DNA from: Mucilaginibacter agri
Lineage (GTDB): Bacteria; Bacteroidota; Bacteroidia; Sphingobacteriales; Sphingobacteriaceae
Assembly: GCF_009928685.1 (NCBI RefSeq)
Contig: NZ_WWEO01000045.1
Span: 744,001-808,000, forward strand
Reading direction: 5' to 3'
Length of the DNA: 64,000 nucleotides
Shown: positions 1 to 64,000 of the stretch, piece by piece
Numbering within the stretch: position 1 is the stretch's first letter
How the letters are laid out: the number at the start of each line of letters is the position of its first letter
Translations under genes and position numbers: made by a program
The notes under the pieces: model-generated
Databases searched by the model: none
What the model saw: the letters and a program-made list of their open reading frames with translations, nothing else
What the model was told of the DNA's origin: nothing

Positions 1-94
1 CCATAACCGAACGATATAATGTGGGTGTGATTCAAACTTAAACTGGTGCACTTTTAAATATCTCCCAATTGTAACCATTATAAAAAGCTAAATT

Positions 95-1252
95 ATGAAT
101 ACCGACACGATAGATGAACAATTAGCGCTGATTAAACATAGCGCTAAAGACTTTGCCGAAACCTACATCCGTCCGCATGTAATGGAGTGGGACGAGCAAC
201 AGGTATTCCCGGTAGACTTGTTCCGCAAACTGGGCGAACATGGTTTTATGGGTGTACTTGTGCCCGAAGCCTATGGTGGTTCGGGACTCGATTACCAAGC
301 GTACATCAGCATCCTTGATGAAATCTCGCAGGTATGCGGATCGATAGGGTTATCGGTTGCGGCGCATAATTCATTATGCACCAATCATTTGTTAACGTTT
401 GGTACCGAGGCACAGAAAAACAAATATCTCCCCTTACTGGCTTCGGGGCAATGGATAGGTGCATGGGGTTTAACAGAAACGGGGACTGGCTCTGATGCAG
501 GGGGCATGAAAACCACTGCCGTGTTAGACGGTGATGAATGGATTATAAACGGATCGAAAAACTTTATTACACATGCCATCAGTGGCGACGTAGCCGTGGT
601 AATAGCCCGTACAGGTAAAAAAGGCGATTCGCATGCTATGAGTGCTTTTGTTATTGAGAAGGGAACTCCCGGCTTTACCGCAGGAAAAAAGGAAAATAAA
701 TTGGGAATGCGCGCATCCGAAACGGCGTGTCTGTTTTTCGACAACTGCCGGATACCAAAAGAAAACATTTTGGGTGCGGTTGGCGACGGATTTATCCAAT
801 CTTTAAAAGTGTTGGACGGTGGCCGCATCTCTATAGCTGCACTCTCATTAGGTATTGCTAAAGGCGCTTACTTGGCTGCCATTAAATACGCCAAAGCGCG
901 CGAACAATTCGGCAAACCTATTGCGCAATTTCAGGCTATTGGCTTTAAACTGGCTGATATGGCGACTAAAATTGAAGCATCAGAACTATTAATCCGCCAG
1001 GCAGGGCATCTGAAAGACCGGGGCGAGAAGGTGACTAAGCTATCTGCCATGGCCAAATATTATGCATCTGAAGCATGTGTCGAGATTGCCAATGAAGCGG
1101 TACAGATTCATGGTGGTTATGGTTACACTAAAGATTATCCGGCCGAAAAGTACTATCGCGACGCTAAACTATGCACCATTGGTGAGGGTACATCGGAGAT
1201 CCAGAAAATTGTAATTTCGAGAATAATAATGGAAGAAGCCCTGTTTGTATGA
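95..1252 (+). CDS. Acyl-CoA dehydrogenase (short/medium-chain type)
   Basis: FAD-dependent alpha,beta-dehydrogenation of an acyl-CoA thioester in the cytoplasm. The 385-residue length is normal for the family. Visible signatures are the GLTETGTGSD FAD/substrate stretch near residues 130-140 and a C-terminal IHGGYGYTKDYP segment followed by GEGTSEIQ. In that segment E364 sits where MCAD-type enzymes carry the catalytic Glu; isovaleryl-CoA dehydrogenases carry theirs elsewhere. The stop overlaps the HMG-CoA lyase start (ATGA), so the two are translationally coupled. Context suggests branched-chain acyl-CoA (leucine) catabolism. The E364 placement argues for a butyryl- or 2-methylbutyryl-type enzyme rather than a classical isovaleryl-CoA dehydrogenase. 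The family call is very safe; the substrate is uncertain. Confidence 0.95.
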   Translation: MNTDTIDEQLALIKHSAKDFAETYIRPHVMEWDEQQVFPVDLFRKLGEHGFMGVLVPEAYGGSGLDYQAYISILDEISQVCGSIGLSVAAHNSLCTNHLLTFGTEAQKNKYLPLLASGQWIGAWGLTETGTGSDAGGMKTTAVLDGDEWIINGSKNFITHAISGDVAVVIARTGKKGDSHAMSAFVIEKGTPGFTAGKKENKLGMRASETACLFFDNCRIPKENILGAVGDGFIQSLKVLDGGRISIAALSLGIAKGAYLAAIKYAKAREQFGKPIAQFQAIGFKLADMATKIEASELLIRQAGHLKDRGEKVTKLSAMAKYYASEACVEIANEAVQIHGGYGYTKDYPAEKYYRDAKLCTIGEGTSEIQKIVISRIIMEEALFV

Positions 1253-2097
1253 AACTGATAGAATGCCCCCGGGATGCCATACAGGGCATCAAGCACTTTA
1301 TCCCAACAGAGGCGAAAGTTCAGTACATTAATCAATTACTAACAGCAGGTTTCGACACAATAGATTTTGGAAGCTTTGTATCGCCCAAAATGGTACCTCA
1401 AATGGCTGATACGGCCGAGGTGCTCCGCATGCTTGATCTTTCTTCTACCAAATCAAAGCTTCTCGCCATTGTAGCTAATGAACGTGGTGCTCTGGATGCT
1501 TGTTCATTTGAAGAGATAGCCTGCCTCGGTTACCCATTTTCTATTTCTGAAGCCTTTCAATTAAGAAATACAGGTTCTACCATCGCAGAATCGTTAGATC
1601 GCGTTAAGGTCATTCAAGAGCTTTGCGCCAAACATAACAAGCAACTGGTGATTTATATCTCTATGGGCTTTGGCAACCCCTATGGCGAGGAATGGAACAG
1701 CGAGATTGCCCTCAAGTGGGTTGATGTCCTGAACCAATTGGGCATTAAGACATTTTCACTAGCTGATACTGTGGGAGTTGCCAATCCTCAAAGTATTAGC
1801 TACCTGTTCGGCAACCTCATACCAACTTATCCGCATTTAGAATTTGGAGCACACCTGCATACCACACCCAATACCTGGAAAGAAAAGTTGGAGGCGGCGT
1901 GGCTGGCGGGCTGCCGCAGGTTCGACGGCGCTATAATGGGATATGGTGGTTGCCCTATGGCAAGCGACCAATTAGTGGGCAATATGGCCACAGAAAACCT
2001 CGTGGAGTTTGTCAGAGATAAAAAAATTAACGTTGGTACTATTCAGCAAACTATTGATGATCTTAAGGTTTCATTTCAACATTTAATCATAGCGTAA
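1249..2097 (+). CDS. Hydroxymethylglutaryl-CoA lyase
   Basis: Cleaves HMG-CoA to acetoacetate and acetyl-CoA, the last step of leucine degradation. This 282-residue TIM-barrel protein has the N-terminal PRD motif (R8, D9), the SFVSPKMVPQMAD segment, the metal-binding pair H202/H204 in AHLHTT, the catalytic-loop GGCP (C235), and N245 in GNMATEN. These match the metal ligands and catalytic Cys known for the family. The signature loop reads MGYGGCPM where many members have AGLGGCPY, a mild variation. The start is fixed by a 4-bp overlap with the dehydrogenase stop. The next gene starts 1 bp after the stop. Confidence 0.92.
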   Translation: MKLIECPRDAIQGIKHFIPTEAKVQYINQLLTAGFDTIDFGSFVSPKMVPQMADTAEVLRMLDLSSTKSKLLAIVANERGALDACSFEEIACLGYPFSISEAFQLRNTGSTIAESLDRVKVIQELCAKHNKQLVIYISMGFGNPYGEEWNSEIALKWVDVLNQLGIKTFSLADTVGVANPQSISYLFGNLIPTYPHLEFGAHLHTTPNTWKEKLEAAWLAGCRRFDGAIMGYGGCPMASDQLVGNMATENLVEFVRDKKINVGTIQQTIDDLKVSFQHLIIA

Positions 2098-2098
2098 A

Positions 2099-2923
2099 AT
2101 GTTTTATACCGAAAACGACATAGTAGAGTTCAAAAATGTTCGGTTCAACTTTATTGAAGTAACTGAGGATAATCATCTGTTTACCATAACCCTAAACCGG
2201 CCTCAAAAAAGAAATGCCTTCACCCCAGTTATGGTAAATGAAATTGCCTATGCCTTGGCGTACGCCCAATACCAGCGAAACATCTGGTGTGTGCAGATCA
2301 ACGCCAATGGCCCGGCTTTTTGCGCTGGTATGGATCTTACGGTATTCCAAAACCCCGATCTTGATACTCCAAATAACACTTTACCCAATTCACAAAAAGC
2401 TATAAATCTGGGGGATGCCTTCCGATTGTTCACCAAACCGTCTGTGGCGAAAGTAGAAGGTCCAGCACTGGCGGGTGCATTTCTCATTATTTGCGGATGT
2501 ACCTTTGTGGCGGCCTCAGATAATGCCTCATTCGGGTTGCCTGAAGTTAAGCGTGGCATTTTCCCGATGCAAGTGATAGCATCTTTATTAAGGGTAACCA
2601 CACCTCGCCAGGCATTGCAAATGTGCATACTAGCCGAGAACTACGCAGCAGCGAAAGCTAAAGAGTTTGGATTGGTAAGCCATTTATGCACGAAAGATAC
2701 TATAGATGAAACCTGCGCTACGCTGATTGAAACTATATTGGGCAACTCTCCCTTCGCTATCAGTAAAGGGATAGAAGCATTTTCCAAGATTGATGACGTA
2801 CCCCCGACCCAACAGTTTACGTTTATGTCGCAACAATTAGATAAGATCAGAAATTCGGAAGATGCTGTAGAGGGCATCAAAGCTTTTACAGAGCGCAGGC
2901 AACCTGAATGGAAAAACAGCTGA
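2099..2923 (+). CDS. Enoyl-CoA hydratase/isomerase (crotonase) family protein
   Basis: Crotonase fold of 274 residues. The first oxyanion-hole loop is AFCAGMDL (residues 73-80) and the second is around G126 in GPALAGAF. Operon position after HMG-CoA lyase suggests methylglutaconyl-CoA hydratase. However, the residue aligned with the first catalytic Glu of classical hydratases (in GGGCEL) is L129. Only the second Glu, E149 in GLPEVKRG, is kept. Loss of the first Glu with retention of the second is the pattern of delta3-delta2 enoyl-CoA isomerases, so hydratase activity should not be assumed. The N-terminus also carries about 20 extra residues before the core. Family call is firm; the reaction is uncertain. 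Confidence 0.88.
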   Translation: MFYTENDIVEFKNVRFNFIEVTEDNHLFTITLNRPQKRNAFTPVMVNEIAYALAYAQYQRNIWCVQINANGPAFCAGMDLTVFQNPDLDTPNNTLPNSQKAINLGDAFRLFTKPSVAKVEGPALAGAFLIICGCTFVAASDNASFGLPEVKRGIFPMQVIASLLRVTTPRQALQMCILAENYAAAKAKEFGLVSHLCTKDTIDETCATLIETILGNSPFAISKGIEAFSKIDDVPPTQQFTFMSQQLDKIRNSEDAVEGIKAFTERRQPEWKNS

Positions 2924-2986
2924 TCGTCTTCACTTAAAGTTCCAATCTCTGCAAATAGAGCTGGCAATCCAAATCTTTAGTAGCCA

Positions 2987-3012
2987 ATATTTAAAGCGTT
3001 AGCTTTAAATAT
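2987..3012 (+). terminator. Hairpin after the acyl-CoA operon
   Basis: A perfect 11-bp inverted repeat (ATATTTAAAGC / GCTTTAAATAT) with a 4-nt GTTA loop lies 64 bp after the crotonase stop. It is AT-rich and lacks a clean T-run, so it could be a weak terminator or an mRNA-stabilising stem. Confidence 0.45.
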
Positions 3013-3118
3013 CGCAGGGTTGTATAATATCAGGTGCAACAAACACGACCCTAAACCGTAAAAACACCCAATTTTTAAGATACGTAGATATACGGGCAAA
3101 AATTGAAAACCTATATTC

Positions 3119-3126
3119 TAAATTTG
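3119..3126 (+). promoter_or_regulatory. Candidate Bacteroidota -7 element
   Basis: TAAATTTG matches the TAnnTTTG consensus about 75 bp before the gene starting at 3201. No well-spaced TTTG -33 box is visible. A short AATAGC-GAAG-GCTATT stem follows in the presumed leader. Confidence 0.25.
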
Positions 3127-3200
3127 AAATAGCGAAGGCTATTAGTAGTTCGCAGTCCTTTGTCACTAAATAAATTAAAATACACTTAACCTAAATTCAC

Positions 3201-3668
3201 ATGAAAAAACATCGGCTTAAATTTTATTATTTGAAGTATGAAGTGGTTGACATTCGCAAGATGATTAAACATTGCACTGACATCAACAACTTTGTTTTTT
3301 CGTTTTACTCTGCCGACCCCGACAGCTATATTCAATTAATAGCATTTGCACGTACTGGTACCGATTGTAACGATAACACCTATAGTAAGTACACGGATAT
3401 TTTACAGCCCTACCGCAAACTGGCTTTAGAAATTGATGGGCCTGTGATTATGAGCAATAACTATATCCCGATAGCTGTAATGCAAAGCCTTATCGGTGAT
3501 CCCGATAACCAGCCAGACTATCTGATTTTCACTCCGGGTTTAAATGACGATAATCATATTTATTATACCGTGCATCCTTATAAAAAGTCTCTTGGAGATA
3601 CGTCACCGGGTAATCCAGACGATTATACCATAACTAACCCATCGCCCCCGGCAACTATGGGCAGTTAA
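3201..3668 (+). CDS. Hypothetical protein
   Basis: A 155-residue soluble protein with no signal peptide or membrane segment. The N-terminus is basic (MKKHRLKFYYLKYE) and the last 25 residues are Pro/Ser/Asp-rich and probably disordered. I recognise no domain. It lies 15 bp before a membrane protein, histidine kinase and response regulator, all on the same strand. It may be co-transcribed with them, but nothing in the sequence proves a role in signalling. Confidence 0.7.
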   Translation: MKKHRLKFYYLKYEVVDIRKMIKHCTDINNFVFSFYSADPDSYIQLIAFARTGTDCNDNTYSKYTDILQPYRKLALEIDGPVIMSNNYIPIAVMQSLIGDPDNQPDYLIFTPGLNDDNHIYYTVHPYKKSLGDTSPGNPDDYTITNPSPPATMGS

Positions 3669-3683
3669 GTTTCTGATGAAAAC

Positions 3684-4340
3684 ATGCATCATCTAATACA
3701 GCAGATACTCGATTGGTCGGAAGTATGGGCATTATTCATTCCTATCTTTATCTATAAAAAACAGCCGGCAATTTATAAACCGGTTGTTTTTTACATTTGG
3801 GCAGCCTTGTTCATTAACCTACTGATAGATCTTATCTGGAAACTAAGAACCTGGATACCTGCTGATTTAAACTCAAACAACTATTTGTACAACGTACATT
3901 CAGTTGTCAGATTTTATTTGTTCAGTGCATTTTTTATTGGCCTAAAACAACCATTCCTGGTAAAAATTAAACAAGCAGTACCCTGGATATTTCTTGCATT
4001 CCTCCTAATCAATTTTTGCTTCTTCGAAAACTTTTTTAACTATTGGCAATTCAGCAGCAGGTTATTATCTGTAGAAGCTTTTTTTCTGCTGTTTTACGTA
4101 TTGCAGTACTACCTCTTTAAAATTAACGAAAACGTTGAGGTGAACATATTCACTCCCGATTTCTGGATAGCTACCGGCCTGGGTATCTACACAGCTATTA
4201 ACTTTTTCATTTTCCTGCTTTACAACGAAATAACAATTCACCTCCAGGCATTTGCCGTGAGTTTGTGGAATGTGCATAATATTTCTTACATCATCTTTAA
4301 CATTTTTATAGCGAAATCTTTGTATGAACCAGGCAAATAA
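3684..4340 (+). CDS. Multi-pass membrane protein, possible sensor partner of the kinase
   Basis: A 218-residue protein with about six strongly hydrophobic helices spread over its length, rich in Phe, Leu and Ile. It has no catalytic motif I recognise. Its 3' end overlaps the histidine kinase start by 17 bp, which implies translational coupling. The kinase has only one membrane helix and no obvious sensory domain, so this protein could supply the membrane sensing part; that is inference. A generic integral membrane protein of unknown function is the fallback call. Confidence 0.75.
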   Translation: MHHLIQQILDWSEVWALFIPIFIYKKQPAIYKPVVFYIWAALFINLLIDLIWKLRTWIPADLNSNNYLYNVHSVVRFYLFSAFFIGLKQPFLVKIKQAVPWIFLAFLLINFCFFENFFNYWQFSSRLLSVEAFFLLFYVLQYYLFKINENVEVNIFTPDFWIATGLGIYTAINFFIFLLYNEITIHLQAFAVSLWNVHNISYIIFNIFIAKSLYEPGK

Positions 4341-5124
4341 CGATATACGCCTTTTAGTTGTTGTAGGCATTGCAGCTATGCTGCTCTTATTTATAAGCAT
4401 CCTCCTAATCTTTATTTTTACCCAGCGTAAAAAAATTCAATATCAGCAGTCGCTTCATGCTTTACAGCAAAGCCAGCAGTTTCAAATGATAGAGGCCGCG
4501 GTGCGTAGTGAAGAAACAGAACGCCATCGCATTGCCGAAGAACTTCATAGCGAAGTTGGTGCACTGTTGTCGTCAGCTAAACTACATTTTAGGATGCTTA
4601 AACTTGATGGGGAAATTAAAGACAACAAGGGTTTATATGAAAAGGGAAACGAACTTTTAGACGACTGCATTAATAAAATAAGAGATATATCGCATAGCCT
4701 GCATTCGCACATTTTGCAGGAATTTGGTTTAAACGAAGCCATTAAGCATTTCGCCGATAAAATAGCACACGGTTCTGTAATTAAAACGGCAACCGCACTC
4801 GACCCTACTTATACCACCACCCTATTGCCGCAAAAAGATATCAGCATCTATCGAATTATTCAGGAGTTATTGAATAACACTATAAAACATGCGCAGCCAA
4901 ACGAGATCAATATTAGTTCGACCTATGAAAAGGATAGCCTTTTTATAATTATTAAGCACAATGGAGTTGGTTTAACGCAACCTATTTTCGAAAAATTACG
5001 TTTTACTAGTAGCGGCCTGGGTTTAAAGAACATTCAGACCCGCGTAAATTTACTTAAAGGAAATATCAATTTTTCCCGTAGCTCTGATCATTATTATATT
5101 CAGATTTACATACCTAAAACCTAA
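4324..5124 (+). CDS. Sensor histidine kinase, HisKA_3/NarX-DegS type
   Basis: A 266-residue protein with one N-terminal membrane helix (about residues 8-32), a short coiled linker, the HisKA_3 dimerisation helix with phospho-acceptor H75 in RIAEELHSEVGALL, and an HATPase domain. The N-box is ELLNNTIKHA and a GLGL segment serves as the G2 box. The G1 box reads KHNGVGL, so the conserved Asp of DxGxG, which contacts adenine, is replaced by His. There is no large extracytoplasmic sensor. It overlaps the upstream membrane protein and is followed 5 bp later by its NarL-type regulator, a normal two-component pair. Confidence 0.9.
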   Translation: MNQANNDIRLLVVVGIAAMLLLFISILLIFIFTQRKKIQYQQSLHALQQSQQFQMIEAAVRSEETERHRIAEELHSEVGALLSSAKLHFRMLKLDGEIKDNKGLYEKGNELLDDCINKIRDISHSLHSHILQEFGLNEAIKHFADKIAHGSVIKTATALDPTYTTTLLPQKDISIYRIIQELLNNTIKHAQPNEINISSTYEKDSLFIIIKHNGVGLTQPIFEKLRFTSSGLGLKNIQTRVNLLKGNINFSRSSDHYYIQIYIPKT

Positions 5125-5129
5125 ACCTA

Positions 5130-5777
5130 ATGGAACAGATAAAAATTGCGATAGCCGACGATTATGCCATCTATCGTGATGGACTAAAAATTGGCTTAAA
5201 GCCCGATCGTAATTTGCACGTTGTACTCGAAGCCGGTAATGGTGTTGAGCTATTAGAGCGGCTGGATGGTCTGGATGTTGACGTAATATTGATGGACCTG
5301 AAAATGCCGTTAATGGACGGCATTGAAGCTACCAGGGAAGTAAAAAAGAAATTCCCATCGGTAAAAATCCTTGCGATAACCATGTATGATGATGATAAAT
5401 TTATCATACACCTGATGGAAAACGGCGCGAATGGTTATTTGCTAAAAAATACCGAACCCGAAGAAATCAGAAAAGCCATTTACGCAGCTCATGAAAGTGG
5501 GTATTACTTTAATGATATTGTAAACAAAGCATTACTGAAAAAGCTTGTGCTCAGAGGAAATTTCAAGCCATCTTTTAACCAACAGATTGATTTTACTGAG
5601 CGCGAAATGGAGGTGCTAAAACTAATATGTAATGAAAAAACGGCTGCCGAAATCGGTCACGAAATATTTTTAAGCCCCCGATCTGTTGAAGGTATCCGCC
5701 AGCGCCTGATAGATAAAATAGGCGTACGAAATACAGCGGGCCTGGTTATGTTTGCTGTTAAAAGCGGTATTATATAA
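5130..5777 (+). CDS. NarL/FixJ-family response regulator
   Basis: A 215-residue regulator. The receiver domain (residues 1-120) has acidic pair D10/D11, phospho-acceptor D56 in ILMDLKMP, a conserved Lys in LLKNTEPEE and a Thr in AITMYDD. A C-terminal LuxR-type HTH spans about residues 150-215, beginning FTEREMEVLKLICNEKTAAEIG. It is expected to be phosphorylated by the kinase 5 bp upstream and to bind DNA as a dimer. The 254-bp gap downstream, before SusC1, contains perfect dyad repeats that could be its targets. That would link this system to PUL1, but the link is inference. Confidence 0.93.
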   Translation: MEQIKIAIADDYAIYRDGLKIGLKPDRNLHVVLEAGNGVELLERLDGLDVDVILMDLKMPLMDGIEATREVKKKFPSVKILAITMYDDDKFIIHLMENGANGYLLKNTEPEEIRKAIYAAHESGYYFNDIVNKALLKKLVLRGNFKPSFNQQIDFTEREMEVLKLICNEKTAAEIGHEIFLSPRSVEGIRQRLIDKIGVRNTAGLVMFAVKSGII

Positions 5778-5848
5778 TAGAAAATACGCTCTACAGCAAT
5801 ATTTGCCATATTATGCAACAAATTAAAAAATTGCATGCAACATTGAAT

Positions 5849-5881
5849 TTTTCGTAATTTGTACTTGAATTGTTACGAAAA
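5849..5881. promoter_or_regulatory. Inverted repeat upstream of SusC1, candidate operator
   Basis: TTTTCGTAA and TTACGAAAA form perfect 9-bp arms separated by 15 bp. The site lies 72 bp after the response-regulator stop and 150 bp before SusC1. No T-run follows, so it does not look like a terminator. A 10-bp palindrome, TTGCATGCAA, lies just upstream at 5831-5840. Confidence 0.4.
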
Positions 5882-5967
5882 TCATCGTCATTCCACTCAA
5901 ATAGCTCAAATCACAGGGCTATTCTTCATAAAAAACTCATAAAAAGTTCATAATTAATTTGACAAGT

Positions 5968-5989
5968 ATTGTAATACTGTTATTACAAT
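5968..5989. promoter_or_regulatory. Compact dyad near the SusC1 promoter region
   Basis: ATTGTAATA-CTGT-TATTACAAT is a perfect 9-bp dyad with a 4-bp spacer, ending 42 bp before the SusC1 start. A near-consensus -7 element (TATATTCG, 5994-6001) lies immediately downstream, so a bound regulator would touch the -33 region. Confidence 0.45.
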
Positions 5990-6031
5990 ATAGTATATTC
6001 GTTTACCAATTAACCATTAAACCTAATATTT

Positions 6032-9019
6032 ATGTGTGCAAAAAGTTTACTTAGTGTAAGTATATTTTTTTTGTGCTGCCTCTTTTCTGTATCAGTATTT
6101 GCGCAGAATAGAACAGTTACGGGAAAAATTTCGGACCGAAAGAACGGTTCTGCTTTAGATGGTGTATCAGTCTCTGTCAAAGGCACAACAATCGGTGTAA
6201 TCACCAAGGCTGATGGATCATTCAAATTATCAGTCCCTCCTAATGCCAACACGCTTGTTGTAACGTATCTCGGTTACGGCAGGGAAGAAGTTGACATTAC
6301 CGGCAAAACCAATGTTAATGTTAGCCTTGCATCTACAAGCAGTAACCTCAATGAGGTTGTTGTTATAGGCTATGGTACCCAAAGAATAAAAGACGCAACA
6401 GGCTCGGTTGCTTCCTTAGGTACAAAAAACTTCAACAAAGGTGTTATTACCACTCCGGAGCAATTATTACAAGGAAGGGTATCTGGCGTACAGGTTACCC
6501 CTGCAAGTGGCGAACCTGGCGCAGGTGTTACCATAAACATCCGCGGAGCTTCTTCTATTCGCAGCAACAATACGCCGCTGTATGTAGTCGACGGAGTACC
6601 TCTTGATAATGGCGGGACCTCTGGCGGGATCGATGCCGGAGCTGGTATGTCATCAGCCAGAAACCCATTATCTTTCTTAAACCCAGCTGATATTGAGAAT
6701 ATTAGCGTATTAAAAGATGCATCAGCTACCGCTATTTACGGTTCACGCGGTGCCAACGGTGTTATCTTAATCACCACCAAAAAGGGTACAAAGGGTCAGG
6801 GTTTTCAATTGGCTGTAAGCACCAGTGTAGCAAACCCGGCGAAAACCTACGACTTGTTGAATGCTGCTGACTTCGTAACCTATGCAACCAAGGCTGGCGG
6901 AACTGCAAGTGTTATAAACAAAGGCGGCGATACCGACTGGCAGGATGTTATTTTCCGTACCGGTATTTCTCAAAGCTATAATTTGGGTTACGGTAATGCG
7001 GGAAAATCAACCATATACCGGTTTAACTTCGGCTACGATAATCAACAAGGTATAGTTGAAAATTCGGGCCTTAAAAGGTTAACCGGTCGCTTAAATGCCT
7101 CGCAAAACTTATTTAAAGATAAAGTACGGATCGATCTGAACTTTACAGCCTCTAACGTAAAAAATCAGTACGCGCCAATTACAGACAACGCTGGTTTTGA
7201 AGGTAGCTTAATTGGAGCCGCCTTGTTAGCTAACCCTACCTACCCTATTAAAAATGCGGATGGCAGCTGGTATAATAACAGCGATGCAAACTTCCGCAAC
7301 CCGGCTAACATGCTGGAATACATTAACGACCGGGATAATATCGACAGGTATTTAACAAACATTGCCGGCACTTGGAAAATAGTTAAAGGCTTATCTTACA
7401 AGCTAAATTTCGGCTACGACAACTCAAGTTCAAAAAGACAAACTTATATGGATAGCCGATTAATCGGTTACACTGGCAGCCAAAGTATCCGCAACAGTCC
7501 AAGTATCCCGGCAGTTACCGGCGACGGACGAGGTATCGTACAAAATCAAAAGCTGAGATCTACAACCTTAGAACATACCTTAACTTATGATACAAAAGTA
7601 GGCGATCATTCTTTTAATGTTTTGGGTGGTTATGCTTACCAGGTTTTTAAAAATTACCAATTCAATGATATTTGGGATAGCCAGATAGATAAAAATAAAT
7701 TTCCAACCAGCCTGGCTGACTTCGCTAAACATTCTGTTCCTTATGTTTATGGTGATAGCTCTAAATATGAATTGCAATCTTTCTTTGGACGTGTAAACTA
7801 CAACTACAAAGAAAAATACTATGCTACATTTACCATGCGTGCAGATGGATCGTCTAAATTTGGTGAAAACAACAAATATGGATATTTCCCTGCCGGTGCT
7901 TTAAAATGGCGTATTTCTAACGAAAGCTTTGCTCCTAAAAAAGTATTTGATGATTTAAGCCTTCGCTTAAACTATGGCCAAACCGGTAACCAGGATGGGC
8001 TTGCGCCTTACTCGTCTATTGTAGTTTGGCAAGCACAACTTAATGGCACCAACTCGCAAATAAATGCGGCAAGTCCATCGTTGAAATGGGAGACCACTAC
8101 ATCATATGGTGCTGGCCTTGACTTTGCTATCGTAGGAAGCAAGTTGAGCGGTTCGGTTGATTATTTCCATCGTTCTACTGCCGACCTATTATTCTTACAA
8201 GATTATCCAGCCCCGTCAGTTTCTGCACAACGCTGGGTGAATTTACCGGGTAAAGTAGTTAATAAGGGCTTTGATATGAGCCTTAACTTACAGGCTATCC
8301 AGCATAAAAACTTCACGTGGGAAGTGTTGTACAATGCAACCTTCTTAAAAAATAGCGTAGAAGATTTTGGCGGCAGGGTGATACCAACCGGTACTGTAAA
8401 CGGTCAGGGTCTATCTGGTGCCTATGCTCAAACTATTAGAGGAGGTTATGCGCTGGGCTCTTTTTATCTACCCACATTTACCGGCTTTGATGCAAACGGT
8501 ATATCGCAATACGCAAATCAGGGACTATCGTCTATTGTTGGCAATAGTATACCCAAATTTTCTACTGGTTTAACTAACAATTTCACCATGGGTAAGTTTA
8601 ATGCCAGCATATTCTTAAATGCAGCTACCGGGTTTGTAATCTACAACAATACTGCCAACGCTTACTTCCTGAAAGGAAGTTTGAAAAACGGAAGAAATGT
8701 AACTTATGATGCGGCAACCAGCACAGAAAATCCGTTGAACTCTGGTAGCGTATCTACGAGGTTCTTAGAAAAAGGTGATTTCTTAAGGCTGTCAAACGTT
8801 TCTGTGGGTTATACTTTCTCTGCAGCAAACTGGAAAACTATCAGGTCTTTGAGATTAAGCTTAACCGGTCAGAACATATTCCTGATCAGCAGCTACTCTG
8901 GTTTGGATCCTGAGGTTAATACCGATCACTCGTTAAATGGAATTCCATCGAGAGGTATAGACTTTACGGCCTATCCAAACGCGCGTACATTTACTTTAGG
9001 TTTAAATGCAGGGTTTTAA
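6032..9019 (+). CDS. SusC-like TonB-dependent outer-membrane transporter (PUL1)
   Basis: A 995-residue outer-membrane glycan importer that works as a pair with SusD and is energised by TonB. It has a signal peptide ending in FAQ (about residue 25), a carboxypeptidase-D-like beta domain (about 28-100), and a plug beginning near NEVVVIGYGTQ with DASATAIYGSRGANGVILITTKKG. The beta-barrel ends in aromatic FTLGLNAGF. There is no STN domain, so anti-sigma-type transmembrane signalling is not expected. SusD follows 10 bp after its stop. The adjacent genes suggest an alpha-glucoside-containing substrate. Confidence 0.95.
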   Translation: MCAKSLLSVSIFFLCCLFSVSVFAQNRTVTGKISDRKNGSALDGVSVSVKGTTIGVITKADGSFKLSVPPNANTLVVTYLGYGREEVDITGKTNVNVSLASTSSNLNEVVVIGYGTQRIKDATGSVASLGTKNFNKGVITTPEQLLQGRVSGVQVTPASGEPGAGVTINIRGASSIRSNNTPLYVVDGVPLDNGGTSGGIDAGAGMSSARNPLSFLNPADIENISVLKDASATAIYGSRGANGVILITTKKGTKGQGFQLAVSTSVANPAKTYDLLNAADFVTYATKAGGTASVINKGGDTDWQDVIFRTGISQSYNLGYGNAGKSTIYRFNFGYDNQQGIVENSGLKRLTGRLNASQNLFKDKVRIDLNFTASNVKNQYAPITDNAGFEGSLIGAALLANPTYPIKNADGSWYNNSDANFRNPANMLEYINDRDNIDRYLTNIAGTWKIVKGLSYKLNFGYDNSSSKRQTYMDSRLIGYTGSQSIRNSPSIPAVTGDGRGIVQNQKLRSTTLEHTLTYDTKVGDHSFNVLGGYAYQVFKNYQFNDIWDSQIDKNKFPTSLADFAKHSVPYVYGDSSKYELQSFFGRVNYNYKEKYYATFTMRADGSSKFGENNKYGYFPAGALKWRISNESFAPKKVFDDLSLRLNYGQTGNQDGLAPYSSIVVWQAQLNGTNSQINAASPSLKWETTTSYGAGLDFAIVGSKLSGSVDYFHRSTADLLFLQDYPAPSVSAQRWVNLPGKVVNKGFDMSLNLQAIQHKNFTWEVLYNATFLKNSVEDFGGRVIPTGTVNGQGLSGAYAQTIRGGYALGSFYLPTFTGFDANGISQYANQGLSSIVGNSIPKFSTGLTNNFTMGKFNASIFLNAATGFVIYNNTANAYFLKGSLKNGRNVTYDAATSTENPLNSGSVSTRFLEKGDFLRLSNVSVGYTFSAANWKTIRSLRLSLTGQNIFLISSYSGLDPEVNTDHSLNGIPSRGIDFTAYPNARTFTLGLNAGF

Positions 9020-9029
9020 TCAAATAACA

Positions 9030-10568
9030 ATGAAAAAGATTAACAAGAATATATGGTTAGGTACACTTGCATTAGCAATGTTAAATTTTAATTGTACCAA
9101 ACTAAACGAAGAACTATATGGGTCCAAGTTTCAGAAAGAAGGTGGGGCTACGGCAAACACCGCCGATTTGGGTGGTGTTTACAATCAATTAAACGATTTC
9201 TCCAATCAGGCAAATACTTATGCTTTAGAAGAGCACTCGACAGATGAAATGATGGGGCCAACCCGAGGTACTGACTGGGATGACTTTGGCACCTGGAGAA
9301 AATTGCATCAACATACCTGGGATCCTACCCACAACCAGATATATGATACCTGGAACGTGTTGAATACAGGCGTATACCGCGCTACCTCCGTTATCAGTGC
9401 AGCATCAAGCAACCAAATTAAAGCAGAGGCAAGTTTTTTACGCGCTTTCTTTATGTTTTATGTGGTTGATTTATATGGCCAGCAACCGTTTCGTGAAGTT
9501 ACCGACGATCCGGATGCAAACCCAAGGGTTATGAGCCGTAAAGAAGCTACCGACTACATGATCAAAGATCTTGAGTTTGCTGTGGCTAACCTTACCGGCG
9601 GTACCCCGGGCCAGGCTACCAAAGAAGGGGCTGAGTTCTTACTGGCAAAAATCTATTTAAACAAAGCCGTATTTTATCAAAATCCAGCTAGTCCTGCTGG
9701 CCCTTACACATTTGACAAGGCCGATATGGATAAAGTGGTATTGTATACCAATGCCATTATCAACAGCGGTAAATACACCCTGGCTAGTAACTATTACGAC
9801 AACTTTAAATGGGATAACACCACGGCTTCTAAAGAGTTGATTTTCGTACGTCCGAACGATCCGGGAGCAGGACAGACCGCGTCTTTAGAAAACCGCACCC
9901 GCATGGTGGAACACTACAACACCACCCCTGACGGCTGGAATGGTTTCACTACCCTGGCTGCATTTTATAGCAGTTTTGATGATGGCGATACCCGTAAAAG
10001 CTACGTACTACCGGGTTATACTGATAAAACCGGTCAAAACGTGGGGTTCCTGATTGGCCAACAAAAGAAATATGATGCATCAGGTAACCTTGTTAATGTG
10101 CTGGACCGAAGCGGTAACCCGTTGATATTTACTCCGAAAGTAGATTTAGGGTATGCGACAGAAGCACAAGGTATCCGCGCAGTTAAATTCCCATTAAACC
10201 CGGCTAATCTGGGCCAGAGTGGTAACGACTACGTGTTCTTCCGTTATTCTGATGCTTTACTAATGAAGGCAGAAGCAATTTTAAGAGGCGGAACTGATGC
10301 AGCAACGCCAGTGGCGCTTGTAAACAGCATTAGAACTGTGCGCGGAGCAGCGCCATTGGCTAATGTTGATTTAACTGCAATGCTGGCAGAACGTGGCCGC
10401 GAAATGTACTGGGAAGGTTGGAGAAGGAATGACCTGATTCGCTTTGGTAAATTTAACGACCCTGTTGATCAGCGTGATGTTGCTTCGCCTGGTTATCGTG
10501 TGGTTTATCCGATTCCACAAAGAGCAGTTGACTCAAATCCTAACTTAAAACAAAATACAGGTTATTAA
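9030..10568 (+). CDS. SusD/RagB-like surface glycan-binding lipoprotein (PUL1)
   Basis: A 512-residue SusD-family protein that caps the SusC barrel. I start it at the ATG at 9030, which gives a lysine-rich signal peptide and candidate lipid-anchor C22 (NFNC, an atypical lipobox). An in-frame ATG at 9006 would instead overlap the SusC stop and add eight residues before the signal. The family hallmarks are the TPR-like region with SFLRAFFMFYVVDLYG, the YSDALLMKAEA segment, RGREMYWEGWRRNDLIRFG, and the ending YPIPQRAVDSNPNLKQNTGY. A strong terminator follows. Confidence 0.94.
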   Translation: MKKINKNIWLGTLALAMLNFNCTKLNEELYGSKFQKEGGATANTADLGGVYNQLNDFSNQANTYALEEHSTDEMMGPTRGTDWDDFGTWRKLHQHTWDPTHNQIYDTWNVLNTGVYRATSVISAASSNQIKAEASFLRAFFMFYVVDLYGQQPFREVTDDPDANPRVMSRKEATDYMIKDLEFAVANLTGGTPGQATKEGAEFLLAKIYLNKAVFYQNPASPAGPYTFDKADMDKVVLYTNAIINSGKYTLASNYYDNFKWDNTTASKELIFVRPNDPGAGQTASLENRTRMVEHYNTTPDGWNGFTTLAAFYSSFDDGDTRKSYVLPGYTDKTGQNVGFLIGQQKKYDASGNLVNVLDRSGNPLIFTPKVDLGYATEAQGIRAVKFPLNPANLGQSGNDYVFFRYSDALLMKAEAILRGGTDAATPVALVNSIRTVRGAAPLANVDLTAMLAERGREMYWEGWRRNDLIRFGKFNDPVDQRDVASPGYRVVYPIPQRAVDSNPNLKQNTGY

Positions 10569-10594
10569 TTGATTTAATATTTGCTTATTTTTCG

Positions 10595-10626
10595 AACGTA
10601 GCGGCACTTGTCGCTACGTTTGTTTT
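10595..10626 (+). terminator. Terminator after SusD1
   Basis: A 9-bp stem (AACGTAGCG / CGCTACGTT) with an 8-nt loop is followed by TGTTTT, 26 bp after the SusD stop. Expression of the downstream VCBS genes probably depends on partial readthrough or their own promoter. Confidence 0.7.
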
Positions 10627-10642
10627 ATAAACCCAATTATAA

Positions 10643-13600
10643 ATGCCGAAGCAAATTAAATGGTTATGGTTACTATTACCATTAACCTTCATTTCCTGTC
10701 ATACGCATAACCCAGATACACTGTTTAGTCAATTAGATAACAGCGAAACGGGTATTAATTTCGTTAATCAACTTACCGATAATAACAAAACCAACATCTT
10801 CTCCTACCGCAACTATTATAATGGCGGAGGGGTTGCCATAGGCGATGTTAACAACGATGGCCTCAATGATATATATCTAACCTCGAACCAGGGGGATAAC
10901 AAACTATTGATCAATAAAGGCAACTGGAAATTTGAAGATGTTACTTTAAAGGCAGGCGTTAAAGGTAACCGTTACTGGAGTACTGGCGTAACTATGGCAG
11001 ATGTAAATGGCGACGGCTGGCTCGATATATATGTTTGCAACAGCGGCAACTCTAACGGACAAAATACAGAGAACGAATTATTCATCAATCAGCATAACGG
11101 TACTTTTAAAGAAGAAGCAGCAAAGTATGGTTTAGATGACAAAGGGCTCTCTACACACGCGGTATTTTTTGATTATGATCTGGATGGCGATCTGGACTGT
11201 TATGTATTGAACAATTCCTTTAGGCCGATAGGCACCTTCAACTTTGCCAAAGATTTAAGAGACGAGGTAGATGAATTGGGCGGAGATCGCCTCTACCGTA
11301 ATGACAACGGTCATTTTGTAAATGTAAATAAAGAAGCAGGTATTTACTCAAGCGATATTGGCTTCGGATTAGGGGTTTCTGTAGCGGACATTAATCAGGA
11401 TGGATATCCGGATATTTATGTATCGAACGATTTCTTCGAACGCGATTATCTATATATAAATCAGCATAACGGCACGTTTAAGGAAGAAATCCAAAATCAA
11501 ACAAGGCATTTAAGCCTGGCTTCAATGGGATCGGATATTGCCGACATAAACAATGACGGCCAGCTGGACATTTTTACTACCGAGATGTTGCCGGAGAGTG
11601 ATAAACGGCTTAAAAACATTACATCTTACGAATCGTACGATGTGGTGAAGATTAAACAAAAAGACGGTTACTATAACCAATATATGCAAAACTGCCTGCA
11701 GCTTAACAATGGCAACGGCACTTTTTCTGAGATTGCTTTTTACGCCGGCGTTGCCGCTACCGACTGGAGTTGGGGCGCATTGGCCTTTGATATGGACAAC
11801 GATGGCTGGAAAGACTACCTGATCTGCAATGGCATTTATAAAGACCTTACCAACCAGGATTATATCGAGTATTTGGCCAGCGAAGAAAACATCCGGAAAA
11901 TCGAAGACGGTAAAAGATTCAATTACAAGGACTTTATTGATAAAATGCCATCGAACCCAATTAGCAGCTATGCATTTTTAAATAACCACAATCTTACTTT
12001 CTCTGATAAAACCAAAGAGTTTGGTTTAGATCAACCCGCATTTAGCAATGGTGCTGCTTATGGAGACCTGGATAATGATGGCGACAACGACCTGATTGTA
12101 AATCGTGTTAATATGCCCGTTGGCGTCTATCGCAACAATGCTCAAAAACTCCACAACCATGCAATAATGTTAACCTTAAAAGGCGACAAGATGAACAGAT
12201 TTGGAGTAGGTTCCATCATTAAAGCCTGGGCAGGTGGGCAGTCATTATTGTACTATCATCAGCCAGCGCGTGGATTCGAGAGCAGCATCTCCCCTAACCT
12301 GCTTAACATTGGCATAGGTCAGGCAAACCATGCTGACTCGCTAGAGGTAATATGGCCCGGCGGTAAAACTCAAACCATCAAAAATGTAAAGGCGGGTAAA
12401 CTGGTAACTTTGAGTGTACAGAACGCCATATCAAAACCTAAAATAAATACGACACCTGTAAAACCAATGTTTACAGAGGTTGCAAGGCAGCTTTTCGACA
12501 GCATTCCGCACCATCAGGAAGACGACTTTATCGACTTCGATAATGAACGTTTAATGTTGCAGATGTTATCTACCGAGAACCCCTACATCACAACCGGCGA
12601 TTTAAACAACGATGGACTGACAGATTTTTATTTCGGGGCATCAAAAGGTCATTCGGCAGCTATTTACTTTCAGCAAAAGAACGGTCATTTTAAAGCATAT
12701 ATTCCTGATGACTTTAAAAAGCAAGATTACCTGGAATGCGCAGGCGCAGTTATCGGCGATTTTGATAAAGACGGCGACCAGGACCTAATCTTAACTTTTG
12801 GCGGCAACGAAGAACAGCCTGGCTCACCTGTAATGAGGCCCCGGTTTTATGAGAATGATGGCAAAGGCCAACTCCAATGGAACAAAGAGAAATCAATTAA
12901 TACATCCATTAACGCATCGGTAATTATTAAAAATGATTACGACCATGATGGTGACGAAGATCTGTTTATCGGAGGCCGAAGTGTGCCTGGATTGTATGGC
13001 TGTTCTCCCTTGTCATATGTTTTTGAAAATGACGGTAAAGGCCATTTCAAAAATGTAAGCAAACAGGTACTCGGTGATGATCACTTGGGGATGGTCACCG
13101 CGGCCGAATGGGCAGATCTGGATAAAAATGGATATGATGATTTGATCGTAACCGGAAACTGGATGGGTATCCGTATTTTTAAAAACAACAAAGGCAAATT
13201 TACACCAGATAATACACTAAATAACTACAAAGGCTGGTGGAGCAGCTTAAAAATAGACGACATTAACGGAGATGGCTATCCCGATATTATAGCTGGTAAC
13301 CTGGGTTTGAACAGTAAATTCAAAGCGAGTAACACTGAACCGATGCGTATCTACATTAAGGACTTTGATAAAAATGGCACCAAGGAATGTGTAACCTCCA
13401 TTTATCGAAACGATCATCAATCATACGTATTTCACATGCGCCCTGATCTTGTTGGTCAGATGCCGATATTCAAAAAACAATATCTGCGCTATAATGATTA
13501 TGCTGGTAAAACCTTTGACGAGATATTCCCGCCAGATGAGGTAAAAGATGCGGAGATACATGAGATCAATACCCTGGCTTCTGCAGTATTTATGAATAGA

Positions 13601-13942
13601 GGTGGTGCTGGATTTAGTTATCAACTGTTGCCTGTAAATGCCCAGCTTGCACCAATCAACACTATCATTACAGATTGGGATGCACAATCGAAAGCTAAAA
13701 GGATTATTTTGGCTGGAAATTTCTATGGCTTTAAACCCGAAGTTGGCCGACTGGACGCCAGCTATACCGACACCTACCTATGGCAAAACGGCAAATTTAA
13801 CTATTTGTCCCCTGCTAAATCCGGGATATTAATTAGAGGTCAGGTAAGATCATCGGCAGTTGTTAATAGCGCCAACGGCCAAAAGCTTTACCTGTTGGGG
13901 CTAAACGACGATCGATTATACGCTTATAAACCTAATAACTGA
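10643..13942 (+). CDS. FG-GAP/VCBS repeat lipoprotein with ASPIC/UnbV domain (copy 1)
   Basis: A 1099-residue predicted outer-membrane lipoprotein (signal peptide, C19 in FISC). It has two beta-propeller blocks of calcium-loop repeats such as DVNNDGLND, DVNGDGWLD, DYDLDGDLD and DINQDGYPD, separated by an ASPIC/UnbV domain at about residues 515-590 (SLEVIWPGGKTQTIKNV). The second block covers about 650-1090. Such CRTAC1-like proteins often lie beside SusCD pairs. A surface glycan- or protein-binding role is inferred, not shown. It ends 8 bp before a paralogue of almost the same size and layout, evidently a tandem duplication. A short coding motif INQHNGTFKEE occurs twice here. Confidence 0.9.
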   Translation: MPKQIKWLWLLLPLTFISCHTHNPDTLFSQLDNSETGINFVNQLTDNNKTNIFSYRNYYNGGGVAIGDVNNDGLNDIYLTSNQGDNKLLINKGNWKFEDVTLKAGVKGNRYWSTGVTMADVNGDGWLDIYVCNSGNSNGQNTENELFINQHNGTFKEEAAKYGLDDKGLSTHAVFFDYDLDGDLDCYVLNNSFRPIGTFNFAKDLRDEVDELGGDRLYRNDNGHFVNVNKEAGIYSSDIGFGLGVSVADINQDGYPDIYVSNDFFERDYLYINQHNGTFKEEIQNQTRHLSLASMGSDIADINNDGQLDIFTTEMLPESDKRLKNITSYESYDVVKIKQKDGYYNQYMQNCLQLNNGNGTFSEIAFYAGVAATDWSWGALAFDMDNDGWKDYLICNGIYKDLTNQDYIEYLASEENIRKIEDGKRFNYKDFIDKMPSNPISSYAFLNNHNLTFSDKTKEFGLDQPAFSNGAAYGDLDNDGDNDLIVNRVNMPVGVYRNNAQKLHNHAIMLTLKGDKMNRFGVGSIIKAWAGGQSLLYYHQPARGFESSISPNLLNIGIGQANHADSLEVIWPGGKTQTIKNVKAGKLVTLSVQNAISKPKINTTPVKPMFTEVARQLFDSIPHHQEDDFIDFDNERLMLQMLSTENPYITTGDLNNDGLTDFYFGASKGHSAAIYFQQKNGHFKAYIPDDFKKQDYLECAGAVIGDFDKDGDQDLILTFGGNEEQPGSPVMRPRFYENDGKGQLQWNKEKSINTSINASVIIKNDYDHDGDEDLFIGGRSVPGLYGCSPLSYVFENDGKGHFKNVSKQVLGDDHLGMVTAAEWADLDKNGYDDLIVTGNWMGIRIFKNNKGKFTPDNTLNNYKGWWSSLKIDDINGDGYPDIIAGNLGLNSKFKASNTEPMRIYIKDFDKNGTKECVTSIYRNDHQSYVFHMRPDLVGQMPIFKKQYLRYNDYAGKTFDEIFPPDEVKDAEIHEINTLASAVFMNRGGAGFSYQLLPVNAQLAPINTIITDWDAQSKAKRIILAGNFYGFKPEVGRLDASYTDTYLWQNGKFNYLSPAKSGILIRGQVRSSAVVNSANGQKLYLLGLNDDRLYAYKPNN

Positions 13943-13950
13943 GGCCACCA

Positions 13951-16900
13951 ATGAAACGATCCCTGCCAATTCTTTTTTGCCGATACCGTCAAGCTTTTGC
14001 GTTAGTTTTAGTTTTGTTATTGGGCGCTTGTAAACAGCAATCTACCACTCCGCATATATTTGAGAAGGTTGCGCCATCTGCCTCTAATGTAACCTTTGCT
14101 AATACCATCACCGAATCGGATTCATTGAACATTATGGACTACCTCTACTTCTATAACGGAGCTGGCGTAGCAACGGCCGATTTTGACCTGGATGGCAAAC
14201 AGGATCTTTATTTTGTATCAAACCAGGGCGCAAATAAACTTTACCTCAACAAAGGCAATTTAAAGTTTGAGGATGTAACTGTTAAAGCAGGCGTAGCCGG
14301 TAAAGGTAACTGGAAAACCGGTGTCACCATTGTGGATATTAACAACGATGGCTACCCTGATATCTACCTCTCTGTTGTATCGGGGTATAAAAACTTTAAA
14401 GGCGCAAACCAACTATACATTAATAACGGCGACATGACCTTTACCGAAAGTGCCGCCAAATACGGGCTCGATTTTAAGGGCCTTAGTACACAAGCTGCAT
14501 TTTTTGATTACGATAAAGACGGCGACCTCGATGCCTTTATCCTCACCCACTCTGTACATAGCAACGACTCCTACGGTGATTCGTCAGCTCGATTTAAATA
14601 TAATTATGAAGCCGGCGACCACCTGTTGCGCAATGATAACGGCCACTTTACCGAGGTAACCCAGCAAAGCGGCATTTATGCCTCGGCAATAGGCTACGGT
14701 TTGGGCATTAGTATTTCAGATTTAAACAACGATGGCTGGGACGACCTCTATGTAAGCAACGATTTTTTTGAGCAGGATTACTATTACATCAATCAGCATA
14801 ACGGCACTTTTAAAGAGCAGCTAAAAAATGCCTTCGGCCATACAAGCTTGTTTTCGATGGGTAATGCGGTTACCGATATCAACAAAGATGGCATGCTGGA
14901 TGTGATCACTACAGATATGCTTCCGGGCGATATGGGGCCATTAAAATCGTCTATTAACGACGAAGCGCTGGACATTTACAATCAGGAAGTGCGAAGCGGG
15001 TTTTATTATCAATATTCCAAAAACTGCCTGCAACTCAATGTAGCCAATGGCAAAAAGTTTGTGGATATCGGTTTATACGCGGGCGTTTCGGCTACGGATT
15101 GGACATGGTCGCCCGTGGCACAGGATTTTGATATGGATGGTTACAAGGATTTGTTCTTTTCCAATGGTATCAAAAAGCGCCTTACAGACCTCGATTACCT
15201 GAAATATCTCGGCGATCCGGCAGTACAGCGCATGGGTACTAACCGCAATTTCGACCGGGATAAAATCAATCATATGCCCGATGGCCGCGTGCACAATTAC
15301 CTTTATAAAGGCAGTCAGTCGCTTCGGTTTGAGGATGTTTCGGCTAACAACGCAATGCAGGATCTTTCATCATCATCCGGCGCCCTGAGCGTTGATTTAG
15401 ACAATGATGGCGACCTAGAAATTGTAACCAATAACATGAACGAGCCGGCATTTATCTACAAAAATAAGACTGTAGAAAATGGTGGCGTGACCAAACCCAA
15501 ATTTGTTGCATATCAGGTTAATTATACAGGAGCAAACAGAGGTGGCATTGGTACGAAGCTTTATATAAAGTCGGCAAAAACGGTTGACCATCAGGAGTTT
15601 CAAACAAGCACTGCTTTCCAAAGCAATCAGTCGAACAAGTTGACATTTACATTCTCCCGCGATGACAAACCAGAACAGTTACTGATCGTTTGGCCGGATA
15701 ATTCTTACCAGATCGAAAATAACTTTAAGCTTAATACGTCATCGTTCCTTAAATATCAGCCTACCAAAGTACTACACGCTGATAATATTGCTAACGTTAT
15801 AGATGATTTCATCAAAAACCGGTCGACTTTTAGTAGTAAAGAAATTAGCGTTCAGTTGCTAGCTCAACAGCATATTAACGAGACACCCGATTTTAATTAC
15901 GCTTACTTACTGCCGCATACTTACCTGCCGCACACTGCCCCTATTGCAGTTGCGGATATTGATCGCAATGGCACCGACGACATTTACGTAGGCGGTATGG
16001 TCGGCGATGAAAAATACCTGCTGATAAGCGATACTAAAGGCAATTATAAAAAGGTGGCCGTATCCGCATTTGCAACCAGTAAAAATATTGGGGATGCTGA
16101 TGCAAAATGGTGCGACGTAAACAAAGATGGCCTGCCCGATCTCATTGTACAAAGTGTAAATCATCCCTACGCGGATAATGCCTCATTGGAGCAGCCACGA
16201 TTATATATCAACAAAGGCAATTACCAATTTCGGCAAATGCCTTTACCTCGTTTAAATTCACAAACGGCGGCTATCTCCATAATCGATATTAATACTGATG
16301 GCCTGCCGGATATACTATTACAAGGCAGTATTCCCTTCCGCGATTATTCGGCCAAACGTCCAGCAGTTATGCTATTGAATAAAGGCAATGGCAACTTTGC
16401 GCCGGCACCCGAGGATAGCTATGCCACCATCAAAAATATCCGTTATATCAAGAACATCTGCGTTTCAGATGTAGATGGCGATGGTAAACAAGACGTAATT
16501 ATTGCAGCTGAATGGCAGCCATTAATGGTTTTCTTAAATAAAAACGGCAAACTTAGCCGCTTAAGCATTCCATCGTTAGATGACCGTAAAGGTTGGTGGC
16601 AGTCGGTAACCGTTAGCGATGTGGATGGTGACGGAAAACCTGATCTGTTGGCTGGCAACTGGGGCATCAACAATAAATATGAAGTTGATGCAGACAAGCC
16701 ATTGTTCGCTTACAACCAAGATTTAGATAACGATGGCAAACCCGACCTGATTCTATCCTACAATCACTTGGGTAAATATTATCCCTTCAGACCTAAAAAT
16801 GATCTCGAATTGGAGCTACCCTATATAAAAAAGGAATGGCTGAGTTATCAGAAAATGAGCGATAAAACCACAGATGAAGTTTTCAAAGATAAGCTCGACC

Positions 16901-17277
16901 AAAAGACTAAACTAGAGGCCAACACCTTTAAAACCATCTTTGCGTCCGACGTTTTGCATGCGGCAAAAGTTACCGAACTTCCGTACCTATATCAGCAGGC
17001 GCCAATGCGCAGCATCAGTAAAACAACAATGCCACAGCAAATTTTATTAAATGGAAACTTTTGGGGTGTGATACCTTACGAAGGAAAATATGATGCGTTA
17101 GGCCTGGTAACAGCATTGTACAACAAGCAGACCAAAAGCTTTTCAGCACCACAATACTGGACAAATCCTCAAATCAATTTTGAAGAGATTAGCGATCTCC
17201 AGCCTGTAAAAACCGGCTCGGCTACCAAATGGATTGCGGTAACTTATAGCGGTAAAGTGATGCTGATATCAGAATAA
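13951..17277 (+). CDS. FG-GAP/VCBS repeat lipoprotein with ASPIC/UnbV-like region (copy 2)
   Basis: A 1108-residue paralogue of the preceding gene. The lipoprotein signal ends at C27 (LLGAC). Two propeller blocks carry Ca-loop repeats (DFDLDGKQD, DINNDGYPD, DYDKDGDLD, DLNNDGWDD, DVDGDGKQD and others). The middle ASPIC/UnbV-like region, about residues 530-595, is more diverged and ends LLIVWPDNSYQIENN. Segment order matches copy 1 throughout, including VSNDFFEQDYYYINQHNG. The divergence in the middle domain suggests the two bind different faces or ligands. It meets the minus-strand gene at 17281 head-on with only 3 bp between. Confidence 0.9.
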   Translation: MKRSLPILFCRYRQAFALVLVLLLGACKQQSTTPHIFEKVAPSASNVTFANTITESDSLNIMDYLYFYNGAGVATADFDLDGKQDLYFVSNQGANKLYLNKGNLKFEDVTVKAGVAGKGNWKTGVTIVDINNDGYPDIYLSVVSGYKNFKGANQLYINNGDMTFTESAAKYGLDFKGLSTQAAFFDYDKDGDLDAFILTHSVHSNDSYGDSSARFKYNYEAGDHLLRNDNGHFTEVTQQSGIYASAIGYGLGISISDLNNDGWDDLYVSNDFFEQDYYYINQHNGTFKEQLKNAFGHTSLFSMGNAVTDINKDGMLDVITTDMLPGDMGPLKSSINDEALDIYNQEVRSGFYYQYSKNCLQLNVANGKKFVDIGLYAGVSATDWTWSPVAQDFDMDGYKDLFFSNGIKKRLTDLDYLKYLGDPAVQRMGTNRNFDRDKINHMPDGRVHNYLYKGSQSLRFEDVSANNAMQDLSSSSGALSVDLDNDGDLEIVTNNMNEPAFIYKNKTVENGGVTKPKFVAYQVNYTGANRGGIGTKLYIKSAKTVDHQEFQTSTAFQSNQSNKLTFTFSRDDKPEQLLIVWPDNSYQIENNFKLNTSSFLKYQPTKVLHADNIANVIDDFIKNRSTFSSKEISVQLLAQQHINETPDFNYAYLLPHTYLPHTAPIAVADIDRNGTDDIYVGGMVGDEKYLLISDTKGNYKKVAVSAFATSKNIGDADAKWCDVNKDGLPDLIVQSVNHPYADNASLEQPRLYINKGNYQFRQMPLPRLNSQTAAISIIDINTDGLPDILLQGSIPFRDYSAKRPAVMLLNKGNGNFAPAPEDSYATIKNIRYIKNICVSDVDGDGKQDVIIAAEWQPLMVFLNKNGKLSRLSIPSLDDRKGWWQSVTVSDVDGDGKPDLLAGNWGINNKYEVDADKPLFAYNQDLDNDGKPDLILSYNHLGKYYPFRPKNDLELELPYIKKEWLSYQKMSDKTTDEVFKDKLDQKTKLEANTFKTIFASDVLHAAKVTELPYLYQQAPMRSISKTTMPQQILLNGNFWGVIPYEGKYDALGLVTALYNKQTKSFSAPQYWTNPQINFEEISDLQPVKTGSATKWIAVTYSGKVMLISE

Positions 17278-17280
17278 ATA

Positions 17281-18183
17281 TTACAGAACCGGATAGCAGA
17301 TACGTGTAACCCATTTACTGCTATCTGGTTCGGCACTACGGTCTGTTATAAACTCTTCGAACGGAATAGCAGGAGCCGTGTAAATATTGTCTTTCATGTA
17401 GTTAGACAATTGACCTAAAGCGTTACTTACGCTATTATTCCCCCCCTTAACTACTGCACTAAGCATATTAGAATGATATACCATCTTCTTGATATAAATA
17501 TCATTCGTGGCAGCTAAATACTTGTTTACCGGGATAGCCACCATTGTTAAATACTGATCTTTATCTAACCGGGTGATGTTAACGATAGGATTACCCGTTT
17601 GTTTAGCCTCATACTTTGCAGCATAATCTTTAAGGGAACTAATCATTCCATAAATTTCCGCTGTGGTCGAAGAGTCTTTAGTGATACGTTTGGTTGTTAA
17701 CACGAGTGAGTCCTGCAACTGTTTTTTTTCTACATGAATGCCATAAACATGCTTGTCGCTCTCTAAAAATGCTTTGGCCCGGCTAAGCATATCGTCCAGT
17801 TGCCCGGTTGTGGTCTTTGCCAATAGATAGTTAGTAACCCTTTTAACAGGATTTAGGCCTGTGTAGAAAAATACTTTACAAGTGAGGTAAATGCTTTTAT
17901 CGCCTCTAACGTCATAAGTTAGGGTATTTATCACAGTGTCTTTACCAACCAAAAGCTTACCGGCAACCTGTGTAACGGTACTTTTTATTGGCACAAAATC
18001 CGTTTGGGCGGCGGGCCACCACTTGTACCACTGCCTGGGATGGATCACATATTTAAAGACAGCCTGCTCAGGTGTATAAACCTGCATCTGTCGGGTAACT
18101 TTAATTTCGGAGGGAAGAAAAAGGTAAACGCAAGTAAGTATTATGATTAACAGTAGTACAGCAAACAAGGCTATTCTTTTCAT
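17281..18183 (-). CDS. Membrane-anchored SRPBCC/GyrI-like effector-binding protein
   Basis: A 300-residue protein with one N-terminal membrane helix (about residues 4-24), then a polyketide-cyclase/SRPBCC-like section containing HPRQWYKWWPAAQTDF. The C-terminal half (from about 205, VNITRLDKDQYLTMVAIPV) resembles GyrI-like effector-binding domains of MerR/AraC regulators, but there is no DNA-binding domain. It probably binds a small ligand at the periplasmic face of the membrane. It runs opposite to the PUL1 genes on both sides, so it may be an independent insertion in the locus. The domain call rests on pattern resemblance. Confidence 0.65.
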   Translation of the reverse strand: MKRIALFAVLLLIIILTCVYLFLPSEIKVTRQMQVYTPEQAVFKYVIHPRQWYKWWPAAQTDFVPIKSTVTQVAGKLLVGKDTVINTLTYDVRGDKSIYLTCKVFFYTGLNPVKRVTNYLLAKTTTGQLDDMLSRAKAFLESDKHVYGIHVEKKQLQDSLVLTTKRITKDSSTTAEIYGMISSLKDYAAKYEAKQTGNPIVNITRLDKDQYLTMVAIPVNKYLAATNDIYIKKMVYHSNMLSAVVKGGNNSVSNALGQLSNYMKDNIYTAPAIPFEEFITDRSAEPDSSKWVTRICYPVL

Positions 18184-18300
18184 ATTTTATTAAAAGGTAT
18201 TATTGGTTTTGCAATGTAATCATTCTCCGTTTTTTACCATGGTTTGTTTTCTCATAATCATCTTTTAATCATTACTTTTCTTATTTTTAGCTAACCAATT

Positions 18301-20346
18301 ATGAAACTGAAACAACTCTTTACGGCCGTGCTGTTAGCATGCGCTATGCCTGCCGCATTTTCACAAACGCAGCCAGACCAGTGGCTCATTAATGCTGCTA
18401 AAATAGAGCCTGCAAATTATTATGGTATTACGGTGGCTAACGGCATGATCGGCGTGGTGTCTGCCCCCGAGCCTTTTAAGGTTAAAAACGTAGTACTGGC
18501 TGGTGCTTATGATCTGTATGGTCGTGGCAGAGTAAGCAACTTTTTAAACAGTTTTAACCTGCTTAATATGAACCTCGAGATCAACGGCAAGCGCGTTACA
18601 GCAGCTGGGGTCAGCGACTTTAAGCAGCAGTTGGATATGCATCATGCGGCATTTACTACCACCTTTAATTATGGTGCAGATGCAAGCATAAAATACACTT
18701 ACTATTCGCTACGCCATTTGCCGTTTACGGTATTGATGGACGTATCTATCACTGCCAAAAAGGACATCACTATTTCGGCAGCCAGCGTAATGGAAGCCCC
18801 CGACGCCTTACGCGATGTGCAGAATTATTATAATGAAATAGATAGGCCGCACACTACCATAAGTTTATTGACATCGACAGCCAAAAGCCCCACTGGTAAA
18901 CTACAGCTTTGTTCATCAACTACGTTTCTGTTTACAGAGCCACACGGCAGCGAGCCGCGCATTATACATGAAATGTGGGACAGCAATATGCACCTCATGC
19001 GTTTCGGTAAAACCATTAAGGCTGGGGAGACTTATACCTTTTCTATCGCCGGTTCGTCTATCACTTCCGCTCATAATGATGACCCACTTAACGAAGCAGA
19101 GCGCCTAACTATTTATGCCAAATTGGAAGGCCACGATAGGCTGGTTAAATTCCATAACCAGGCCTGGGATGAGCTATGGAAAAGCGACATCCAGATAGAA
19201 GGCGACCCGCAGGCACAGCAAGATGTGCATAGTATGCTTTATCACCTCTACTCTTTCTCTCGCGCCGGCACTTCATTTTCTCCCTCGCCAATGGGGTTGT
19301 CTGGCTTAGGATATAATGGCCACGTATTTTGGGACACCGAGGTTTGGATGTACCCGTCGTTGCTTATTTTACACCCCGAAATTGCACGCTCACTGCTCGA
19401 TTATCGGTTTGAACGCCTGGAAGCTGCCAAACGCAATGCTTTTGCCAATGGCTTTAAGGGTGCTATGTTCCCTTGGGAAAGTGCAGACAAGGGAGTTGAA
19501 GAAACGCCGGTTTGGGCACTAAGCGGTCCGTTTGAACACCACATTACCGCCGATGTAGCCTTCGCTGCATGGAATTACTATTGTGTAACACAAGATAAAA
19601 CATGGCTTAAAGAACGCGGCTGGCCTATTCTATCCGCTACTGCCGATTTTTGGGCAAGCCGTGTAGAACGCAACGGCCCCGGACATTATGATATTAAGAA
19701 CGTGGTAGCGGCCGACGAATGGGCGGAAAATGTAGATAATAACGCATTTACCAACGCTGCAGCAAAAGTAAATTTACAATGCGCAACGCAAGCCGCTCAG
19801 CTTTTGGGAGTAACAGCTAATCCAGATTGGGCCACGGTAGCACAGAACATTCCGATATTTACCCTGCCCAACGGCGTAACCCGCGAGCACGACAGCTACA
19901 AGGGTGAAGGCATTAAACAGGCCGACGTTAATCTATTGGCCTACCCGCTAAAAGTAATTACCGAACCCGCACAGGTAAAAAAAGACCTCGAATACTATGA
20001 AACCCGCATACCCAATGAAGGCACGCCGGCCATGACACAAGGCATTTTCGCACTACTATATTCTCGTTTGGGTAACGGCGATAAAGCCTATCATTTTTTC
20101 AAGGATGCCTACGAGCCTAATTTGAATCCGCCTTTCAGGGTAATTGCAGAAACCAAGGGCGGCACAAACCCTTATTTCGCCACGGGTGCAGGCGGCATTG
20201 TACAAAGTTTGCTAATGGGTTTCGGGGGGTTGGACATTACGCCTGATGGTATTGTGCAGATCAAAAGTGCGTTGCCATCTAAATGGAAGTCATTAAAGCT
20301 GACCGGGATCGGTCCGGATAGAAAAACATATACAGTTAAAAATTGA
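18301..20346 (+). CDS. GH65 family glycoside hydrolase (alpha-1,2-glucosidase/kojibiose-hydrolase type likely)
   Basis: A 681-residue exported enzyme with a signal peptide ending near AFSQ. The (alpha/alpha)6 GH65 catalytic segment reads GHVFWDTEVWMYPSL, followed by KGAMFPWES. The general-acid candidate is E473 in ADEWAENVDNNAF. E617 in FRVIAETKGG is where hydrolytic GH65 enzymes place a general base, and I see no phosphate-binding loop of the phosphorylases. Kojibiose-type hydrolases of this form are known from Flavobacterium and Mucilaginibacter (from memory). It implies that PUL1 handles alpha-glucosyl decorations, processed in the periplasm. The stop overlaps the next gene start. Confidence 0.85.
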   Translation: MKLKQLFTAVLLACAMPAAFSQTQPDQWLINAAKIEPANYYGITVANGMIGVVSAPEPFKVKNVVLAGAYDLYGRGRVSNFLNSFNLLNMNLEINGKRVTAAGVSDFKQQLDMHHAAFTTTFNYGADASIKYTYYSLRHLPFTVLMDVSITAKKDITISAASVMEAPDALRDVQNYYNEIDRPHTTISLLTSTAKSPTGKLQLCSSTTFLFTEPHGSEPRIIHEMWDSNMHLMRFGKTIKAGETYTFSIAGSSITSAHNDDPLNEAERLTIYAKLEGHDRLVKFHNQAWDELWKSDIQIEGDPQAQQDVHSMLYHLYSFSRAGTSFSPSPMGLSGLGYNGHVFWDTEVWMYPSLLILHPEIARSLLDYRFERLEAAKRNAFANGFKGAMFPWESADKGVEETPVWALSGPFEHHITADVAFAAWNYYCVTQDKTWLKERGWPILSATADFWASRVERNGPGHYDIKNVVAADEWAENVDNNAFTNAAAKVNLQCATQAAQLLGVTANPDWATVAQNIPIFTLPNGVTREHDSYKGEGIKQADVNLLAYPLKVITEPAQVKKDLEYYETRIPNEGTPAMTQGIFALLYSRLGNGDKAYHFFKDAYEPNLNPPFRVIAETKGGTNPYFATGAGGIVQSLLMGFGGLDITPDGIVQIKSALPSKWKSLKLTGIGPDRKTYTVKN

Positions 20347-20894
20347 GAAGAACCGTAAGCATAATATTGTTATTCATTCTCCTGTTTAATACAACCGGTT
20401 ACCAAATAGCTTTTTACCTATTGCAGCGATGCGCAGATGTCCGAATGGAAAAACAACTGGATCGTGTTTCGGATAAAGATCATAATCTGCTAACGGTTAA
20501 AGTTCCAATACGCTTGCCCTATCAAACCAATTGGAAAAATTTTGAACGCGTTGACGGCGAGGTTACCTTTAAAGGCAACACTTACCGGTACGTTAAACAA
20601 AAGATCAGCAACGATACGCTGATCTTGCTTTGTATTAACTATCAGGAGAAAAACCTCCTGAAAAAAAGCAGCAGTGATTATTACCAGAAGGCAAATGACA
20701 ATAGTAATAACACCTCTAAAACAAGTCTCAGCTTACACTTAAAGCAGGAATATCTATCCTTAAACTCATTTCTCTTACCTGGCTTAAATGGTGTAGAACA
20801 TTTATTTAAGGCACATACAGTCCCTCAAGACTCGCCGGGCTATCATCGCCTTGTTGATTCGCCTCCCGATTTCACAACCACTCTCAATTGTTAA
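20343..20894 (+). CDS. Small exported or membrane-anchored hypothetical protein, TTG start
   Basis: A 183-residue protein with a hydrophobic N-terminal segment (about residues 4-25), then a polar Lys/Asn/Ser-rich body. I chose the TTG at 20343, which overlaps the GH65 stop. The next in-frame ATG (20445) would remove the membrane segment and leave a gap. I recognise no domain. Tight coupling to GH65 and position before the haloperoxidase-like gene suggest membership of PUL1. The C-terminal 60 residues, ending in FTTTLNC, look low in structure. Function unknown. Confidence 0.6.
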   Translation: MRRTVSIILLFILLFNTTGYQIAFYLLQRCADVRMEKQLDRVSDKDHNLLTVKVPIRLPYQTNWKNFERVDGEVTFKGNTYRYVKQKISNDTLILLCINYQEKNLLKKSSSDYYQKANDNSNNTSKTSLSLHLKQEYLSLNSFLLPGLNGVEHLFKAHTVPQDSPGYHRLVDSPPDFTTTLNC

Positions 20895-20945
20895 AACTTT
20901 GCCTTACTTTAGGCTTTTGCCAATACCAACCTTATTTTAAACCAA

Positions 20946-22271
20946 ATGAACCGCATACTATACTTTATAGCGGGAGCTATGTTGTTATGCTCCTCCTGCA
21001 AGAAAAACGATTATCAAAAGATCTTACATGATCCTCAATTATACAGCAATACCGTTCACGAATTAAATGGTGTTGTAATGGGCAACAACTTCAGTCCGGT
21101 TGTAGCCTCAAGAAATTACACCTATGCCGCCATTGCGGGGTACGAAGCAATTGCAGCAGGGTATCCCAAACAATATCGCTCGCTGGGTGGACAATTAAAC
21201 GGACTTAAAACTGTACCCACCCCGCCTAAAGACAAACCTATAGACTTTGAGTATGCTGCTATACTGTCTTACTGCGCCGTTGGGCAGGCGGTAACTTTCC
21301 CCGAGGGGAGCATGAAATATTATGTCGACAGCCTCGATAAACTCGCCAAAGATCACGGGATGCCGAATGACGTGTTTGACAATACCCAGGCTTACGCAAA
21401 AGCATTGTCTAGTGCTATTATCAAATGGAGTAAAGGCGATAACTATTTAAAAACACGCAGTGCATCAAAATTTACGGTCACCGAAGAGGAAGGCCGTTGG
21501 ATACCCACACCACCCATGTATGCGCAGGCCGTTGAGCCGCATTGGATGGAGCTTAGGCCAATGGTAATGGATAGCGCATCGCAATTCCGCGTACCGGCAC
21601 CGCCTAAGTTTGATGTTAAAGATAAAAACAGTAAATATTATCAAGAGGTGATGTATATCAAAAACACCGGTGAACATTTAACAGATGAACAAAAACATAT
21701 AGCCGAGTTTTGGGACGATAATCCCGGTAAAATGAATGTATCGGGACACGTGCAATTCATTACCAAAAAATTCTCTCCACCGGGGCATTGGATGAGCGTA
21801 ACCGGCATTGCGGCTAAAAAAATGAATGCCGACTTTAACACTACCGTTTACGCCTATGCAAAAACCTCGATAGCACTATTCGATGGTTTTATACAATGTT
21901 GGGATGCTAAATACCACTATAATACTGTTAGGCCAGAAACGGTGGTGAATAAATACTTTGATATTAACTGGCGGCCGTTTTTACAAACCCCGCCTTTCCC
22001 CGAATATACTTGCGGCCATTCTACCATTTCCTCTGCCGCAGCCGAGGCTCTTACCAGCGTGTTTGGCGATAATGTTGCTTATAAAGATACATCTGAATTA
22101 GAGTTTGGAATCAAAAGCCGTTCGTTTCCGTCATTTCGCGCAGCAGCGCTCGAAAATAACTGGGCGCGCTTTTATGGTGGGTTGCACTTTCATAACTCCT
22201 GTATAGTAGCTAACACTTACGGAAAAAAAGTAGGTGATCTGGTGGCTGATAAACTTAAAATGAAATTATAA
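20946..22271 (+). CDS. Vanadium-dependent haloperoxidase/PAP2-fold lipoprotein
   Basis: A 441-residue lipoprotein (C18 in LCSSC) with the vanadate/phosphate-binding motif set of the haloperoxidase-acid phosphatase superfamily. These are K322 and R329-P330 (KYHYNTVRP), the central PEYTCGHS with G357-H358, and R408 with H414 six residues on (RFYGGLH). The usual Ser of the SGHS motif is Cys (C356). Members are either halide-oxidising peroxidases or phosphatases, and the sequence alone does not decide. As the last gene of PUL1, with a terminator just behind it, it may act on the glycan's aromatic or phosphate substituents; that is inference. Confidence 0.85.
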   Translation: MNRILYFIAGAMLLCSSCKKNDYQKILHDPQLYSNTVHELNGVVMGNNFSPVVASRNYTYAAIAGYEAIAAGYPKQYRSLGGQLNGLKTVPTPPKDKPIDFEYAAILSYCAVGQAVTFPEGSMKYYVDSLDKLAKDHGMPNDVFDNTQAYAKALSSAIIKWSKGDNYLKTRSASKFTVTEEEGRWIPTPPMYAQAVEPHWMELRPMVMDSASQFRVPAPPKFDVKDKNSKYYQEVMYIKNTGEHLTDEQKHIAEFWDDNPGKMNVSGHVQFITKKFSPPGHWMSVTGIAAKKMNADFNTTVYAYAKTSIALFDGFIQCWDAKYHYNTVRPETVVNKYFDINWRPFLQTPPFPEYTCGHSTISSAAAEALTSVFGDNVAYKDTSELEFGIKSRSFPSFRAAALENNWARFYGGLHFHNSCIVANTYGKKVGDLVADKLKMKL

Positions 22272-22289
22272 AGATTAAAAGTCTACTAA

Positions 22290-22330
22290 AAAACGGGCGT
22301 TTGAACTTAGTTTAAACGCCCGTTTTGTTT
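22290..22330 (+). terminator. Strong terminator ending PUL1
   Basis: A 13-bp stem (AAAACGGGCGTTT / AAACGCCCGTTTT) with an 11-nt loop and trailing T-rich tract, 18 bp after the haloperoxidase-like gene. Confidence 0.85.
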
Positions 22331-22404
22331 CACCTGCTAACCTAAAAGTGGACAATAAAAATCCAGATCATAGTGCCTGTAAAGAATTTGTTATCCTTCA
22401 AAAC

Positions 22405-22434
22405 TTTGCAATATCCATTAAACAAATATATTTG
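22405..22434 (+). promoter_or_regulatory. Bacteroidota-type promoter for the DUF805/DUF2752 pair
   Basis: TTTG (22405-22408) and TATATTTG (22427-22434) are separated by 18 bp, matching the TTTG / TAnnTTTG consensus. The leader to the DUF805 start would be about 80 nt. The -7 box sits inside the palindrome ACAAATATATTTGT. Confidence 0.55.
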
Positions 22435-22518
22435 TTGTACTAATTAATAGAGACCAGAGACTATCCAAAACGGGGCGTAACCGAAAAGCCATACGAGTAG
22501 GGAATTTAAACCTTAATC

Positions 22519-22890
22519 ATGAATTGGTATTTTACCGTTTTAAAAAAGTACGCGCAATTTAGCGGGCGCGCCAGGCGCAAAGAGTATTGGTTTTTTGTGT
22601 TATTCAACCTTATTATTTTCTACGCATTGGTAATTTTGGCTACATTATTGGGTGCAACTGCTGCTGCGTACATTTATTATTTAGCAGTAGCCATCCCTTA
22701 CATTGCGGTGACAGTTAGGCGCATGCACGATGTTAACAAAAGCGGTTGGTACAGTCTAATTCCCATTTACAACCTGATATTAACATTAAGCCCTGGGACC
22801 GTTGGAGATAACGAATATGGACCGGATCCAAAGGTTGAGCCTATTTATGAGGCACAAGACTACGAAAAGCCTTACGATATAAACGCCTAG
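22519..22890 (+). CDS. DUF805 family inner-membrane protein
   Basis: A 123-residue protein with the DUF805 layout. An amphipathic start carries FSGRARRKEYW, followed by three hydrophobic helices, a basic MHDVNKSGWYSLIP loop, and a polar tail with GDNEYGPDP. The Arg-rich motif and the GW-P loop are typical of the family. It is an inner-membrane protein of unknown biochemical role. It precedes a DUF2752 gene by 6 bp and follows the promoter at 22405. Confidence 0.9.
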   Translation: MNWYFTVLKKYAQFSGRARRKEYWFFVLFNLIIFYALVILATLLGATAAAYIYYLAVAIPYIAVTVRRMHDVNKSGWYSLIPIYNLILTLSPGTVGDNEYGPDPKVEPIYEAQDYEKPYDINA

Positions 22891-22896
22891 CTAGTT

Positions 22897-23226
22897 ATGA
22901 TTTACAGGTTATTTTGCAACTACATGGATGCTATCACCTGGTTGCAAAATAACCTGCTTTCGTGTTTCTTCAAAAAAATAACGGGGATTGATTGCCCATT
23001 CTGTGGACTTCAGCGCTCCATTATTGCTTTACTCTATGGAGATTTTACCAATAGCTTCAGATATTATCCGGCTACAATTTTGTTAATACTGGCTTTAGGT
23101 ATAAGCCTTCCTGGCAACCGTTTAATGTTCGAACATAAACCCATGGTGCAAAAAAGCATTTACGCTTTATCAGCACTAGTTATTGTAGCAAACTATGCCT
23201 ATAAAATTAAATCAGGTTTGATATAA
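22897..23226 (+). CDS. DUF2752 family membrane protein
   Basis: A 109-residue membrane protein with the DUF2752 signature CPFCGLQRSIIALLYGDF (about residues 32-49): a Cys pair, a Gly, and a following basic residue, then two hydrophobic helices. Function is unknown in the family. It is co-directional with DUF805 and its 3' end overlaps the convergent RDD gene by 20 bp, so the two transcripts would be complementary at their tails. Confidence 0.85.
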   Translation: MIYRLFCNYMDAITWLQNNLLSCFFKKITGIDCPFCGLQRSIIALLYGDFTNSFRYYPATILLILALGISLPGNRLMFEHKPMVQKSIYALSALVIVANYAYKIKSGLI

Positions 23227-23992
23227 CGCCGTCCGATTCGGATTTACCTGCAGTTAGATATTTGTAGTCGTGCAATACAGTTTCCAGGAACTGATATTCG
23301 TTTACACCTGCAGGACTGGTAATTCCCAAATGCCTTTTTATTTGAACCGCCATTTTATAAACCATAGCGCTGTTGCGTGTGCGGTTAAAATGTTTGATCA
23401 CATCATGAATTAGTAGCACGTCGGCGTCCGTTAATTGCGATATAACGGGGTATTGAACTTCATAGTCGCTGGTAATGGGCGTAAATGCCAGATCATCAAA
23501 TTTTGTGGACGATGCGACCTTAACAACCACTGTGCCCGCTACTATGTCACCAATGCGTTGTCTGTTTTCAGTCAAAGCCACTGAAACGATGGCAGCGCTG
23601 CCACCGGTAACTCCAAAATCTAAAACACGAAATACCCAGCGCAACAAGTACTGCCCCACAGTGGACCTGCCGCCGCCAATACTTGCCACTTTTATTTTCA
23701 ATGCACGTTTGCCAACGGTTTGCCCGTTGTAAAACACTTCACACACCAAATCATAGGCAACACACATTAAAAGCCAGATACCAAGCATCAAAAAATAGCC
23801 TGTCCGAAGTTCTGAGGGTGGTAATGGCTTCGTATTTTGAGATTCAGTAACAAGTACGGTAACAATAAATGCCATATATATTCCTAAGAATATTGCGTAG
23901 TCAATCAGCCTTGCTAAGAAGCGATCGCCAATGCCGGCAAGTTCGTATTCAATATCAATATTTTGTGCGGTGGTTATTGTGATGGTTTGCAT
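23207..23992 (-). CDS. RDD family membrane protein
   Basis: A 261-residue protein from the ATG at 23992; a TTG nine bases further upstream is possible. The RDD domain begins about residue 20 with AGIGDRFLARLIDYAIF, the Arg-Asp-Asp-type helix that names the family. Two more membrane helices follow, with GQTVGKRALKIKV and a DFGVTGGSAAIVS segment. The C-terminal 100 residues are soluble. It is divergent to the SpoIIM-MoxR operon. RDD and SpoIIM proteins are often neighbours of MoxR-DUF58 genes, so it probably belongs to that module. Confidence 0.9.
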   Translation of the reverse strand: MQTITITTAQNIDIEYELAGIGDRFLARLIDYAIFLGIYMAFIVTVLVTESQNTKPLPPSELRTGYFLMLGIWLLMCVAYDLVCEVFYNGQTVGKRALKIKVASIGGGRSTVGQYLLRWVFRVLDFGVTGGSAAIVSVALTENRQRIGDIVAGTVVVKVASSTKFDDLAFTPITSDYEVQYPVISQLTDADVLLIHDVIKHFNRTRNSAMVYKMAVQIKRHLGITSPAGVNEYQFLETVLHDYKYLTAGKSESDGVISNLI

Positions 23993-23998
23993 GCGTAA

Positions 23999-24012
23999 CA
24001 AATATATATTTG
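23999..24012. promoter_or_regulatory. Palindromic TATATTTG element between divergent RDD and SpoIIM genes
   Basis: CAAATATATATTTG presents TATATTTG on both strands, matching the -7 consensus in each direction. On the minus strand it lies only 7 bp before the RDD ATG, which would mean a nearly leaderless mRNA. Spacing to -33-like TTTG boxes is poor, so it is only a candidate. Confidence 0.3.
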
Positions 24013-24085
24013 AGCCGCGGATTTTGAAGAGAAATCAAAAAAAATATTTATTATTAGCAAACAAAACTGGCTAACCTATCACTAC

Positions 24086-25054
24086 ATGCGTGAAGCATTA
24101 TTTATAAAGCAGAATTCGGAAAGGTGGAAACAATACGAAAATTTGCAAACCAAAGATCCTGACGAGCTTGCAGAATATTTTATAGCAATTACAGACGATC
24201 TTGCCTACGCAAAAACCTTTTATCCACAGTCTAAAACTATCGCCTACCTCAATAAAATAGCAACCGGTTTTCATCAATCTATCTATAAAAACAAGAAGGA
24301 AAACAGCAACCGATTTATCCTATTCTGGAAGTATGAATTACCCCAGCTCTTTAAAAAACATCATAAAGAAATACTTTATTCATTTATATTCTTCGTAGCA
24401 TTTTTACTCATTGGCGTGGTATCTGCCAAATACGACAAGGCCTTTGTGCGGTTAATTATGGGCGACGAGTATGTGAATATGACCAATGAAAACATTGCAA
24501 AAGGAGATCCATTTGGAGTTTATAAAGGACAAGATTCGTTATCCATGTTTTTTATGATTGCCAGTAACAACCTCTATATTACCGTAGTATGTTACCTGTT
24601 AGGCATTTTCTGCTCTGTGGGCACAGTGCTCTCCCTGTTCAAAAATGGCATTATGCTCGGGGCTTTCGAGTACTTTTTTTTCAGCAAGGGATTCGGTATG
24701 GAATCAATACTGGTTATCTGGATTCATGGTACGTTGGAAATATCATGCATTATAATAGCAGGTGGCGCAGGCTTGGTTTTCGGCAACAGCATCTTATTCC
24801 CTAAAACTTATAAAAGGTTTACATCCTTTAAAAAAGGGGCAATTGAGGGCATGAAAATCACGCTCGGCATTTTGCCCATAATAGTTATAGCAGCCATATT
24901 CGAAAGTTTTGTAACCCGCCATACCGAAATGCCCATTTGGCTTAGCATAAGCATATTGCTAGGTTCACTCCTATTTATCATTTGGTATGTAATTATTTAT
25001 CCTATACGTTTAACACGCAACCCAAACAATAGCCCCTACATTAATGCAATCTAA
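24086..25054 (+). CDS. Stage II sporulation protein M-like (SpoIIM) membrane protein
   Basis: A 322-residue protein with a soluble N-terminal helix region (about 1-100) that starts MREALFIKQNSERWKQYENL, followed by five or six membrane helices. The SpoIIM core includes FKNGIMLGAFEYFFFSKG and WIHGTLEISCIIIAGGAGL. SpoIIM homologues occur widely in non-sporulating bacteria as part of MoxR-DUF58 operons, so no sporulation role is implied here. The stop overlaps the next gene by 11 bp. It is the first gene of the envelope operon. Confidence 0.9.
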   Translation: MREALFIKQNSERWKQYENLQTKDPDELAEYFIAITDDLAYAKTFYPQSKTIAYLNKIATGFHQSIYKNKKENSNRFILFWKYELPQLFKKHHKEILYSFIFFVAFLLIGVVSAKYDKAFVRLIMGDEYVNMTNENIAKGDPFGVYKGQDSLSMFFMIASNNLYITVVCYLLGIFCSVGTVLSLFKNGIMLGAFEYFFFSKGFGMESILVIWIHGTLEISCIIIAGGAGLVFGNSILFPKTYKRFTSFKKGAIEGMKITLGILPIIVIAAIFESFVTRHTEMPIWLSISILLGSLLFIIWYVIIYPIRLTRNPNNSPYINAI

Positions 25055-25895
25055 AATTGAACTCAACAAAATCCGAAACCTCGACGAAATAGTAAGCGAT
25101 ACTATCATTTTTTTCAAGCAAAACTTCAAACCGCTTCTAAAGGCTTATTTTACTATTTGCGGTGCGTTCCTGATAGCTGGTCTTATTTTGGCCGTTATAA
25201 ATTTTTTTGAAATGCGTGTGCATATGGAAGAGGGCACGTCTATATTTACAACAACTTACTTTTTATCACTTCTGTTCGGGCTTATCAATTATACGGCAAC
25301 CATACTAACCACATTGTCTTTTATTACTATTTACAGAGAAAAGGGTAATGAGGCCCCAACTGTAGAAGAGGTGTGGTCTTACTTTAAATTCTACTTTTTA
25401 AAAGCGCTTTGGGCAATTATTGCCATAGTTGTTATAAGTAGTATAGGCAGCGTTTTTTGCCTATTGCCGGGTATCTATTTATTTACCGTGTTAGGCCTAA
25501 TATTACCCATTATAGTGGTAGAGAATACCACATTCAATTATGCAATAAGCAGAAGCTTTCAGATCATCAAGAAAAGTTGGTGGCGGGTATTCGGCAGTAT
25601 GCTAATTATTAGCGTTGTTGTATTAGCTGCTTATACGGTATTGGCTATTCCGGTAATGTTAGTTGCCGAAATTTATGCACTTGTGACAGGCATTAGTTTG
25701 ACTACCTTTTACTTGATGCCCCTGGCAGTAGTATCTTCAGCAGCCCAGTTTTTATACATTTTGCCAATAATTGCTTTGGCTTTAAGCTATTTTAGCCTTA
25801 CAGAGCAGCAAGATGGCACTAGCTTGCTTAACCGCATCGAAACGTTTGGTGTAACCGACCGCAATGCCGGCGATAATACTACAGAAGAATATTAA
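25044..25895 (+). CDS. Multi-pass membrane protein of the MoxR-associated operon
   Basis: A 283-residue protein with a short cytoplasmic N-terminus (IRNLDEIVSDTIIFFKQNF) and about six membrane helices. It resembles the glycerophosphoryl-diester-phosphodiesterase-type membrane domain seen in such operons, with VENTTFNYAISRSFQIIKKSWWRVFG as a cytosolic loop. There is no enzymatic motif. It overlaps SpoIIM upstream and is followed 6 bp later by the DUF4129 gene, so it is co-transcribed. Molecular role unknown. Confidence 0.75.
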   Translation: MQSKIELNKIRNLDEIVSDTIIFFKQNFKPLLKAYFTICGAFLIAGLILAVINFFEMRVHMEEGTSIFTTTYFLSLLFGLINYTATILTTLSFITIYREKGNEAPTVEEVWSYFKFYFLKALWAIIAIVVISSIGSVFCLLPGIYLFTVLGLILPIIVVENTTFNYAISRSFQIIKKSWWRVFGSMLIISVVVLAAYTVLAIPVMLVAEIYALVTGISLTTFYLMPLAVVSSAAQFLYILPIIALALSYFSLTEQQDGTSLLNRIETFGVTDRNAGDNTTEEY

Positions 25896-25901
25896 AGATT
25901 T

Positions 25902-26651
25902 ATGACGTCTGATAGGTCTTTAATTATTTCAACAGACTCCCTAAAAGGAGGTCCGCCCATTATTATCGATGCTGTGCCTAAGGCGGTGGCCAGGCCTGTA
26001 TATCACTTCATAAAAACTGATACCGCGCAGGTTGTTATACGGCACATAAACGATAAAGCGTTAAAGCACTTTGCTGATGATCCTACCTTCGACTATACCG
26101 AGGAAAAATCACACGCAACTAACTGGTGGGATAAATTCTGGGAGTGGTTTTGGCATTTATTTCAAAATTCTACGCAGAACGAGTCAACCCGATATTCAAT
26201 TCCGTACCTCAGTTATATTTTCTGGATAGCTATCGGGGCGTTTATCCTCTTTGTGATCATCAAGTTTGCCACCAGTAACGGTATCAATATTTTTAACAGG
26301 GGATCTATGCAAATCAGCGACATCCAAACCGGAGCCGTTGAAGATATTAACCAAATTAACTTCGACCAAGAGATTGAAAAGGCTTTGGAGCAAGGCAATT
26401 ATCGTTTGGCAGTGCGTTTACTGTTTCTAAGCTCTTTAAAACAGCTTAACGATGCGGGCCTGATCAATTGGAGAGCAGATAAAACGAATTCGGCATATTT
26501 AAACGAAATTACAGATACAGATCAACGCCAGGTTTTTACTGCGATAACCCGGCAGTTTGAGTACGTATGGTATGGCGAATTTTCTATCGATGGCGACTCT
26601 TTTCAAAATATTCACGGTTTGTTTAATCGCTTTAAACAAATGCTGCCATGA
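25902..26651 (+). CDS. DUF4129 domain protein
   Basis: A 249-residue protein with a single central membrane helix (about residues 103-122). The N-terminal part is probably periplasmic. The C-terminal DUF4129 domain contains YRLAVRLLFLSSLKQLNDAG and VWYGEFSIDGDSF. DUF4129 domains regularly sit between MoxR/DUF58 and transglutaminase-like or DUF4350 genes. Its stop overlaps the DUF4350 start (ATGA). It probably forms part of an envelope complex; the function is not known. Confidence 0.85.
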   Translation: MTSDRSLIISTDSLKGGPPIIIDAVPKAVARPVYHFIKTDTAQVVIRHINDKALKHFADDPTFDYTEEKSHATNWWDKFWEWFWHLFQNSTQNESTRYSIPYLSYIFWIAIGAFILFVIIKFATSNGINIFNRGSMQISDIQTGAVEDINQINFDQEIEKALEQGNYRLAVRLLFLSSLKQLNDAGLINWRADKTNSAYLNEITDTDQRQVFTAITRQFEYVWYGEFSIDGDSFQNIHGLFNRFKQMLP

Positions 26652-27823
26652 AAGATTTGAAGATTTATATCGTTATTGCCTCCCTTCTGCTGGTCGGCTA
26701 TATTGTGGTGCAATATAATCGCCCTAAAACCATAGATTGGACTCAGACGCTTAATAACGACGACAAAATCCCTTTTGGTACTTACATCTTATTTAACCGC
26801 TTGCATGATATTTTCCCCGGGGCAAACGTTCAAACATTTCGTGAGCCTGTTTATAATGTTATAAGCGACCACGGTAATAAACCAGGCACTTACATTATTA
26901 TTTGCGGTACGGCCAATATCAATGAGTACGATTATAACAAACTCGTTCGCTACCTAAAAAACGGAAGCAATGTGTTTATAGCTGCCAAAGATTTTGGCAC
27001 CTATATTAAAAAGAATCTCAAAGTTGAAACCTATTCAGACCCTTTCAATAATCATAATACGCCTGTTCATTTCTTAAATAAGTATGTTGACAGCACTGAA
27101 TATTATAACACAGATAAATATGTAGGCAACAGCTATTTCAGTAAGATAGACACTGCAAAAGCCATTGTGCTTGGCGAGAACGGCAGCCACCAAAGCAACT
27201 TCATAAAGTTCAACATTGGTAAAGGGGCTTTATATCTTAGCGCAAACCCGTTGCTATTTAGCAATTATAATATTCTGCAACCCAAAGGTGCAAATTACGC
27301 GGCCATAGCACTATCGAACTTGAAAAACACCAAAGATATATTTTGGGACGAATATTACACTCAGGGTCGTACTGGCCAAGAATCTCTAATGCGCGTTTTT
27401 TTACGCGATCCGCTTTTAAGAAGCGCATTCTATATAGCGTTTTTTAGCTTGCTGATCTTTGTGCTTTACGAAATGAAACGCCGTCAACGTATCATTCCGA
27501 TTATAGAGCCGTTAAGCAACACATCTGCAGAGTTTGCCAAAGTGGTTGGGCAGGTATATTACGAACAGCGCAACAACAATAATATAGCGCAAAAAAAAGC
27601 GACCTACTTTTTAGAGTTTGTGCGAACGCATTATTATCTGAAAACAAACCAGCTAAGCGATGAATTTACCCGCACGCTCGCTCAAAAAAGCGGTGCGGAT
27701 TTAGCGCTTTTACAAAATATTATCGCGCACTTTATTATGGCGCGCACCGGCCAACCTGTGAGCGACCGGGAATTAATAGAACTCAACCAAAACATCGAAC
27801 AATTTTATATTCAATCCAGATAA
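26648..27823 (+). CDS. DUF4350 domain protein
   Basis: A 391-residue protein with one N-terminal membrane helix (about 4-22) and the DUF4350 domain (about 35-240), which resembles class-I glutamine amidotransferase-like folds. It carries IPFGTYILFNRLHDIFPG and GTYIIICGTANINEYD. A second membrane helix (about 260-275) precedes a cytoplasmic helical tail. It sits in the MoxR-DUF58 operon, overlapping DUF4129 by 4 bp and ending 1 bp before moxR. Role unknown. Confidence 0.85.
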   Translation: MKDLKIYIVIASLLLVGYIVVQYNRPKTIDWTQTLNNDDKIPFGTYILFNRLHDIFPGANVQTFREPVYNVISDHGNKPGTYIIICGTANINEYDYNKLVRYLKNGSNVFIAAKDFGTYIKKNLKVETYSDPFNNHNTPVHFLNKYVDSTEYYNTDKYVGNSYFSKIDTAKAIVLGENGSHQSNFIKFNIGKGALYLSANPLLFSNYNILQPKGANYAAIALSNLKNTKDIFWDEYYTQGRTGQESLMRVFLRDPLLRSAFYIAFFSLLIFVLYEMKRRQRIIPIIEPLSNTSAEFAKVVGQVYYEQRNNNNIAQKKATYFLEFVRTHYYLKTNQLSDEFTRTLAQKSGADLALLQNIIAHFIMARTGQPVSDRELIELNQNIEQFYIQSR

Positions 27824-27824
27824 T

Positions 27825-28802
27825 ATGGAACAGGATTTTTTTGAACAACGTACCGACTTAAGCCAGCTAAATGAAGCTGTTAATCTTATAAAAACTACCT
27901 TAGGTAAAATTATAGTAGGGCAACAGGACACGATTGAACTATTGATAACCGGCTTGCTTGCCGATGGGCACATGCTGATAGAAGGCGTGCCCGGCATAGC
28001 CAAAACCTTAACCGCCAAGTTACTGGCTAAAAGTATCGATGCACAGTTTTCACGCATCCAATTTACGCCCGATTTAATGCCGTCTGACGTATTGGGTACC
28101 TCTATATTCAATCCGAAGACCGCTGATTTTGAGTTTAAAAAAGGGCCAATATTCGGTAATATTATTCTGATTGATGAGATTAACCGCGCCCCGGCTAAAA
28201 CGCAAGCTGCTTTGTTTGAGGTGATGGAAGAACGCCAGATAACCATTGATGGGCACAGTTTTAAAATGGAAGAACCTTTTGTGGTACTGGCAACCCAAAA
28301 CCCGGTAGACCAGGAAGGAACCTATCGCCTACCCGAAGCCCAGCTCGATCGCTTTTTGTTTAAGATCGAGGTTAAGTATCCAACCTTAGAAGAAGAAATT
28401 GCTATTATAACACAACAGCATCAGCAAAAAACGACCGATCAATTAGTGGAAGTTAGCGCCGTGTTGTCATCACAGCAAATTATCGAAATGCGTAAACAGA
28501 TCCGTAACCTGCATGTAGAGCCACGCTTGTTGGAGTTTACGGCTAAGGTTATACAGGAAACGCGCAAAAACAGCTCGCTTTATCTTGGCGGCTCTCCAAG
28601 GGCGTCATTGGCGATAGTAAACGCGTCGAAAGCAATTGCAGCAATCAACGGACGCGACTTTGTAACACCGGAAGATATTATTCGTGTAACGCCATCTGTT
28701 TTAAGGCACCGCATTATGCTTACACCTGAGAAAGAGATGGAGGGCATCTCGCCAGACGAGGTAGTGGCTCAAATATTTCAGAAAATAGAAATACCACGTT
28801 AG
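27825..28802 (+). CDS. MoxR-family AAA+ ATPase
   Basis: A 325-residue AAA+ ATPase with Walker A GVPGIAKT (residues 54-61), Walker B ILIDEINRAP, the MoxR-specific FEVMEERQIT, sensor-1 ATQNPVDQEGTYRLPEAQ followed by LDRF, and a C-terminal lid. MoxR ATPases act as chaperones or remodellers for VWA/DUF58 partner proteins. Its stop overlaps the DUF58 GTG start by 1 nt, so the two are made together, which supports the partnership. Confidence 0.95.
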   Translation: MEQDFFEQRTDLSQLNEAVNLIKTTLGKIIVGQQDTIELLITGLLADGHMLIEGVPGIAKTLTAKLLAKSIDAQFSRIQFTPDLMPSDVLGTSIFNPKTADFEFKKGPIFGNIILIDEINRAPAKTQAALFEVMEERQITIDGHSFKMEEPFVVLATQNPVDQEGTYRLPEAQLDRFLFKIEVKYPTLEEEIAIITQQHQQKTTDQLVEVSAVLSSQQIIEMRKQIRNLHVEPRLLEFTAKVIQETRKNSSLYLGGSPRASLAIVNASKAIAAINGRDFVTPEDIIRVTPSVLRHRIMLTPEKEMEGISPDEVVAQIFQKIEIPR

Positions 28803-30148
28803 TGAAAACGTTTTTTACCAAATTTTATAAAAACCTTTTTCTTAACCGCCGGCTATTTGCCGGTTTGGCTATCTCGTCCCTGTTGTTTTTGATTGGGTTC
28901 TTTTTTCCATGGTTCAGCATAATTCCTGTAGTGTTTTTCTACGCCCTGATCATCCTTTTAATATTGGATTTGTGGGTACTTTATAGTTTAAAACAGGGCA
29001 TTATAGCCACCCGTCAAATTGCCGACAAACTTAGCAATGGCGATGAAAACGAAATTGGCATTGTTATCAAAAGCCTTTATACATTCAAAGTAGACGTTGG
29101 TATTATTGACGAGATTCCTTTTCAATTTCAAAAACGTGATGTTTGGTTTCAAACTACATTAAAGCATCTCCAGCAACAAATTATACCCTACATGCTACGC
29201 CCGACAAAGCGTGGCGAATATGAATTTGGCAACCTGTTAGTGTATGTTAGCTCTCCGTTAGGCTTATTAAGTAGACGCTACGTTTTCAACGAATCGAAGG
29301 TTCTTCCCGTTTACCCCGCATTTTTGCAAATGCGTAAATATGAGCTAATGGCTATTTCAAACCGGTTAAATGAAATTGGAATCAAAAAAATCCGCCGTTT
29401 TGGTAATAGCGCAGAGTTTGAGCAGATCAAAAACTACGTACCTGGCGATGATTACCGTACCATCAACTGGAAAGCCACCGCTCGAAAGGGCGAGTTTATG
29501 GTAAACTCTTATATCGAAGAAAAATCGCAGCATGTATATTGCGTTATCGACAAGTCGAGGGTGATGAAGATGCCTTTTGAGGGACTGAGCCTGCTCGATT
29601 ACGCCATAAACTCCAGCCTGGTGCTATCCAGCGTGGCCTTATTTAAGGAAGACAAGGCCGGACTGATAACGATATCTGACAAAAAGGGAGCTGTTATACC
29701 AGCTGATAACAGGCCTACGCACCTAAATAAAATTATGGAGGTGCTATACCGCGAGAAAACACGTTACCTCGAAACTAATACCGAACTATTGTACAATACC
29801 ATAAGGCATACTTTAAAACAGCGCAGCCTGGTTGTATATTTCACCAATATCGAGAGCCTTTCGGCCTTAAAACGACAGCTTCCTTTCCTTAAACAGATCT
29901 CAAAATTTCATTTGCTATTAGTTGTGTTTTTCGAAAACACATCATTAAAAACACTAAGCGAAACACCTGCTAAAGATGTAGCAAGCATTTACACCAAAAC
30001 TATTGCCGAAAAGTTTGTATACGAAAAAAAACAAATAGTTAAAGAGCTTAACAACCATGGCATACAAAGTATATTAACCTCGCCACAAAATCTAACGGTG
30101 AACACCATTAACACCTATTTTCAGATAAAGGCAGCCCAAAAAATATAA
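28802..30148 (+). CDS. DUF58 (VWA-like) membrane protein
   Basis: A 448-residue protein beginning with GTG right on the moxR stop. Two N-terminal membrane helices (about 15-55) are followed by the DUF58 core with FEQIKNYVPGDDYRTINWKA, the family hallmark, and a VWA-like domain. There the metal site appears as CVIDKSRVMKM, lacking the second Ser of a classical DxSxS MIDAS. It is the expected MoxR partner, probably anchored in the inner membrane with its VWA fold in the cytoplasm. Confidence 0.92.
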   Translation: MKTFFTKFYKNLFLNRRLFAGLAISSLLFLIGFFFPWFSIIPVVFFYALIILLILDLWVLYSLKQGIIATRQIADKLSNGDENEIGIVIKSLYTFKVDVGIIDEIPFQFQKRDVWFQTTLKHLQQQIIPYMLRPTKRGEYEFGNLLVYVSSPLGLLSRRYVFNESKVLPVYPAFLQMRKYELMAISNRLNEIGIKKIRRFGNSAEFEQIKNYVPGDDYRTINWKATARKGEFMVNSYIEEKSQHVYCVIDKSRVMKMPFEGLSLLDYAINSSLVLSSVALFKEDKAGLITISDKKGAVIPADNRPTHLNKIMEVLYREKTRYLETNTELLYNTIRHTLKQRSLVVYFTNIESLSALKRQLPFLKQISKFHLLLVVFFENTSLKTLSETPAKDVASIYTKTIAEKFVYEKKQIVKELNNHGIQSILTSPQNLTVNTINTYFQIKAAQKI

Positions 30149-30163
30149 CCCCCTAATTATTAT

Positions 30164-31156
30164 ATGAAACTATTAACACATTATTTAAGCAAATCAATAG
30201 CCCTATTTGCCTTAGTAGCGGTACTTCAAAGCTGCGACCTGATGCAAGAGAAACCGGGCATATGGAAAGACGATAAAATAGCCGAAAGCAAGAGGAAAGA
30301 CTTCCACGAGTTAAATGATAAGCTATTAAAAAGCTTAAAAGATAACACACCCGACCAAACCGATTTTCTGCTCTCCAAAGACCTGCTTGAGAATAACTAC
30401 CACAAACGAGTTGTAGAGCTTATAACCAATCAAATGAAACTAAGCGATTTTGCTTTAGATAAAGAATACTATGTGGTTAGCAAATTAAAGCATGGCAATT
30501 TTATACAACAAAATGCAGACAGCGCGGGCATAGCCTACACGCCGATTGCTAAAGAAATGTATATCGCATTTTTTCTACCTAAAAATGGAAGCGATAAAAA
30601 ACTACTTACTGTGGTGTATGGTAAATTTGACTACGGTTGGAAGATAGATAAACTGGAATTCGAGCCTTACATAGCTAATGGCAAAACCTCTGCTCAACTC
30701 TATAAACTGGCACAAGACCAATACGCCAAAGGCTATTTGGTGGATGCTATAAACAACATGGCATTAGGCCGCAACTGTGATAGACCAAGCGAAGAACTGC
30801 CTTCTCCTCAAAATCGGGAGATGGGAATCTTATACGGCAAAATGATTAACGAAGCCAATGAAAAATATAAGTTCCCTTTTGTGCTTACCGAGATCCCGAC
30901 CAAACCTAAAATACTACGAATTTTAAATCAGGCAATACCTCAAGGTACCTTTCCGGCAATCTACTACCTCTCTTCCATCAGTATTAAAGATACCGTAGCC
31001 ATTAAAAAAGAGAATGAAAACGTCAAGAAAATAATAGGAAAGGTTATCCCGGGTATTGATAAGGATAAAGATTATCTTATTTACTATGTGTACGATAAAA
31101 AACCCAGCGCTGAAAGCAACTCATACAGCTTTGATATAATCGACAAGCTCAGATAA
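30164..31156 (+). CDS. Hypothetical lipoprotein downstream of DUF58
   Basis: A 330-residue protein with a lipoprotein signal (C24 in VLQSC), so it is exported and lipid-anchored. The mature part has a helical first section (KRKDFHELNDKLLKSLKD) and a second alpha/beta section with SAQLYKLAQDQYAKGYLVDA. I recognise no named domain. It lies 15 bp after DUF58 and ends at a long terminator, so it is probably the last gene of the SpoIIM-MoxR operon. Confidence 0.75.
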   Translation: MKLLTHYLSKSIALFALVAVLQSCDLMQEKPGIWKDDKIAESKRKDFHELNDKLLKSLKDNTPDQTDFLLSKDLLENNYHKRVVELITNQMKLSDFALDKEYYVVSKLKHGNFIQQNADSAGIAYTPIAKEMYIAFFLPKNGSDKKLLTVVYGKFDYGWKIDKLEFEPYIANGKTSAQLYKLAQDQYAKGYLVDAINNMALGRNCDRPSEELPSPQNREMGILYGKMINEANEKYKFPFVLTEIPTKPKILRILNQAIPQGTFPAIYYLSSISIKDTVAIKKENENVKKIIGKVIPGIDKDKDYLIYYVYDKKPSAESNSYSFDIIDKLR

Positions 31157-31174
31157 TATAATAATCAATATTTT

Positions 31175-31217
31175 ATAACAGTCTTTTAAAGTAATACTTT
31201 AAAAGGCTGTTATGTTT
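31175..31217 (+). terminator. Long hairpin terminator after the MoxR operon
   Basis: 19-bp arms (from ATAACAGTC to AGTA, and their complement) with one G-T wobble and essentially no loop span 31175-31213, 19 bp after the lipoprotein stop. GTTTG follows. Confidence 0.75.
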
Positions 31218-31403
31218 GTATCCTTTCGCCAACACGCGCTTATGGATACTCCATAGTCAAGAAAGTAATTAAACTGAGATAATTCTGGTTTAATTGTTTC
31301 AAATTCGATCGTTCTGTATTGTCATAAATAACCCTTAATAATGGCTTGTTTATACCTCTGTTATGCAAAGGTGAACAACTAGTTTTATTAAAAGATATCG
31401 ATT

Positions 31404-31850
31404 ATGAGTACCAACCCAAATACAACAGGTAAATCCAGCCTAACTGCCACTGTTGAAGTAAACACCCCCATTGAAAAAGTTTGGAAGTTATGGAATACGC
31501 CTGCCGACATTATGCAATGGAATAAAATGTCGGAAGATTGGCATACGCCCTACGCAGAGAATGACTTGCGACCTGGCGGTAAGTTTCTGTATGTTATGGG
31601 GTTGAAGGATGGGTCGTTCAAATTCGACTTTAAAGGTGTTTATGATGAGGTAAAAACTAACTGTTTGATTAGCTATACGCTCAACGACAATCGCAAATCC
31701 ATAATAACATTTTCGGGCGATAATCCGGTTAGAATAACCGAAACATTTGAACCGGAGGACAACCTACCAGCTGAGGAACAACAAGGCTATTGCCAGGCCG
31801 TTTTAAATGTATTTAAGCGGTACGCGGAGTCGCACATCGACACCAAATAA
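31404..31850 (+). CDS. SRPBCC/AHSA1-like protein
   Basis: A 148-residue single-domain START/SRPBCC protein of the AHSA1 type. It has the N-terminal strand SSLTATVEVNTPIEKVWKLW, the WNTPADIMQWN helix, and a PGGKFLYVMGLKDG hairpin. The final helix is PAEEQQGYCQAVLNVFKRYAE. It is cytoplasmic and probably binds a hydrophobic ligand or is a stress-related hydrophobic-cavity protein. It stands alone between two terminators, so it is a monocistronic gene. Confidence 0.88.
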   Translation: MSTNPNTTGKSSLTATVEVNTPIEKVWKLWNTPADIMQWNKMSEDWHTPYAENDLRPGGKFLYVMGLKDGSFKFDFKGVYDEVKTNCLISYTLNDNRKSIITFSGDNPVRITETFEPEDNLPAEEQQGYCQAVLNVFKRYAESHIDTK

Positions 31851-31875
31851 TATTTTGTTACAAAATATATAAAAA

Positions 31876-31914
31876 GTAAAAAGACTTTAAATCAAGAATT
31901 TAAAGTCTTTTTAC
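31876..31914. terminator. Bidirectional terminator
   Basis: A perfect 17-bp stem with a CAAGA loop, flanked by A-runs on the left and T-runs on the right, between convergent genes ending at 31850 (+) and 31964 (-). It can serve both. Confidence 0.88.
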
Positions 31915-31963
31915 TAAATAATAAGTTTATATAAAATTACATGCTATTGGGCATAACTTTATA

Positions 31964-34432
31964 CTATTTGCCAAGCCATTTCTGCTCCAGCACTTTCATA
32001 AAATACCCACCAACTACGCTCCTCGCCTGGAAGCCCACCTGCTTACCGTTGGTGGTTTCGTGCCAATCGCTAAGCGGTACCCGGGTAGGTGTTTCCTGGG
32101 AATATTTGTAAACCGGGGCAACTAATGCCTCAAAGTCTGTGCGGTTGTTAGCAAGTCCTGCAGTCCATACAATCCAATCACTTTTGGTGTAAGTTTTACG
32201 ACTATCCAAAGGTAAACCAAACTCATTTTGTTTAGTGAGATAATACTTTACCTCGGTATTGTAAACCGACTGTGGAAATAATTTTAAGCCCAGCATTTTA
32301 TCCCAAATGATGTTGTACTTCTGGCTCCAGGTGTCCTTCTTATCAAACACTAAAGAATAGTGATCACCGGCATCGGCCATTTGCATCCACTTAGTCACCA
32401 TGTCTTTGGCCATAGCTTTGTACTTGGCTGCGGTAGCCTTATCCCCTAACATGTCGGCCATATAAGCGTAACAGCCGATACCAACTATTGCCTTGGCAGA
32501 TAAGTTGGCATTGCGAGCCAAATGCCCTGCAAAATCATCTGTACATAATTGGTTGGCTGGATCCAGGCCTTCTTTAGCAAGGTAATTGGTCCATTCAGTT
32601 AAAGTTTTCCAGTGCTTCTTAGCAAATAAGGCGTTACCCTCGGCTCTGGCTATTGCGGCGGTGAGGATAAGCATATTGCCCGATTCTTCTACCGGCATAC
32701 CCTCGCCATAGGTTTGTCCGTTGGCAAGTGGATAAGCACCCAAATCGTGCGCTGCAAAGGGATGAGCAAACTTACCACTTTCGCTGAAGTAGAAGATGCC
32801 ATTTAGCATGCCTTCCATCAGCTTGGGATTGTAGGTAAGATAAAGTGGCGCCGAAGGATAAGTAACATCGACTGTGTTAATAAAGCCGCCGCTAAAGTTT
32901 TCTTTCGACAGGAACAGGATCTCCCCTTTCGGACTTTTAACTAACGTATGGGCTGCAATACTTTGACGATAACCCAATACGCAAAGCTTTGCGTATTTAT
33001 CGCCACCTGCTTTAACTGCGTTGCTGTACATCTGTGTGTTAAATGATTGGCATTTCTGTAACACCGAAGCGTAGCCCGTTGCCGCTGCTGCCAATACCTG
33101 ATCGAACGTTTTGGTTTGCGCGTTTTGCCACCATGGTTTTAAGTTAGTATGGAAATACTGAACTGGGTTAATATCGTCATAACCTATCTCGACATATTTC
33201 TCTACAGCAGTGGTTCCTACTGAACCGAATGGAATCATGGTGTTAAGCACCAAAGATTTTCCTTGTTTTTCAGTCGTCTTAGCCTCACCGTTAAAAAAAG
33301 ATTTAATTGCTTCTTTACCTGTGCTTACGTACTGTTTGGCACCTGTTGAATTTGGTACAGCAACGTATACGTACCCCCAATCGATGCGCACATTGTCGCC
33401 GGTTTTTTGAAGAACAGGCTGCTCTACCGTACCCGCTTTTAGAATAGACAAATTGTTGCTGCTGTACTGTTGCGTGGTCATATCCTGCACTGGTGTATTG
33501 CGTGCCAGATCTGTAGAGGCGCTGAAATACACCTTAACCTTATGCTGTTTACCATCGTTTGCTTTAACCTTATAAGTAATATAAGATACCGGCCTCGATA
33601 GTAAATTTAAGTCGTTAAGTAGCAGTGGCGAGGTAAACGTAACCTGTAAATCGGCAGCGCCGCACCTAAAACCATAAACGGTTTGTGTTGCTTTTAGCGT
33701 TACACTTGTTTGTTTTGCCAAGAGTAAATCGGCATTAATTTCGGGCTTTAGTTCATCGACTAAGCCTGCATCTATCCAGGCACCTCCGCCAGTGTTAGTA
33801 CAGTGCATGGCTAATACGTTTTCTCCATCTTTTAACTTACCCGCTACGTCGTCAGGTAGTACGTAATATTCCAGGTCGCCGTTTGCACCGCTCCTGGTGT
33901 ATATCTTTTCGCCGTTAAGAAAAATCTCTGCATCGTCGTCGTGGTGTAGTTTAAGATATAGCTTGTTAATAGCCGATTTCTTATAGTTAAACGACCGGCG
34001 AACCCAAATGTCTTTGCTAGTCCACATGGTTTTAGCAACAGCTTTATCATCACTAATCGGTCCTTTACCGGTTTTCCATTCAGCATCGTTAAAATCCGCA
34101 TTGGCCCAGTTTTGCTGAGGCGCGGTTTCAACATACTTACAGGTGTACGGCGTTTCATCAGCGGCGGGCAAAATCGTTCTGTAACTAGCTGCCTCTTTAC
34201 CCATAAAGCGGTAAAGCTTGCCATCCACATCAATTACACCTAATAATGATTGATCTTTTCCTGTCCAATGCTTTGTAGCAGAAGCGTTTAATTCATCTGT
34301 AAAAGACCAAACGCTGAGGTAGGTATTATGCGTAATAAGCGGGTATGCAGGCGCCTTTGATACCTGGGCAATGCCCGGCGAAGTAAGCGCCGCAAAAGAT
34401 AAGAGATATATACTTTTGAATAATTTGTTCAT
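31964..34432 (-). CDS. Glutaminase-A-like (DUF4964/DUF5127/DUF4965/DUF1793) secreted protein
   Basis: An 822-residue protein with a signal peptide (about 1-23, ending GIAQ). Domains in order: a DUF4964 N-terminus with PAYPLITHNTYLSVWSF; an inserted galactose-binding jelly roll (about 105-215, KLYLKLHHDDDAEIFLNG); a DUF5127 region; then the DUF4965/DUF1793 (alpha/alpha)6 domain with SAKAIVGIGCYAYMADMLG. Related fungal proteins are called GtaA glutaminases, but the toroid fold and PUL setting suggest the true substrate may be a glycan. It is the last gene of the PUL2 strand and is separated from the upstream gene by a terminator. Confidence 0.85.
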   Translation of the reverse strand: MNKLFKSIYLLSFAALTSPGIAQVSKAPAYPLITHNTYLSVWSFTDELNASATKHWTGKDQSLLGVIDVDGKLYRFMGKEAASYRTILPAADETPYTCKYVETAPQQNWANADFNDAEWKTGKGPISDDKAVAKTMWTSKDIWVRRSFNYKKSAINKLYLKLHHDDDAEIFLNGEKIYTRSGANGDLEYYVLPDDVAGKLKDGENVLAMHCTNTGGGAWIDAGLVDELKPEINADLLLAKQTSVTLKATQTVYGFRCGAADLQVTFTSPLLLNDLNLLSRPVSYITYKVKANDGKQHKVKVYFSASTDLARNTPVQDMTTQQYSSNNLSILKAGTVEQPVLQKTGDNVRIDWGYVYVAVPNSTGAKQYVSTGKEAIKSFFNGEAKTTEKQGKSLVLNTMIPFGSVGTTAVEKYVEIGYDDINPVQYFHTNLKPWWQNAQTKTFDQVLAAAATGYASVLQKCQSFNTQMYSNAVKAGGDKYAKLCVLGYRQSIAAHTLVKSPKGEILFLSKENFSGGFINTVDVTYPSAPLYLTYNPKLMEGMLNGIFYFSESGKFAHPFAAHDLGAYPLANGQTYGEGMPVEESGNMLILTAAIARAEGNALFAKKHWKTLTEWTNYLAKEGLDPANQLCTDDFAGHLARNANLSAKAIVGIGCYAYMADMLGDKATAAKYKAMAKDMVTKWMQMADAGDHYSLVFDKKDTWSQKYNIIWDKMLGLKLFPQSVYNTEVKYYLTKQNEFGLPLDSRKTYTKSDWIVWTAGLANNRTDFEALVAPVYKYSQETPTRVPLSDWHETTNGKQVGFQARSVVGGYFMKVLEQKWLGK

Positions 34433-34487
34433 AGGAAATGCTTTGCTTAGTGATTAAGCATCAAATAAATAATAGGATATAAATAGA

Positions 34488-34520
34488 ACTGAGCGCCGGT
34501 TTTAAATCCCGGCACTCAGT
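34488..34520 (-). terminator. Minus-strand terminator between the dehydrogenase small subunit and the DUF4964 gene
   Basis: 12-bp arms with one G-U wobble (ACTGAGTGCCGG / CCGGCGCTCAGT on the minus strand), then TTCTATTTAT. The DUF4964 gene is therefore probably transcribed separately or by readthrough. Confidence 0.65.
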
Positions 34521-34523
34521 ATT

Positions 34524-35156
34524 TTATACGTTCTCCATGCCGTACTGGCGTAGAATTTCCGGTGGTACGCCTTTCCATTGATTAGGGGCGTTACCGGCAT
34601 ATTCAAGATCATGAAAGCCTATTTTACTGGTAAAGAATCCAGAGGCAGTTAAGTCGCGCATTCTGTTGAAGAAAGCCACGCCCTGCGCCATACCAGGTTT
34701 AGCTTTATTTGGATAGGCAATCATATCAATCAGTTGTATCTGCTGGTCCTTACTGCTGTCGGTAAATACCTTACCAAAGCGGTTTAATGATTGCATATCC
34801 AGCCAGCGTAAACCGCCGCGCATTGGTACTTGGTGCTCGGGCATATCTTTAACGATAAACTCAATAAACTCCGGCACTTTAGCATCAGAGGCACTGCCCG
34901 ATTTCGCGTCTTTAGGGATAATAATATCGCCGAGCACCGTTATGGTTAGCATTTCTGCTTCAGTAAAAAACTTATCGGCGTTTAGCTTTTTATCGCGTTC
35001 TATTTCAAACGCCTGCCGGCCAGGTTCGTCAGCAGCGGGTTCGGTTGCCCCAGCTGTCTCATCGGCCTTTTTAGTATCTGTTTTACAGGCTTCCAGTAAA
35101 ACACCTGCCGATAGCGTGGTTAAGCCTAATGCTTTGAGGGAGTCACGTCTGTTCAT
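34524..35156 (-). CDS. Gluconate 2-dehydrogenase subunit 3-like protein (dehydrogenase small subunit)
   Basis: A 210-residue protein with an N-terminal twin-arginine stretch NRRDSLKALG and a lipobox-like LLEAC (C24), so it is probably Tat-exported and lipid-anchored. Residues 25-60 are an acidic linker. The rest matches the gluconate 2-dehydrogenase subunit 3 fold (FFTEAEMLTITVLGDIIIPKD near the start, GVAFFNRMRDLTASGFFTSK later). It is the small subunit that exports the FAD partner encoded 21 bp upstream. Together they probably form a periplasmic sugar or glycoside dehydrogenase. Confidence 0.88.
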   Translation of the reverse strand: MNRRDSLKALGLTTLSAGVLLEACKTDTKKADETAGATEPAADEPGRQAFEIERDKKLNADKFFTEAEMLTITVLGDIIIPKDAKSGSASDAKVPEFIEFIVKDMPEHQVPMRGGLRWLDMQSLNRFGKVFTDSSKDQQIQLIDMIAYPNKAKPGMAQGVAFFNRMRDLTASGFFTSKIGFHDLEYAGNAPNQWKGVPPEILRQYGMENV

Positions 35157-35177
35157 AATTTGTTGTATTGGGGCTTG

Positions 35178-36911
35178 TTAAACGTTTAATTTTTTTCTTT
35201 CCTGTAAAATGTATTCGGCAGTGCGCATTGATAGGGCTAGGATTGTCCAAGTGGCGTTTTTATCACCTTGCTGTACAAACGGAGCAGCATCAACTACAAA
35301 GAGGTTTTTACAATCGTGTGCCTGGCACCATTTGTTTAAGGCTGACTTTTTAGGATCATCACCCATACGCACTGTTCCTACTTCGTGAATGATCTTACCT
35401 GGCGCTTCGAGGCCGTAGTTAGTTTCAGGCCCTTCGGGACCGGCATAAATCGCGCCCATATTGTGCATAATCTCCTGGAAGGTTTCTTGCATGTGCTTGG
35501 CCTGCTTAATTTCTTCAGGAGCCCATTTGTAGTGGAAACGCAATACCGGGATACCAAATTTATCAACCACGTTAGGGTCTATCTCGCAATAGTTATCGTA
35601 GCGGGCAATAGCGGTACCACGTCCGGCCATGCCAAACTGTGTACCGTAAAATCTGCGATAATCATCTTTCAAACCTGCACCATAACCGCCTGCTTCTTTC
35701 ATTTTACCATCACGGCCGGGTACCAAACCATTCATGCGGTGCATGCCAGAGCCGAAACCATAAGAAGGCATGTGTAAACCACCGCCATATTCGATATGGT
35801 AACCGCGGGGGAAGTCCAGTTTCTTATTATCTAACCACCACGGCGAGTAGATGTGTACGCTGCCTGCACCGTCTTCATTATAACGCTTACGATCCAGCAA
35901 TTGAGGCAAGAAACCGCCGGCGCTTGATCCGGTAGAATCATGTATATACCTGCCCACAACACCACTGCTATTAGCCAAACCACCCGGATGCGCTGGAGAT
36001 ATAGAGTTAAGCAAGATCCTTGCCGACTCTGCCGCACTGGCACCAAGAATTACCGTTTTGGCATTTACCTGGTACTCCTGCATATCTTCTTTGTTGATGT
36101 ATGATACGCCGGTTGCCTTACCCTCTGCATCGGTTAGTACTTCGCGCACCATGGCGTTGGTAATTACCTTGAGATTACCGGTTTTAACAGCCGGAATAAC
36201 CAGGCAAGACGATGCTGAGAAATCACCATAAATTTTACAGCTACGGCCGCACTGTCCGCAATAGAAACATGGTGCACGGTCTTTATTGCCGGGCAGCGCT
36301 TCGGTCAATACAGCGCCGCGACCGGCAATAACGGTTACGCCTGCTTTTTGCGCACCTTTTTTGATGAAAAGTTCGTTGAGTCTTGGTTTTGGCGGGGCCA
36401 TAAAGATACCGTCCGGATCGTTTTCCAAACCTTCCTTGGTACCATAGATACCAATAAGGCGGTCAACCTTATCGTAGTATGGCTTTACCTCATCATAGGT
36501 GATTGGCCAATCGTCGGTAAGGCCATCTTTCGCTTTAAAATCTTTTGGTCCCATACGTAATGAGATACGGCCCCAGTGGTTGGTTTTACCACCCAGCATC
36601 CGCGAGCGGAACCATTGAAAATCGGTTCCATCTTTTGTTGTGTAGGGCTCTCCCTCCAGTTGCCAGCCACCATAAGCGGCGTCAAAATCGCCGAAAGGGC
36701 GCGTTGTTCCTGCACCACGACGTGGAGATTCATACGAAAACTTTAACTGTTGCGAATCCTTTCGCGGGTCGAAGTATGCGCCGGCCTCCAGCATCAAAAC
36801 CTTGATGCCTGCGTTGGCTAAAACATAACCGGCCATGCCGCCCCCGGCGCCCGACCCAACAATTACTACATCCCACGTAGTGGATGATTTTTTAATCTGC
36901 AAATCGCTCAT
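35178..36911 (-). CDS. GMC-family FAD dehydrogenase, large subunit (glucoside 3-dehydrogenase type)
   Basis: A 577-residue flavoprotein with the Rossmann motif VVIVGSGAGGGMAGYVLANA (about 15-34) and GGKTNHWG of the GMC fold. The C-terminal IIHEVGTVRMGDDP is followed by GDKNATWTILAL, where the family places its active-site His/Asn. A Cys cluster C215-C218-C221-C225 (CFYCGQCGRSC) resembles the 3Fe-4S site of bacterial FAD-glucose dehydrogenases. It has no signal peptide of its own and would ride with the Tat-signalled small subunit. The likely reaction is oxidation of a sugar hydroxyl (C3 or C1) with electrons passed to a cytochrome or quinone. Confidence 0.9.
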   Translation of the reverse strand: MSDLQIKKSSTTWDVVIVGSGAGGGMAGYVLANAGIKVLMLEAGAYFDPRKDSQQLKFSYESPRRGAGTTRPFGDFDAAYGGWQLEGEPYTTKDGTDFQWFRSRMLGGKTNHWGRISLRMGPKDFKAKDGLTDDWPITYDEVKPYYDKVDRLIGIYGTKEGLENDPDGIFMAPPKPRLNELFIKKGAQKAGVTVIAGRGAVLTEALPGNKDRAPCFYCGQCGRSCKIYGDFSASSCLVIPAVKTGNLKVITNAMVREVLTDAEGKATGVSYINKEDMQEYQVNAKTVILGASAAESARILLNSISPAHPGGLANSSGVVGRYIHDSTGSSAGGFLPQLLDRKRYNEDGAGSVHIYSPWWLDNKKLDFPRGYHIEYGGGLHMPSYGFGSGMHRMNGLVPGRDGKMKEAGGYGAGLKDDYRRFYGTQFGMAGRGTAIARYDNYCEIDPNVVDKFGIPVLRFHYKWAPEEIKQAKHMQETFQEIMHNMGAIYAGPEGPETNYGLEAPGKIIHEVGTVRMGDDPKKSALNKWCQAHDCKNLFVVDAAPFVQQGDKNATWTILALSMRTAEYILQERKKLNV

Positions 36912-36997
36912 ATCAAATAAAATAAACGGCTACGTCTAAATATAAAAAAAGTGTCTTAAATAAATTTATAGCAGGTTTTTATCCCCCCTTTGCCCAA

Positions 36998-38428
36998 CTA
37001 AGCCTTAAGTTCAAATCCCGGACGATATTCGCGTTTAATATACTGGTTAACAGCGTCAAAATTGGTAACTTTCATTAAATTATTATCCCAGGTTAATTTA
37101 ATCTTGCCTCCTTGCAATTCGTGACCGCGAACAGCCAAATTTGCCATCAACAAGGCCTCGGTAAGCGGGCCCGCTTTATCAAAAGACGAACTTAATTCTG
37201 TTTTACCATACCCTGCCAGGCAACCCTCAACCCATTGCGCATAATGGCCTTCGGCGCCTCCAGGTACACGGGCCCATTTTTGAGGGGCACTTGCGGTTTT
37301 AGTTCGTTCTTTTGGCAACAATGTTGGTGCATCAGAATAGGTACTAGCGTACATTTTGCCTTTGGTACCTATGAATAACGTTCCGTTACCCTCTTCACCG
37401 CCAAAACTTTCGTTTGGCAATAGCTCTTCCGGTCTTTCAGGTTGTATCCCACCGTCCATCCAATGCAGCGTAACATCACCTTTTGTTTTCGCAGTTTTTG
37501 GGAAAGTTAAGGTAATGTGGCTCGATGGCGGACAGCTCTCGGGGAAGTGTCCTTCTTTAAATTCGTCTACATAAACGCTACCAACGCTGGCTTGCACATC
37601 CTTAGCATATCTTATATCGAGTACGCGGAAAGGCGCCTCAACCAGATGGCACCCCATATCGCCTAATGCACCGGTACCGTAATCCCACCAGCCACGCCAG
37701 TTAAAGGGCACTAATTTGTCTACATAGTCTTTTTTAGGTGCTGTACCCAACCAAAGATCCCAATCTAATTCTTTCGGGATGTTAGGATCTGGGGCAGGCC
37801 ATTTAATACCTTGCGGCCATACTGGGCGGTTAGTCCAGCAGTAAACCGTGTGTACATCACCTATCAAATCGGCATCGTACCATTCAGATAGCATGCGGGT
37901 ACCATCGTTAGATGATCCCTGATTACCCATTTGGGTTACTACTTTATATTTTTTGGCAGCTTCGGTTAACAAACGTGCTTCCCAGATGTCGTGCGTCATT
38001 GGTTTTTGCACGTAAACGTGCTTACCCAATTGCATTGCACGATAAGTGATAATGGCGTGGTTATGATCGGGCGTTGAGATAGATACGGCATCGAAGTTTT
38101 TATGCTCCTTATCATACATCTCGCGCCAGTCTTTATAATATTTAGCCTTAGGGAATGCTTTGCGCGAATTAGCCGCACGGCGGTCATCAACATCGCACAA
38201 AAAGCCAATCTCAGCTTTACCACTTTTATAGAAGTTAGCAATATCGCTTTGGCCTTTACCTCCCGCGCCCACACCGGCAATTACCAGGCGATCGCTTGGG
38301 GCAGTATACCCTTTACCACCCAGTACATAGCGTGGTACAATCATGATACCGGCTGCTGCCAGTGCTCCCTTTTTTATAAAATCGCGCCTTGAAGCATTTG
38401 GTAAAGTTTTTTCTTCATTAGTTTCCAT
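36998..38428 (-). CDS. Gfo/Idh/MocA family oxidoreductase with Tat signal
   Basis: A 476-residue protein. The Tat signal SRRDFIKKGALAAAGIMIVP (about 13-32) targets it to the periplasm. The Rossmann segment is VIAGVGAGGKGQSDIANF, and VYVQKPMTHDIWEARLL carries the conserved Lys of the family (usually EKP). Exported members probably keep a tightly bound NAD(H) and act as self-recycling sugar-modifying enzymes; some act on 3-keto-sugars. It sits between GH76 and the GMC dehydrogenase, suggesting a linked oxidative step on the sugar. Confidence 0.92.
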   Translation of the reverse strand: METNEEKTLPNASRRDFIKKGALAAAGIMIVPRYVLGGKGYTAPSDRLVIAGVGAGGKGQSDIANFYKSGKAEIGFLCDVDDRRAANSRKAFPKAKYYKDWREMYDKEHKNFDAVSISTPDHNHAIITYRAMQLGKHVYVQKPMTHDIWEARLLTEAAKKYKVVTQMGNQGSSNDGTRMLSEWYDADLIGDVHTVYCWTNRPVWPQGIKWPAPDPNIPKELDWDLWLGTAPKKDYVDKLVPFNWRGWWDYGTGALGDMGCHLVEAPFRVLDIRYAKDVQASVGSVYVDEFKEGHFPESCPPSSHITLTFPKTAKTKGDVTLHWMDGGIQPERPEELLPNESFGGEEGNGTLFIGTKGKMYASTYSDAPTLLPKERTKTASAPQKWARVPGGAEGHYAQWVEGCLAGYGKTELSSSFDKAGPLTEALLMANLAVRGHELQGGKIKLTWDNNLMKVTNFDAVNQYIKREYRPGFELKA

Positions 38429-38434
38429 AGGATC

Positions 38435-39517
38435 TTAGTTAGTTATGTTTTTCAGTTGTTGTAATCGTGCGTAAATCTCTATCATAGCCGCCTGGTCTAT
38501 CAGGCGCATAGCGGGCTTTGAGCCCAGCATATTATTTTCGTCTCTTTCGGTAGCCCAAATGGCATCTGCATCCTGCTGGTAAAAGTCTATCCAGGCTTTG
38601 TTTTTATCCACCTTGTAAAGTTCTTCATAGCCGCGAAGCATTACCGCGTTAAACCAATACTCGCCGTTAGGCAAACGCCCGTCTTTGAAAAAATATTTGC
38701 GTCCGGCAGCGGCAATTCGTTGTGCTTCCGCCAGATATTTTTTCTCCCTCGTCATTTTATACAAAATCACGTTTGCCTGCAGCATAGTGCCGGTGTTATA
38801 GGTGTATTTGGCCTCAGCAATTTTCAGAGTTTTAGTATTGATGTTATCATAATAAAGGCCATCAGGTGCTTGCAGGCGTTTGTTAGTCCAATGATAAATA
38901 TCGAACGCCGATGTTAGATAGTGGCTATCGTTAGTAAGTTGATATAATTGAAGAAGCACTAAAACACCTGGCCCATTTGAGCAGGTGTTTTTGGTAGATA
39001 AATCTCCTTCTTTCCAATACATACCACCACCGGTTACGGTGTCACGACCGCTAAGCATAAACTTGCAGATCATTTCAGAAACATCGAGATATTTCTTTTT
39101 ATGATTACGTCTGTAAGCATCCAGATAAGCTATCGCGATCCATTGGTTATCATCATAAAAACGGCTGCTTAGCCGCTCCTTCGTAACATAATCCTGATAG
39201 GCAGGCACTGGTGGTTTATCACTATAGTACTGGTCTATTGCCTGTTCAATCGGCAGCATAAATTGCGCCTTAGGTGCTAATTCTTCCATTTCATTAGCCG
39301 CCTGCATGTAAGCACATAAAGGCCATAACCACGAGTGCAGATTTTCTCTCTTAATGCTATCCGTAGTTTCGAAATAAAGACCCGTTTTATCGTCGCGTAT
39401 TTTAACATCGATGGCTTTTTTAATCAGCTCAATACGGGCCTGATAGTCGGGCAATTGTGCCTTCAAATCCGAAAACGTCAATAAGACTAGTATTATACTC
39501 AGCAGTCGCTTTTTCAT
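38435..39517 (-). CDS. GH76 family alpha-1,6-mannanase
   Basis: A 360-residue exported protein with a signal peptide ending near LKA (residue 20). The (alpha/alpha)6 barrel has the GH76 catalytic pair D122-D123 in FYDDNQWIAIAYLDAY. It also has KNTCSNGPGVLVLLQLY and YTYNTGTMLQANVILY, repeating the family layout. GH76 enzymes are endo-alpha-1,6-mannanases acting on the yeast-mannan or mycobacterial-type backbone. Placed 6 bp after GH92 on the same strand, it completes an alpha-mannan-degrading pair. Family call is good; the cell location (surface or periplasm) is unknown. Confidence 0.85.
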   Translation of the reverse strand: MKKRLLSIILVLLTFSDLKAQLPDYQARIELIKKAIDVKIRDDKTGLYFETTDSIKRENLHSWLWPLCAYMQAANEMEELAPKAQFMLPIEQAIDQYYSDKPPVPAYQDYVTKERLSSRFYDDNQWIAIAYLDAYRRNHKKKYLDVSEMICKFMLSGRDTVTGGGMYWKEGDLSTKNTCSNGPGVLVLLQLYQLTNDSHYLTSAFDIYHWTNKRLQAPDGLYYDNINTKTLKIAEAKYTYNTGTMLQANVILYKMTREKKYLAEAQRIAAAGRKYFFKDGRLPNGEYWFNAVMLRGYEELYKVDKNKAWIDFYQQDADAIWATERDENNMLGSKPAMRLIDQAAMIEIYARLQQLKNITN

Positions 39518-39523
39518 CCTACC

Positions 39524-41806
39524 TTACTTTTCGTTTGTTAATGAGTAAGGGAAGTTTACCTGCTGTATCCCTCTCTGTTTGTTAGGTTGCGCCGACATAC
39601 TAAAGTTAATGACACCGCCCTGAAGCAAAGTTGAATGATCGAACCAGTTGTTATTATATGGTTTACCATTAACAGTAATACTTTGGATATACTTGTTATT
39701 ATCGCTATTGTTCGGGGCGTTTAATACCACCTTCTTTCCGTTCTCGAGGTTCAGTGTCATGTTTTTAAACAACGGTGTGCCCAGCACATACTGACCGCTT
39801 GTTGGGCAAACCGGGTAGAAACCCATTGCCGAAAACACATACCAAGCAGATGTTTGGCCATTATCCTCGTCGCCGCAATAGCCATCGGGTGTTGGCTGAT
39901 ACAGCTTTTTCATCGAATAGCGTACCCAATACTGGCTCTTCCACGGTTCACCGGCATAATTGTAGAGATATAGCATGTGTTGGATAGGTTGGTTGCCATG
40001 CGCATATTGCCCCATATTAGCCACCTGCATTTCGCGCATTTCGTGAATTACGCCGCCATTGTATTCTTTATCGCCGAATACCGGAGGAGCGGTAAACACC
40101 GAATCGAGCTTGGCAACGAACGGTTTATTGCCGCCCATCAGGTTAATAAGCCCCTGTATATCGTGAAATACTGACCATGTATAGTGCCAGCTGTTACCTT
40201 CAATAAAAGCCCCACCCCATTTGTAAGGACTAAACGGTGTTTGAAAACTACCATCCTTATTTCGGCCGCGCATAAACCCGGTCGAGGCGTCGAAAATGTT
40301 CTTATAGTTCTGGCTCCGTTTTTTGTAGATATCAGTTTCGGAGGCAGGTCTGTTTAAGGCTTTACCCAAACGGTAAATAGAAAAGTCGTCATAAGCGTAC
40401 TCCAAAGTACGGGCTGCGCTTTCGCCGATTTTAACATCAACCGGAATGTAGCCTATACTGTTATAGTATTCGAATCCGGTTCGGCCTGTTGCATTAGGAC
40501 CTTCATTATTGGCACCATGTAGTAGGGCTTGGTAAAGTGTACCAACGTCATATCCCCTGATGCCTTTCAAGTAAGCATCGGCAACCACAGAGGCCGAGTT
40601 GTTACCTATCATTACGGCAGAATACCCCGGGCTACTCCATTCTGGAAGCCAACCACCTTCTTTGTAATCGTTAATTAATCCCTCCTGCATTTCTTTATCT
40701 ATTGAAGGATAAACGAGGTTGAGGAATGGGTACAGAGCGCGGAAAGTATCCCAAAAGCCGGTACCGGCAAACATGTAACCGGGCTCCGTATTACCTGTAT
40801 ACGGACTCCAGTGCACTATTTTGCCCTGCGCGTTAGTTTCATATAATTTATTAGGGAAGAACAACATGCGGTACAGGCACGAATAAAATGTACGTACCTG
40901 ATCTACCGACCCGCCTGATACATCAATGCGGCTTAGATTCTTATTCCACAGGGCTTTAGCCTTTTGTTCAGTAGCGTCGAAGCTGTCATTGCCCTGCTCA
41001 TTTTTAAGATTGAGTTCGGCTTGCTCCAGGCTAATAAAGGAAGAAGCCACCCGAAGGTGAACTTTCTCCCCCTTAATAGTTTTAAATCCAATTGCAGCTA
41101 TTGCACGGTTTGCATGCAACTCGGTTGAATCGGTTAATGTCGAATCATTATAAACACGCGACAGCGTAAACGGCTTATCAACGTATATTACAAAGTAGTT
41201 CTTAAAATTTTTTATGCCTCCCTGGGCATGTTTGGTAGAGTACCCTACAATCTTTTTTTGTCCGGGTAATATTTTAATATACGATCCTTTGTCCAAAGCA
41301 TCAATCACCACAAACGAACTATCGGTTTGCGGAAAAGTAAACCTGAACTGTGCGGAACGCTCTGTAGCAGTCATCTCCGTAATTACATCGTGCTCGGCCA
41401 GGTAAACGCTGTAGTAGTAGGGCTTGGCAATTTCGGCTTTGTGACCAAACCAGCTTGCTCGGCCGTCGTCAGTCACCTTGAGGTGTTTGGTAACGGGCAT
41501 AATCGCAAACTGACCATAATCGTTCATCCAGGGCGATGGTTGGTGGGTTTGTTTAAAACCACGGATCTTGTGGGCATCATAAGTGTACAGCCACCCATCT
41601 CCCATTTTACCGGTTTGTGGCACCCAAAAGTTCATGCCCCATGGCACGGCTACTGCAGGGTAAGTATTACCGTTTGATAGCTCGTATTTAGAGTCGGTAC
41701 CCATTAAAGGGTTAACCCACTCCACCGGATCGGTTACCGAGTTTACTTGTTGAGCGTAGGTTTTACCCGCAAGGATCAGCAATGTAAAAAGGAAAAGTTT
41801 CTTCAT
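39524..41806 (-). CDS. GH92 family alpha-mannosidase (PUL2)
   Basis: A 760-residue exo-acting alpha-mannosidase. I start it at the Met at 41806 (MKKLFLFTLLILAG, a clean signal peptide) and not at 41842, which would put a non-signal stretch first. Features are the N-terminal beta domain (DPVEWVNPLMGTDSKYEL), catalytic-acid E536 in FIEGNSWHYTWS, and the base-bearing GDEDNGQTSAWYVFS. Ca2+-dependent and inverting per the family. The motif that usually reads GNEP reads GNQP here, so linkage preference cannot be assigned. It acts with GH76 on alpha-mannan. A terminator lies between it and SusD2. Confidence 0.93.
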   Translation of the reverse strand: MKKLFLFTLLILAGKTYAQQVNSVTDPVEWVNPLMGTDSKYELSNGNTYPAVAVPWGMNFWVPQTGKMGDGWLYTYDAHKIRGFKQTHQPSPWMNDYGQFAIMPVTKHLKVTDDGRASWFGHKAEIAKPYYYSVYLAEHDVITEMTATERSAQFRFTFPQTDSSFVVIDALDKGSYIKILPGQKKIVGYSTKHAQGGIKNFKNYFVIYVDKPFTLSRVYNDSTLTDSTELHANRAIAAIGFKTIKGEKVHLRVASSFISLEQAELNLKNEQGNDSFDATEQKAKALWNKNLSRIDVSGGSVDQVRTFYSCLYRMLFFPNKLYETNAQGKIVHWSPYTGNTEPGYMFAGTGFWDTFRALYPFLNLVYPSIDKEMQEGLINDYKEGGWLPEWSSPGYSAVMIGNNSASVVADAYLKGIRGYDVGTLYQALLHGANNEGPNATGRTGFEYYNSIGYIPVDVKIGESAARTLEYAYDDFSIYRLGKALNRPASETDIYKKRSQNYKNIFDASTGFMRGRNKDGSFQTPFSPYKWGGAFIEGNSWHYTWSVFHDIQGLINLMGGNKPFVAKLDSVFTAPPVFGDKEYNGGVIHEMREMQVANMGQYAHGNQPIQHMLYLYNYAGEPWKSQYWVRYSMKKLYQPTPDGYCGDEDNGQTSAWYVFSAMGFYPVCPTSGQYVLGTPLFKNMTLNLENGKKVVLNAPNNSDNNKYIQSITVNGKPYNNNWFDHSTLLQGGVINFSMSAQPNKQRGIQQVNFPYSLTNEK

Positions 41807-41885
41807 AAGAAGTGTTGTTTGGACAGTTGTGTACCTGAGCATAGACAGGTATAAATGAGATGCTTTTAGAGCAGATAAAATTTAT

Positions 41886-41917
41886 AATAAAGGCTGGATC
41901 TCGAACCAGCCTTTATT
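41886..41917 (-). terminator. Minus-strand terminator between SusD2 and GH92
   Basis: 12-bp arms (AATAAAGGCTGG / CCAGCCTTTATT) with an 8-nt loop, 16 bp after the SusD2 stop. T-rich sequence follows on the minus strand. It would lower enzyme expression relative to the transporter. Confidence 0.75.
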
Positions 41918-41932
41918 ACGTTTACAGATAGA

Positions 41933-43429
41933 TTACCAACCTGTGTTTTGGGTGAGTTTTTTGTTGTTATTGATCTCCCGTTGTGGCACAGGCCATAATA
42001 AGTATTGCTGTTTCATGGTTACCCCCTGCTCATTGGCGGTACTGAAAGCATCGCTAAACTTATTATTGGTCACATCATAAATCATGTGAGTTCTTTGGAT
42101 ATCGAAATAAGCTTTGTTTTCATAAGCCAGTTCGTGATAACGCTCTTTCCAAATGGCCTGGCGGAACTGATCCTGACTTAAACCGCTAAGTGGTGCTAGC
42201 TGTGCACGTGTTCTGATCTTGTTAATCTGCGCGTAGGCATCAGCAGTTGGGCCGCTTACTTCGTTAGTAGCTTCTGCATAGATTAGCATGGCTTCCGGCA
42301 AGCGCAAGAAAGTCCAGTTTTCATCACAGATACCATTACCCAAGGCGCTTTCCACTTGAAAATATTTGTAGAGATTATGGCTGCCAAACACCACAGTTTT
42401 TGTTGGATCGCCATATTGCGGGTAGCTCGAGAAATAGAACTGACGCTCTTGTGCACGCAAATCTCCCGCTTCGTAACTATTGAAAAACTGATTGGTAGGA
42501 ACCATAGCGCCAAGGTGATCGCCGTAGGCACCTACAGGTAGGTTAAAAGGTACGGTTAACTGCGTGATAGCATTAGTAGATACACCTACAAGGTAATTAC
42601 TTTGAAATATTAACTCGCCCTGGTTTTTGTGGGCATTATCATGCAGATAAGCATAATCGGTAAACAATGTATAGCTCGACAATACTTTTTGCGCCTCTGC
42701 TGCAGCCAACGCATAGTTAGCTGTGATGTTTAAAGGGAAACCAGCGGTAGTAAGGTAAACACTGGCCAATAGTGTGCGAACGGCACCTAAAGAAGCATGC
42801 CCCGTTTGATCTGTTTCTGGTAAACCAGAAGCTTCAGCAGACACCAAATCACTGATAATAACCGGATAAACCTGCGCTACCGGAGTACGTGTAGGGAACA
42901 AATCAGGGCTATCTACAGTTACCGGGGCGGTAATCAAAGGCACATCACCATATAATCGCACTAAGTGGTAATAGAAAAACGCCCTTAAAAATTGTGCTTC
43001 GCCTAAAAGCCTTTTCTTCTGCGCGCCATCCATAGCAACATTCGGTATTTCTTGCAGGGCAAGGTTTGCGTTTGCGATAGCGCTGTAGCAATTTTGCCAA
43101 ACAGATTCGAAGCCCGGATTAACAGGGTCGGTACGCTGGTTAATTACGTTTCCGTTGTTTACACTTTGGCCGAGCGAGGTAGCATGACCGGCAAACAGTT
43201 CGATAGTAATAAATGGGCTTTCTCCATAAGCGTCGCCATTTTGGAACAAATAAAGTTTGTTATAAATGCCGTTAACAAAGGTTTGCGCCTGCGATGCCGA
43301 TGTAAAATAATTGCTTTTTACGAAGTTGCTGTTATTCTTCTCGTCCAGATATTTCTTACAACCACTGTTAATAAGCACCAGGCTTAATAACAGGTATGCA
43401 ATCTTATATTTTTTTATGTTAAGTTTCAT
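41933..43429 (-). CDS. SusD/RagB-like surface lipoprotein (PUL2)
   Basis: A 498-residue SusD homologue with lipoprotein C24 in INSGC, and the TPR-like helix region with AQFLRAFFYYHLVRLYGDVPL. The conserved RLPEAMLIYAEATNEV and IWKERYHELAYENKAYFDIQR follow. It ends QREINNNKKLTQNTGW, the usual SusD C-terminus. It binds the glycan with the SusC2 barrel at the outer membrane. SusC2 lies 21 bp upstream. In the PUL2 setting it is predicted to select alpha-mannan oligosaccharides. Confidence 0.94.
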   Translation of the reverse strand: MKLNIKKYKIAYLLLSLVLINSGCKKYLDEKNNSNFVKSNYFTSASQAQTFVNGIYNKLYLFQNGDAYGESPFITIELFAGHATSLGQSVNNGNVINQRTDPVNPGFESVWQNCYSAIANANLALQEIPNVAMDGAQKKRLLGEAQFLRAFFYYHLVRLYGDVPLITAPVTVDSPDLFPTRTPVAQVYPVIISDLVSAEASGLPETDQTGHASLGAVRTLLASVYLTTAGFPLNITANYALAAAEAQKVLSSYTLFTDYAYLHDNAHKNQGELIFQSNYLVGVSTNAITQLTVPFNLPVGAYGDHLGAMVPTNQFFNSYEAGDLRAQERQFYFSSYPQYGDPTKTVVFGSHNLYKYFQVESALGNGICDENWTFLRLPEAMLIYAEATNEVSGPTADAYAQINKIRTRAQLAPLSGLSQDQFRQAIWKERYHELAYENKAYFDIQRTHMIYDVTNNKFSDAFSTANEQGVTMKQQYLLWPVPQREINNNKKLTQNTGW

Positions 43430-43450
43430 GTCGGTATAATTAGTATTTGA

Positions 43451-46400
43451 TTAAAAACTTGCGTTTATGCCTAGCAGATAGGTTCTTGGTTTAGGGTAAT
43501 CGTAAAATTGGATACCCTGAGTGAAGTTACTATTGCCGTTATAGGTGGAAGTTTCCGGATCATAACCAGTGTAGTTGGTGATAATAAACGCGTTTTGAAC
43601 TTGTGCATAAATTCTCAGGCGGCTCATTTTCATTTTGGAAACTACGTTGCCTCCGAAGTTGTAACCAAGTGTTATCGCTCTACCGCGTAAGAAAGAACCG
43701 CTTTCTACTTTGGTTGAGTAAATCTCTGTTTGATATCTTACATATGCAGGTCTGTCTTCAGCAATACTGGTGTTTTGGTTAGTTGGTGTCCAGGCATTTA
43801 ACACGGTAGAATAGCTATTAGCCTGACCGGTTCTGTCCTGACCAGAGTGACGGGTTAAGTTCATAATCTGGTTACCCCAGTCAAATTGCAAATCAATACC
43901 AAGATCGAAGTTTTTGTATTTGAAGTTGTTGACAAAAGATCCGTAACCATCCGGAGTAGATTTACCTAAGATGGTTTTATCATCAGCGGTAATTTTACCA
44001 TCACCGTTTTTATCCCAGATCTTTAAATCACCAGGTAACAATCCGTATTTCGCGGCCTGAGCAGCTTCTGCAGTACCCCAGGTGCCTAACACTTTATAAC
44101 CTAAATACTCACCCGCCGGGTCGCCAGCGCGTACCAGCAAGAAGTTTGACAGGAACGATGGGCTCAGGAATATATCATCATTAGCATCGCCCAACTTTAG
44201 CACTTTGTTCTTCAAGAACGACACATTTAAGTTACTTGTCCAAGAGAAGTCTTTAGATTGAAAGTTAACTGAGTTGATAGTAAGCTCGACACCCTTGTTC
44301 TGTAAACTTCCAATGTTTTTGTAAACCGTGGTAAAGCCACTTGTCTCGGGCAGAGGGGCGTTAAGCAACAGGGCTTTGGTTTTCTTTAAGTAAACGTCGC
44401 CGTCGAAGGTTAAACGATTGTTAAACAAACCAAAAGACATACCAAGGTTGTACTCATTGGTTTTTTCCCAAGCCAGGCCTTCGTTACCAATACTGGTTTG
44501 TGTTGTACCAATAGCAGGTGCGCCGCCAAATACATAGTTGTTGGTATTGATGTTAGCTTGTGATCTGTACTCGCCAATCTCAGAGTTACCTGTTACACCG
44601 TAGCTGAACTTGAATTTCAGATCTGAAATAGTTTTATTGTCTTTCAGAAAATCTTCTTGTGAAGCACGCCATGCCACCGCTGCAGATGGGAAGAAACCAT
44701 ATTTGTTGTTAGTACCAAAACGTGATGAACCATCTTCGCGACCTGTAACGGTTAACAAATACTTATCTGCATAACCGTAAGTTGCCCTTGCAAAGAAAGA
44801 CTGCGTTTGCCATGCATCGTAATTTGAGGTAGGTATACCGGGTATAGAACCGGCCCCCAAATTGTAATAAGAGTAATAATTATCCGATAAATTTTGAGTA
44901 GAACCGTAAGAGCTCAACTGCGAGAAGTTGATAGTCTCAGTACCGGCAACCACGGTTACTGCATGTACCTTGTTAAAGGTTTTGCTGTAGGTTAAGTAGT
45001 TGTTCCAGTCCCAAAACGTATTGTTGTATTGGTTAATTGACGCCGAACTGTATGACTGGTTAATGGTAGAACCACCTACAAGCCCAGTTTGCGAATGCGG
45101 TTGGGTATTGCTTGAGTTGGTAACACCAATGGTTGTGCGGAAGTCGAGACCCGGCATAAAGGTGATATTAGCGTAAGCATTACCACTGAAAACGCGATTA
45201 TAAACCATATCCCTTATTTCATTGGCTTGCGCAACCGGGTTATCTCCACCCTCCATATTCGGATAGTCTGTTCGCTTGCCATAAGTACCATCAGGATATT
45301 TGATCGGGATAATAGATGGCATTTCGATTAACATACGCGGAATGTTGTTACCACCTGTACCGCCGCCCTGGTTACGGGTTTCACGATAATCGTAGTTTAA
45401 CGTAGCACCAACTTTTAGCCACGGCTTTATCTGGTTATCTGCTGTTAAACGACCGTTATAGCGTTTTTGATAGCTGTTGATGATGATACCTTCGTTATTG
45501 GCATAGTTTAAAAATAAACCATAATTCATTTTATCAGTTGCATCGGTAAAAGACAGGTTATGGTTCTGGCTGTACGCGTTGCGTGTAGTTGCTTTTTGCC
45601 AGTCTACGTCGTAAAGCGGATTCAAATTAGCATCGAATAATTTGCCGATCAACGCGGTACGAATAACCTTCGGATCATCTGCTGCATACTTTCCTGCGGC
45701 CCAGCCAACAGGGTCATACTTCTGAATATTGGCGTAAGACTGGTCTTCAACAGCCAGGAATTGTTTGGCATTTAAAACGCCCAATTCTTTAGCCATTACA
45801 CCTAAGCTTCCGTAGCCATCATAGGTAACCGAACCGCCCTTTTTATTTGCACCCCGTTTGGTAGTTATTAAAATTACCCCGTTAGTACCGCGCGATCCGT
45901 AGATAGCGGTTGAAGAAGCATCTTTCAATACGTCGATCGATGCCACATCATTAGGGTTAATTGAGGCTCCGCCTTCTGTCCATTGCACACCATCAACCAC
46001 ATACAATGGGTCGGTGTTAGCGTTAATGGAGCTGTAACCACGGATACGGATTTTGGTATCGGCCCCAGGAGCACCGGAGTTGCTAGATACGTTAACACCG
46101 GCAATTTTACCCGCAAGTTCTTGCTCTAAGTTTTGTGCAGGGCGCTCTTGCAGTTCTTTGCTGCTTACACTACCTACCGAACCGGTTACATCTACCCTTT
46201 TTTGGGTACCATAACCAATTACAACTACGTCACTAAGCGTTTTGCCCGCATCGGGTTTCATGCTTACATTAATAACTGTTTTACCGGCAATGGCAATTTC
46301 CTGTCTGGTGTATCCTAAAAATGAGAACGCGAGGTTTTTACCCGCGTCGGCATCCGATATGTTTAACGAAAACATACCCTTTGCATCAGTCACTGTACCG

Positions 46401-46621
46401 GTGGGTGTACCTACAATTGTTACACTAACACCTGGTAGTGGCTGGCCTTGTTCATCCAGCACCTTACCTGTTATGCGCGTCTGCGCGTAGGCAGCAAACA
46501 GGTTTAAATGCTTGCGCGGGGTTCCGTAACTCAGCGAAGGGCCGGTTAACGAAACGGCTGCCAACACCCCTATAGGCAGCCATTTAATTGTCTTTAATTG
46601 GTTTAGTAGCTTTACACTCAT
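43451..46621 (-). CDS. SusC-like TonB-dependent outer-membrane transporter (PUL2)
   Basis: A 1056-residue TonB-dependent importer with an unusually long N-terminal region (signal up to about residue 47, ending AYA). The carboxypeptidase-like beta domain begins TRITGKVLDEQGQPLPGVS. The plug has LSDVVVIGYGTQKRVDVTGS and DASSTAIYGSRGTNGVI, and the barrel ends YLLGINASF. No STN signalling domain is present. A 546-bp gap separates it from its regulator. It imports the oligosaccharides trimmed by the downstream mannosidases. Confidence 0.94.
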   Translation of the reverse strand: MSVKLLNQLKTIKWLPIGVLAAVSLTGPSLSYGTPRKHLNLFAAYAQTRITGKVLDEQGQPLPGVSVTIVGTPTGTVTDAKGMFSLNISDADAGKNLAFSFLGYTRQEIAIAGKTVINVSMKPDAGKTLSDVVVIGYGTQKRVDVTGSVGSVSSKELQERPAQNLEQELAGKIAGVNVSSNSGAPGADTKIRIRGYSSINANTDPLYVVDGVQWTEGGASINPNDVASIDVLKDASSTAIYGSRGTNGVILITTKRGANKKGGSVTYDGYGSLGVMAKELGVLNAKQFLAVEDQSYANIQKYDPVGWAAGKYAADDPKVIRTALIGKLFDANLNPLYDVDWQKATTRNAYSQNHNLSFTDATDKMNYGLFLNYANNEGIIINSYQKRYNGRLTADNQIKPWLKVGATLNYDYRETRNQGGGTGGNNIPRMLIEMPSIIPIKYPDGTYGKRTDYPNMEGGDNPVAQANEIRDMVYNRVFSGNAYANITFMPGLDFRTTIGVTNSSNTQPHSQTGLVGGSTINQSYSSASINQYNNTFWDWNNYLTYSKTFNKVHAVTVVAGTETINFSQLSSYGSTQNLSDNYYSYYNLGAGSIPGIPTSNYDAWQTQSFFARATYGYADKYLLTVTGREDGSSRFGTNNKYGFFPSAAVAWRASQEDFLKDNKTISDLKFKFSYGVTGNSEIGEYRSQANINTNNYVFGGAPAIGTTQTSIGNEGLAWEKTNEYNLGMSFGLFNNRLTFDGDVYLKKTKALLLNAPLPETSGFTTVYKNIGSLQNKGVELTINSVNFQSKDFSWTSNLNVSFLKNKVLKLGDANDDIFLSPSFLSNFLLVRAGDPAGEYLGYKVLGTWGTAEAAQAAKYGLLPGDLKIWDKNGDGKITADDKTILGKSTPDGYGSFVNNFKYKNFDLGIDLQFDWGNQIMNLTRHSGQDRTGQANSYSTVLNAWTPTNQNTSIAEDRPAYVRYQTEIYSTKVESGSFLRGRAITLGYNFGGNVVSKMKMSRLRIYAQVQNAFIITNYTGYDPETSTYNGNSNFTQGIQFYDYPKPRTYLLGINASF

Positions 46622-47167
46622 AATGGTTAAAGTTTAATTGAGAGTTTAATTGGTGATTGGGATACGGTTTAAGTTTAGTATTTAAACTTGCAGGCATGGG
46701 TTGCCATCAAGGTGGTGGCGTTACTGTTTTTTTGAGCATAATTATTGTTTTCTATAGGTAAATAGTATTTCTCAGGAGGTACCGTTCGGGCAATAAAATG
46801 GCTTCACAACCGCTAGGGTTATTTGAACATTTGAATACTCAAACGGAGGACCTGAAAAAAGTTAATAGTCAGTAATTGGTTACTCGTGGCCTGACTTACG
46901 TTGCTATTCCGACTGCAGAATGTAGGTAGGAAATGAATCACCAATCGGCCACTTCACAAAGTTGTCGATAGCGAAGTAGAATTTCTCTATTGATTGGGGA
47001 AATCTCTAAAAAATCTAAATTTATTTCAATATAAATAATTGATATACAAAAGATTATAGAATTTAAGTTTAACGAAAATCTAAATTCAATCTACAGTTAA
47101 TATCACTTTTTAGGGCAATATTAACTGTAGATAAGACAAGTTAATTATTAAAAACTGACGGAATTTG
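46622..47167. other. 546-bp non-coding region between SusC2 and its regulator
   Basis: No convincing gene. It holds the hairpin at 47090-47131 and a 10-mer, ATTGGTGATT, present at 46649-46658 and again inverted at 46936-46945, 277 bp apart. A long SusC2 leader and regulator-binding sites are plausible. I could not find a consensus -7 element on the minus strand. Confidence 0.5.
47090..47131 (-). terminator. Hairpin downstream of the DUF6377 regulator
   Basis: Perfect 14-bp arms (TCTACAGTTAATAT / ATATTAACTGTAGA) with a 14-nt loop, 36 bp after the regulator stop on the minus strand. It is followed by moderately T-rich sequence. It could also act as a dyad operator. Confidence 0.5.
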
Positions 47168-48784
47168 TCAGGATTGGGGTGAGTCGAGATCAACAAATTT
47201 GATCTCCATAATCTTGTTCTCAAAATCGTCGCCTTGAACAAGTGCTTTTGATTTAATCCGCATCTTATAGGTGTAGATTGTGCTAACCGCACTCTCCAGG
47301 ATATTAGCAATGGTTTGATTGTCTTTTACGCCCAGTCTCATCAGCGCAAAAATCCTCAGGTTGGTATTTAAAACCTCGTTATCCTTCGGCCATATTTGAT
47401 CTTCTGGTTTTAACAGAGAGTTAAATGTGGTTATGAAATTGGGGAATAGCTTCAGGAATATATTATCGAAGGTGTAGAATAGGGCGTACCGTTCTTGCTT
47501 AATATCTATTTCATTGGAAATATGCAGCAACTCTTCATAGTTTTTTGCCTTGATCTTGCGCTCTGTATTGCGTTTAATCTTTTCCAGTTTGAGGATATAA
47601 CCCGAAATTACATCGAAAAAGTAGCCGATATATTCTTCTTTGATATGCGAGTCTTCCAACAACTTCTTGTTGATTTTATCCAGGTGTTGGTTTTTTTCCT
47701 GAACTATCTTTTCTCTTTGTATTACTTTCTTTAACCTATCATAAACCACAAAAGCAAAGCCCGCTGTTGTTATAATTGCAAGGCACAGAATAATAATAAG
47801 ATAGGTTAACGTACGGTTTTTGGCGTTTTCGGAATTGATTAGTTTTTGGGCCGATAAAGTGGTAAGTATTGCTACAATCTCTATCTTATGCAACCTGTTA
47901 CCGTAAAATTGAGCCTGGTTACGAGCTTCAACCAATAACAGCTCTGCATCGGCTATATCACCTTCCTCAAACAAAGCCTTACCAAGATTAAAAATGGCCA
48001 GCGTTTCCTTCGTAGACGAACGGACATCGTAAATGGCCGCAAGCGTGATTAGATTTCGTCGTTCGGGTTCGCCTACCAGCGAACTCAGGTCGTGTACGAT
48101 CATGGCACGCTGATGGTCTGTAAGTACACTATTAGCCAATATTTTTCGGTAATAAGCCGCGGCTTTGTCACGTTGGCCGGATATGGTTAACAGTTCTGCC
48201 AGATATTTATACTTTTCGTATGAGCCGGGCTTGGCGAGCAGCATAGCCGAGTCAAGCGCTCGTATGGATTCGGCACGATTGGCTGGCGAATAAAAAACAT
48301 CTGTGTTATAAAATGCCTGTTTAGTATACGCCCGCGACTTTAGTTCGTAATATTTAAACTTAATGCTGTCGGGCATTTTACGTACATCAAGCTGCTCTAT
48401 CCCATCAAAAGCCTCCTTAAACATCCCCCACGAAAGCTGGATGGTGCTCAACTTAATCCTGCTTTCATACTCGTTTGGCATGTTGTGCATCAGCTCGCTT
48501 AGCTCTAATAATTTACGGGTATATACGTGCGCTGAGTCAAACACATAGTCTTTATACTCATCGTATAATTTCTCGCAAATTGCAAAACGACCGGCATAAT
48601 TGGTTTGGGGCTCGTTAGCCAACGTTTGTTTAAGCGCAGCTATGCGGCGGTCTTTTTCCTCATCATAAAGCTTTTTCCTGCTAATTTCAGACTTCAATAC
48701 GGTTAAAAGACTGTCGGCAGGTACACTACATATTGCAGATGAGGATAATAGCAATATCAATGATATCGACAGCAATACTTTCAT
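47168..48784 (-). CDS. TPR/DUF6377 membrane-anchored transcriptional regulator
   Basis: A 538-residue protein with a signal peptide (about 1-20) and an extracytoplasmic helical TPR-like part (about 30-300). One membrane helix (about 325-347, LTYLIIILCLAIITTAGFAF) is followed by a coiled coil and the DUF6377 cytoplasmic domain. The C-terminus holds a LuxR-like HTH (NLRIFALMRLGVKDNQTIAN). Such proteins sense in the periplasm and bind DNA directly. Its place upstream of SusC2 on the same strand suggests it controls PUL2 in response to mannan-derived sugars (inference). Confidence 0.85.
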   Translation of the reverse strand: MKVLLSISLILLLSSSAICSVPADSLLTVLKSEISRKKLYDEEKDRRIAALKQTLANEPQTNYAGRFAICEKLYDEYKDYVFDSAHVYTRKLLELSELMHNMPNEYESRIKLSTIQLSWGMFKEAFDGIEQLDVRKMPDSIKFKYYELKSRAYTKQAFYNTDVFYSPANRAESIRALDSAMLLAKPGSYEKYKYLAELLTISGQRDKAAAYYRKILANSVLTDHQRAMIVHDLSSLVGEPERRNLITLAAIYDVRSSTKETLAIFNLGKALFEEGDIADAELLLVEARNQAQFYGNRLHKIEIVAILTTLSAQKLINSENAKNRTLTYLIIILCLAIITTAGFAFVVYDRLKKVIQREKIVQEKNQHLDKINKKLLEDSHIKEEYIGYFFDVISGYILKLEKIKRNTERKIKAKNYEELLHISNEIDIKQERYALFYTFDNIFLKLFPNFITTFNSLLKPEDQIWPKDNEVLNTNLRIFALMRLGVKDNQTIANILESAVSTIYTYKMRIKSKALVQGDDFENKIMEIKFVDLDSPQS

Positions 48785-48903
48785 AATTCAATTGGTAGTT
48801 GGTTTACGTGGCTAAGGTATATTTTTAATAGATACTATAAAAAACTCCAACACTATGGATTATGTAAGTTATAGAAATTCAGCAAGATAGAACACGTTTT
48901 TTT

Positions 48904-50349
48904 TTATAAAAGTGGCGACAGTAGTCTGCACAATTTCTCGGGTAGTTGTTTAATTACGCTTCGTTCTGCCCAGCGTTTTGCGTTAATTTGCTCGGCATTT
49001 TTCAGGTCGTTATGAAAGGCTTTTCCTAATTCAGCAGCTATCTTCTTATCGTAGATCATACTGTTAACTTCGAAATTGAGTTCAAAACTCCGGTGATCCA
49101 TATTGGCTGTACCCACCACAGCCAGTAAACCGTCGGCCACTAAGGTTTTGGCGTGTACAAAGCCCTTTTTATAGCGATAAACCTCTACCCCAGCCTCTAA
49201 CAACTCGTTATAATAAGAACAGGCGGCAGCATTCACCAGGTACGAATCAGACCTCCAGGGCACCAACAGTTTAACTTTAACACCGCTCATGGCCGATATA
49301 CACAAGGCATCCAGTATACTATCCCCCGGAATAAAATATGGCGATGTGATCAGCAATTCTTCCTTCGCCGCCCCAATGGCCTGCAACAGCGAGAACATAA
49401 TAGTAGGCACATCCGAATCAGGCCCGCTGGCCGCTATCTGCACAATGGCCTTCCCGTGCTTCTTGTCGCCTGCTGCAAAAAACTCTTCAGTAATGGGCAA
49501 TTTCTTACCTGTACAAAAGTTCCAGTCGCAAATAAAAAGGTTCTGAAGGTAATATACCCCTGGGCCGGTGATCATTACATGGGTATCGCGCCAGTATACC
49601 TTGTCGGTGTTCTTGTCGTTGACGTATCGGTCGCTAACGTTAATACCACCAACAAAACCAACGCAGCCATCTATAACCACAATTTTGCGGTGGTTTCGGT
49701 AGTTGGTACGGTTTGACATGGCTATAAACCAAATCTTATAAAAAGGCAAAGCCTCAACCCCGGCATCTGTCAGCTCCTTTACAAACTCCTTACGGATGGA
49801 GCGGCTACCAAAGTCGTCGTAGATGAACCGCACGTTTACACCCTCTCCTGCCTTCTGGATCAGAATATCTTTGATCTGGTTGCCGATATTGCCGTCTTCG
49901 AAAATATAATATTCAATGTGGATATGTTTTTTTGCTACTTTCAGTGCTTCCAGCAGTTCGGGAAACTTTTCTTCGCCATTGAGGAGCAACTTTACGTCGT
50001 TATTTCCGGTTAAAGGGCTTTGCTCGTTCAGTAGCATGTGGGCGAGGTTCTTATACTCTTTTATTTCTTCCTCGCTGGCCGTCCAGGTCTTTTTAGATTC
50101 GCTTGCAATTCTTCGCCTGATTTCGTCCATGAGCTTTTTATCGCTCACAATCTTCTTACTGTATAGCTTATTTTTACGGTAGTTGTTACCCACTGCAAAG
50201 TAGATGATCATACCCACGATGGGCAAAAAAATAGTAAGCAACAGGTAGGCAAGCGTTTTAGTGGTAGAGCGGATATCATAAAGTATGCGCAGGCACACAA
50301 CAATGGTTATTATGGCATAGATAGTACCCTCTATAATGTACCATTTCAT
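48904..50349 (-). CDS. Cardiolipin synthase (phospholipase D family)
   Basis: A 481-residue membrane enzyme with two N-terminal helices (about 5-55) and two HKD motifs, H220-K222-D227 (HRKIVVIDG) and H399-K401-D406 (HAKTLVADG), each followed by a GG/GTANMD-type stretch. It makes cardiolipin from phosphatidylglycerol or related donors by transphosphatidylation. Length and layout match ClsA-type enzymes. Its start overlaps the upstream gene's stop by 4 bp, so the two are coupled. Confidence 0.95.
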   Translation of the reverse strand: MKWYIIEGTIYAIITIVVCLRILYDIRSTTKTLAYLLLTIFLPIVGMIIYFAVGNNYRKNKLYSKKIVSDKKLMDEIRRRIASESKKTWTASEEEIKEYKNLAHMLLNEQSPLTGNNDVKLLLNGEEKFPELLEALKVAKKHIHIEYYIFEDGNIGNQIKDILIQKAGEGVNVRFIYDDFGSRSIRKEFVKELTDAGVEALPFYKIWFIAMSNRTNYRNHRKIVVIDGCVGFVGGINVSDRYVNDKNTDKVYWRDTHVMITGPGVYYLQNLFICDWNFCTGKKLPITEEFFAAGDKKHGKAIVQIAASGPDSDVPTIMFSLLQAIGAAKEELLITSPYFIPGDSILDALCISAMSGVKVKLLVPWRSDSYLVNAAACSYYNELLEAGVEVYRYKKGFVHAKTLVADGLLAVVGTANMDHRSFELNFEVNSMIYDKKIAAELGKAFHNDLKNAEQINAKRWAERSVIKQLPEKLCRLLSPLL

Positions 50350-51290
50350 TTACCGCAAATCCTTTCTAAATATTGCCAGATGGTATGCTTATTCCATCCT
50401 ATTAATCTGCCTTTCTGAATAATCATGTTTTCATCGCCGGTAGAGCCTACCGGATAACTTAATGCAAATGCTGTATTATTGTTTTGCCAGCCCTGTATTT
50501 GTCCAAAACGCATAATGTTAAAATAAACTTTATCGCCCGTTTTGCTTATTGTATAATAATTATCAGCAAATTCTCTCAGCACCGGTTCGGGGTTTTTCAG
50601 TAATGAATCATTTCTGGAATGATACCTGTAATCAACAGCCTGCTTATCAAAAACTGATTGGTAACCGGCGTAATAACCATCGTCGGTTTTAATAATGCAA
50701 TACCATAATAACGAGGTGAACGGCGCTGGGGTAGAAAGCGTGGCCTTGGTTCTCTCGTCTACATAAAGTTTAGCCATACAGGCAATCAGTAAATAAAATG
50801 CAGAAATAGAGATAGCGATTGCAGCCCAACGCCCGCGATAAGCCTTACCGAAAAGCAGGTAGACAGAGGCCACCAGCATACTAATAGTAAATAATGGATC
50901 GGCCACGTACAATAACTCGACAGAGAAACGGCTGTGACTGAAAGGCTCTAGCAAGCCAGTTCCGTAGTTGGTGCAGGTATCTAATAAATCATGCAGTAAA
51001 AGCTGGAAACAGAAAAATAAAAGCAAAGTATTCAGCTTGACTTTGGGATAAAACCGGTGTGCAATAAAACCCAGCAATAACCCTAACACTATAGCAAAAA
51101 AGAAAGAATGTGTGATACCACGATGAATAAGCAATGCGCGGTCGCCTTGTACAAATAAACCGGCTGCTGTATCCATATCGGGCAAATTTGCGGCGATAGC
51201 GCCAAAAAGCATTGCCTTTTTACCTAGTTTTTTACCCAATAACAATTCGCCTGTGCACGCGCCCAGTGTGATATGCGTAAGTGAATCCAT
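50346..51290 (-). CDS. YdjM/LexA-binding-type inner-membrane metal-dependent hydrolase family protein
   Basis: A 314-residue protein with the family N-terminus MDSLTHITLGACTGELLLG, whose His and Asp residues (with LPDMDTA at about 37-43 and HRGITHSF at about 57-64) form a metal-site-like set. Four or five membrane helices follow, with HDLLDTCTNYG in one loop, and a C-terminal extracytoplasmic domain. It is annotated as metal-dependent hydrolase but the substrate is unknown. It is coupled to cardiolipin synthase, suggesting a membrane-lipid context. Confidence 0.85.
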   Translation of the reverse strand: MDSLTHITLGACTGELLLGKKLGKKAMLFGAIAANLPDMDTAAGLFVQGDRALLIHRGITHSFFFAIVLGLLLGFIAHRFYPKVKLNTLLLFFCFQLLLHDLLDTCTNYGTGLLEPFSHSRFSVELLYVADPLFTISMLVASVYLLFGKAYRGRWAAIAISISAFYLLIACMAKLYVDERTKATLSTPAPFTSLLWYCIIKTDDGYYAGYQSVFDKQAVDYRYHSRNDSLLKNPEPVLREFADNYYTISKTGDKVYFNIMRFGQIQGWQNNNTAFALSYPVGSTGDENMIIQKGRLIGWNKHTIWQYLERICGK

Positions 51291-51517
51291 TAATAACTTT
51301 AGATTTAAAACAGATGCCCCCGCCAGCTTCTCTATTGCACCGCATCAGACAGCCAATATATCTATTTTGGCGATAATGCAGCTTATTTTTATAAACGAAT
51401 AACTTATTCAGCTTACAATCTGTAACGATAATGATAGGTACCATCCCCTTGATTATAACAAATACTTAACTTTCATTTTATATTGAGACAAGTTATTTGC
51501 AAAACATTTACTGCGAT

Positions 51518-52768
51518 ATGAACAAATTTTTCCTGATACTGCTTTGCGCCGCCTTATGTGGTAACTCTTACGCACAAAAAGTGAAGCCCAACCCCTATTT
51601 GCTTAAAACAACCGGCGACTGGGTAAAAACAAAAAATTATTATCTACTTAGCTTATTCGAGCAAGACAAAGAAGTTAACGCCCTGCTTAAAAGCGACACG
51701 GCTTTAGCCCGGCTTACTTTAACTAAGATTCAAGGCTTAAATAATGCCATTAAAGATTGTAAAGACGCAACCTGTTTCACCGGTCAAATTAAGTTTTCTG
51801 ATGATGAGATCAAAACCGTAAGCGCACGCTTAACGGCGCTATATAAATCTAACGGACCATTAGATCGTTTAACTAAAACAGTATTAATACCATCGGCTAC
51901 CTATTCATTATACAAGAACCTTTCTCCGGCTGAACAATTAGTAAAAGCATGGGAACAAGATGCAGCTGCCGTTAATTATACCATAAGTGTTTATGCAGAA
52001 GGTAAGAAACCTAATTACCCACAGATAGATTCCATCAGCTATAATGTGAAAGCCAAAAGCTACACTACTATTATGTACGATTGCGCAGTTGTGCTTGCCG
52101 GCGATGTAAAGAACACCAAACTTTTCTTCGAACCATCATTACAAGCAGCCTTGCTTTATTTGCAAATAAACGAACGGCAAGACCCTGCCAATTATGAGCC
52201 TATGGCCAGTACCGTTAACAAGGCTGCTGTTGATAAGATCAAAACTATTAAATGGGCAAGCTATCCATACTCTAATATATTAGTGCCAGGCGCCGGTCCG
52301 GATAACCTTACCACTCCCTTAAGCGGCGAAGGCATGCTGCGCTGCCGGCTGGCCGCCCAGCAATATAATTCAGGTATTGCACCCTTAATTATGGTATCGG
52401 GCGGTAACGTGCATCCGTACAAAAACAAACATAATGAGGCACTGGAAATGAAGAAGTACCTGATCCAAACGCTTCGTATACCAGAGAGCGCCATTATTAT
52501 GGAACCGCATGCACGCCACACCACTACCAACATGCGCAACTGCGCGCGGCTAATCTACCGTTATGGAATCCCTGCTGATAAACCGGGCATTGTGATAACC
52601 GATAAAGCACAAACAGATTTTTTAATGAACATGGCTCCGCGCTGCGAAAAGGAATTGAATTATGTACCCTACAAACTAAGCAAACGCCTTTCGGATACGG
52701 AGGTTGAGTACTACCCGGTTGAAGAAGCGATGCAGATAGACCCCGATGAGCCACTTGACCCACGTTAA
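51518..52768 (+). CDS. Exported YdcF/DUF218 family protein
   Basis: A 416-residue protein from the ATG at 51518 (MNKFFLILLCAALCGNSYA, a clean signal peptide). A TTG at 51497 is the upstream alternative and would add seven residues. The N-terminal half (about 20-220) is helical and unassigned. The C-terminal half (about 245-385) is a DUF218 Rossmann-like domain with NILVPGAGPDN, MLRCRLAAQQYNSG and EPHARHTTTNMRNC, similar to ElyC/SanA/YdcF proteins linked to envelope integrity. It precedes a secreted protein gene by 24 bp. The biochemical role is unclear. Confidence 0.85.
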   Translation: MNKFFLILLCAALCGNSYAQKVKPNPYLLKTTGDWVKTKNYYLLSLFEQDKEVNALLKSDTALARLTLTKIQGLNNAIKDCKDATCFTGQIKFSDDEIKTVSARLTALYKSNGPLDRLTKTVLIPSATYSLYKNLSPAEQLVKAWEQDAAAVNYTISVYAEGKKPNYPQIDSISYNVKAKSYTTIMYDCAVVLAGDVKNTKLFFEPSLQAALLYLQINERQDPANYEPMASTVNKAAVDKIKTIKWASYPYSNILVPGAGPDNLTTPLSGEGMLRCRLAAQQYNSGIAPLIMVSGGNVHPYKNKHNEALEMKKYLIQTLRIPESAIIMEPHARHTTTNMRNCARLIYRYGIPADKPGIVITDKAQTDFLMNMAPRCEKELNYVPYKLSKRLSDTEVEYYPVEEAMQIDPDEPLDPR

Positions 52769-52792
52769 TTATAAAAGCTACTATATACAACT

Positions 52793-53668
52793 ATGAAAAA
52801 TTTAACCGCAACGGCATTGGTTGCAATAAGCACGTTGTGCGCGTTTGTTAGCGGATCAGTTGATCAAAAGCTCGACCGCGCTATTACCATCGATTCGCTA
52901 GGTGCCTGCCAGGGTATTTCTTATCAAAACGGCCGCATTTTTTTATATGGCGACCGCGAAGTGGGTATGATCCGTGAGTTTAAGATGGAAAACGATAGCC
53001 TGGTTTATCAGCATAAAGAATATAAACTAACCCAAAACGGACAGGATGTAATTAACCACCCTACCGGCATTGCCTACAATGGTAAAGGGCCAACGTTTAT
53101 CGGTAATTCGATACGCCTTAATGCAGAGGGTACCAAATGGAAAGCGGTTATTTACAATATTAATTGGGAAGGCCTCCAAAAAAACGGGACTTTGGATGGT
53201 AACCTGATTAACACCATAGATGATGATGCCTGCATACAAGGTACCCGCCCTGAATATGTTAAATACAACAATAAATGGTACGTTGCCACCGCAGATTATG
53301 GCGACCACGGCAACGAGGTACGACTATACGATCCGGAAAAACTGGCGAAAGCGAAAAACACCAGTGAACCTGGTGTGCTTTACAAAAAATTTACCTGCAC
53401 ACCCTGGGTACAAAACCTGCACTGGATAGCCGATAAGGGACAGCTAGTGTTGATACAAAATAAGATAGAAGGCCGCCAATGGCGATTTACTTATGTAGAC
53501 CTGAAGAAATCGATTGAAACTGGCAAGCAGGTTGTAGTTAGTCAAATAGATGGTATAGACCGTGGCGATGAGCTGGAAGGCTTTTCATTTATAGGCAACA
53601 ACACAAAGGGAATTGCGGTAACATCGTCGCGCAAAAACAATGTAAATTTTACTACTACAGCCTGGTAA
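52793..53668 (+). CDS. Secreted propeller-like hypothetical protein
   Basis: A 291-residue protein with a signal peptide (about 1-22). The mature sequence has beta-rich blades with ACQGISYQNGRIFLYGDREVG, TGIAYNGKGPTFIGNS, ATADYGDHGNEVRLYDPE and ELEGFSFIGNNTKGIAV. This pattern fits a small beta-propeller such as the esterase-like phytase or lactonase groups, but I see no diagnostic catalytic motif. It lies 24 bp after the YdcF-like gene and ends at a terminator, so the two form a short operon. Confidence 0.7.
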   Translation: MKNLTATALVAISTLCAFVSGSVDQKLDRAITIDSLGACQGISYQNGRIFLYGDREVGMIREFKMENDSLVYQHKEYKLTQNGQDVINHPTGIAYNGKGPTFIGNSIRLNAEGTKWKAVIYNINWEGLQKNGTLDGNLINTIDDDACIQGTRPEYVKYNNKWYVATADYGDHGNEVRLYDPEKLAKAKNTSEPGVLYKKFTCTPWVQNLHWIADKGQLVLIQNKIEGRQWRFTYVDLKKSIETGKQVVVSQIDGIDRGDELEGFSFIGNNTKGIAVTSSRKNNVNFTTTAW

Positions 53669-54042
53669 CAACACAACATTAACATTAGATGAAAGAAGCC
53701 CGGTTTATATCGGGCTTTTTTATTTTGTATTAATGTAAACTTAACATTTAAATAGCCCACGCTTAAGATGGCACCTGTAGTTTTGTTGCCAGGATCGTAA
53801 TATTAATCTACCTCAATTAATATTTTTCTGCGAGATACAAATGATCCTTTAACAAATTTCTAATTCTGCTTAACGTTCCAAATGTGATTGCCTATGTAAC
53901 ATTTTTTTAACTCACATCGAACCCGGCGATAAAAAAAGAACCGGTGAATGCGCCAACACTCACACGGTCCGGATAATTGTCAAATAACTAAAAAAAGCGG
54001 TCGCATGCTTTTGTCGTTTCTAACAATCAATTTTTTAAAAAT
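53669..54042. other. 374-bp non-coding region upstream of PUL3
   Basis: It contains the terminator at 53696-53725 and a perfect TAGTTTTG -7-like box at 53778-53785, about 258 bp before SusC3, with no good -33 box. An imperfect stem region lies around 53940-53975. A long leader for SusC3 is likely. Confidence 0.4.
53696..53725 (+). terminator. Terminator after the propeller-like gene
   Basis: A 7-bp GC-rich stem (AAGCCCG / CGGGCTT) with an 8-nt loop, followed by TTTTATTTT. Confidence 0.85.
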
Positions 54043-57000
54043 ATGAATAAAAAGATTACTCATGATCTTTTAGCTAAGTTTTATATTCAACCGTTCTTAT
54101 TCTTACTGATCATGGTGTTGTCGTTAGTTACTAACGCTGCAACACATAACACTATTGCACAGGCTGCCACCCAGATAACAGGCTTGGTTACCGACGAACG
54201 CAACCAACCGCTACCCGGCGTAACCGTTCGTATTAAAGGAACATCTAAGGGTACAACTACCGATGTTAATGGTAAATACACCATCGCAGCCGAAGAAGGT
54301 TCTGTTTTAACATACACCTTTATTGGTTACCTGCAACAAGAGGTAACGGTTAACGGCAGCAAACCAATCAACTTAAAATTAGTGCCTCAAGCCAATATGC
54401 TTAACGAGGTGGTAGCTATTGGTTACCAAACCATTCGCAAAAGCGATGTTACAGGTGCTATTTCCAGCGTTAAGGCAAGCGAGCTTAACCTTTCTGCCCC
54501 AACATTGGGTCAGGCATTGGTTGGTAAAATTGCGGGCGTACAGGTATCACAAACTGATGGTGCACCTTACCAGGGGACTAAGATCAGGGTGCGTGGTGTG
54601 GGCTCATTCAACGCAAGTTCAGATCCACTTTATGTAATTGATGGTTACCCTGCTGGTAACGATGTTTACATCAACCCTAACGATATCGAAACCATCGACG
54701 TGTTAAAAGATGCGGCTTCTGCAGCTATCTATGGTTCACGCGCGTCTGGGGGTGTGGTAATTATTACCACTAAAAAAGGTAAAGAAGGTAAAGGGAAATT
54801 CGAATACGATCTGCAAACCGGTGTTAACCAGTTGGCTAAAAAAGTAAATCTGTTAAATTCAGATCAGGCTGCACAATTGGTTATTGATGGTCGTAACAAT
54901 ACTTATAAAGATCTTTGGGTAAATACAGGCCACACCTGGAACGATAACATGTACTCTGATAACAACGCAACCCGTATTGCCAATGTTGGTAACGCCGGTA
55001 GCGTGAGCATCCCAGATGGTTTGTACAACTACACCACACAATCATTAATTCACCAAACCGTAAACACCGACTGGCAGGATGAATTGTACCACAACGCGTT
55101 CTTCCAAAAGCATAACCTGTCTTTCTCAGGTGCGTCAAAAGATATCCGTTACTTCGTGAGCGGTGCTTACCAAAATCAGGACGGTATTATCCATACTACC
55201 GGTCAGGAGCGTTACAATTTCCGCACCACTGTTGATGGTAATGTAAGCAAGAGATTACACGTAGGTGCAAACATCTCTTACACTCAAAACTATAACAAAG
55301 AGGTGCAGGAAGGCCGTTTTGACCACGGTCCGATTTTAGGTGCATTAATTTACATGCCTTATTTACCGGCATATAATGCAGATGGTACTTTAGCTACCAA
55401 TGCCGAAGCTGCACAATCAACCGCTTATGGTTACCAGTCTATCGAAAACCCGGTAGCCCTGGCCGAGCGTACTAAAATTACCCGCAAAGGATACCGCAGC
55501 CTTTATAATGGTAATGTTTCTTACAACATTTTACCAGGCTTTGATGCCAAAGTAAACTTAGGTACACAAACCTATAACGAAAAGTATGATTACTACCTGC
55601 CGACAACTATAAGCAGCGGTGCATTTCCTCCGGGATCTACCCAATCTATCGCGGCAGCAACGGCTGCGGCACAAACAACTTCATTAGTTGACCGTCTGGG
55701 CGAGTTTACCTTAAACTACAACAAACAATTCGGCAAACACCATTTTGATGCCTTGGCGGGTTACTCTGCACAAAAAACCAGCAGCGATATCATCAGTGTT
55801 TATGCTCGTGGTTTCCAGAATGATAACATTCCCGAAATTACCGGAAAAGGTGCAGATCCAAGCAACTTTACATTGGTTACTACTGCAAACCCGCAGGCAG
55901 GTTTAGGTTTGGTACCAACCGCCAAATCTACTTACACTCTGCTTTCTTACCTTGGTCGTGTTAATTACAACTATAACAGTAAATATTTCTTAACCGCTTC
56001 GTTCCGTGCCGATGGTTCATCACGTTTCGGACCGGATAACAAATACGGTTATTTCCCATCGGTAGCTGCAGGCTGGACACTATCTGACGAGTCTTTCTAC
56101 CACAATTTCCTGGGCGACCAGTCGACCGTTAAATTACGTGCAAGCTGGGGCTTAACAGGTAACTATAACATTGGTAACTACAATACCCAGCAAACTTTGG
56201 GTAGCCCTACCGGTGTTGTGTTTGGTAACAGCAGCGCTATTGCTACAGCTACTTACCCGGGTGGTATCAAAGATTCTAAGTTAAGCTGGGAGTCTACCTC
56301 ACAGTATAACTTCGGTGCCGATATCGGTTTGTTTAAAGGCCGTTTATCATTAATGGCTAACTACTATTTAAGCTACTCGTACAACCTGTTGTACAACCAG
56401 CCAATTTCGGCAATATCCGGCTCTACAACAATCTTAACCAACCTTAAAGATTCTAAGATCCGTAACAGCGGTTTTGATTTCCAACTGGACGGACGTATCA
56501 TTAACGAAAAAGATTTCACCTTTAACGCCAGCGGTAATATCTCTATCAACCGCAACAAAGTGGTTAAACTACCAAGCAACAACACCATTATCATTAACGG
56601 TGCCGAGCGTTCTTACTTAACCAACATTACCACACAAGGCCAGCCGGTGGGTATGTTCTATGGCTTTAAAGTAGCCGGTATGGTTACTCCGGATAACATT
56701 ACCAAAGTTGCGCAATCTACAGCATCTACCAACCCTGTTAAACCGGGCGACCTGTACTTTGTAGATACCAATGGTGATGGCAAGGTTACCGATGCTGATA
56801 AAACCATTATCGGTTCGCCTTATGCAAACTTCACTTACGGTTTTGGCTTAAACTCAGCTTACAAGCATTTCGATATCGCTGCAGCATTTAATGGCTCGCA
56901 GGGTAACAAGGTATTGGATGGTCAGGATTATTACCTGTACAACATGGAGGGTTCTGGTAACCAGTATGCTGATGTTGCCAACCGATACCGCAACGCATCT

Positions 57001-57360
57001 GAGCCGGGTGATGGTACTGTTTACCGTGCATCTCGCGGTGGTACCCAAAGTAACAGTACCCGTTTATCAACCTTCTATTTACAGGATGGTTCGTTCTTAC
57101 GTTGTACTAACATTACCCTGGGTTATACCATCCCGGTATCTCTACGCGATAAGTTAAAGATCAGCAACTTCCGTATTTATGCGAGCGTGGTAAATGCATT
57201 TACAATTACTAAATACAAAGGCTATAACCCAGAGGTAGATTACAACTACTCTAGCGGTGGCTCAAACAGTACACAACCAGCCAACCTTGCACCAGGTATC
57301 GATTATGGTGTTTACCCGCTGGTGCGTTCGTACAACCTGGGCATTAACCTAACATTTTAA
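54043..57360 (+). CDS. SusC-like TonB-dependent outer-membrane transporter (PUL3)
   Basis: A 1105-residue TonB-dependent importer. The long signal region ends near AQA (residue 41). The carboxypeptidase-like beta domain begins TQITGLVTDERNQPLPGVT. The plug has LNEVVAIGYQTIRKSDVTGA and DAASAAIYGSRASGGVVI, and the barrel ends SYNLGINLTF. There is no STN domain. SusD3 follows 21 bp later. Codon use is strongly biased to GTT/GGT/ACC-type codons, suggesting high expression. The nearby GDPD and GH92 suggest a phosphate-bearing mannose substrate. Confidence 0.95.
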   Translation: MNKKITHDLLAKFYIQPFLFLLIMVLSLVTNAATHNTIAQAATQITGLVTDERNQPLPGVTVRIKGTSKGTTTDVNGKYTIAAEEGSVLTYTFIGYLQQEVTVNGSKPINLKLVPQANMLNEVVAIGYQTIRKSDVTGAISSVKASELNLSAPTLGQALVGKIAGVQVSQTDGAPYQGTKIRVRGVGSFNASSDPLYVIDGYPAGNDVYINPNDIETIDVLKDAASAAIYGSRASGGVVIITTKKGKEGKGKFEYDLQTGVNQLAKKVNLLNSDQAAQLVIDGRNNTYKDLWVNTGHTWNDNMYSDNNATRIANVGNAGSVSIPDGLYNYTTQSLIHQTVNTDWQDELYHNAFFQKHNLSFSGASKDIRYFVSGAYQNQDGIIHTTGQERYNFRTTVDGNVSKRLHVGANISYTQNYNKEVQEGRFDHGPILGALIYMPYLPAYNADGTLATNAEAAQSTAYGYQSIENPVALAERTKITRKGYRSLYNGNVSYNILPGFDAKVNLGTQTYNEKYDYYLPTTISSGAFPPGSTQSIAAATAAAQTTSLVDRLGEFTLNYNKQFGKHHFDALAGYSAQKTSSDIISVYARGFQNDNIPEITGKGADPSNFTLVTTANPQAGLGLVPTAKSTYTLLSYLGRVNYNYNSKYFLTASFRADGSSRFGPDNKYGYFPSVAAGWTLSDESFYHNFLGDQSTVKLRASWGLTGNYNIGNYNTQQTLGSPTGVVFGNSSAIATATYPGGIKDSKLSWESTSQYNFGADIGLFKGRLSLMANYYLSYSYNLLYNQPISAISGSTTILTNLKDSKIRNSGFDFQLDGRIINEKDFTFNASGNISINRNKVVKLPSNNTIIINGAERSYLTNITTQGQPVGMFYGFKVAGMVTPDNITKVAQSTASTNPVKPGDLYFVDTNGDGKVTDADKTIIGSPYANFTYGFGLNSAYKHFDIAAAFNGSQGNKVLDGQDYYLYNMEGSGNQYADVANRYRNASEPGDGTVYRASRGGTQSNSTRLSTFYLQDGSFLRCTNITLGYTIPVSLRDKLKISNFRIYASVVNAFTITKYKGYNPEVDYNYSSGGSNSTQPANLAPGIDYGVYPLVRSYNLGINLTF

Positions 57361-57381
57361 TAATTTTTAACAACACAAGAG

Positions 57382-58917
57382 ATGAAGAAGAAATATATAG
57401 CTATGGCGTGCTTTGCAGCACTTGTAGTAGTGAGCTCGTCATGTAAGAAAGAGTTTTTAGAACAAAGCGACCCTAACGCAATATCTGTTGATAATAGTTT
57501 TAAATCACCTAACGATGTATTGCTGGCCGTAAATGGTATTTACCAATCGCTGCGTAGTGGTAACAATATCGGCGAAACCAGCGACTTGTGGACCGATCAG
57601 CGTTCGGACGATACCGGTACTAATGATAACCAATCTAACGCCGGCGAACCGTTCCAGTTCAACAACTTTTCGTTACTGGCAAGCAATACTTATTTAAAGG
57701 CACACTGGGTATCACTTTACGGTACCATTACCCGCGCTAATACGGTATTGAGCAACATAGATAAAGTAACTTTTACCGACCCTACCGTTAAGGCACAGTA
57801 TGTGGGTGAAGCCAAATTTTTACGTGCGCTTATTTATTTTCACCTGGTGCGTTTATGGGGCGATGTGCCTTTGGTTACCAAGCAATTGGCTTCTACAGAG
57901 GTATCAGCAGCTACATTCCGCGAAAAGCAAGCTACTGTTTACGCTCAGATCGTAGCCGACTTAACAGATGTGGTTAACAACAGCAACCTGCCTAACCTGC
58001 AAACAGGCGCTGGCATTGGCCGTGCTTCTAAAGCAGCTGCAAATGCACTTTTAGGTCAGGTTTATTTAACTATGGCAACCACGCAAGATCAGGCGAACAG
58101 GGCAGCTAATTTGGCTAGCGCTAAAACCTTCCTGATGGCTGCCTACAACATGCGCACGTTTGGTGCTTTAAGCAGCATCCCTTATACTGATGTGTTTGAT
58201 GTAACTAAAAAATCAACTTGCCCTGAACTGATCTTCCAGATCGTAAACAAGCAGGGTGATATTAACTACAGCTCATCAATAGCTGCAAACAACCAGGCCA
58301 AAGGCGAAACCATTAACTCGTTAAAAGCATCATCTGGTGTAGGCGGTAACGTTAAGCACGATTTAGTAAATGATTATGAAGCTAACGATCCTCGTGGTGC
58401 TTTCTCTATTAAATATGCCAACGACCCAATTGTGAAAGATTGGTTTATCACTAAGTTCCGCGATGCAAGTTCAGGCGCTTCTAACCTGGGTTACGGTGGT
58501 AACGATTGGATTTTGATGCGTTATGCTGATGTGATCCTGATGCTTGCCGAAGTAAATATGTACCTGGGCGATAACGCCACTGCAATCTCTTTCCTGGATC
58601 AGGTTCGTACCCGTGCAGGTATGCCAACTTACGCAGCGTCGATAACAAACGCAGCTTACGTTGCCAAATATCCAACCTTAAAACTGGCTATTTTACACGA
58701 GCGCCGTGTTGAATTAGCATTTGAGCACCACCGTTGGTTTGACTTATTAAGGTTCTTTACCACAGACGAGTTAGTTGCTTATTTCAAGGCTAAACCTCAG
58801 GCCGATTACGGTACGGCACTGGTAGCAAACTTTACCACTAAAGACCGCTACTACCCTATTCCGTTCGACGAATACAAACTCGATCCGGTAAAAATGTACC
58901 AGAACCCGGGTTATTAA
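57382..58917 (+). CDS. SusD/RagB-like surface lipoprotein (PUL3)
   Basis: A 511-residue SusD homologue with lipoprotein C21 in SSSC and AKFLRALIYFHLVRLWGDVPL in the TPR-like region. Later comes ILMRYADVILMLAEVNMYLG, followed by LAILHERRVELAFEHHRWFDLL and the ending DPVKMYQNPGY. All match the family. It binds glycan on the cell surface with SusC3. It ends 12 bp before a compact terminator that separates transporter from enzyme genes. Confidence 0.94.
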   Translation: MKKKYIAMACFAALVVVSSSCKKEFLEQSDPNAISVDNSFKSPNDVLLAVNGIYQSLRSGNNIGETSDLWTDQRSDDTGTNDNQSNAGEPFQFNNFSLLASNTYLKAHWVSLYGTITRANTVLSNIDKVTFTDPTVKAQYVGEAKFLRALIYFHLVRLWGDVPLVTKQLASTEVSAATFREKQATVYAQIVADLTDVVNNSNLPNLQTGAGIGRASKAAANALLGQVYLTMATTQDQANRAANLASAKTFLMAAYNMRTFGALSSIPYTDVFDVTKKSTCPELIFQIVNKQGDINYSSSIAANNQAKGETINSLKASSGVGGNVKHDLVNDYEANDPRGAFSIKYANDPIVKDWFITKFRDASSGASNLGYGGNDWILMRYADVILMLAEVNMYLGDNATAISFLDQVRTRAGMPTYAASITNAAYVAKYPTLKLAILHERRVELAFEHHRWFDLLRFFTTDELVAYFKAKPQADYGTALVANFTTKDRYYPIPFDEYKLDPVKMYQNPGY

Positions 58918-58929
58918 TCTTTAATTTTG

Positions 58930-58955
58930 AAGGAGGGGCCGGTCCCCTCCTTTTT
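58930..58955 (+). terminator. Terminator after SusD3
   Basis: A 9-bp stem (AAGGAGGGG / CCCCTCCTT) with a CCGGT loop and trailing TTT. The GDPD and GH92 genes downstream are 16 bp and about 0.9 kb away, so they depend on readthrough or another promoter. Confidence 0.85.
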
Positions 58956-58970
58956 CAATTCTATATCTGC

Positions 58971-59837
58971 ATGAAATCTGCTATCAAACTATTCTTCTTG
59001 CCTGCAATCGCGCTCCTTTCTATTACCGCTTCGGCACAAAACAAAGTACAGGTAACCGCACACCGCGGCGATTGGCGCAATGCTCCCGAAAACTCCCTGC
59101 TCGCCTTTAAATATGCTGCAGCTATAGGAGTTGATATTGTTGAACTCGACCTTAAAAAAACCAAAGACGGCGCCATTGTAATTATGCACGACGGTACCAT
59201 AAACCGCACCACCGACGGAAAGGGCAAACCCTCTGATTACACTTTTGACGAGATCCGTAAGTTTGGCCTCAGGAATGGCATTGGCCGGGTGACTAACAAC
59301 CGTATCCCCACTTTAAAAGAAGTAATGCTTGCGCTTAAAGGCACCAACGTAAAGGTTAACCTCGATAAAAGCTACGACTACTATAACGAAGCTTATGACA
59401 TTTTGCAGGAAACCGGAACACTGAAACAAGCCATTTTTAAATCGGAAATGCCTTACGATAGTGTGAAGAACAAATACCCGCAGTTGATAAATAAGATCAT
59501 CTATATGCCGGTGGTGAGTCTGGATAAACCGGATGCCAGAAAGGTAATTACCGACTACCTGAAAAACATGAAACCGTACGCATTTGAACTCATCTTCACC
59601 AAAGACACGTCGGCGATTTTGAGCGATAATAAATTTATTACCCAAACGGGCTCGAAGGTTTGGATCAATTCTTTATGGGCGTCGCTAAACGGCGGCCACG
59701 ATGACGACATGGCTGTAGAGGATAATAACAAAAAAGACAGCTGGGACTGGATTCTGGCCCATGGTGCAACCATTATCCAAACCGATAGGCCAAAAGAACT
59801 ATTGGAATATCTGAAGAAGAAACAACTTCACAATTAA
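58971..59837 (+). CDS. Glycerophosphodiester phosphodiesterase (secreted)
   Basis: A 288-residue exported TIM-barrel enzyme with a signal peptide ending at about residue 22 (ITASAQ). The catalytic-site residues are H31-R32 in TAHRGDWRNAPENS, E58 and D60 in DIVELDLKK, and the second catalytic His H73 in IMHDGTINRTTDGKG. It is metal-dependent and hydrolyses glycerophosphodiesters to glycerol-3-phosphate and an alcohol. It sits 12 bp... to be exact, its start is 53 bp after the SusD3 stop, and GH92 follows 39 bp later. That makes it a PUL component that probably removes phosphodiester substituents from the imported glycan. Confidence 0.93.
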   Translation: MKSAIKLFFLPAIALLSITASAQNKVQVTAHRGDWRNAPENSLLAFKYAAAIGVDIVELDLKKTKDGAIVIMHDGTINRTTDGKGKPSDYTFDEIRKFGLRNGIGRVTNNRIPTLKEVMLALKGTNVKVNLDKSYDYYNEAYDILQETGTLKQAIFKSEMPYDSVKNKYPQLINKIIYMPVVSLDKPDARKVITDYLKNMKPYAFELIFTKDTSAILSDNKFITQTGSKVWINSLWASLNGGHDDDMAVEDNNKKDSWDWILAHGATIIQTDRPKELLEYLKKKQLHN

Positions 59838-59876
59838 TATCTATCTACCTATTTAGCTTTCTATATTTTCGCATCC

Positions 59877-61943
59877 ATGAGATCTTTTCTTTCCGCGGCC
59901 TTAATTTTTATCGCTCTTTCTTTATCTGCCCAAACTAAAAAAACGCAGCCTCCTCAACCGGCCGACCTGGTTAACGTATTCGTGGGTTCATCCGGCGATC
60001 ATGGGCAGATGTCGCCTGCGGCGTCATATCCCTTCAGCATGCTGAGCATTGGCCCGCAAACCTACCCTAACCTACACATGGGTTATGAGCATAAGGCCAA
60101 ACAGTTTCTGGGCTTTACGCACAACCGTTTTGAAGGCGTAGGCTGCCAGGGAAGCGGTGGTAATATTATGATCACCCCATTTTTGGGCGATACTGCTTCA
60201 ATACTAACCAAAGCTACCGAAAGCGCTGGCGCAGGTTATTATAATGCATCCTTTACCAACCGTATAGCGGCCAAAATTGCGGTGTACCAAAACGAGGGTA
60301 TAGAAAGCTATTACTTTCCGCAAGGTAAGAAGGGGTTTAAGATAGATTTGAGCCACACGCTTGCCAACAGATTTGTAGCCGAAGAACACGAACTGCAAGC
60401 AGACGGTTTAACCGGCTGGGTGGATTCTAAAACCACGTGTAATGTGGGCACATACCGTGTTTATTATGCTATAAAATTTGATCAGCCGGTAAAGTTTAAT
60501 GCGCTAAAAGAACACCAGTTATTAGCTTATCTTGCTGCTAACAGTGAACGTATTCAATTGCATATCGCATTTTCGTCTGTTGATGTGGCGCATGCAAAAG
60601 CCGCCTTAACAACGGGCAGTTTCGATCAGCTGAAATCCCAAAGCGCAACAGGTTGGAACCAGGTTTTAAGCCGAATAGAGGTTAAAGGCAACCCGGAGCG
60701 AGCAAAACTATTTTATTCGATGCTTTATCGTACGGTGCAATCACCTTATGTGGTTTCAGAGCGCGATGGCAGTTTCCGTGCAACAGATGGCACTTTACAA
60801 CATACTACAGACAGCATTTACAACGGCTGGGCGATATGGGATAATTATCGTACCCAATTACCGCTATTGTCTATCGCATATCCCGACAAATACAAGTCGA
60901 TAGCCACGTCAATAGCCAATCTCTACCAATACGGCAAAAAGGATTACGCCACCCAGCATGAACCCTCAAATACCGTTCGCACCGAGCATGGTATCGTAGT
61001 ATTACTTGATGCTTACCGTAAGGGTTACCCGGTTGATTTTAATAAGATTTGCGATTCGTTAATTTCCGAAGTTAACAGGCTCGATTTTTCGCACCCCGAT
61101 AAGGCTTTAGAATCGAGTTATGATGCCTGGGCATTATCACAAATATTGGCAGCAACTGGTAAAAAAGAGTTAGCCGATCAGTACAAACAAAAAGCTTCGG
61201 AATACAAAACCTACTGGAACAAGGATTTTAAAGACCTTACCAAACCCGATGTTGACAGGATACCTGCCCGCGGCCTTTACCAGGGAACCGTTTGGCAATA
61301 CCGCTGGTTTGTACCTTTTGATGTAAAGGGTTTAATTGAACTTACCGGCGGCGAAAAAGCCTATACCAGTCAACTCGACCGATTTTTTGAGAACGATTAT
61401 TACAACCACGCCAACGAGCCAGATATACAGGTTCCGCTGATGTATAATGCTTCATCGCAACCCTGGAAATCGCAGGCTATGGTGCATAAATACGCTGTGG
61501 ATACCGTAGTACAATACTATTTTAATGATAACAGCCGCGGGATAGACCCATTTGTTGGCGTGATTTATCAAAACAAACCCGACACTTACGTCCGTACTAT
61601 GGATGATGACGCAGGTGCCATGTCGGCATGGTTTATATTTGCTGCAAGTGGTATTTCGCCTGCTTGTGTGGGCTGGCCCATTTACTATTTAAATGTGCCG
61701 CTATTTAACGAGGTAAGCTTTAAATGGCCGGGTGGCAAACATTTTGATATACAAGTACCTAATTATAAAGAAGGCCGCAAATACATTAAATCCGTGCAGT
61801 TAAACGGCAAAACACTCAACCGTAACTGGCTAACCCATCAGGAGATTATGCAGGGCGGCACGCTCGTAATCACCGCCTCAGATGAACCTGTTAAAGATTT
61901 CGGCATTGCCAATCAGTGGGTATCAGATGTAGATATGAAATAG
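59877..61943 (+). CDS. Divergent GH92 family mannosidase with Gln at the general-acid position (PUL3)
   Basis: A 688-residue exported GH92 protein with a signal peptide ending LSLSAQ (about 19). The N-terminal beta domain is PADLVNVFVGSSGDHG. The helical domain segment LYQGTVWQYRWFVPFDVKGL aligns with the PUL2 enzyme's FIEGNSWHYTWS, but Q469 replaces the general-acid Glu. The NEPD motif and the base-bearing MDDDAGAMSAWF are kept. From memory, GH92 enzymes that cleave mannose-1-phosphodiesters have this same Glu-to-Gln change because phosphate is a good leaving group. With the adjacent phosphodiesterase, a phosphomannan role is the leading inference. A non-catalytic homologue is the alternative. 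Confidence 0.9.
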   Translation: MRSFLSAALIFIALSLSAQTKKTQPPQPADLVNVFVGSSGDHGQMSPAASYPFSMLSIGPQTYPNLHMGYEHKAKQFLGFTHNRFEGVGCQGSGGNIMITPFLGDTASILTKATESAGAGYYNASFTNRIAAKIAVYQNEGIESYYFPQGKKGFKIDLSHTLANRFVAEEHELQADGLTGWVDSKTTCNVGTYRVYYAIKFDQPVKFNALKEHQLLAYLAANSERIQLHIAFSSVDVAHAKAALTTGSFDQLKSQSATGWNQVLSRIEVKGNPERAKLFYSMLYRTVQSPYVVSERDGSFRATDGTLQHTTDSIYNGWAIWDNYRTQLPLLSIAYPDKYKSIATSIANLYQYGKKDYATQHEPSNTVRTEHGIVVLLDAYRKGYPVDFNKICDSLISEVNRLDFSHPDKALESSYDAWALSQILAATGKKELADQYKQKASEYKTYWNKDFKDLTKPDVDRIPARGLYQGTVWQYRWFVPFDVKGLIELTGGEKAYTSQLDRFFENDYYNHANEPDIQVPLMYNASSQPWKSQAMVHKYAVDTVVQYYFNDNSRGIDPFVGVIYQNKPDTYVRTMDDDAGAMSAWFIFAASGISPACVGWPIYYLNVPLFNEVSFKWPGGKHFDIQVPNYKEGRKYIKSVQLNGKTLNRNWLTHQEIMQGGTLVITASDEPVKDFGIANQWVSDVDMK

Positions 61944-61992
61944 TGCTTTTCTATTAATTATCCTCTCGAGAGTAACAACTCCTAGTTAGACG

Positions 61993-62036
61993 ATACTTCC
62001 AATTCCCCCCATTGGGAGGGAATTGGAAGTATTTTG
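61993..62036. terminator. Bidirectional hairpin after the PUL3 GH92 gene
   Basis: Perfect 15-bp arms (ATACTTCCAATTCCC / GGGAATTGGAAGTAT) with a 10-nt loop, then TTTT, 49 bp after GH92 and before the convergent DUF5655 gene. Confidence 0.7.
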
Positions 62037-62049
62037 CTGTAGCAGGGAC

Positions 62050-62080
62050 GGGTTTCGTCGCAATTCGATAGCGTAAACCC
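62050..62080. repeat. Second hairpin in the 61944-62154 intergenic region
   Basis: GGGTTT and AAACCC pair, with inner CGC/GCG, around an AATTCGATA loop. The surrounding GC-rich text (ending near 62110) differs from typical local intergenic sequence and may be a degenerate dispersed repeat. Confidence 0.35.
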
Positions 62081-62154
62081 CTTCCTACACGCTTCCGAGG
62101 GAGGGAATCGCATATCCCCGTGCTTTTTAACGGACCGAAGATTATTGATGGAAG

Positions 62155-62556
62155 CTAAAGCAACTCATACGACTCCCTTATATACTTAATCATAACAGGT
62201 TTAATGTCTTCCACTTTCGATATCCTGAAATGATTAGCATACCGGCCCGAATAAATCAAACTTTTATAGGGCATCAAATCTTTAAGCGGAGCCGTCGAAT
62301 AAAACTTCACATCCAATACCGCTTTCATAGGTTTAATTACCAAAAAGGTTTGGTTGTGCACAAACACCACGCAGTTCGGCGTATTGCTTATGGCTACATT
62401 GTCCCAATCGGCAACTGCTAAAAGTAGTTTGTCGAACGCAAGCATGAGTTCGGCGCTCCGGCCTTCAAATAAAGTATCGAGGTTAACTTTTGCGCAATAG
62501 TGCGTTTGTGTTTCACTCTTTAATTCCCTCTCACACTTTGGGCAAATCCAGGTCAT
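62155..62556 (-). CDS. DUF5655 domain protein with N-terminal zinc-ribbon-like motif
   Basis: A 133-residue cytoplasmic protein. The N-terminus has CPKC and a later HYC, a short zinc-binding pattern (residues 4-22). The DUF5655 domain follows, with LFEGRSAELMLAFDKLLLAV and FRISKVEDIKPVMIKYIRES at its end. The domain is of unknown function and occurs in small stand-alone proteins. It is monocistronic and convergent with the PUL3 GH92 gene. Confidence 0.82.
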   Translation of the reverse strand: MTWICPKCERELKSETQTHYCAKVNLDTLFEGRSAELMLAFDKLLLAVADWDNVAISNTPNCVVFVHNQTFLVIKPMKAVLDVKFYSTAPLKDLMPYKSLIYSGRYANHFRISKVEDIKPVMIKYIRESYELL

Positions 62557-62769
62557 TTAGCTTGTTCTGATTTCGGGTTAAAATAGGATTTTATTCAGGT
62601 TTTAAATTATGTTGTGATGGCACGATTAATACTTTCTAACCACCCGCTACAATCTGCAGCTATAAACGAAACAAAACAAAGTTGCAAAAAATCTTGTTTA
62701 TGCATTGACTATTAACCTCTTAAATACTAAACATATTTAATATAAACGCTCATTTAAATCAAATTAAAA

Positions 62770-63150
62770 ATGCCTGGAATAAATAAAGCGATCCTTGTCG
62801 GCAATATTTGCCGGGAACCTGAGCTCCGATACCTACCAGGAGAGATCGCCGTACTCAATTTTATGGTGGCAACAACAGAACACATTTTTAAGAACGGTAC
62901 ACCCACCGAACATACCGAAAAGCACAGCGTTATTATGTGGCGAAATTTGGCTGAAATAGCCTACAAACAACTTCGTAACGGTCAGTTGATCTATGTTGAA
63001 GGTAAATTTCGTACCCGATGTGCCGAAAGCAAAGAAAACATCAGATCGTACCACACCGAAATAGTGGCGGACCATTTCAAATTACTAGGCCGCACTAAAG
63101 ATTTTGACACATCTGTTCAACCTGTTCGGGAAGCTGATGCGGCGCGTTGA
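62770..63150 (+). CDS. ssb: Single-stranded DNA-binding protein, short form
   Basis: A 126-residue protein with an OB-fold that starts NKAILVGNICREPELRYLPG and continues AVLNFMVATTEH and RNGQLIYVEGKFRTR, all typical of SSB. It ends VREADAAR after a short tail, with no acidic DDxPF tip. That tip is the partner-docking signal of full-length SSB proteins. This is therefore a paralogue for special uses (for example recombination or repair) rather than the main replication SSB, unless the main copy is absent. The latter cannot be judged from this window. Confidence 0.9.
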   Translation: MPGINKAILVGNICREPELRYLPGEIAVLNFMVATTEHIFKNGTPTEHTEKHSVIMWRNLAEIAYKQLRNGQLIYVEGKFRTRCAESKENIRSYHTEIVADHFKLLGRTKDFDTSVQPVREADAAR

Positions 63151-63206
63151 TGCTTCTAAGCCGCTGGGGGTATTACCGGCGATGTAGAAAATTTATTCTT
63201 TTATTG

Positions 63207-63240
63207 AAGAGCAACAGTATTTAACACTGTTGCTCTTTTT
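63207..63240. terminator. Bidirectional terminator between ssb and the minus-strand gene
   Basis: A perfect 12-bp stem (AAGAGCAACAGT / ACTGTTGCTCTT) with an ATTTAAC loop and T-run. It lies 9 bp from the convergent gene's stop. Confidence 0.88.
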
Positions 63241-63248
63241 ATTTCAAT

Positions 63249-64000
63249 CTATTTCAACAGTACTTTCCTGATCAATTGCCGGGTATCAGTAAAGTACAGG
63301 GTGCTTTCATCTTTCGATAGCGCAAGTTGTATGGGGCGTATATCGGCATAAACCCCTACACCATCGTGCGCGTCAAAGGGTTTACTCGGGCCGCTAATGT
63401 ATTGCAGTTTTCCGTCTACAATCCTTTTCAGCGCAGCATCGTCAACAATATAAAGGGTTCGGCCATCCTTAGTACCTACTATGCAGTTAATATTGCTAAA
63501 CGTAAGATCTCTGAAAATGCGGGTGAATACACCCGATGGTGTAAGCTTATAAATGCTTTTGTAATTCATCACAATGTATCTTACCCCATTGTATCCAATG
63601 TAAAAAGTTCTTACATCCGGGCCATTTCCTACGGTTGGATCACGATATACCGAATCTCTTGGCCAATTAATCTCATCGGTACCCAGATACCCTTGCGGAC
63701 TGATTTTAAACTTCTGAATCATACTGTTGCCCGTATTTAAGTTAACGCCGCTAACCCAAACGTCGCCTGTGATCTTATCTGTTTGCAGATCATCATAATC
63801 ATATGATCTTCTGGTAGCATTGGTATTATTGCTCGAGGCCGGCGCAAAGGGTGGTGTAAGCGCCTGGCCATTGGGTTTCACAATCCACATATTATTAAAC
63901 GCGACAACCCCCACGGTATTTATTGTAAGAATATTTATAGTACCGTCTTTTTGCACCCTTACACGCATCGGCGAGTGCAATGCAAAGCCGTTATCGGGAG
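63249..64000 (-). CDS. NHL/beta-propeller-type protein, 5' part outside the window
   Basis: The C-terminal 250 or so residues of a larger protein. The reading frame stays open to the last base (DNGFALHSPMRVRVQKDG), so the start lies beyond position 64000. Blade-like repeats include GVYADIRPIQLALSKDESTLYFTDTRQLIRKV and DGRTLYIVDDAALKRIVDG, typical of NHL or SMP-30-type propellers with IPT/TIG domains. It is probably an exported surface protein, as such families often are in this phylum. Function unknown. Confidence 0.75.
   Translation of the reverse strand, partial: PDNGFALHSPMRVRVQKDGTINILTINTVGVVAFNNMWIVKPNGQALTPPFAPASSNNTNATRRSYDYDDLQTDKITGDVWVSGVNLNTGNSMIQKFKISPQGYLGTDEINWPRDSVYRDPTVGNGPDVRTFYIGYNGVRYIVMNYKSIYKLTPSGVFTRIFRDLTFSNINCIVGTKDGRTLYIVDDAALKRIVDGKLQYISGPSKPFDAHDGVGVYADIRPIQLALSKDESTLYFTDTRQLIRKVLLK

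Follow-up and report, generated by a model that had tools for sequence, protein, structure and literature searches.

A GH92 protein with glutamine on the general-acid column, related to CcMan5 and linked to a GDPD-superfamily phosphodiesterase, beside a DUF218/SusCD cassette of Mucilaginibacter agri

The window analyzed here, a 64,000-nucleotide stretch from the genome of the soil bacterium Mucilaginibacter agri, carries a cassette (51497-61943) whose last gene encodes a GH92 protein with Gln469 in place of the Glu general acid of ordinary family members; mannosyl-phosphodiester cleavage appears to be its likeliest activity. The stable unit of the cassette consists of the genes for a DUF218 protein, ORF52793, SusC and SusD. 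The phosphodiesterase and the GH92 look like optional add-ons, yet they are linked to each other. The analysis establishes directly which residues are present, the subgroup to which the GH92 belongs, its fold, the linkage of the genes and the optional status of both enzymes. By profile searches, the cassette combines a SusC and SusD pair with a carbohydrate-active enzyme, as a PUL does. Its parts, and the GH92 of the neighboring PUL2, are as follows.

51497..52768, + strand: DUF218 protein, core gene (PF02698, E 1.9e-13), with a signal-like N-terminus, a helical N-terminal half and a C-terminal DUF218 (YdcF-like) domain
52793..53668, + strand: ORF52793, core gene, 291 aa, with a signal-like N-terminus, starting 24 bases past the DUF218 gene
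54043..57360, + strand: SusC-type TonB-dependent outer-membrane transporter, core gene (TIGR04056, E 1.6e-253; PF13715, PF07715)
57382..58917, + strand: SusD-type protein, core gene (PF07980, E 1.7e-37; PF14322)
58971..59837, + strand: GDPD-superfamily phosphodiesterase with a C-terminal DUF4996 and a signal-like N-terminus, accessory gene (PF03009, PF16387)
59877..61943, + strand: GH92 of the CcMan5-like subgroup, 688 aa, with a signal-like N-terminus, accessory gene (PF07971, PF17678)
61281..61283, + strand: codon of Gln469 (CAG), general-acid column
39524-41842, - strand: PUL2 GH92, with Glu on the acid column

The sequence-only reading had placed a Gln where the catalytic acid should be, and this was borne out: the codon at 61281 is CAG. 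When the protein was aligned with characterized GH92 enzymes, the check which that reading had proposed, Q469 fell on the general-acid column, which holds Gln in CcMan5 (2xsg/4aq0) and Glu in BT3130, and it aligned with the Gln of CcMan5 inside GLYQGT.WQY.W. E536 of the PUL2 GH92, its original point of comparison, is Glu548 of the listed ORF and becomes residue 536 when counted from the internal Met of MKKLF. Among close homologues, all 89 rows (83 distinct sequences) have Gln in this column, which rules out a sequencing error or a private change. Eight GH92 genes were found in the genome to which the window belongs, and the other seven are E-type. Membership in GH92 is unaffected by Gln469, because it is assigned by homology and CcMan5 likewise has Gln; the profile scores lie above the curated cut-offs (given in brackets) for PF17678 at 108.3 bits (34.5), PF07971 at 297.5 (24.6) and TIGR01180 at 276.8 (249.55).

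The base-bearing DDDAG is intact, as had been claimed, within MDDDAG at 575-580, and its third Asp, D578, occupies a base column that is Asp in all 152 rows (93/93 core, 53/53 E-type and 6/6 distant). NEPD is also present, but to call it simply intact is to overlook that D516, the Asp of this motif, marks the subgroup: the position holds Ser, Val, Ile or Cys in 53/53 E-type rows. R368, E370, Y468, D516 and M575 occur together in 93/93 core rows and in 6/6 distant rows, CcMan5 included, but in 0/53 E-type rows, and BT3130 lacks them. Position 476 is Arg in all 93 core rows; the 6 distant ones have either Arg or His there. By hand count, 133 columns are invariant across 46 sequences, of which the other 45 are 55-79% identical to the window GH92.

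Carrying both the acid-column Gln and the common subgroup residues, the window GH92 groups with CcMan5 apart from E-type GH92s. In a quick, unrooted tree of 85 rows built without bootstrap, 31 Q rows and one E row were separated from 53 E-type rows, which had been collected as hits of the window protein or of PF07971 and are not a random sample of GH92, by a branch with SH-aLRT 99. Inner branches on the Q side are deep, and the branching order there is unsure because the branches are long. The clade comprises 85 distinct core sequences, and the subgroup has a member from Catenovulum (L150) that retains the Glu acid together with the other subgroup residues. Foldseek and VIA-align both ranked CcMan5 (2xsg) first among the matches to the predicted fold of the window GH92; the structural alignment reached Z 44.6, with an rmsd of 2.3 over 653, against Z 40.1 for the highest-scoring other entry, and shows an identity of only 27%.

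Beside the GH92, a phosphodiesterase with both catalytic His residues had been noted, and the residues are in place: H31-R32 as the catalytic HR, E40-N41, E58 and D60 as the E.D pair, and H73 as the second His. These motif residues line up with identical letters of 3i10, the nearest solved relative; superfamily relatives include differently named activities. Hydrophobic N-termini, judged by eye rather than with a predictor, look signal-like on both this protein and the GH92. For the DUF218 protein, neither a sequence search of the PDB (E up to 1) nor Foldseek (E under 0.001) gave a match; in its model (pLDDT 86.3), residues 254-402 match YdcF 3ca8 (Z 11.0, rmsd 3.4 over 125), with residues 1-253 outside the match. 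ORF52793 had no Pfam match at E 0.001 and no NCBIfam match at E 0.01, and against PDB sequences at E up to 1 it gave only short, implausible matches.

Gene linkage was assessed in two settings. The first comprises the best 80 of 249 confirmed Q-GH92 loci, some with stretches shortened by contig ends; they overlap the genome-search loci in six identical pairs, and distinct counts are used where relevant. The genus and phylum searches scored the best candidates per genome (7 in one, 2 in the other), and 76 of 82 matched genomes were retained, after exclusion of six whose matches were all partial or weak. The second is a 13-genome control, not phylogenetically independent since 9 of the genomes come from one genus, in which 13 Q genes were compared with 108 E genes, the latter being PF07971 places minus the Q genes and short N-terminal pieces, called E without an individual reading of the acid. 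Within 10 kb, a GDPD gene was found near 8/13 Q genes versus 0/108 E genes, and a DUF218 gene near 10/13 versus 0/108; at a 15 kb limit, 3 of the 108 E genes lay near a DUF218 gene, one of them the PUL2 GH92 of the window itself. DUF218 adjoins Q-GH92 even in Novosphingobium and Persicobacter, and ORF52793 was present in 13 of the 80 loci, always with DUF218. Other neighbors include PI-PLC-C1 in Persicobacter and Exo_endo_phos in L054, L071 and L089. Exo_endo_phos was discarded as a frequent partner (6/80 loci; within 12 kb of 2/13 Q genes). At least one of four phosphoesterase types occurred in 26/80 loci, an uncontrolled count whose seeds were drawn from these same loci, and none of the four in 54/80 within the stretch examined.

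The core cassette also occurs where this GH92 does not. Fifty genomes of the genus have a full-length DUF218 protein and lack a Q gene; in the 20 examined, at one locus each, SusCD was present in 17, ORF52793 in 16 and GDPD in 4, and no GH92 of any type was found at any of the 20 loci. GDPD and GH92 alone are thus ruled out as the defining unit, both by the neighborhoods and by these GH92-less core loci.

Phosphate, a good leaving group, can depart without help from a general acid. Mannosyl-phosphodiester cleavage is the likeliest activity of the window GH92 because of the acid-column Gln, the subgroup residues, the fold match to CcMan5 and the target of CcMan5, given as Man-PO4-Man in PMC5930347 (in part); the enzyme has been employed for uncapping yeast-made glycans (PMC9246025, in part). 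An ordinary alpha-mannosidase role is unlikely, since ordinary GH92s in which the corresponding Glu was mutated to Gln lose all or most of their activity in the excerpts available: AnGH92A E598Q is inactive (PMC12858847), and BT3990 with Glu533 changed to Gln is strongly impaired with some activity left (PMC10167667). The AnGH92A mutant is also inactive on 4NP-Man (PMC12858847), so removing the acid is not in itself enough to yield an enzyme for good leaving groups.

The explanation that we favor, and hold on balance to be probable, is that an acid-less exo-GH92 acting on Man-alpha-1-P-R and the GDPD serve as accessories of a DUF218/ORF52793/SusCD uptake cassette. The GH92 would be an exported exo-enzyme, inverting and Ca-dependent as expected from its family, that takes terminal alpha-mannose off Man-alpha-1-P-R to give mannose and a phosphomonoester, with Gln469 in place of the acid, D578 presumably still the base, and R368 and R476 probably holding the phosphate. 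The GDPD may open other phosphodiesters alongside it, and the core would take up a phosphodiester-bearing compound. Counting against this explanation are the low identity to CcMan5 and the deep inner branches of the subgroup, the Glu and the neighborhood of the Catenovulum member, the 54 loci without the phosphoesterase types, the E genes near DUF218 at 15 kb, the inactivity of AnGH92A E598Q on 4NP-Man, the core cassettes without GH92 and the predominance of one genus in the control.

The sequence-only reading went further, taking SusCD, GDPD and GH92 together for a phosphomannan system. Its enzymatic part is backed by the acid-column Gln, the match to CcMan5, fixation in the clade and the linkage of GDPD to Q-type genes, but the conserved unit reaches further upstream than was noted, and relatives of SusCD accompany DUF218 and ORF52793 at loci of other genomes that lack a GH92. 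A fungal (yeast-type) phosphomannan locus, in which SusCD imports pieces, the GH92 uncaps Man-1-P-6-Man and the GDPD handles glycerophosphoryl groups, would accord with the activity of CcMan5 towards Man-P-Man and its application to glycans made in yeast (PMC5930347, PMC9246025, both in part), with the PUL2 group of GH92 and GH76 genes (31964-46621), which ends about 5 kb ahead of the cassette, and with the further GH92 gene, its acid residue unread, that accompanies the Q gene in 6/80 loci, joined by GH76 in Rufibacter L062. We nonetheless consider it unlikely: close SusCD relatives stand beside DUF218 in 17 of the 20 sampled loci, all GH92-less (the sole mannan enzyme type looked for), no endo-mannanase was recognized within the cassette, and 74/80 loci showed no second GH92 in the stretch examined. 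"Phosphomannan PUL" is a possible label for the cassette.

A broader proposal, which we make only tentatively, is that the DUF218/ORF52793/SusCD core is an unrecognized Bacteroidota uptake system for phosphodiester-bearing compounds, onto which varied decapping enzymes have been bolted and in which DUF218 acts on the exposed phospho-sugar or phospho-inositol. GDPD would then remove glycerol caps, the acid-less GH92 mannose caps, and Exo_endo_phos or PI-PLC would serve elsewhere. If true, this would supply the first substrate class for the DUF218 family.

Two readings retain catalysis and dispense with the phosphodiester. Neutral alpha-mannosides might still be cut with E370 or D516 as a relocated acid, both of which are fixed in the subgroup and shared by none of the 53 E-type rows; E370 lies four residues past T366, whose counterpart in BT3130 is a Cys that we take to be Cys399. 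Cys399 is reported to border the catalytic acid (PMC5930347, in part). CcMan5 has equivalents of both residues and acts on the phosphodiester. The Catenovulum member has E370, D516 and the Glu acid all at once, so that neither residue is a simple substitute for a lost acid, and we regard relocation as improbable. Alternatively, the subgroup might bind a non-phosphate anionic +1 partner, for instance a uronate as in the Man-GlcA of glucuronomannan or of plant glycolipid heads, the Q/E choice tuning leaving-group demand. Positions 368 and 476, being basic, would fit any anion, and the Catenovulum gene, whose stretch has no annotated phosphoesterase, lies by GH28 and inositol oxygenase with PL7 further off; a uronide, however, is a poor leaving group that would require the acid other examined members lack, and the linkage of Q genes to GDPD also argues against this reading, which we find quite improbable. 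That the GH92 is dead or a carbohydrate-binding relic would suit the missing acid and the weak or inactive Glu-to-Gln mutants (PMC12858847, PMC10167667, in part), but is very improbable given the strict conservation and a base Asp in every row.

In the accessible text of PMC5930347, CcMan5 is the one characterized enzyme representing mannosyl-phosphodiester cleavage in GH92. The clade of 85 distinct sequences and the Catenovulum member with its natural Glu allow the rule that a Gln in place of Glu signals a phosphodiester substrate to be put to the test on naturally occurring proteins. Further enzymes for uncapping could be of use in producing mannose-6-phosphate glycoproteins (PMC9246025, in part), and the partnership with DUF218, a domain of unknown function, provides a starting point for work on it. 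Neither a Gln-type GH92 in Bacteroidota nor a DUF218-GH92 link is described in titles and abstract openings among the matches listed, which exclude subscription papers, the CcMan5 paper among them.

Among known systems, CcMan5/CcGH92 of Cellulosimicrobium cellulans (2xsg, 4aq0) shares with the window GH92 the fold, the acid-column Gln and the motifs YQGT.WQY, VR.E, ANE.D.Q.P and MD.DAG, but differs in most of its sequence, as the identity given above indicates. A relative of it from Streptomyces (L149), at 72% over the C-terminal 234 residues, is multi-domain-sized at about 2,295 residues; within the 16 kb seen around its gene, no SusCD, GDPD or DUF218 is annotated. The alpha-mannosidases BT3130, BT2199, BT3990 and BT3965 of B. 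thetaiotaomicron share the fold and the base Asp, but have a Glu general acid (BT2199 by partial alignment, BT3990 and BT3965 without a residue-level one). The GDPD matches 3i10, an entry titled "putative", over nearly its whole length (E 1.6e-74); we know of no substrate for 3i10. The Pi-inducible "PUS" clusters of Flavobacterium likewise have a SusCD-type transporter adjoining phosphodiesterases, but the part of their description available covers phosphatases and phosphodiesterases and mentions no GH92 (PMC8115612). Finally, SanA, ElyC and YdcF of E. coli (PMC12176290, in part) share the DUF218 domain, with the YdcF-like fold seen in residues 254-402, whereas the window protein is extended by a helical half, starts with a signal-like sequence and is encoded beside a SusCD.

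A sequence-only reading, which held that Gln469 replaces the general acid of the GH92 enzyme, describes the GH92 gene (59877-61943) and the GDPD gene (58971-59837) correctly. Codon 61281-61283 is CAG and encodes Gln469. In HMMER alignments to solved structures, GLYQGTVWQYRWF of the window GH92 lies opposite GLYQGTLWQYHWY of CcMan5, a GH92 enzyme from Cellulosimicrobium cellulans, and YQGTVWQYRWFV lies opposite TEGNAWQYFWYV of BT3130 from Bacteroides thetaiotaomicron, in both cases without gaps. The assignment of residue 469 to the acid position was right, and is better supported than that reading could have known: in a MAFFT alignment this column is Gln in all 89 close-clade rows (window plus 88 loci; 83 distinct sequences) and in CcMan5, with Glu in BT3130 and in the GH92 of PUL2, a second cluster in the window. 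Over a wider set of 152 rows the acid column contains Gln in 98 and Glu in 54, and the seven remaining GH92 genes of the window genome all have Glu.

An AlphaFold2 model of the window GH92, built from 46 sequences (pLDDT 86.0, pTM 0.89; low-confidence loops at 39-43, 87-90, 551-554 and 573-576), has CcMan5 as its top fold match in both Foldseek and VIA-align 2. The latter gives Z 44.6 and an rmsd of 2.3 over 653 residues, with the next entry at Z 40.1. In an unrooted 85-row GH92 tree, from whose input the acid column was left out, a branch with SH-aLRT 99 splits 31 Gln rows and one Glu row, from Catenovulum (L150), from 53 Glu rows; two Glu/Gln changes are required. The window's side also includes CcMan5, a Streptomyces relative (L149), Novosphingobium L151 and L152, and Persicobacter L153, but with long inner branches and no root, the tree leaves closeness to CcMan5 among these members uncertain. 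Matches of at least 56% identity to the window GH92 were found in 5 of 395 phylum genomes, the window's included, the next best being about 30% (two candidates scored per genome).

Five residues, R368, E370, Y468, D516 and M575, are fixed in 93/93 core and 6/6 distant rows and occur in 0/53 Glu rows (85 distinct sequences among core rows, 52 among Glu rows), and position 476 on the Gln side is Arg, except for His in two actinobacterial rows. The Catenovulum GH92 has all five, yet carries Glu where the others have Gln; these residues are therefore not simply compensation for a lost acid, and the enzyme is a natural test case for the Gln rule. Its gene (L150:9887-12013, on a Catenovulum adriaticum plasmid) has the acid Glu in GLYEGT and DAA instead of DAG, and is neighbored by GH28, inositol oxygenase and TonB receptor genes. 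The Streptomyces relative of CcMan5, on a plasmid (L149:6893-13780), matches at 72% over the C-terminal 234 residues, and the gene that contains it is about 2,295 codons long.

Upstream of the GDPD and GH92 genes, the window cluster contains the following:

51497-52768, plus strand: DUF218 protein whose N-terminal part is long and helical
52793-53668, plus strand: ORF52793, 291 aa, with a signal-like N-terminus
54043-57360, plus strand: SusC
57382-58917, plus strand: SusD

ORF52793 was without a match in a Pfam and NCBIfam profile search. Linkage was compared in 13 genomes, 9 of them from one genus, that carry a Q gene (a GH92 gene with Gln on the acid column). DUF218 lay within 10 kb of 10 of the 13 Q genes versus none of 108 other GH92 genes, and GDPD within the same distance of 8/13 versus 0/108; when the distance was widened to 15 kb, DUF218 was near 3 of the 108. 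Among the best 80 of 249 confirmed Q-gene loci, all from named genomes, DUF218 was found in 21, GDPD in 18, ORF52793 in 13 (all 13 with DUF218), another GH92 in 6, Exo_endo_phos in 6 and PI-PLC in 2. A DUF218 gene directly precedes the Q gene in Novosphingobium L151, in Persicobacter L153, where a PI-PLC-C1 gene follows, and in two more genomes of the class (L156, L158); in Novosphingobium L152 an ORF of equal size occupies that place. This DUF218 linkage, absent from the earlier reading, extends to a second phylum.

Other genes also neighbor Q genes. A PIG-L protein (GlcNAc-PI de-N-acetylase type) lies near one at L104:3010-5475, and such proteins occur in 20 of the best 80 of 249 loci, every one titled Pedobacter; genes for an SSF transporter and a DUF2911 protein often lie in between. 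In Desertivirga (L071) a pair of Exo_endo_phos genes precedes the Q gene, and two relatives stand just before the DUF218 cassette in a genome matching Mucilaginibacter galii (L160:4702-6562).

Among relatives that carry a genus name, the nearest are Mucilaginibacter, and six Q proteins from genomes of the window's own genus match those of named Mucilaginibacter records exactly over 550 residues; the window probably comes from this genus. Across 149 genomes of the genus, 29 have a Q gene, 76 a full-length DUF218 relative and 26 both (Fisher p 2e-6, kinship ignored); DUF218 lies within 12 kb of the Q gene in 22 of the 29. From the 50 genomes with DUF218 and without a Q gene we sampled 20, taking stretches of about 18 kb each. 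SusCD of at least 60% identity was present in 17, ORF52793 in 16 and GDPD in 4, and none of the 20 stretches gave a GH92 match of any kind. In one related genome (G002) the DUF218/ORF52793/SusCD/GDPD set is whole and the Q gene is 1.7 Mb off. On the basis of this sample and arrangement, the stable unit is the transporter with its two partners, DUF218 and ORF52793; GDPD and GH92 are additions, sharing phosphodiester chemistry, which for GH92 is predicted only. The SusCD cargo therefore need not be mannan, and the proposal that the SusCD/GDPD/GH92 set forms a phosphomannan system, weakened by this division, is possible but rather doubtful.

PUL2 (31964-46621, minus strand) encodes its Glu-type GH92 with GH76, Gfo/Idh, GMC oxidoreductase, gluconate 2-dehydrogenase subunit 3-like and glutaminase A-like proteins, and two ORFs with the sizes of SusD and SusC; its content suggests an alpha-mannan PUL that includes an oxidoreductase arm. 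Genes for a PLD-family protein and a YdjM membrane protein (48904-51290) are divergent from the DUF218 gene.

An inverting phosphorylase is expected to retain the acid and lose the base. The window GH92 has the opposite pattern, acid lost and base kept, which argues for an activated leaving group, with phosphate the first candidate. Gln on the acid column of CcMan5 was read directly from its sequence, and the missing acid reportedly explains the specificity of that enzyme. GH92 enzymes are described as inverting, with a Glu acid and an Asp base (PMC5930347, PMC12858847, PMC10167667). Changing the acid Glu to Gln abolished activity in AnGH92A, 4NP-Man included (PMC12858847), and strongly reduced it in BT3990 (PMC10167667); the title of PDB 7fe2 names a GH92 from Enterococcus with the E494Q substitution, and E494 is presumably the acid. 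Cys399 of BT3130 is reported to lie at the border of its acid (PMC5930347). In the MAFFT alignment T366 of the window GH92 is opposite a BT3130 Cys, taken to be Cys399, and R368 may be a phosphate ligand because it lies two residues further on. We consider that the window GH92 is probably a mannosyl-phosphodiester hydrolase; Man-PO4-Man is a reported substrate of CcMan5 (PMC5930347).
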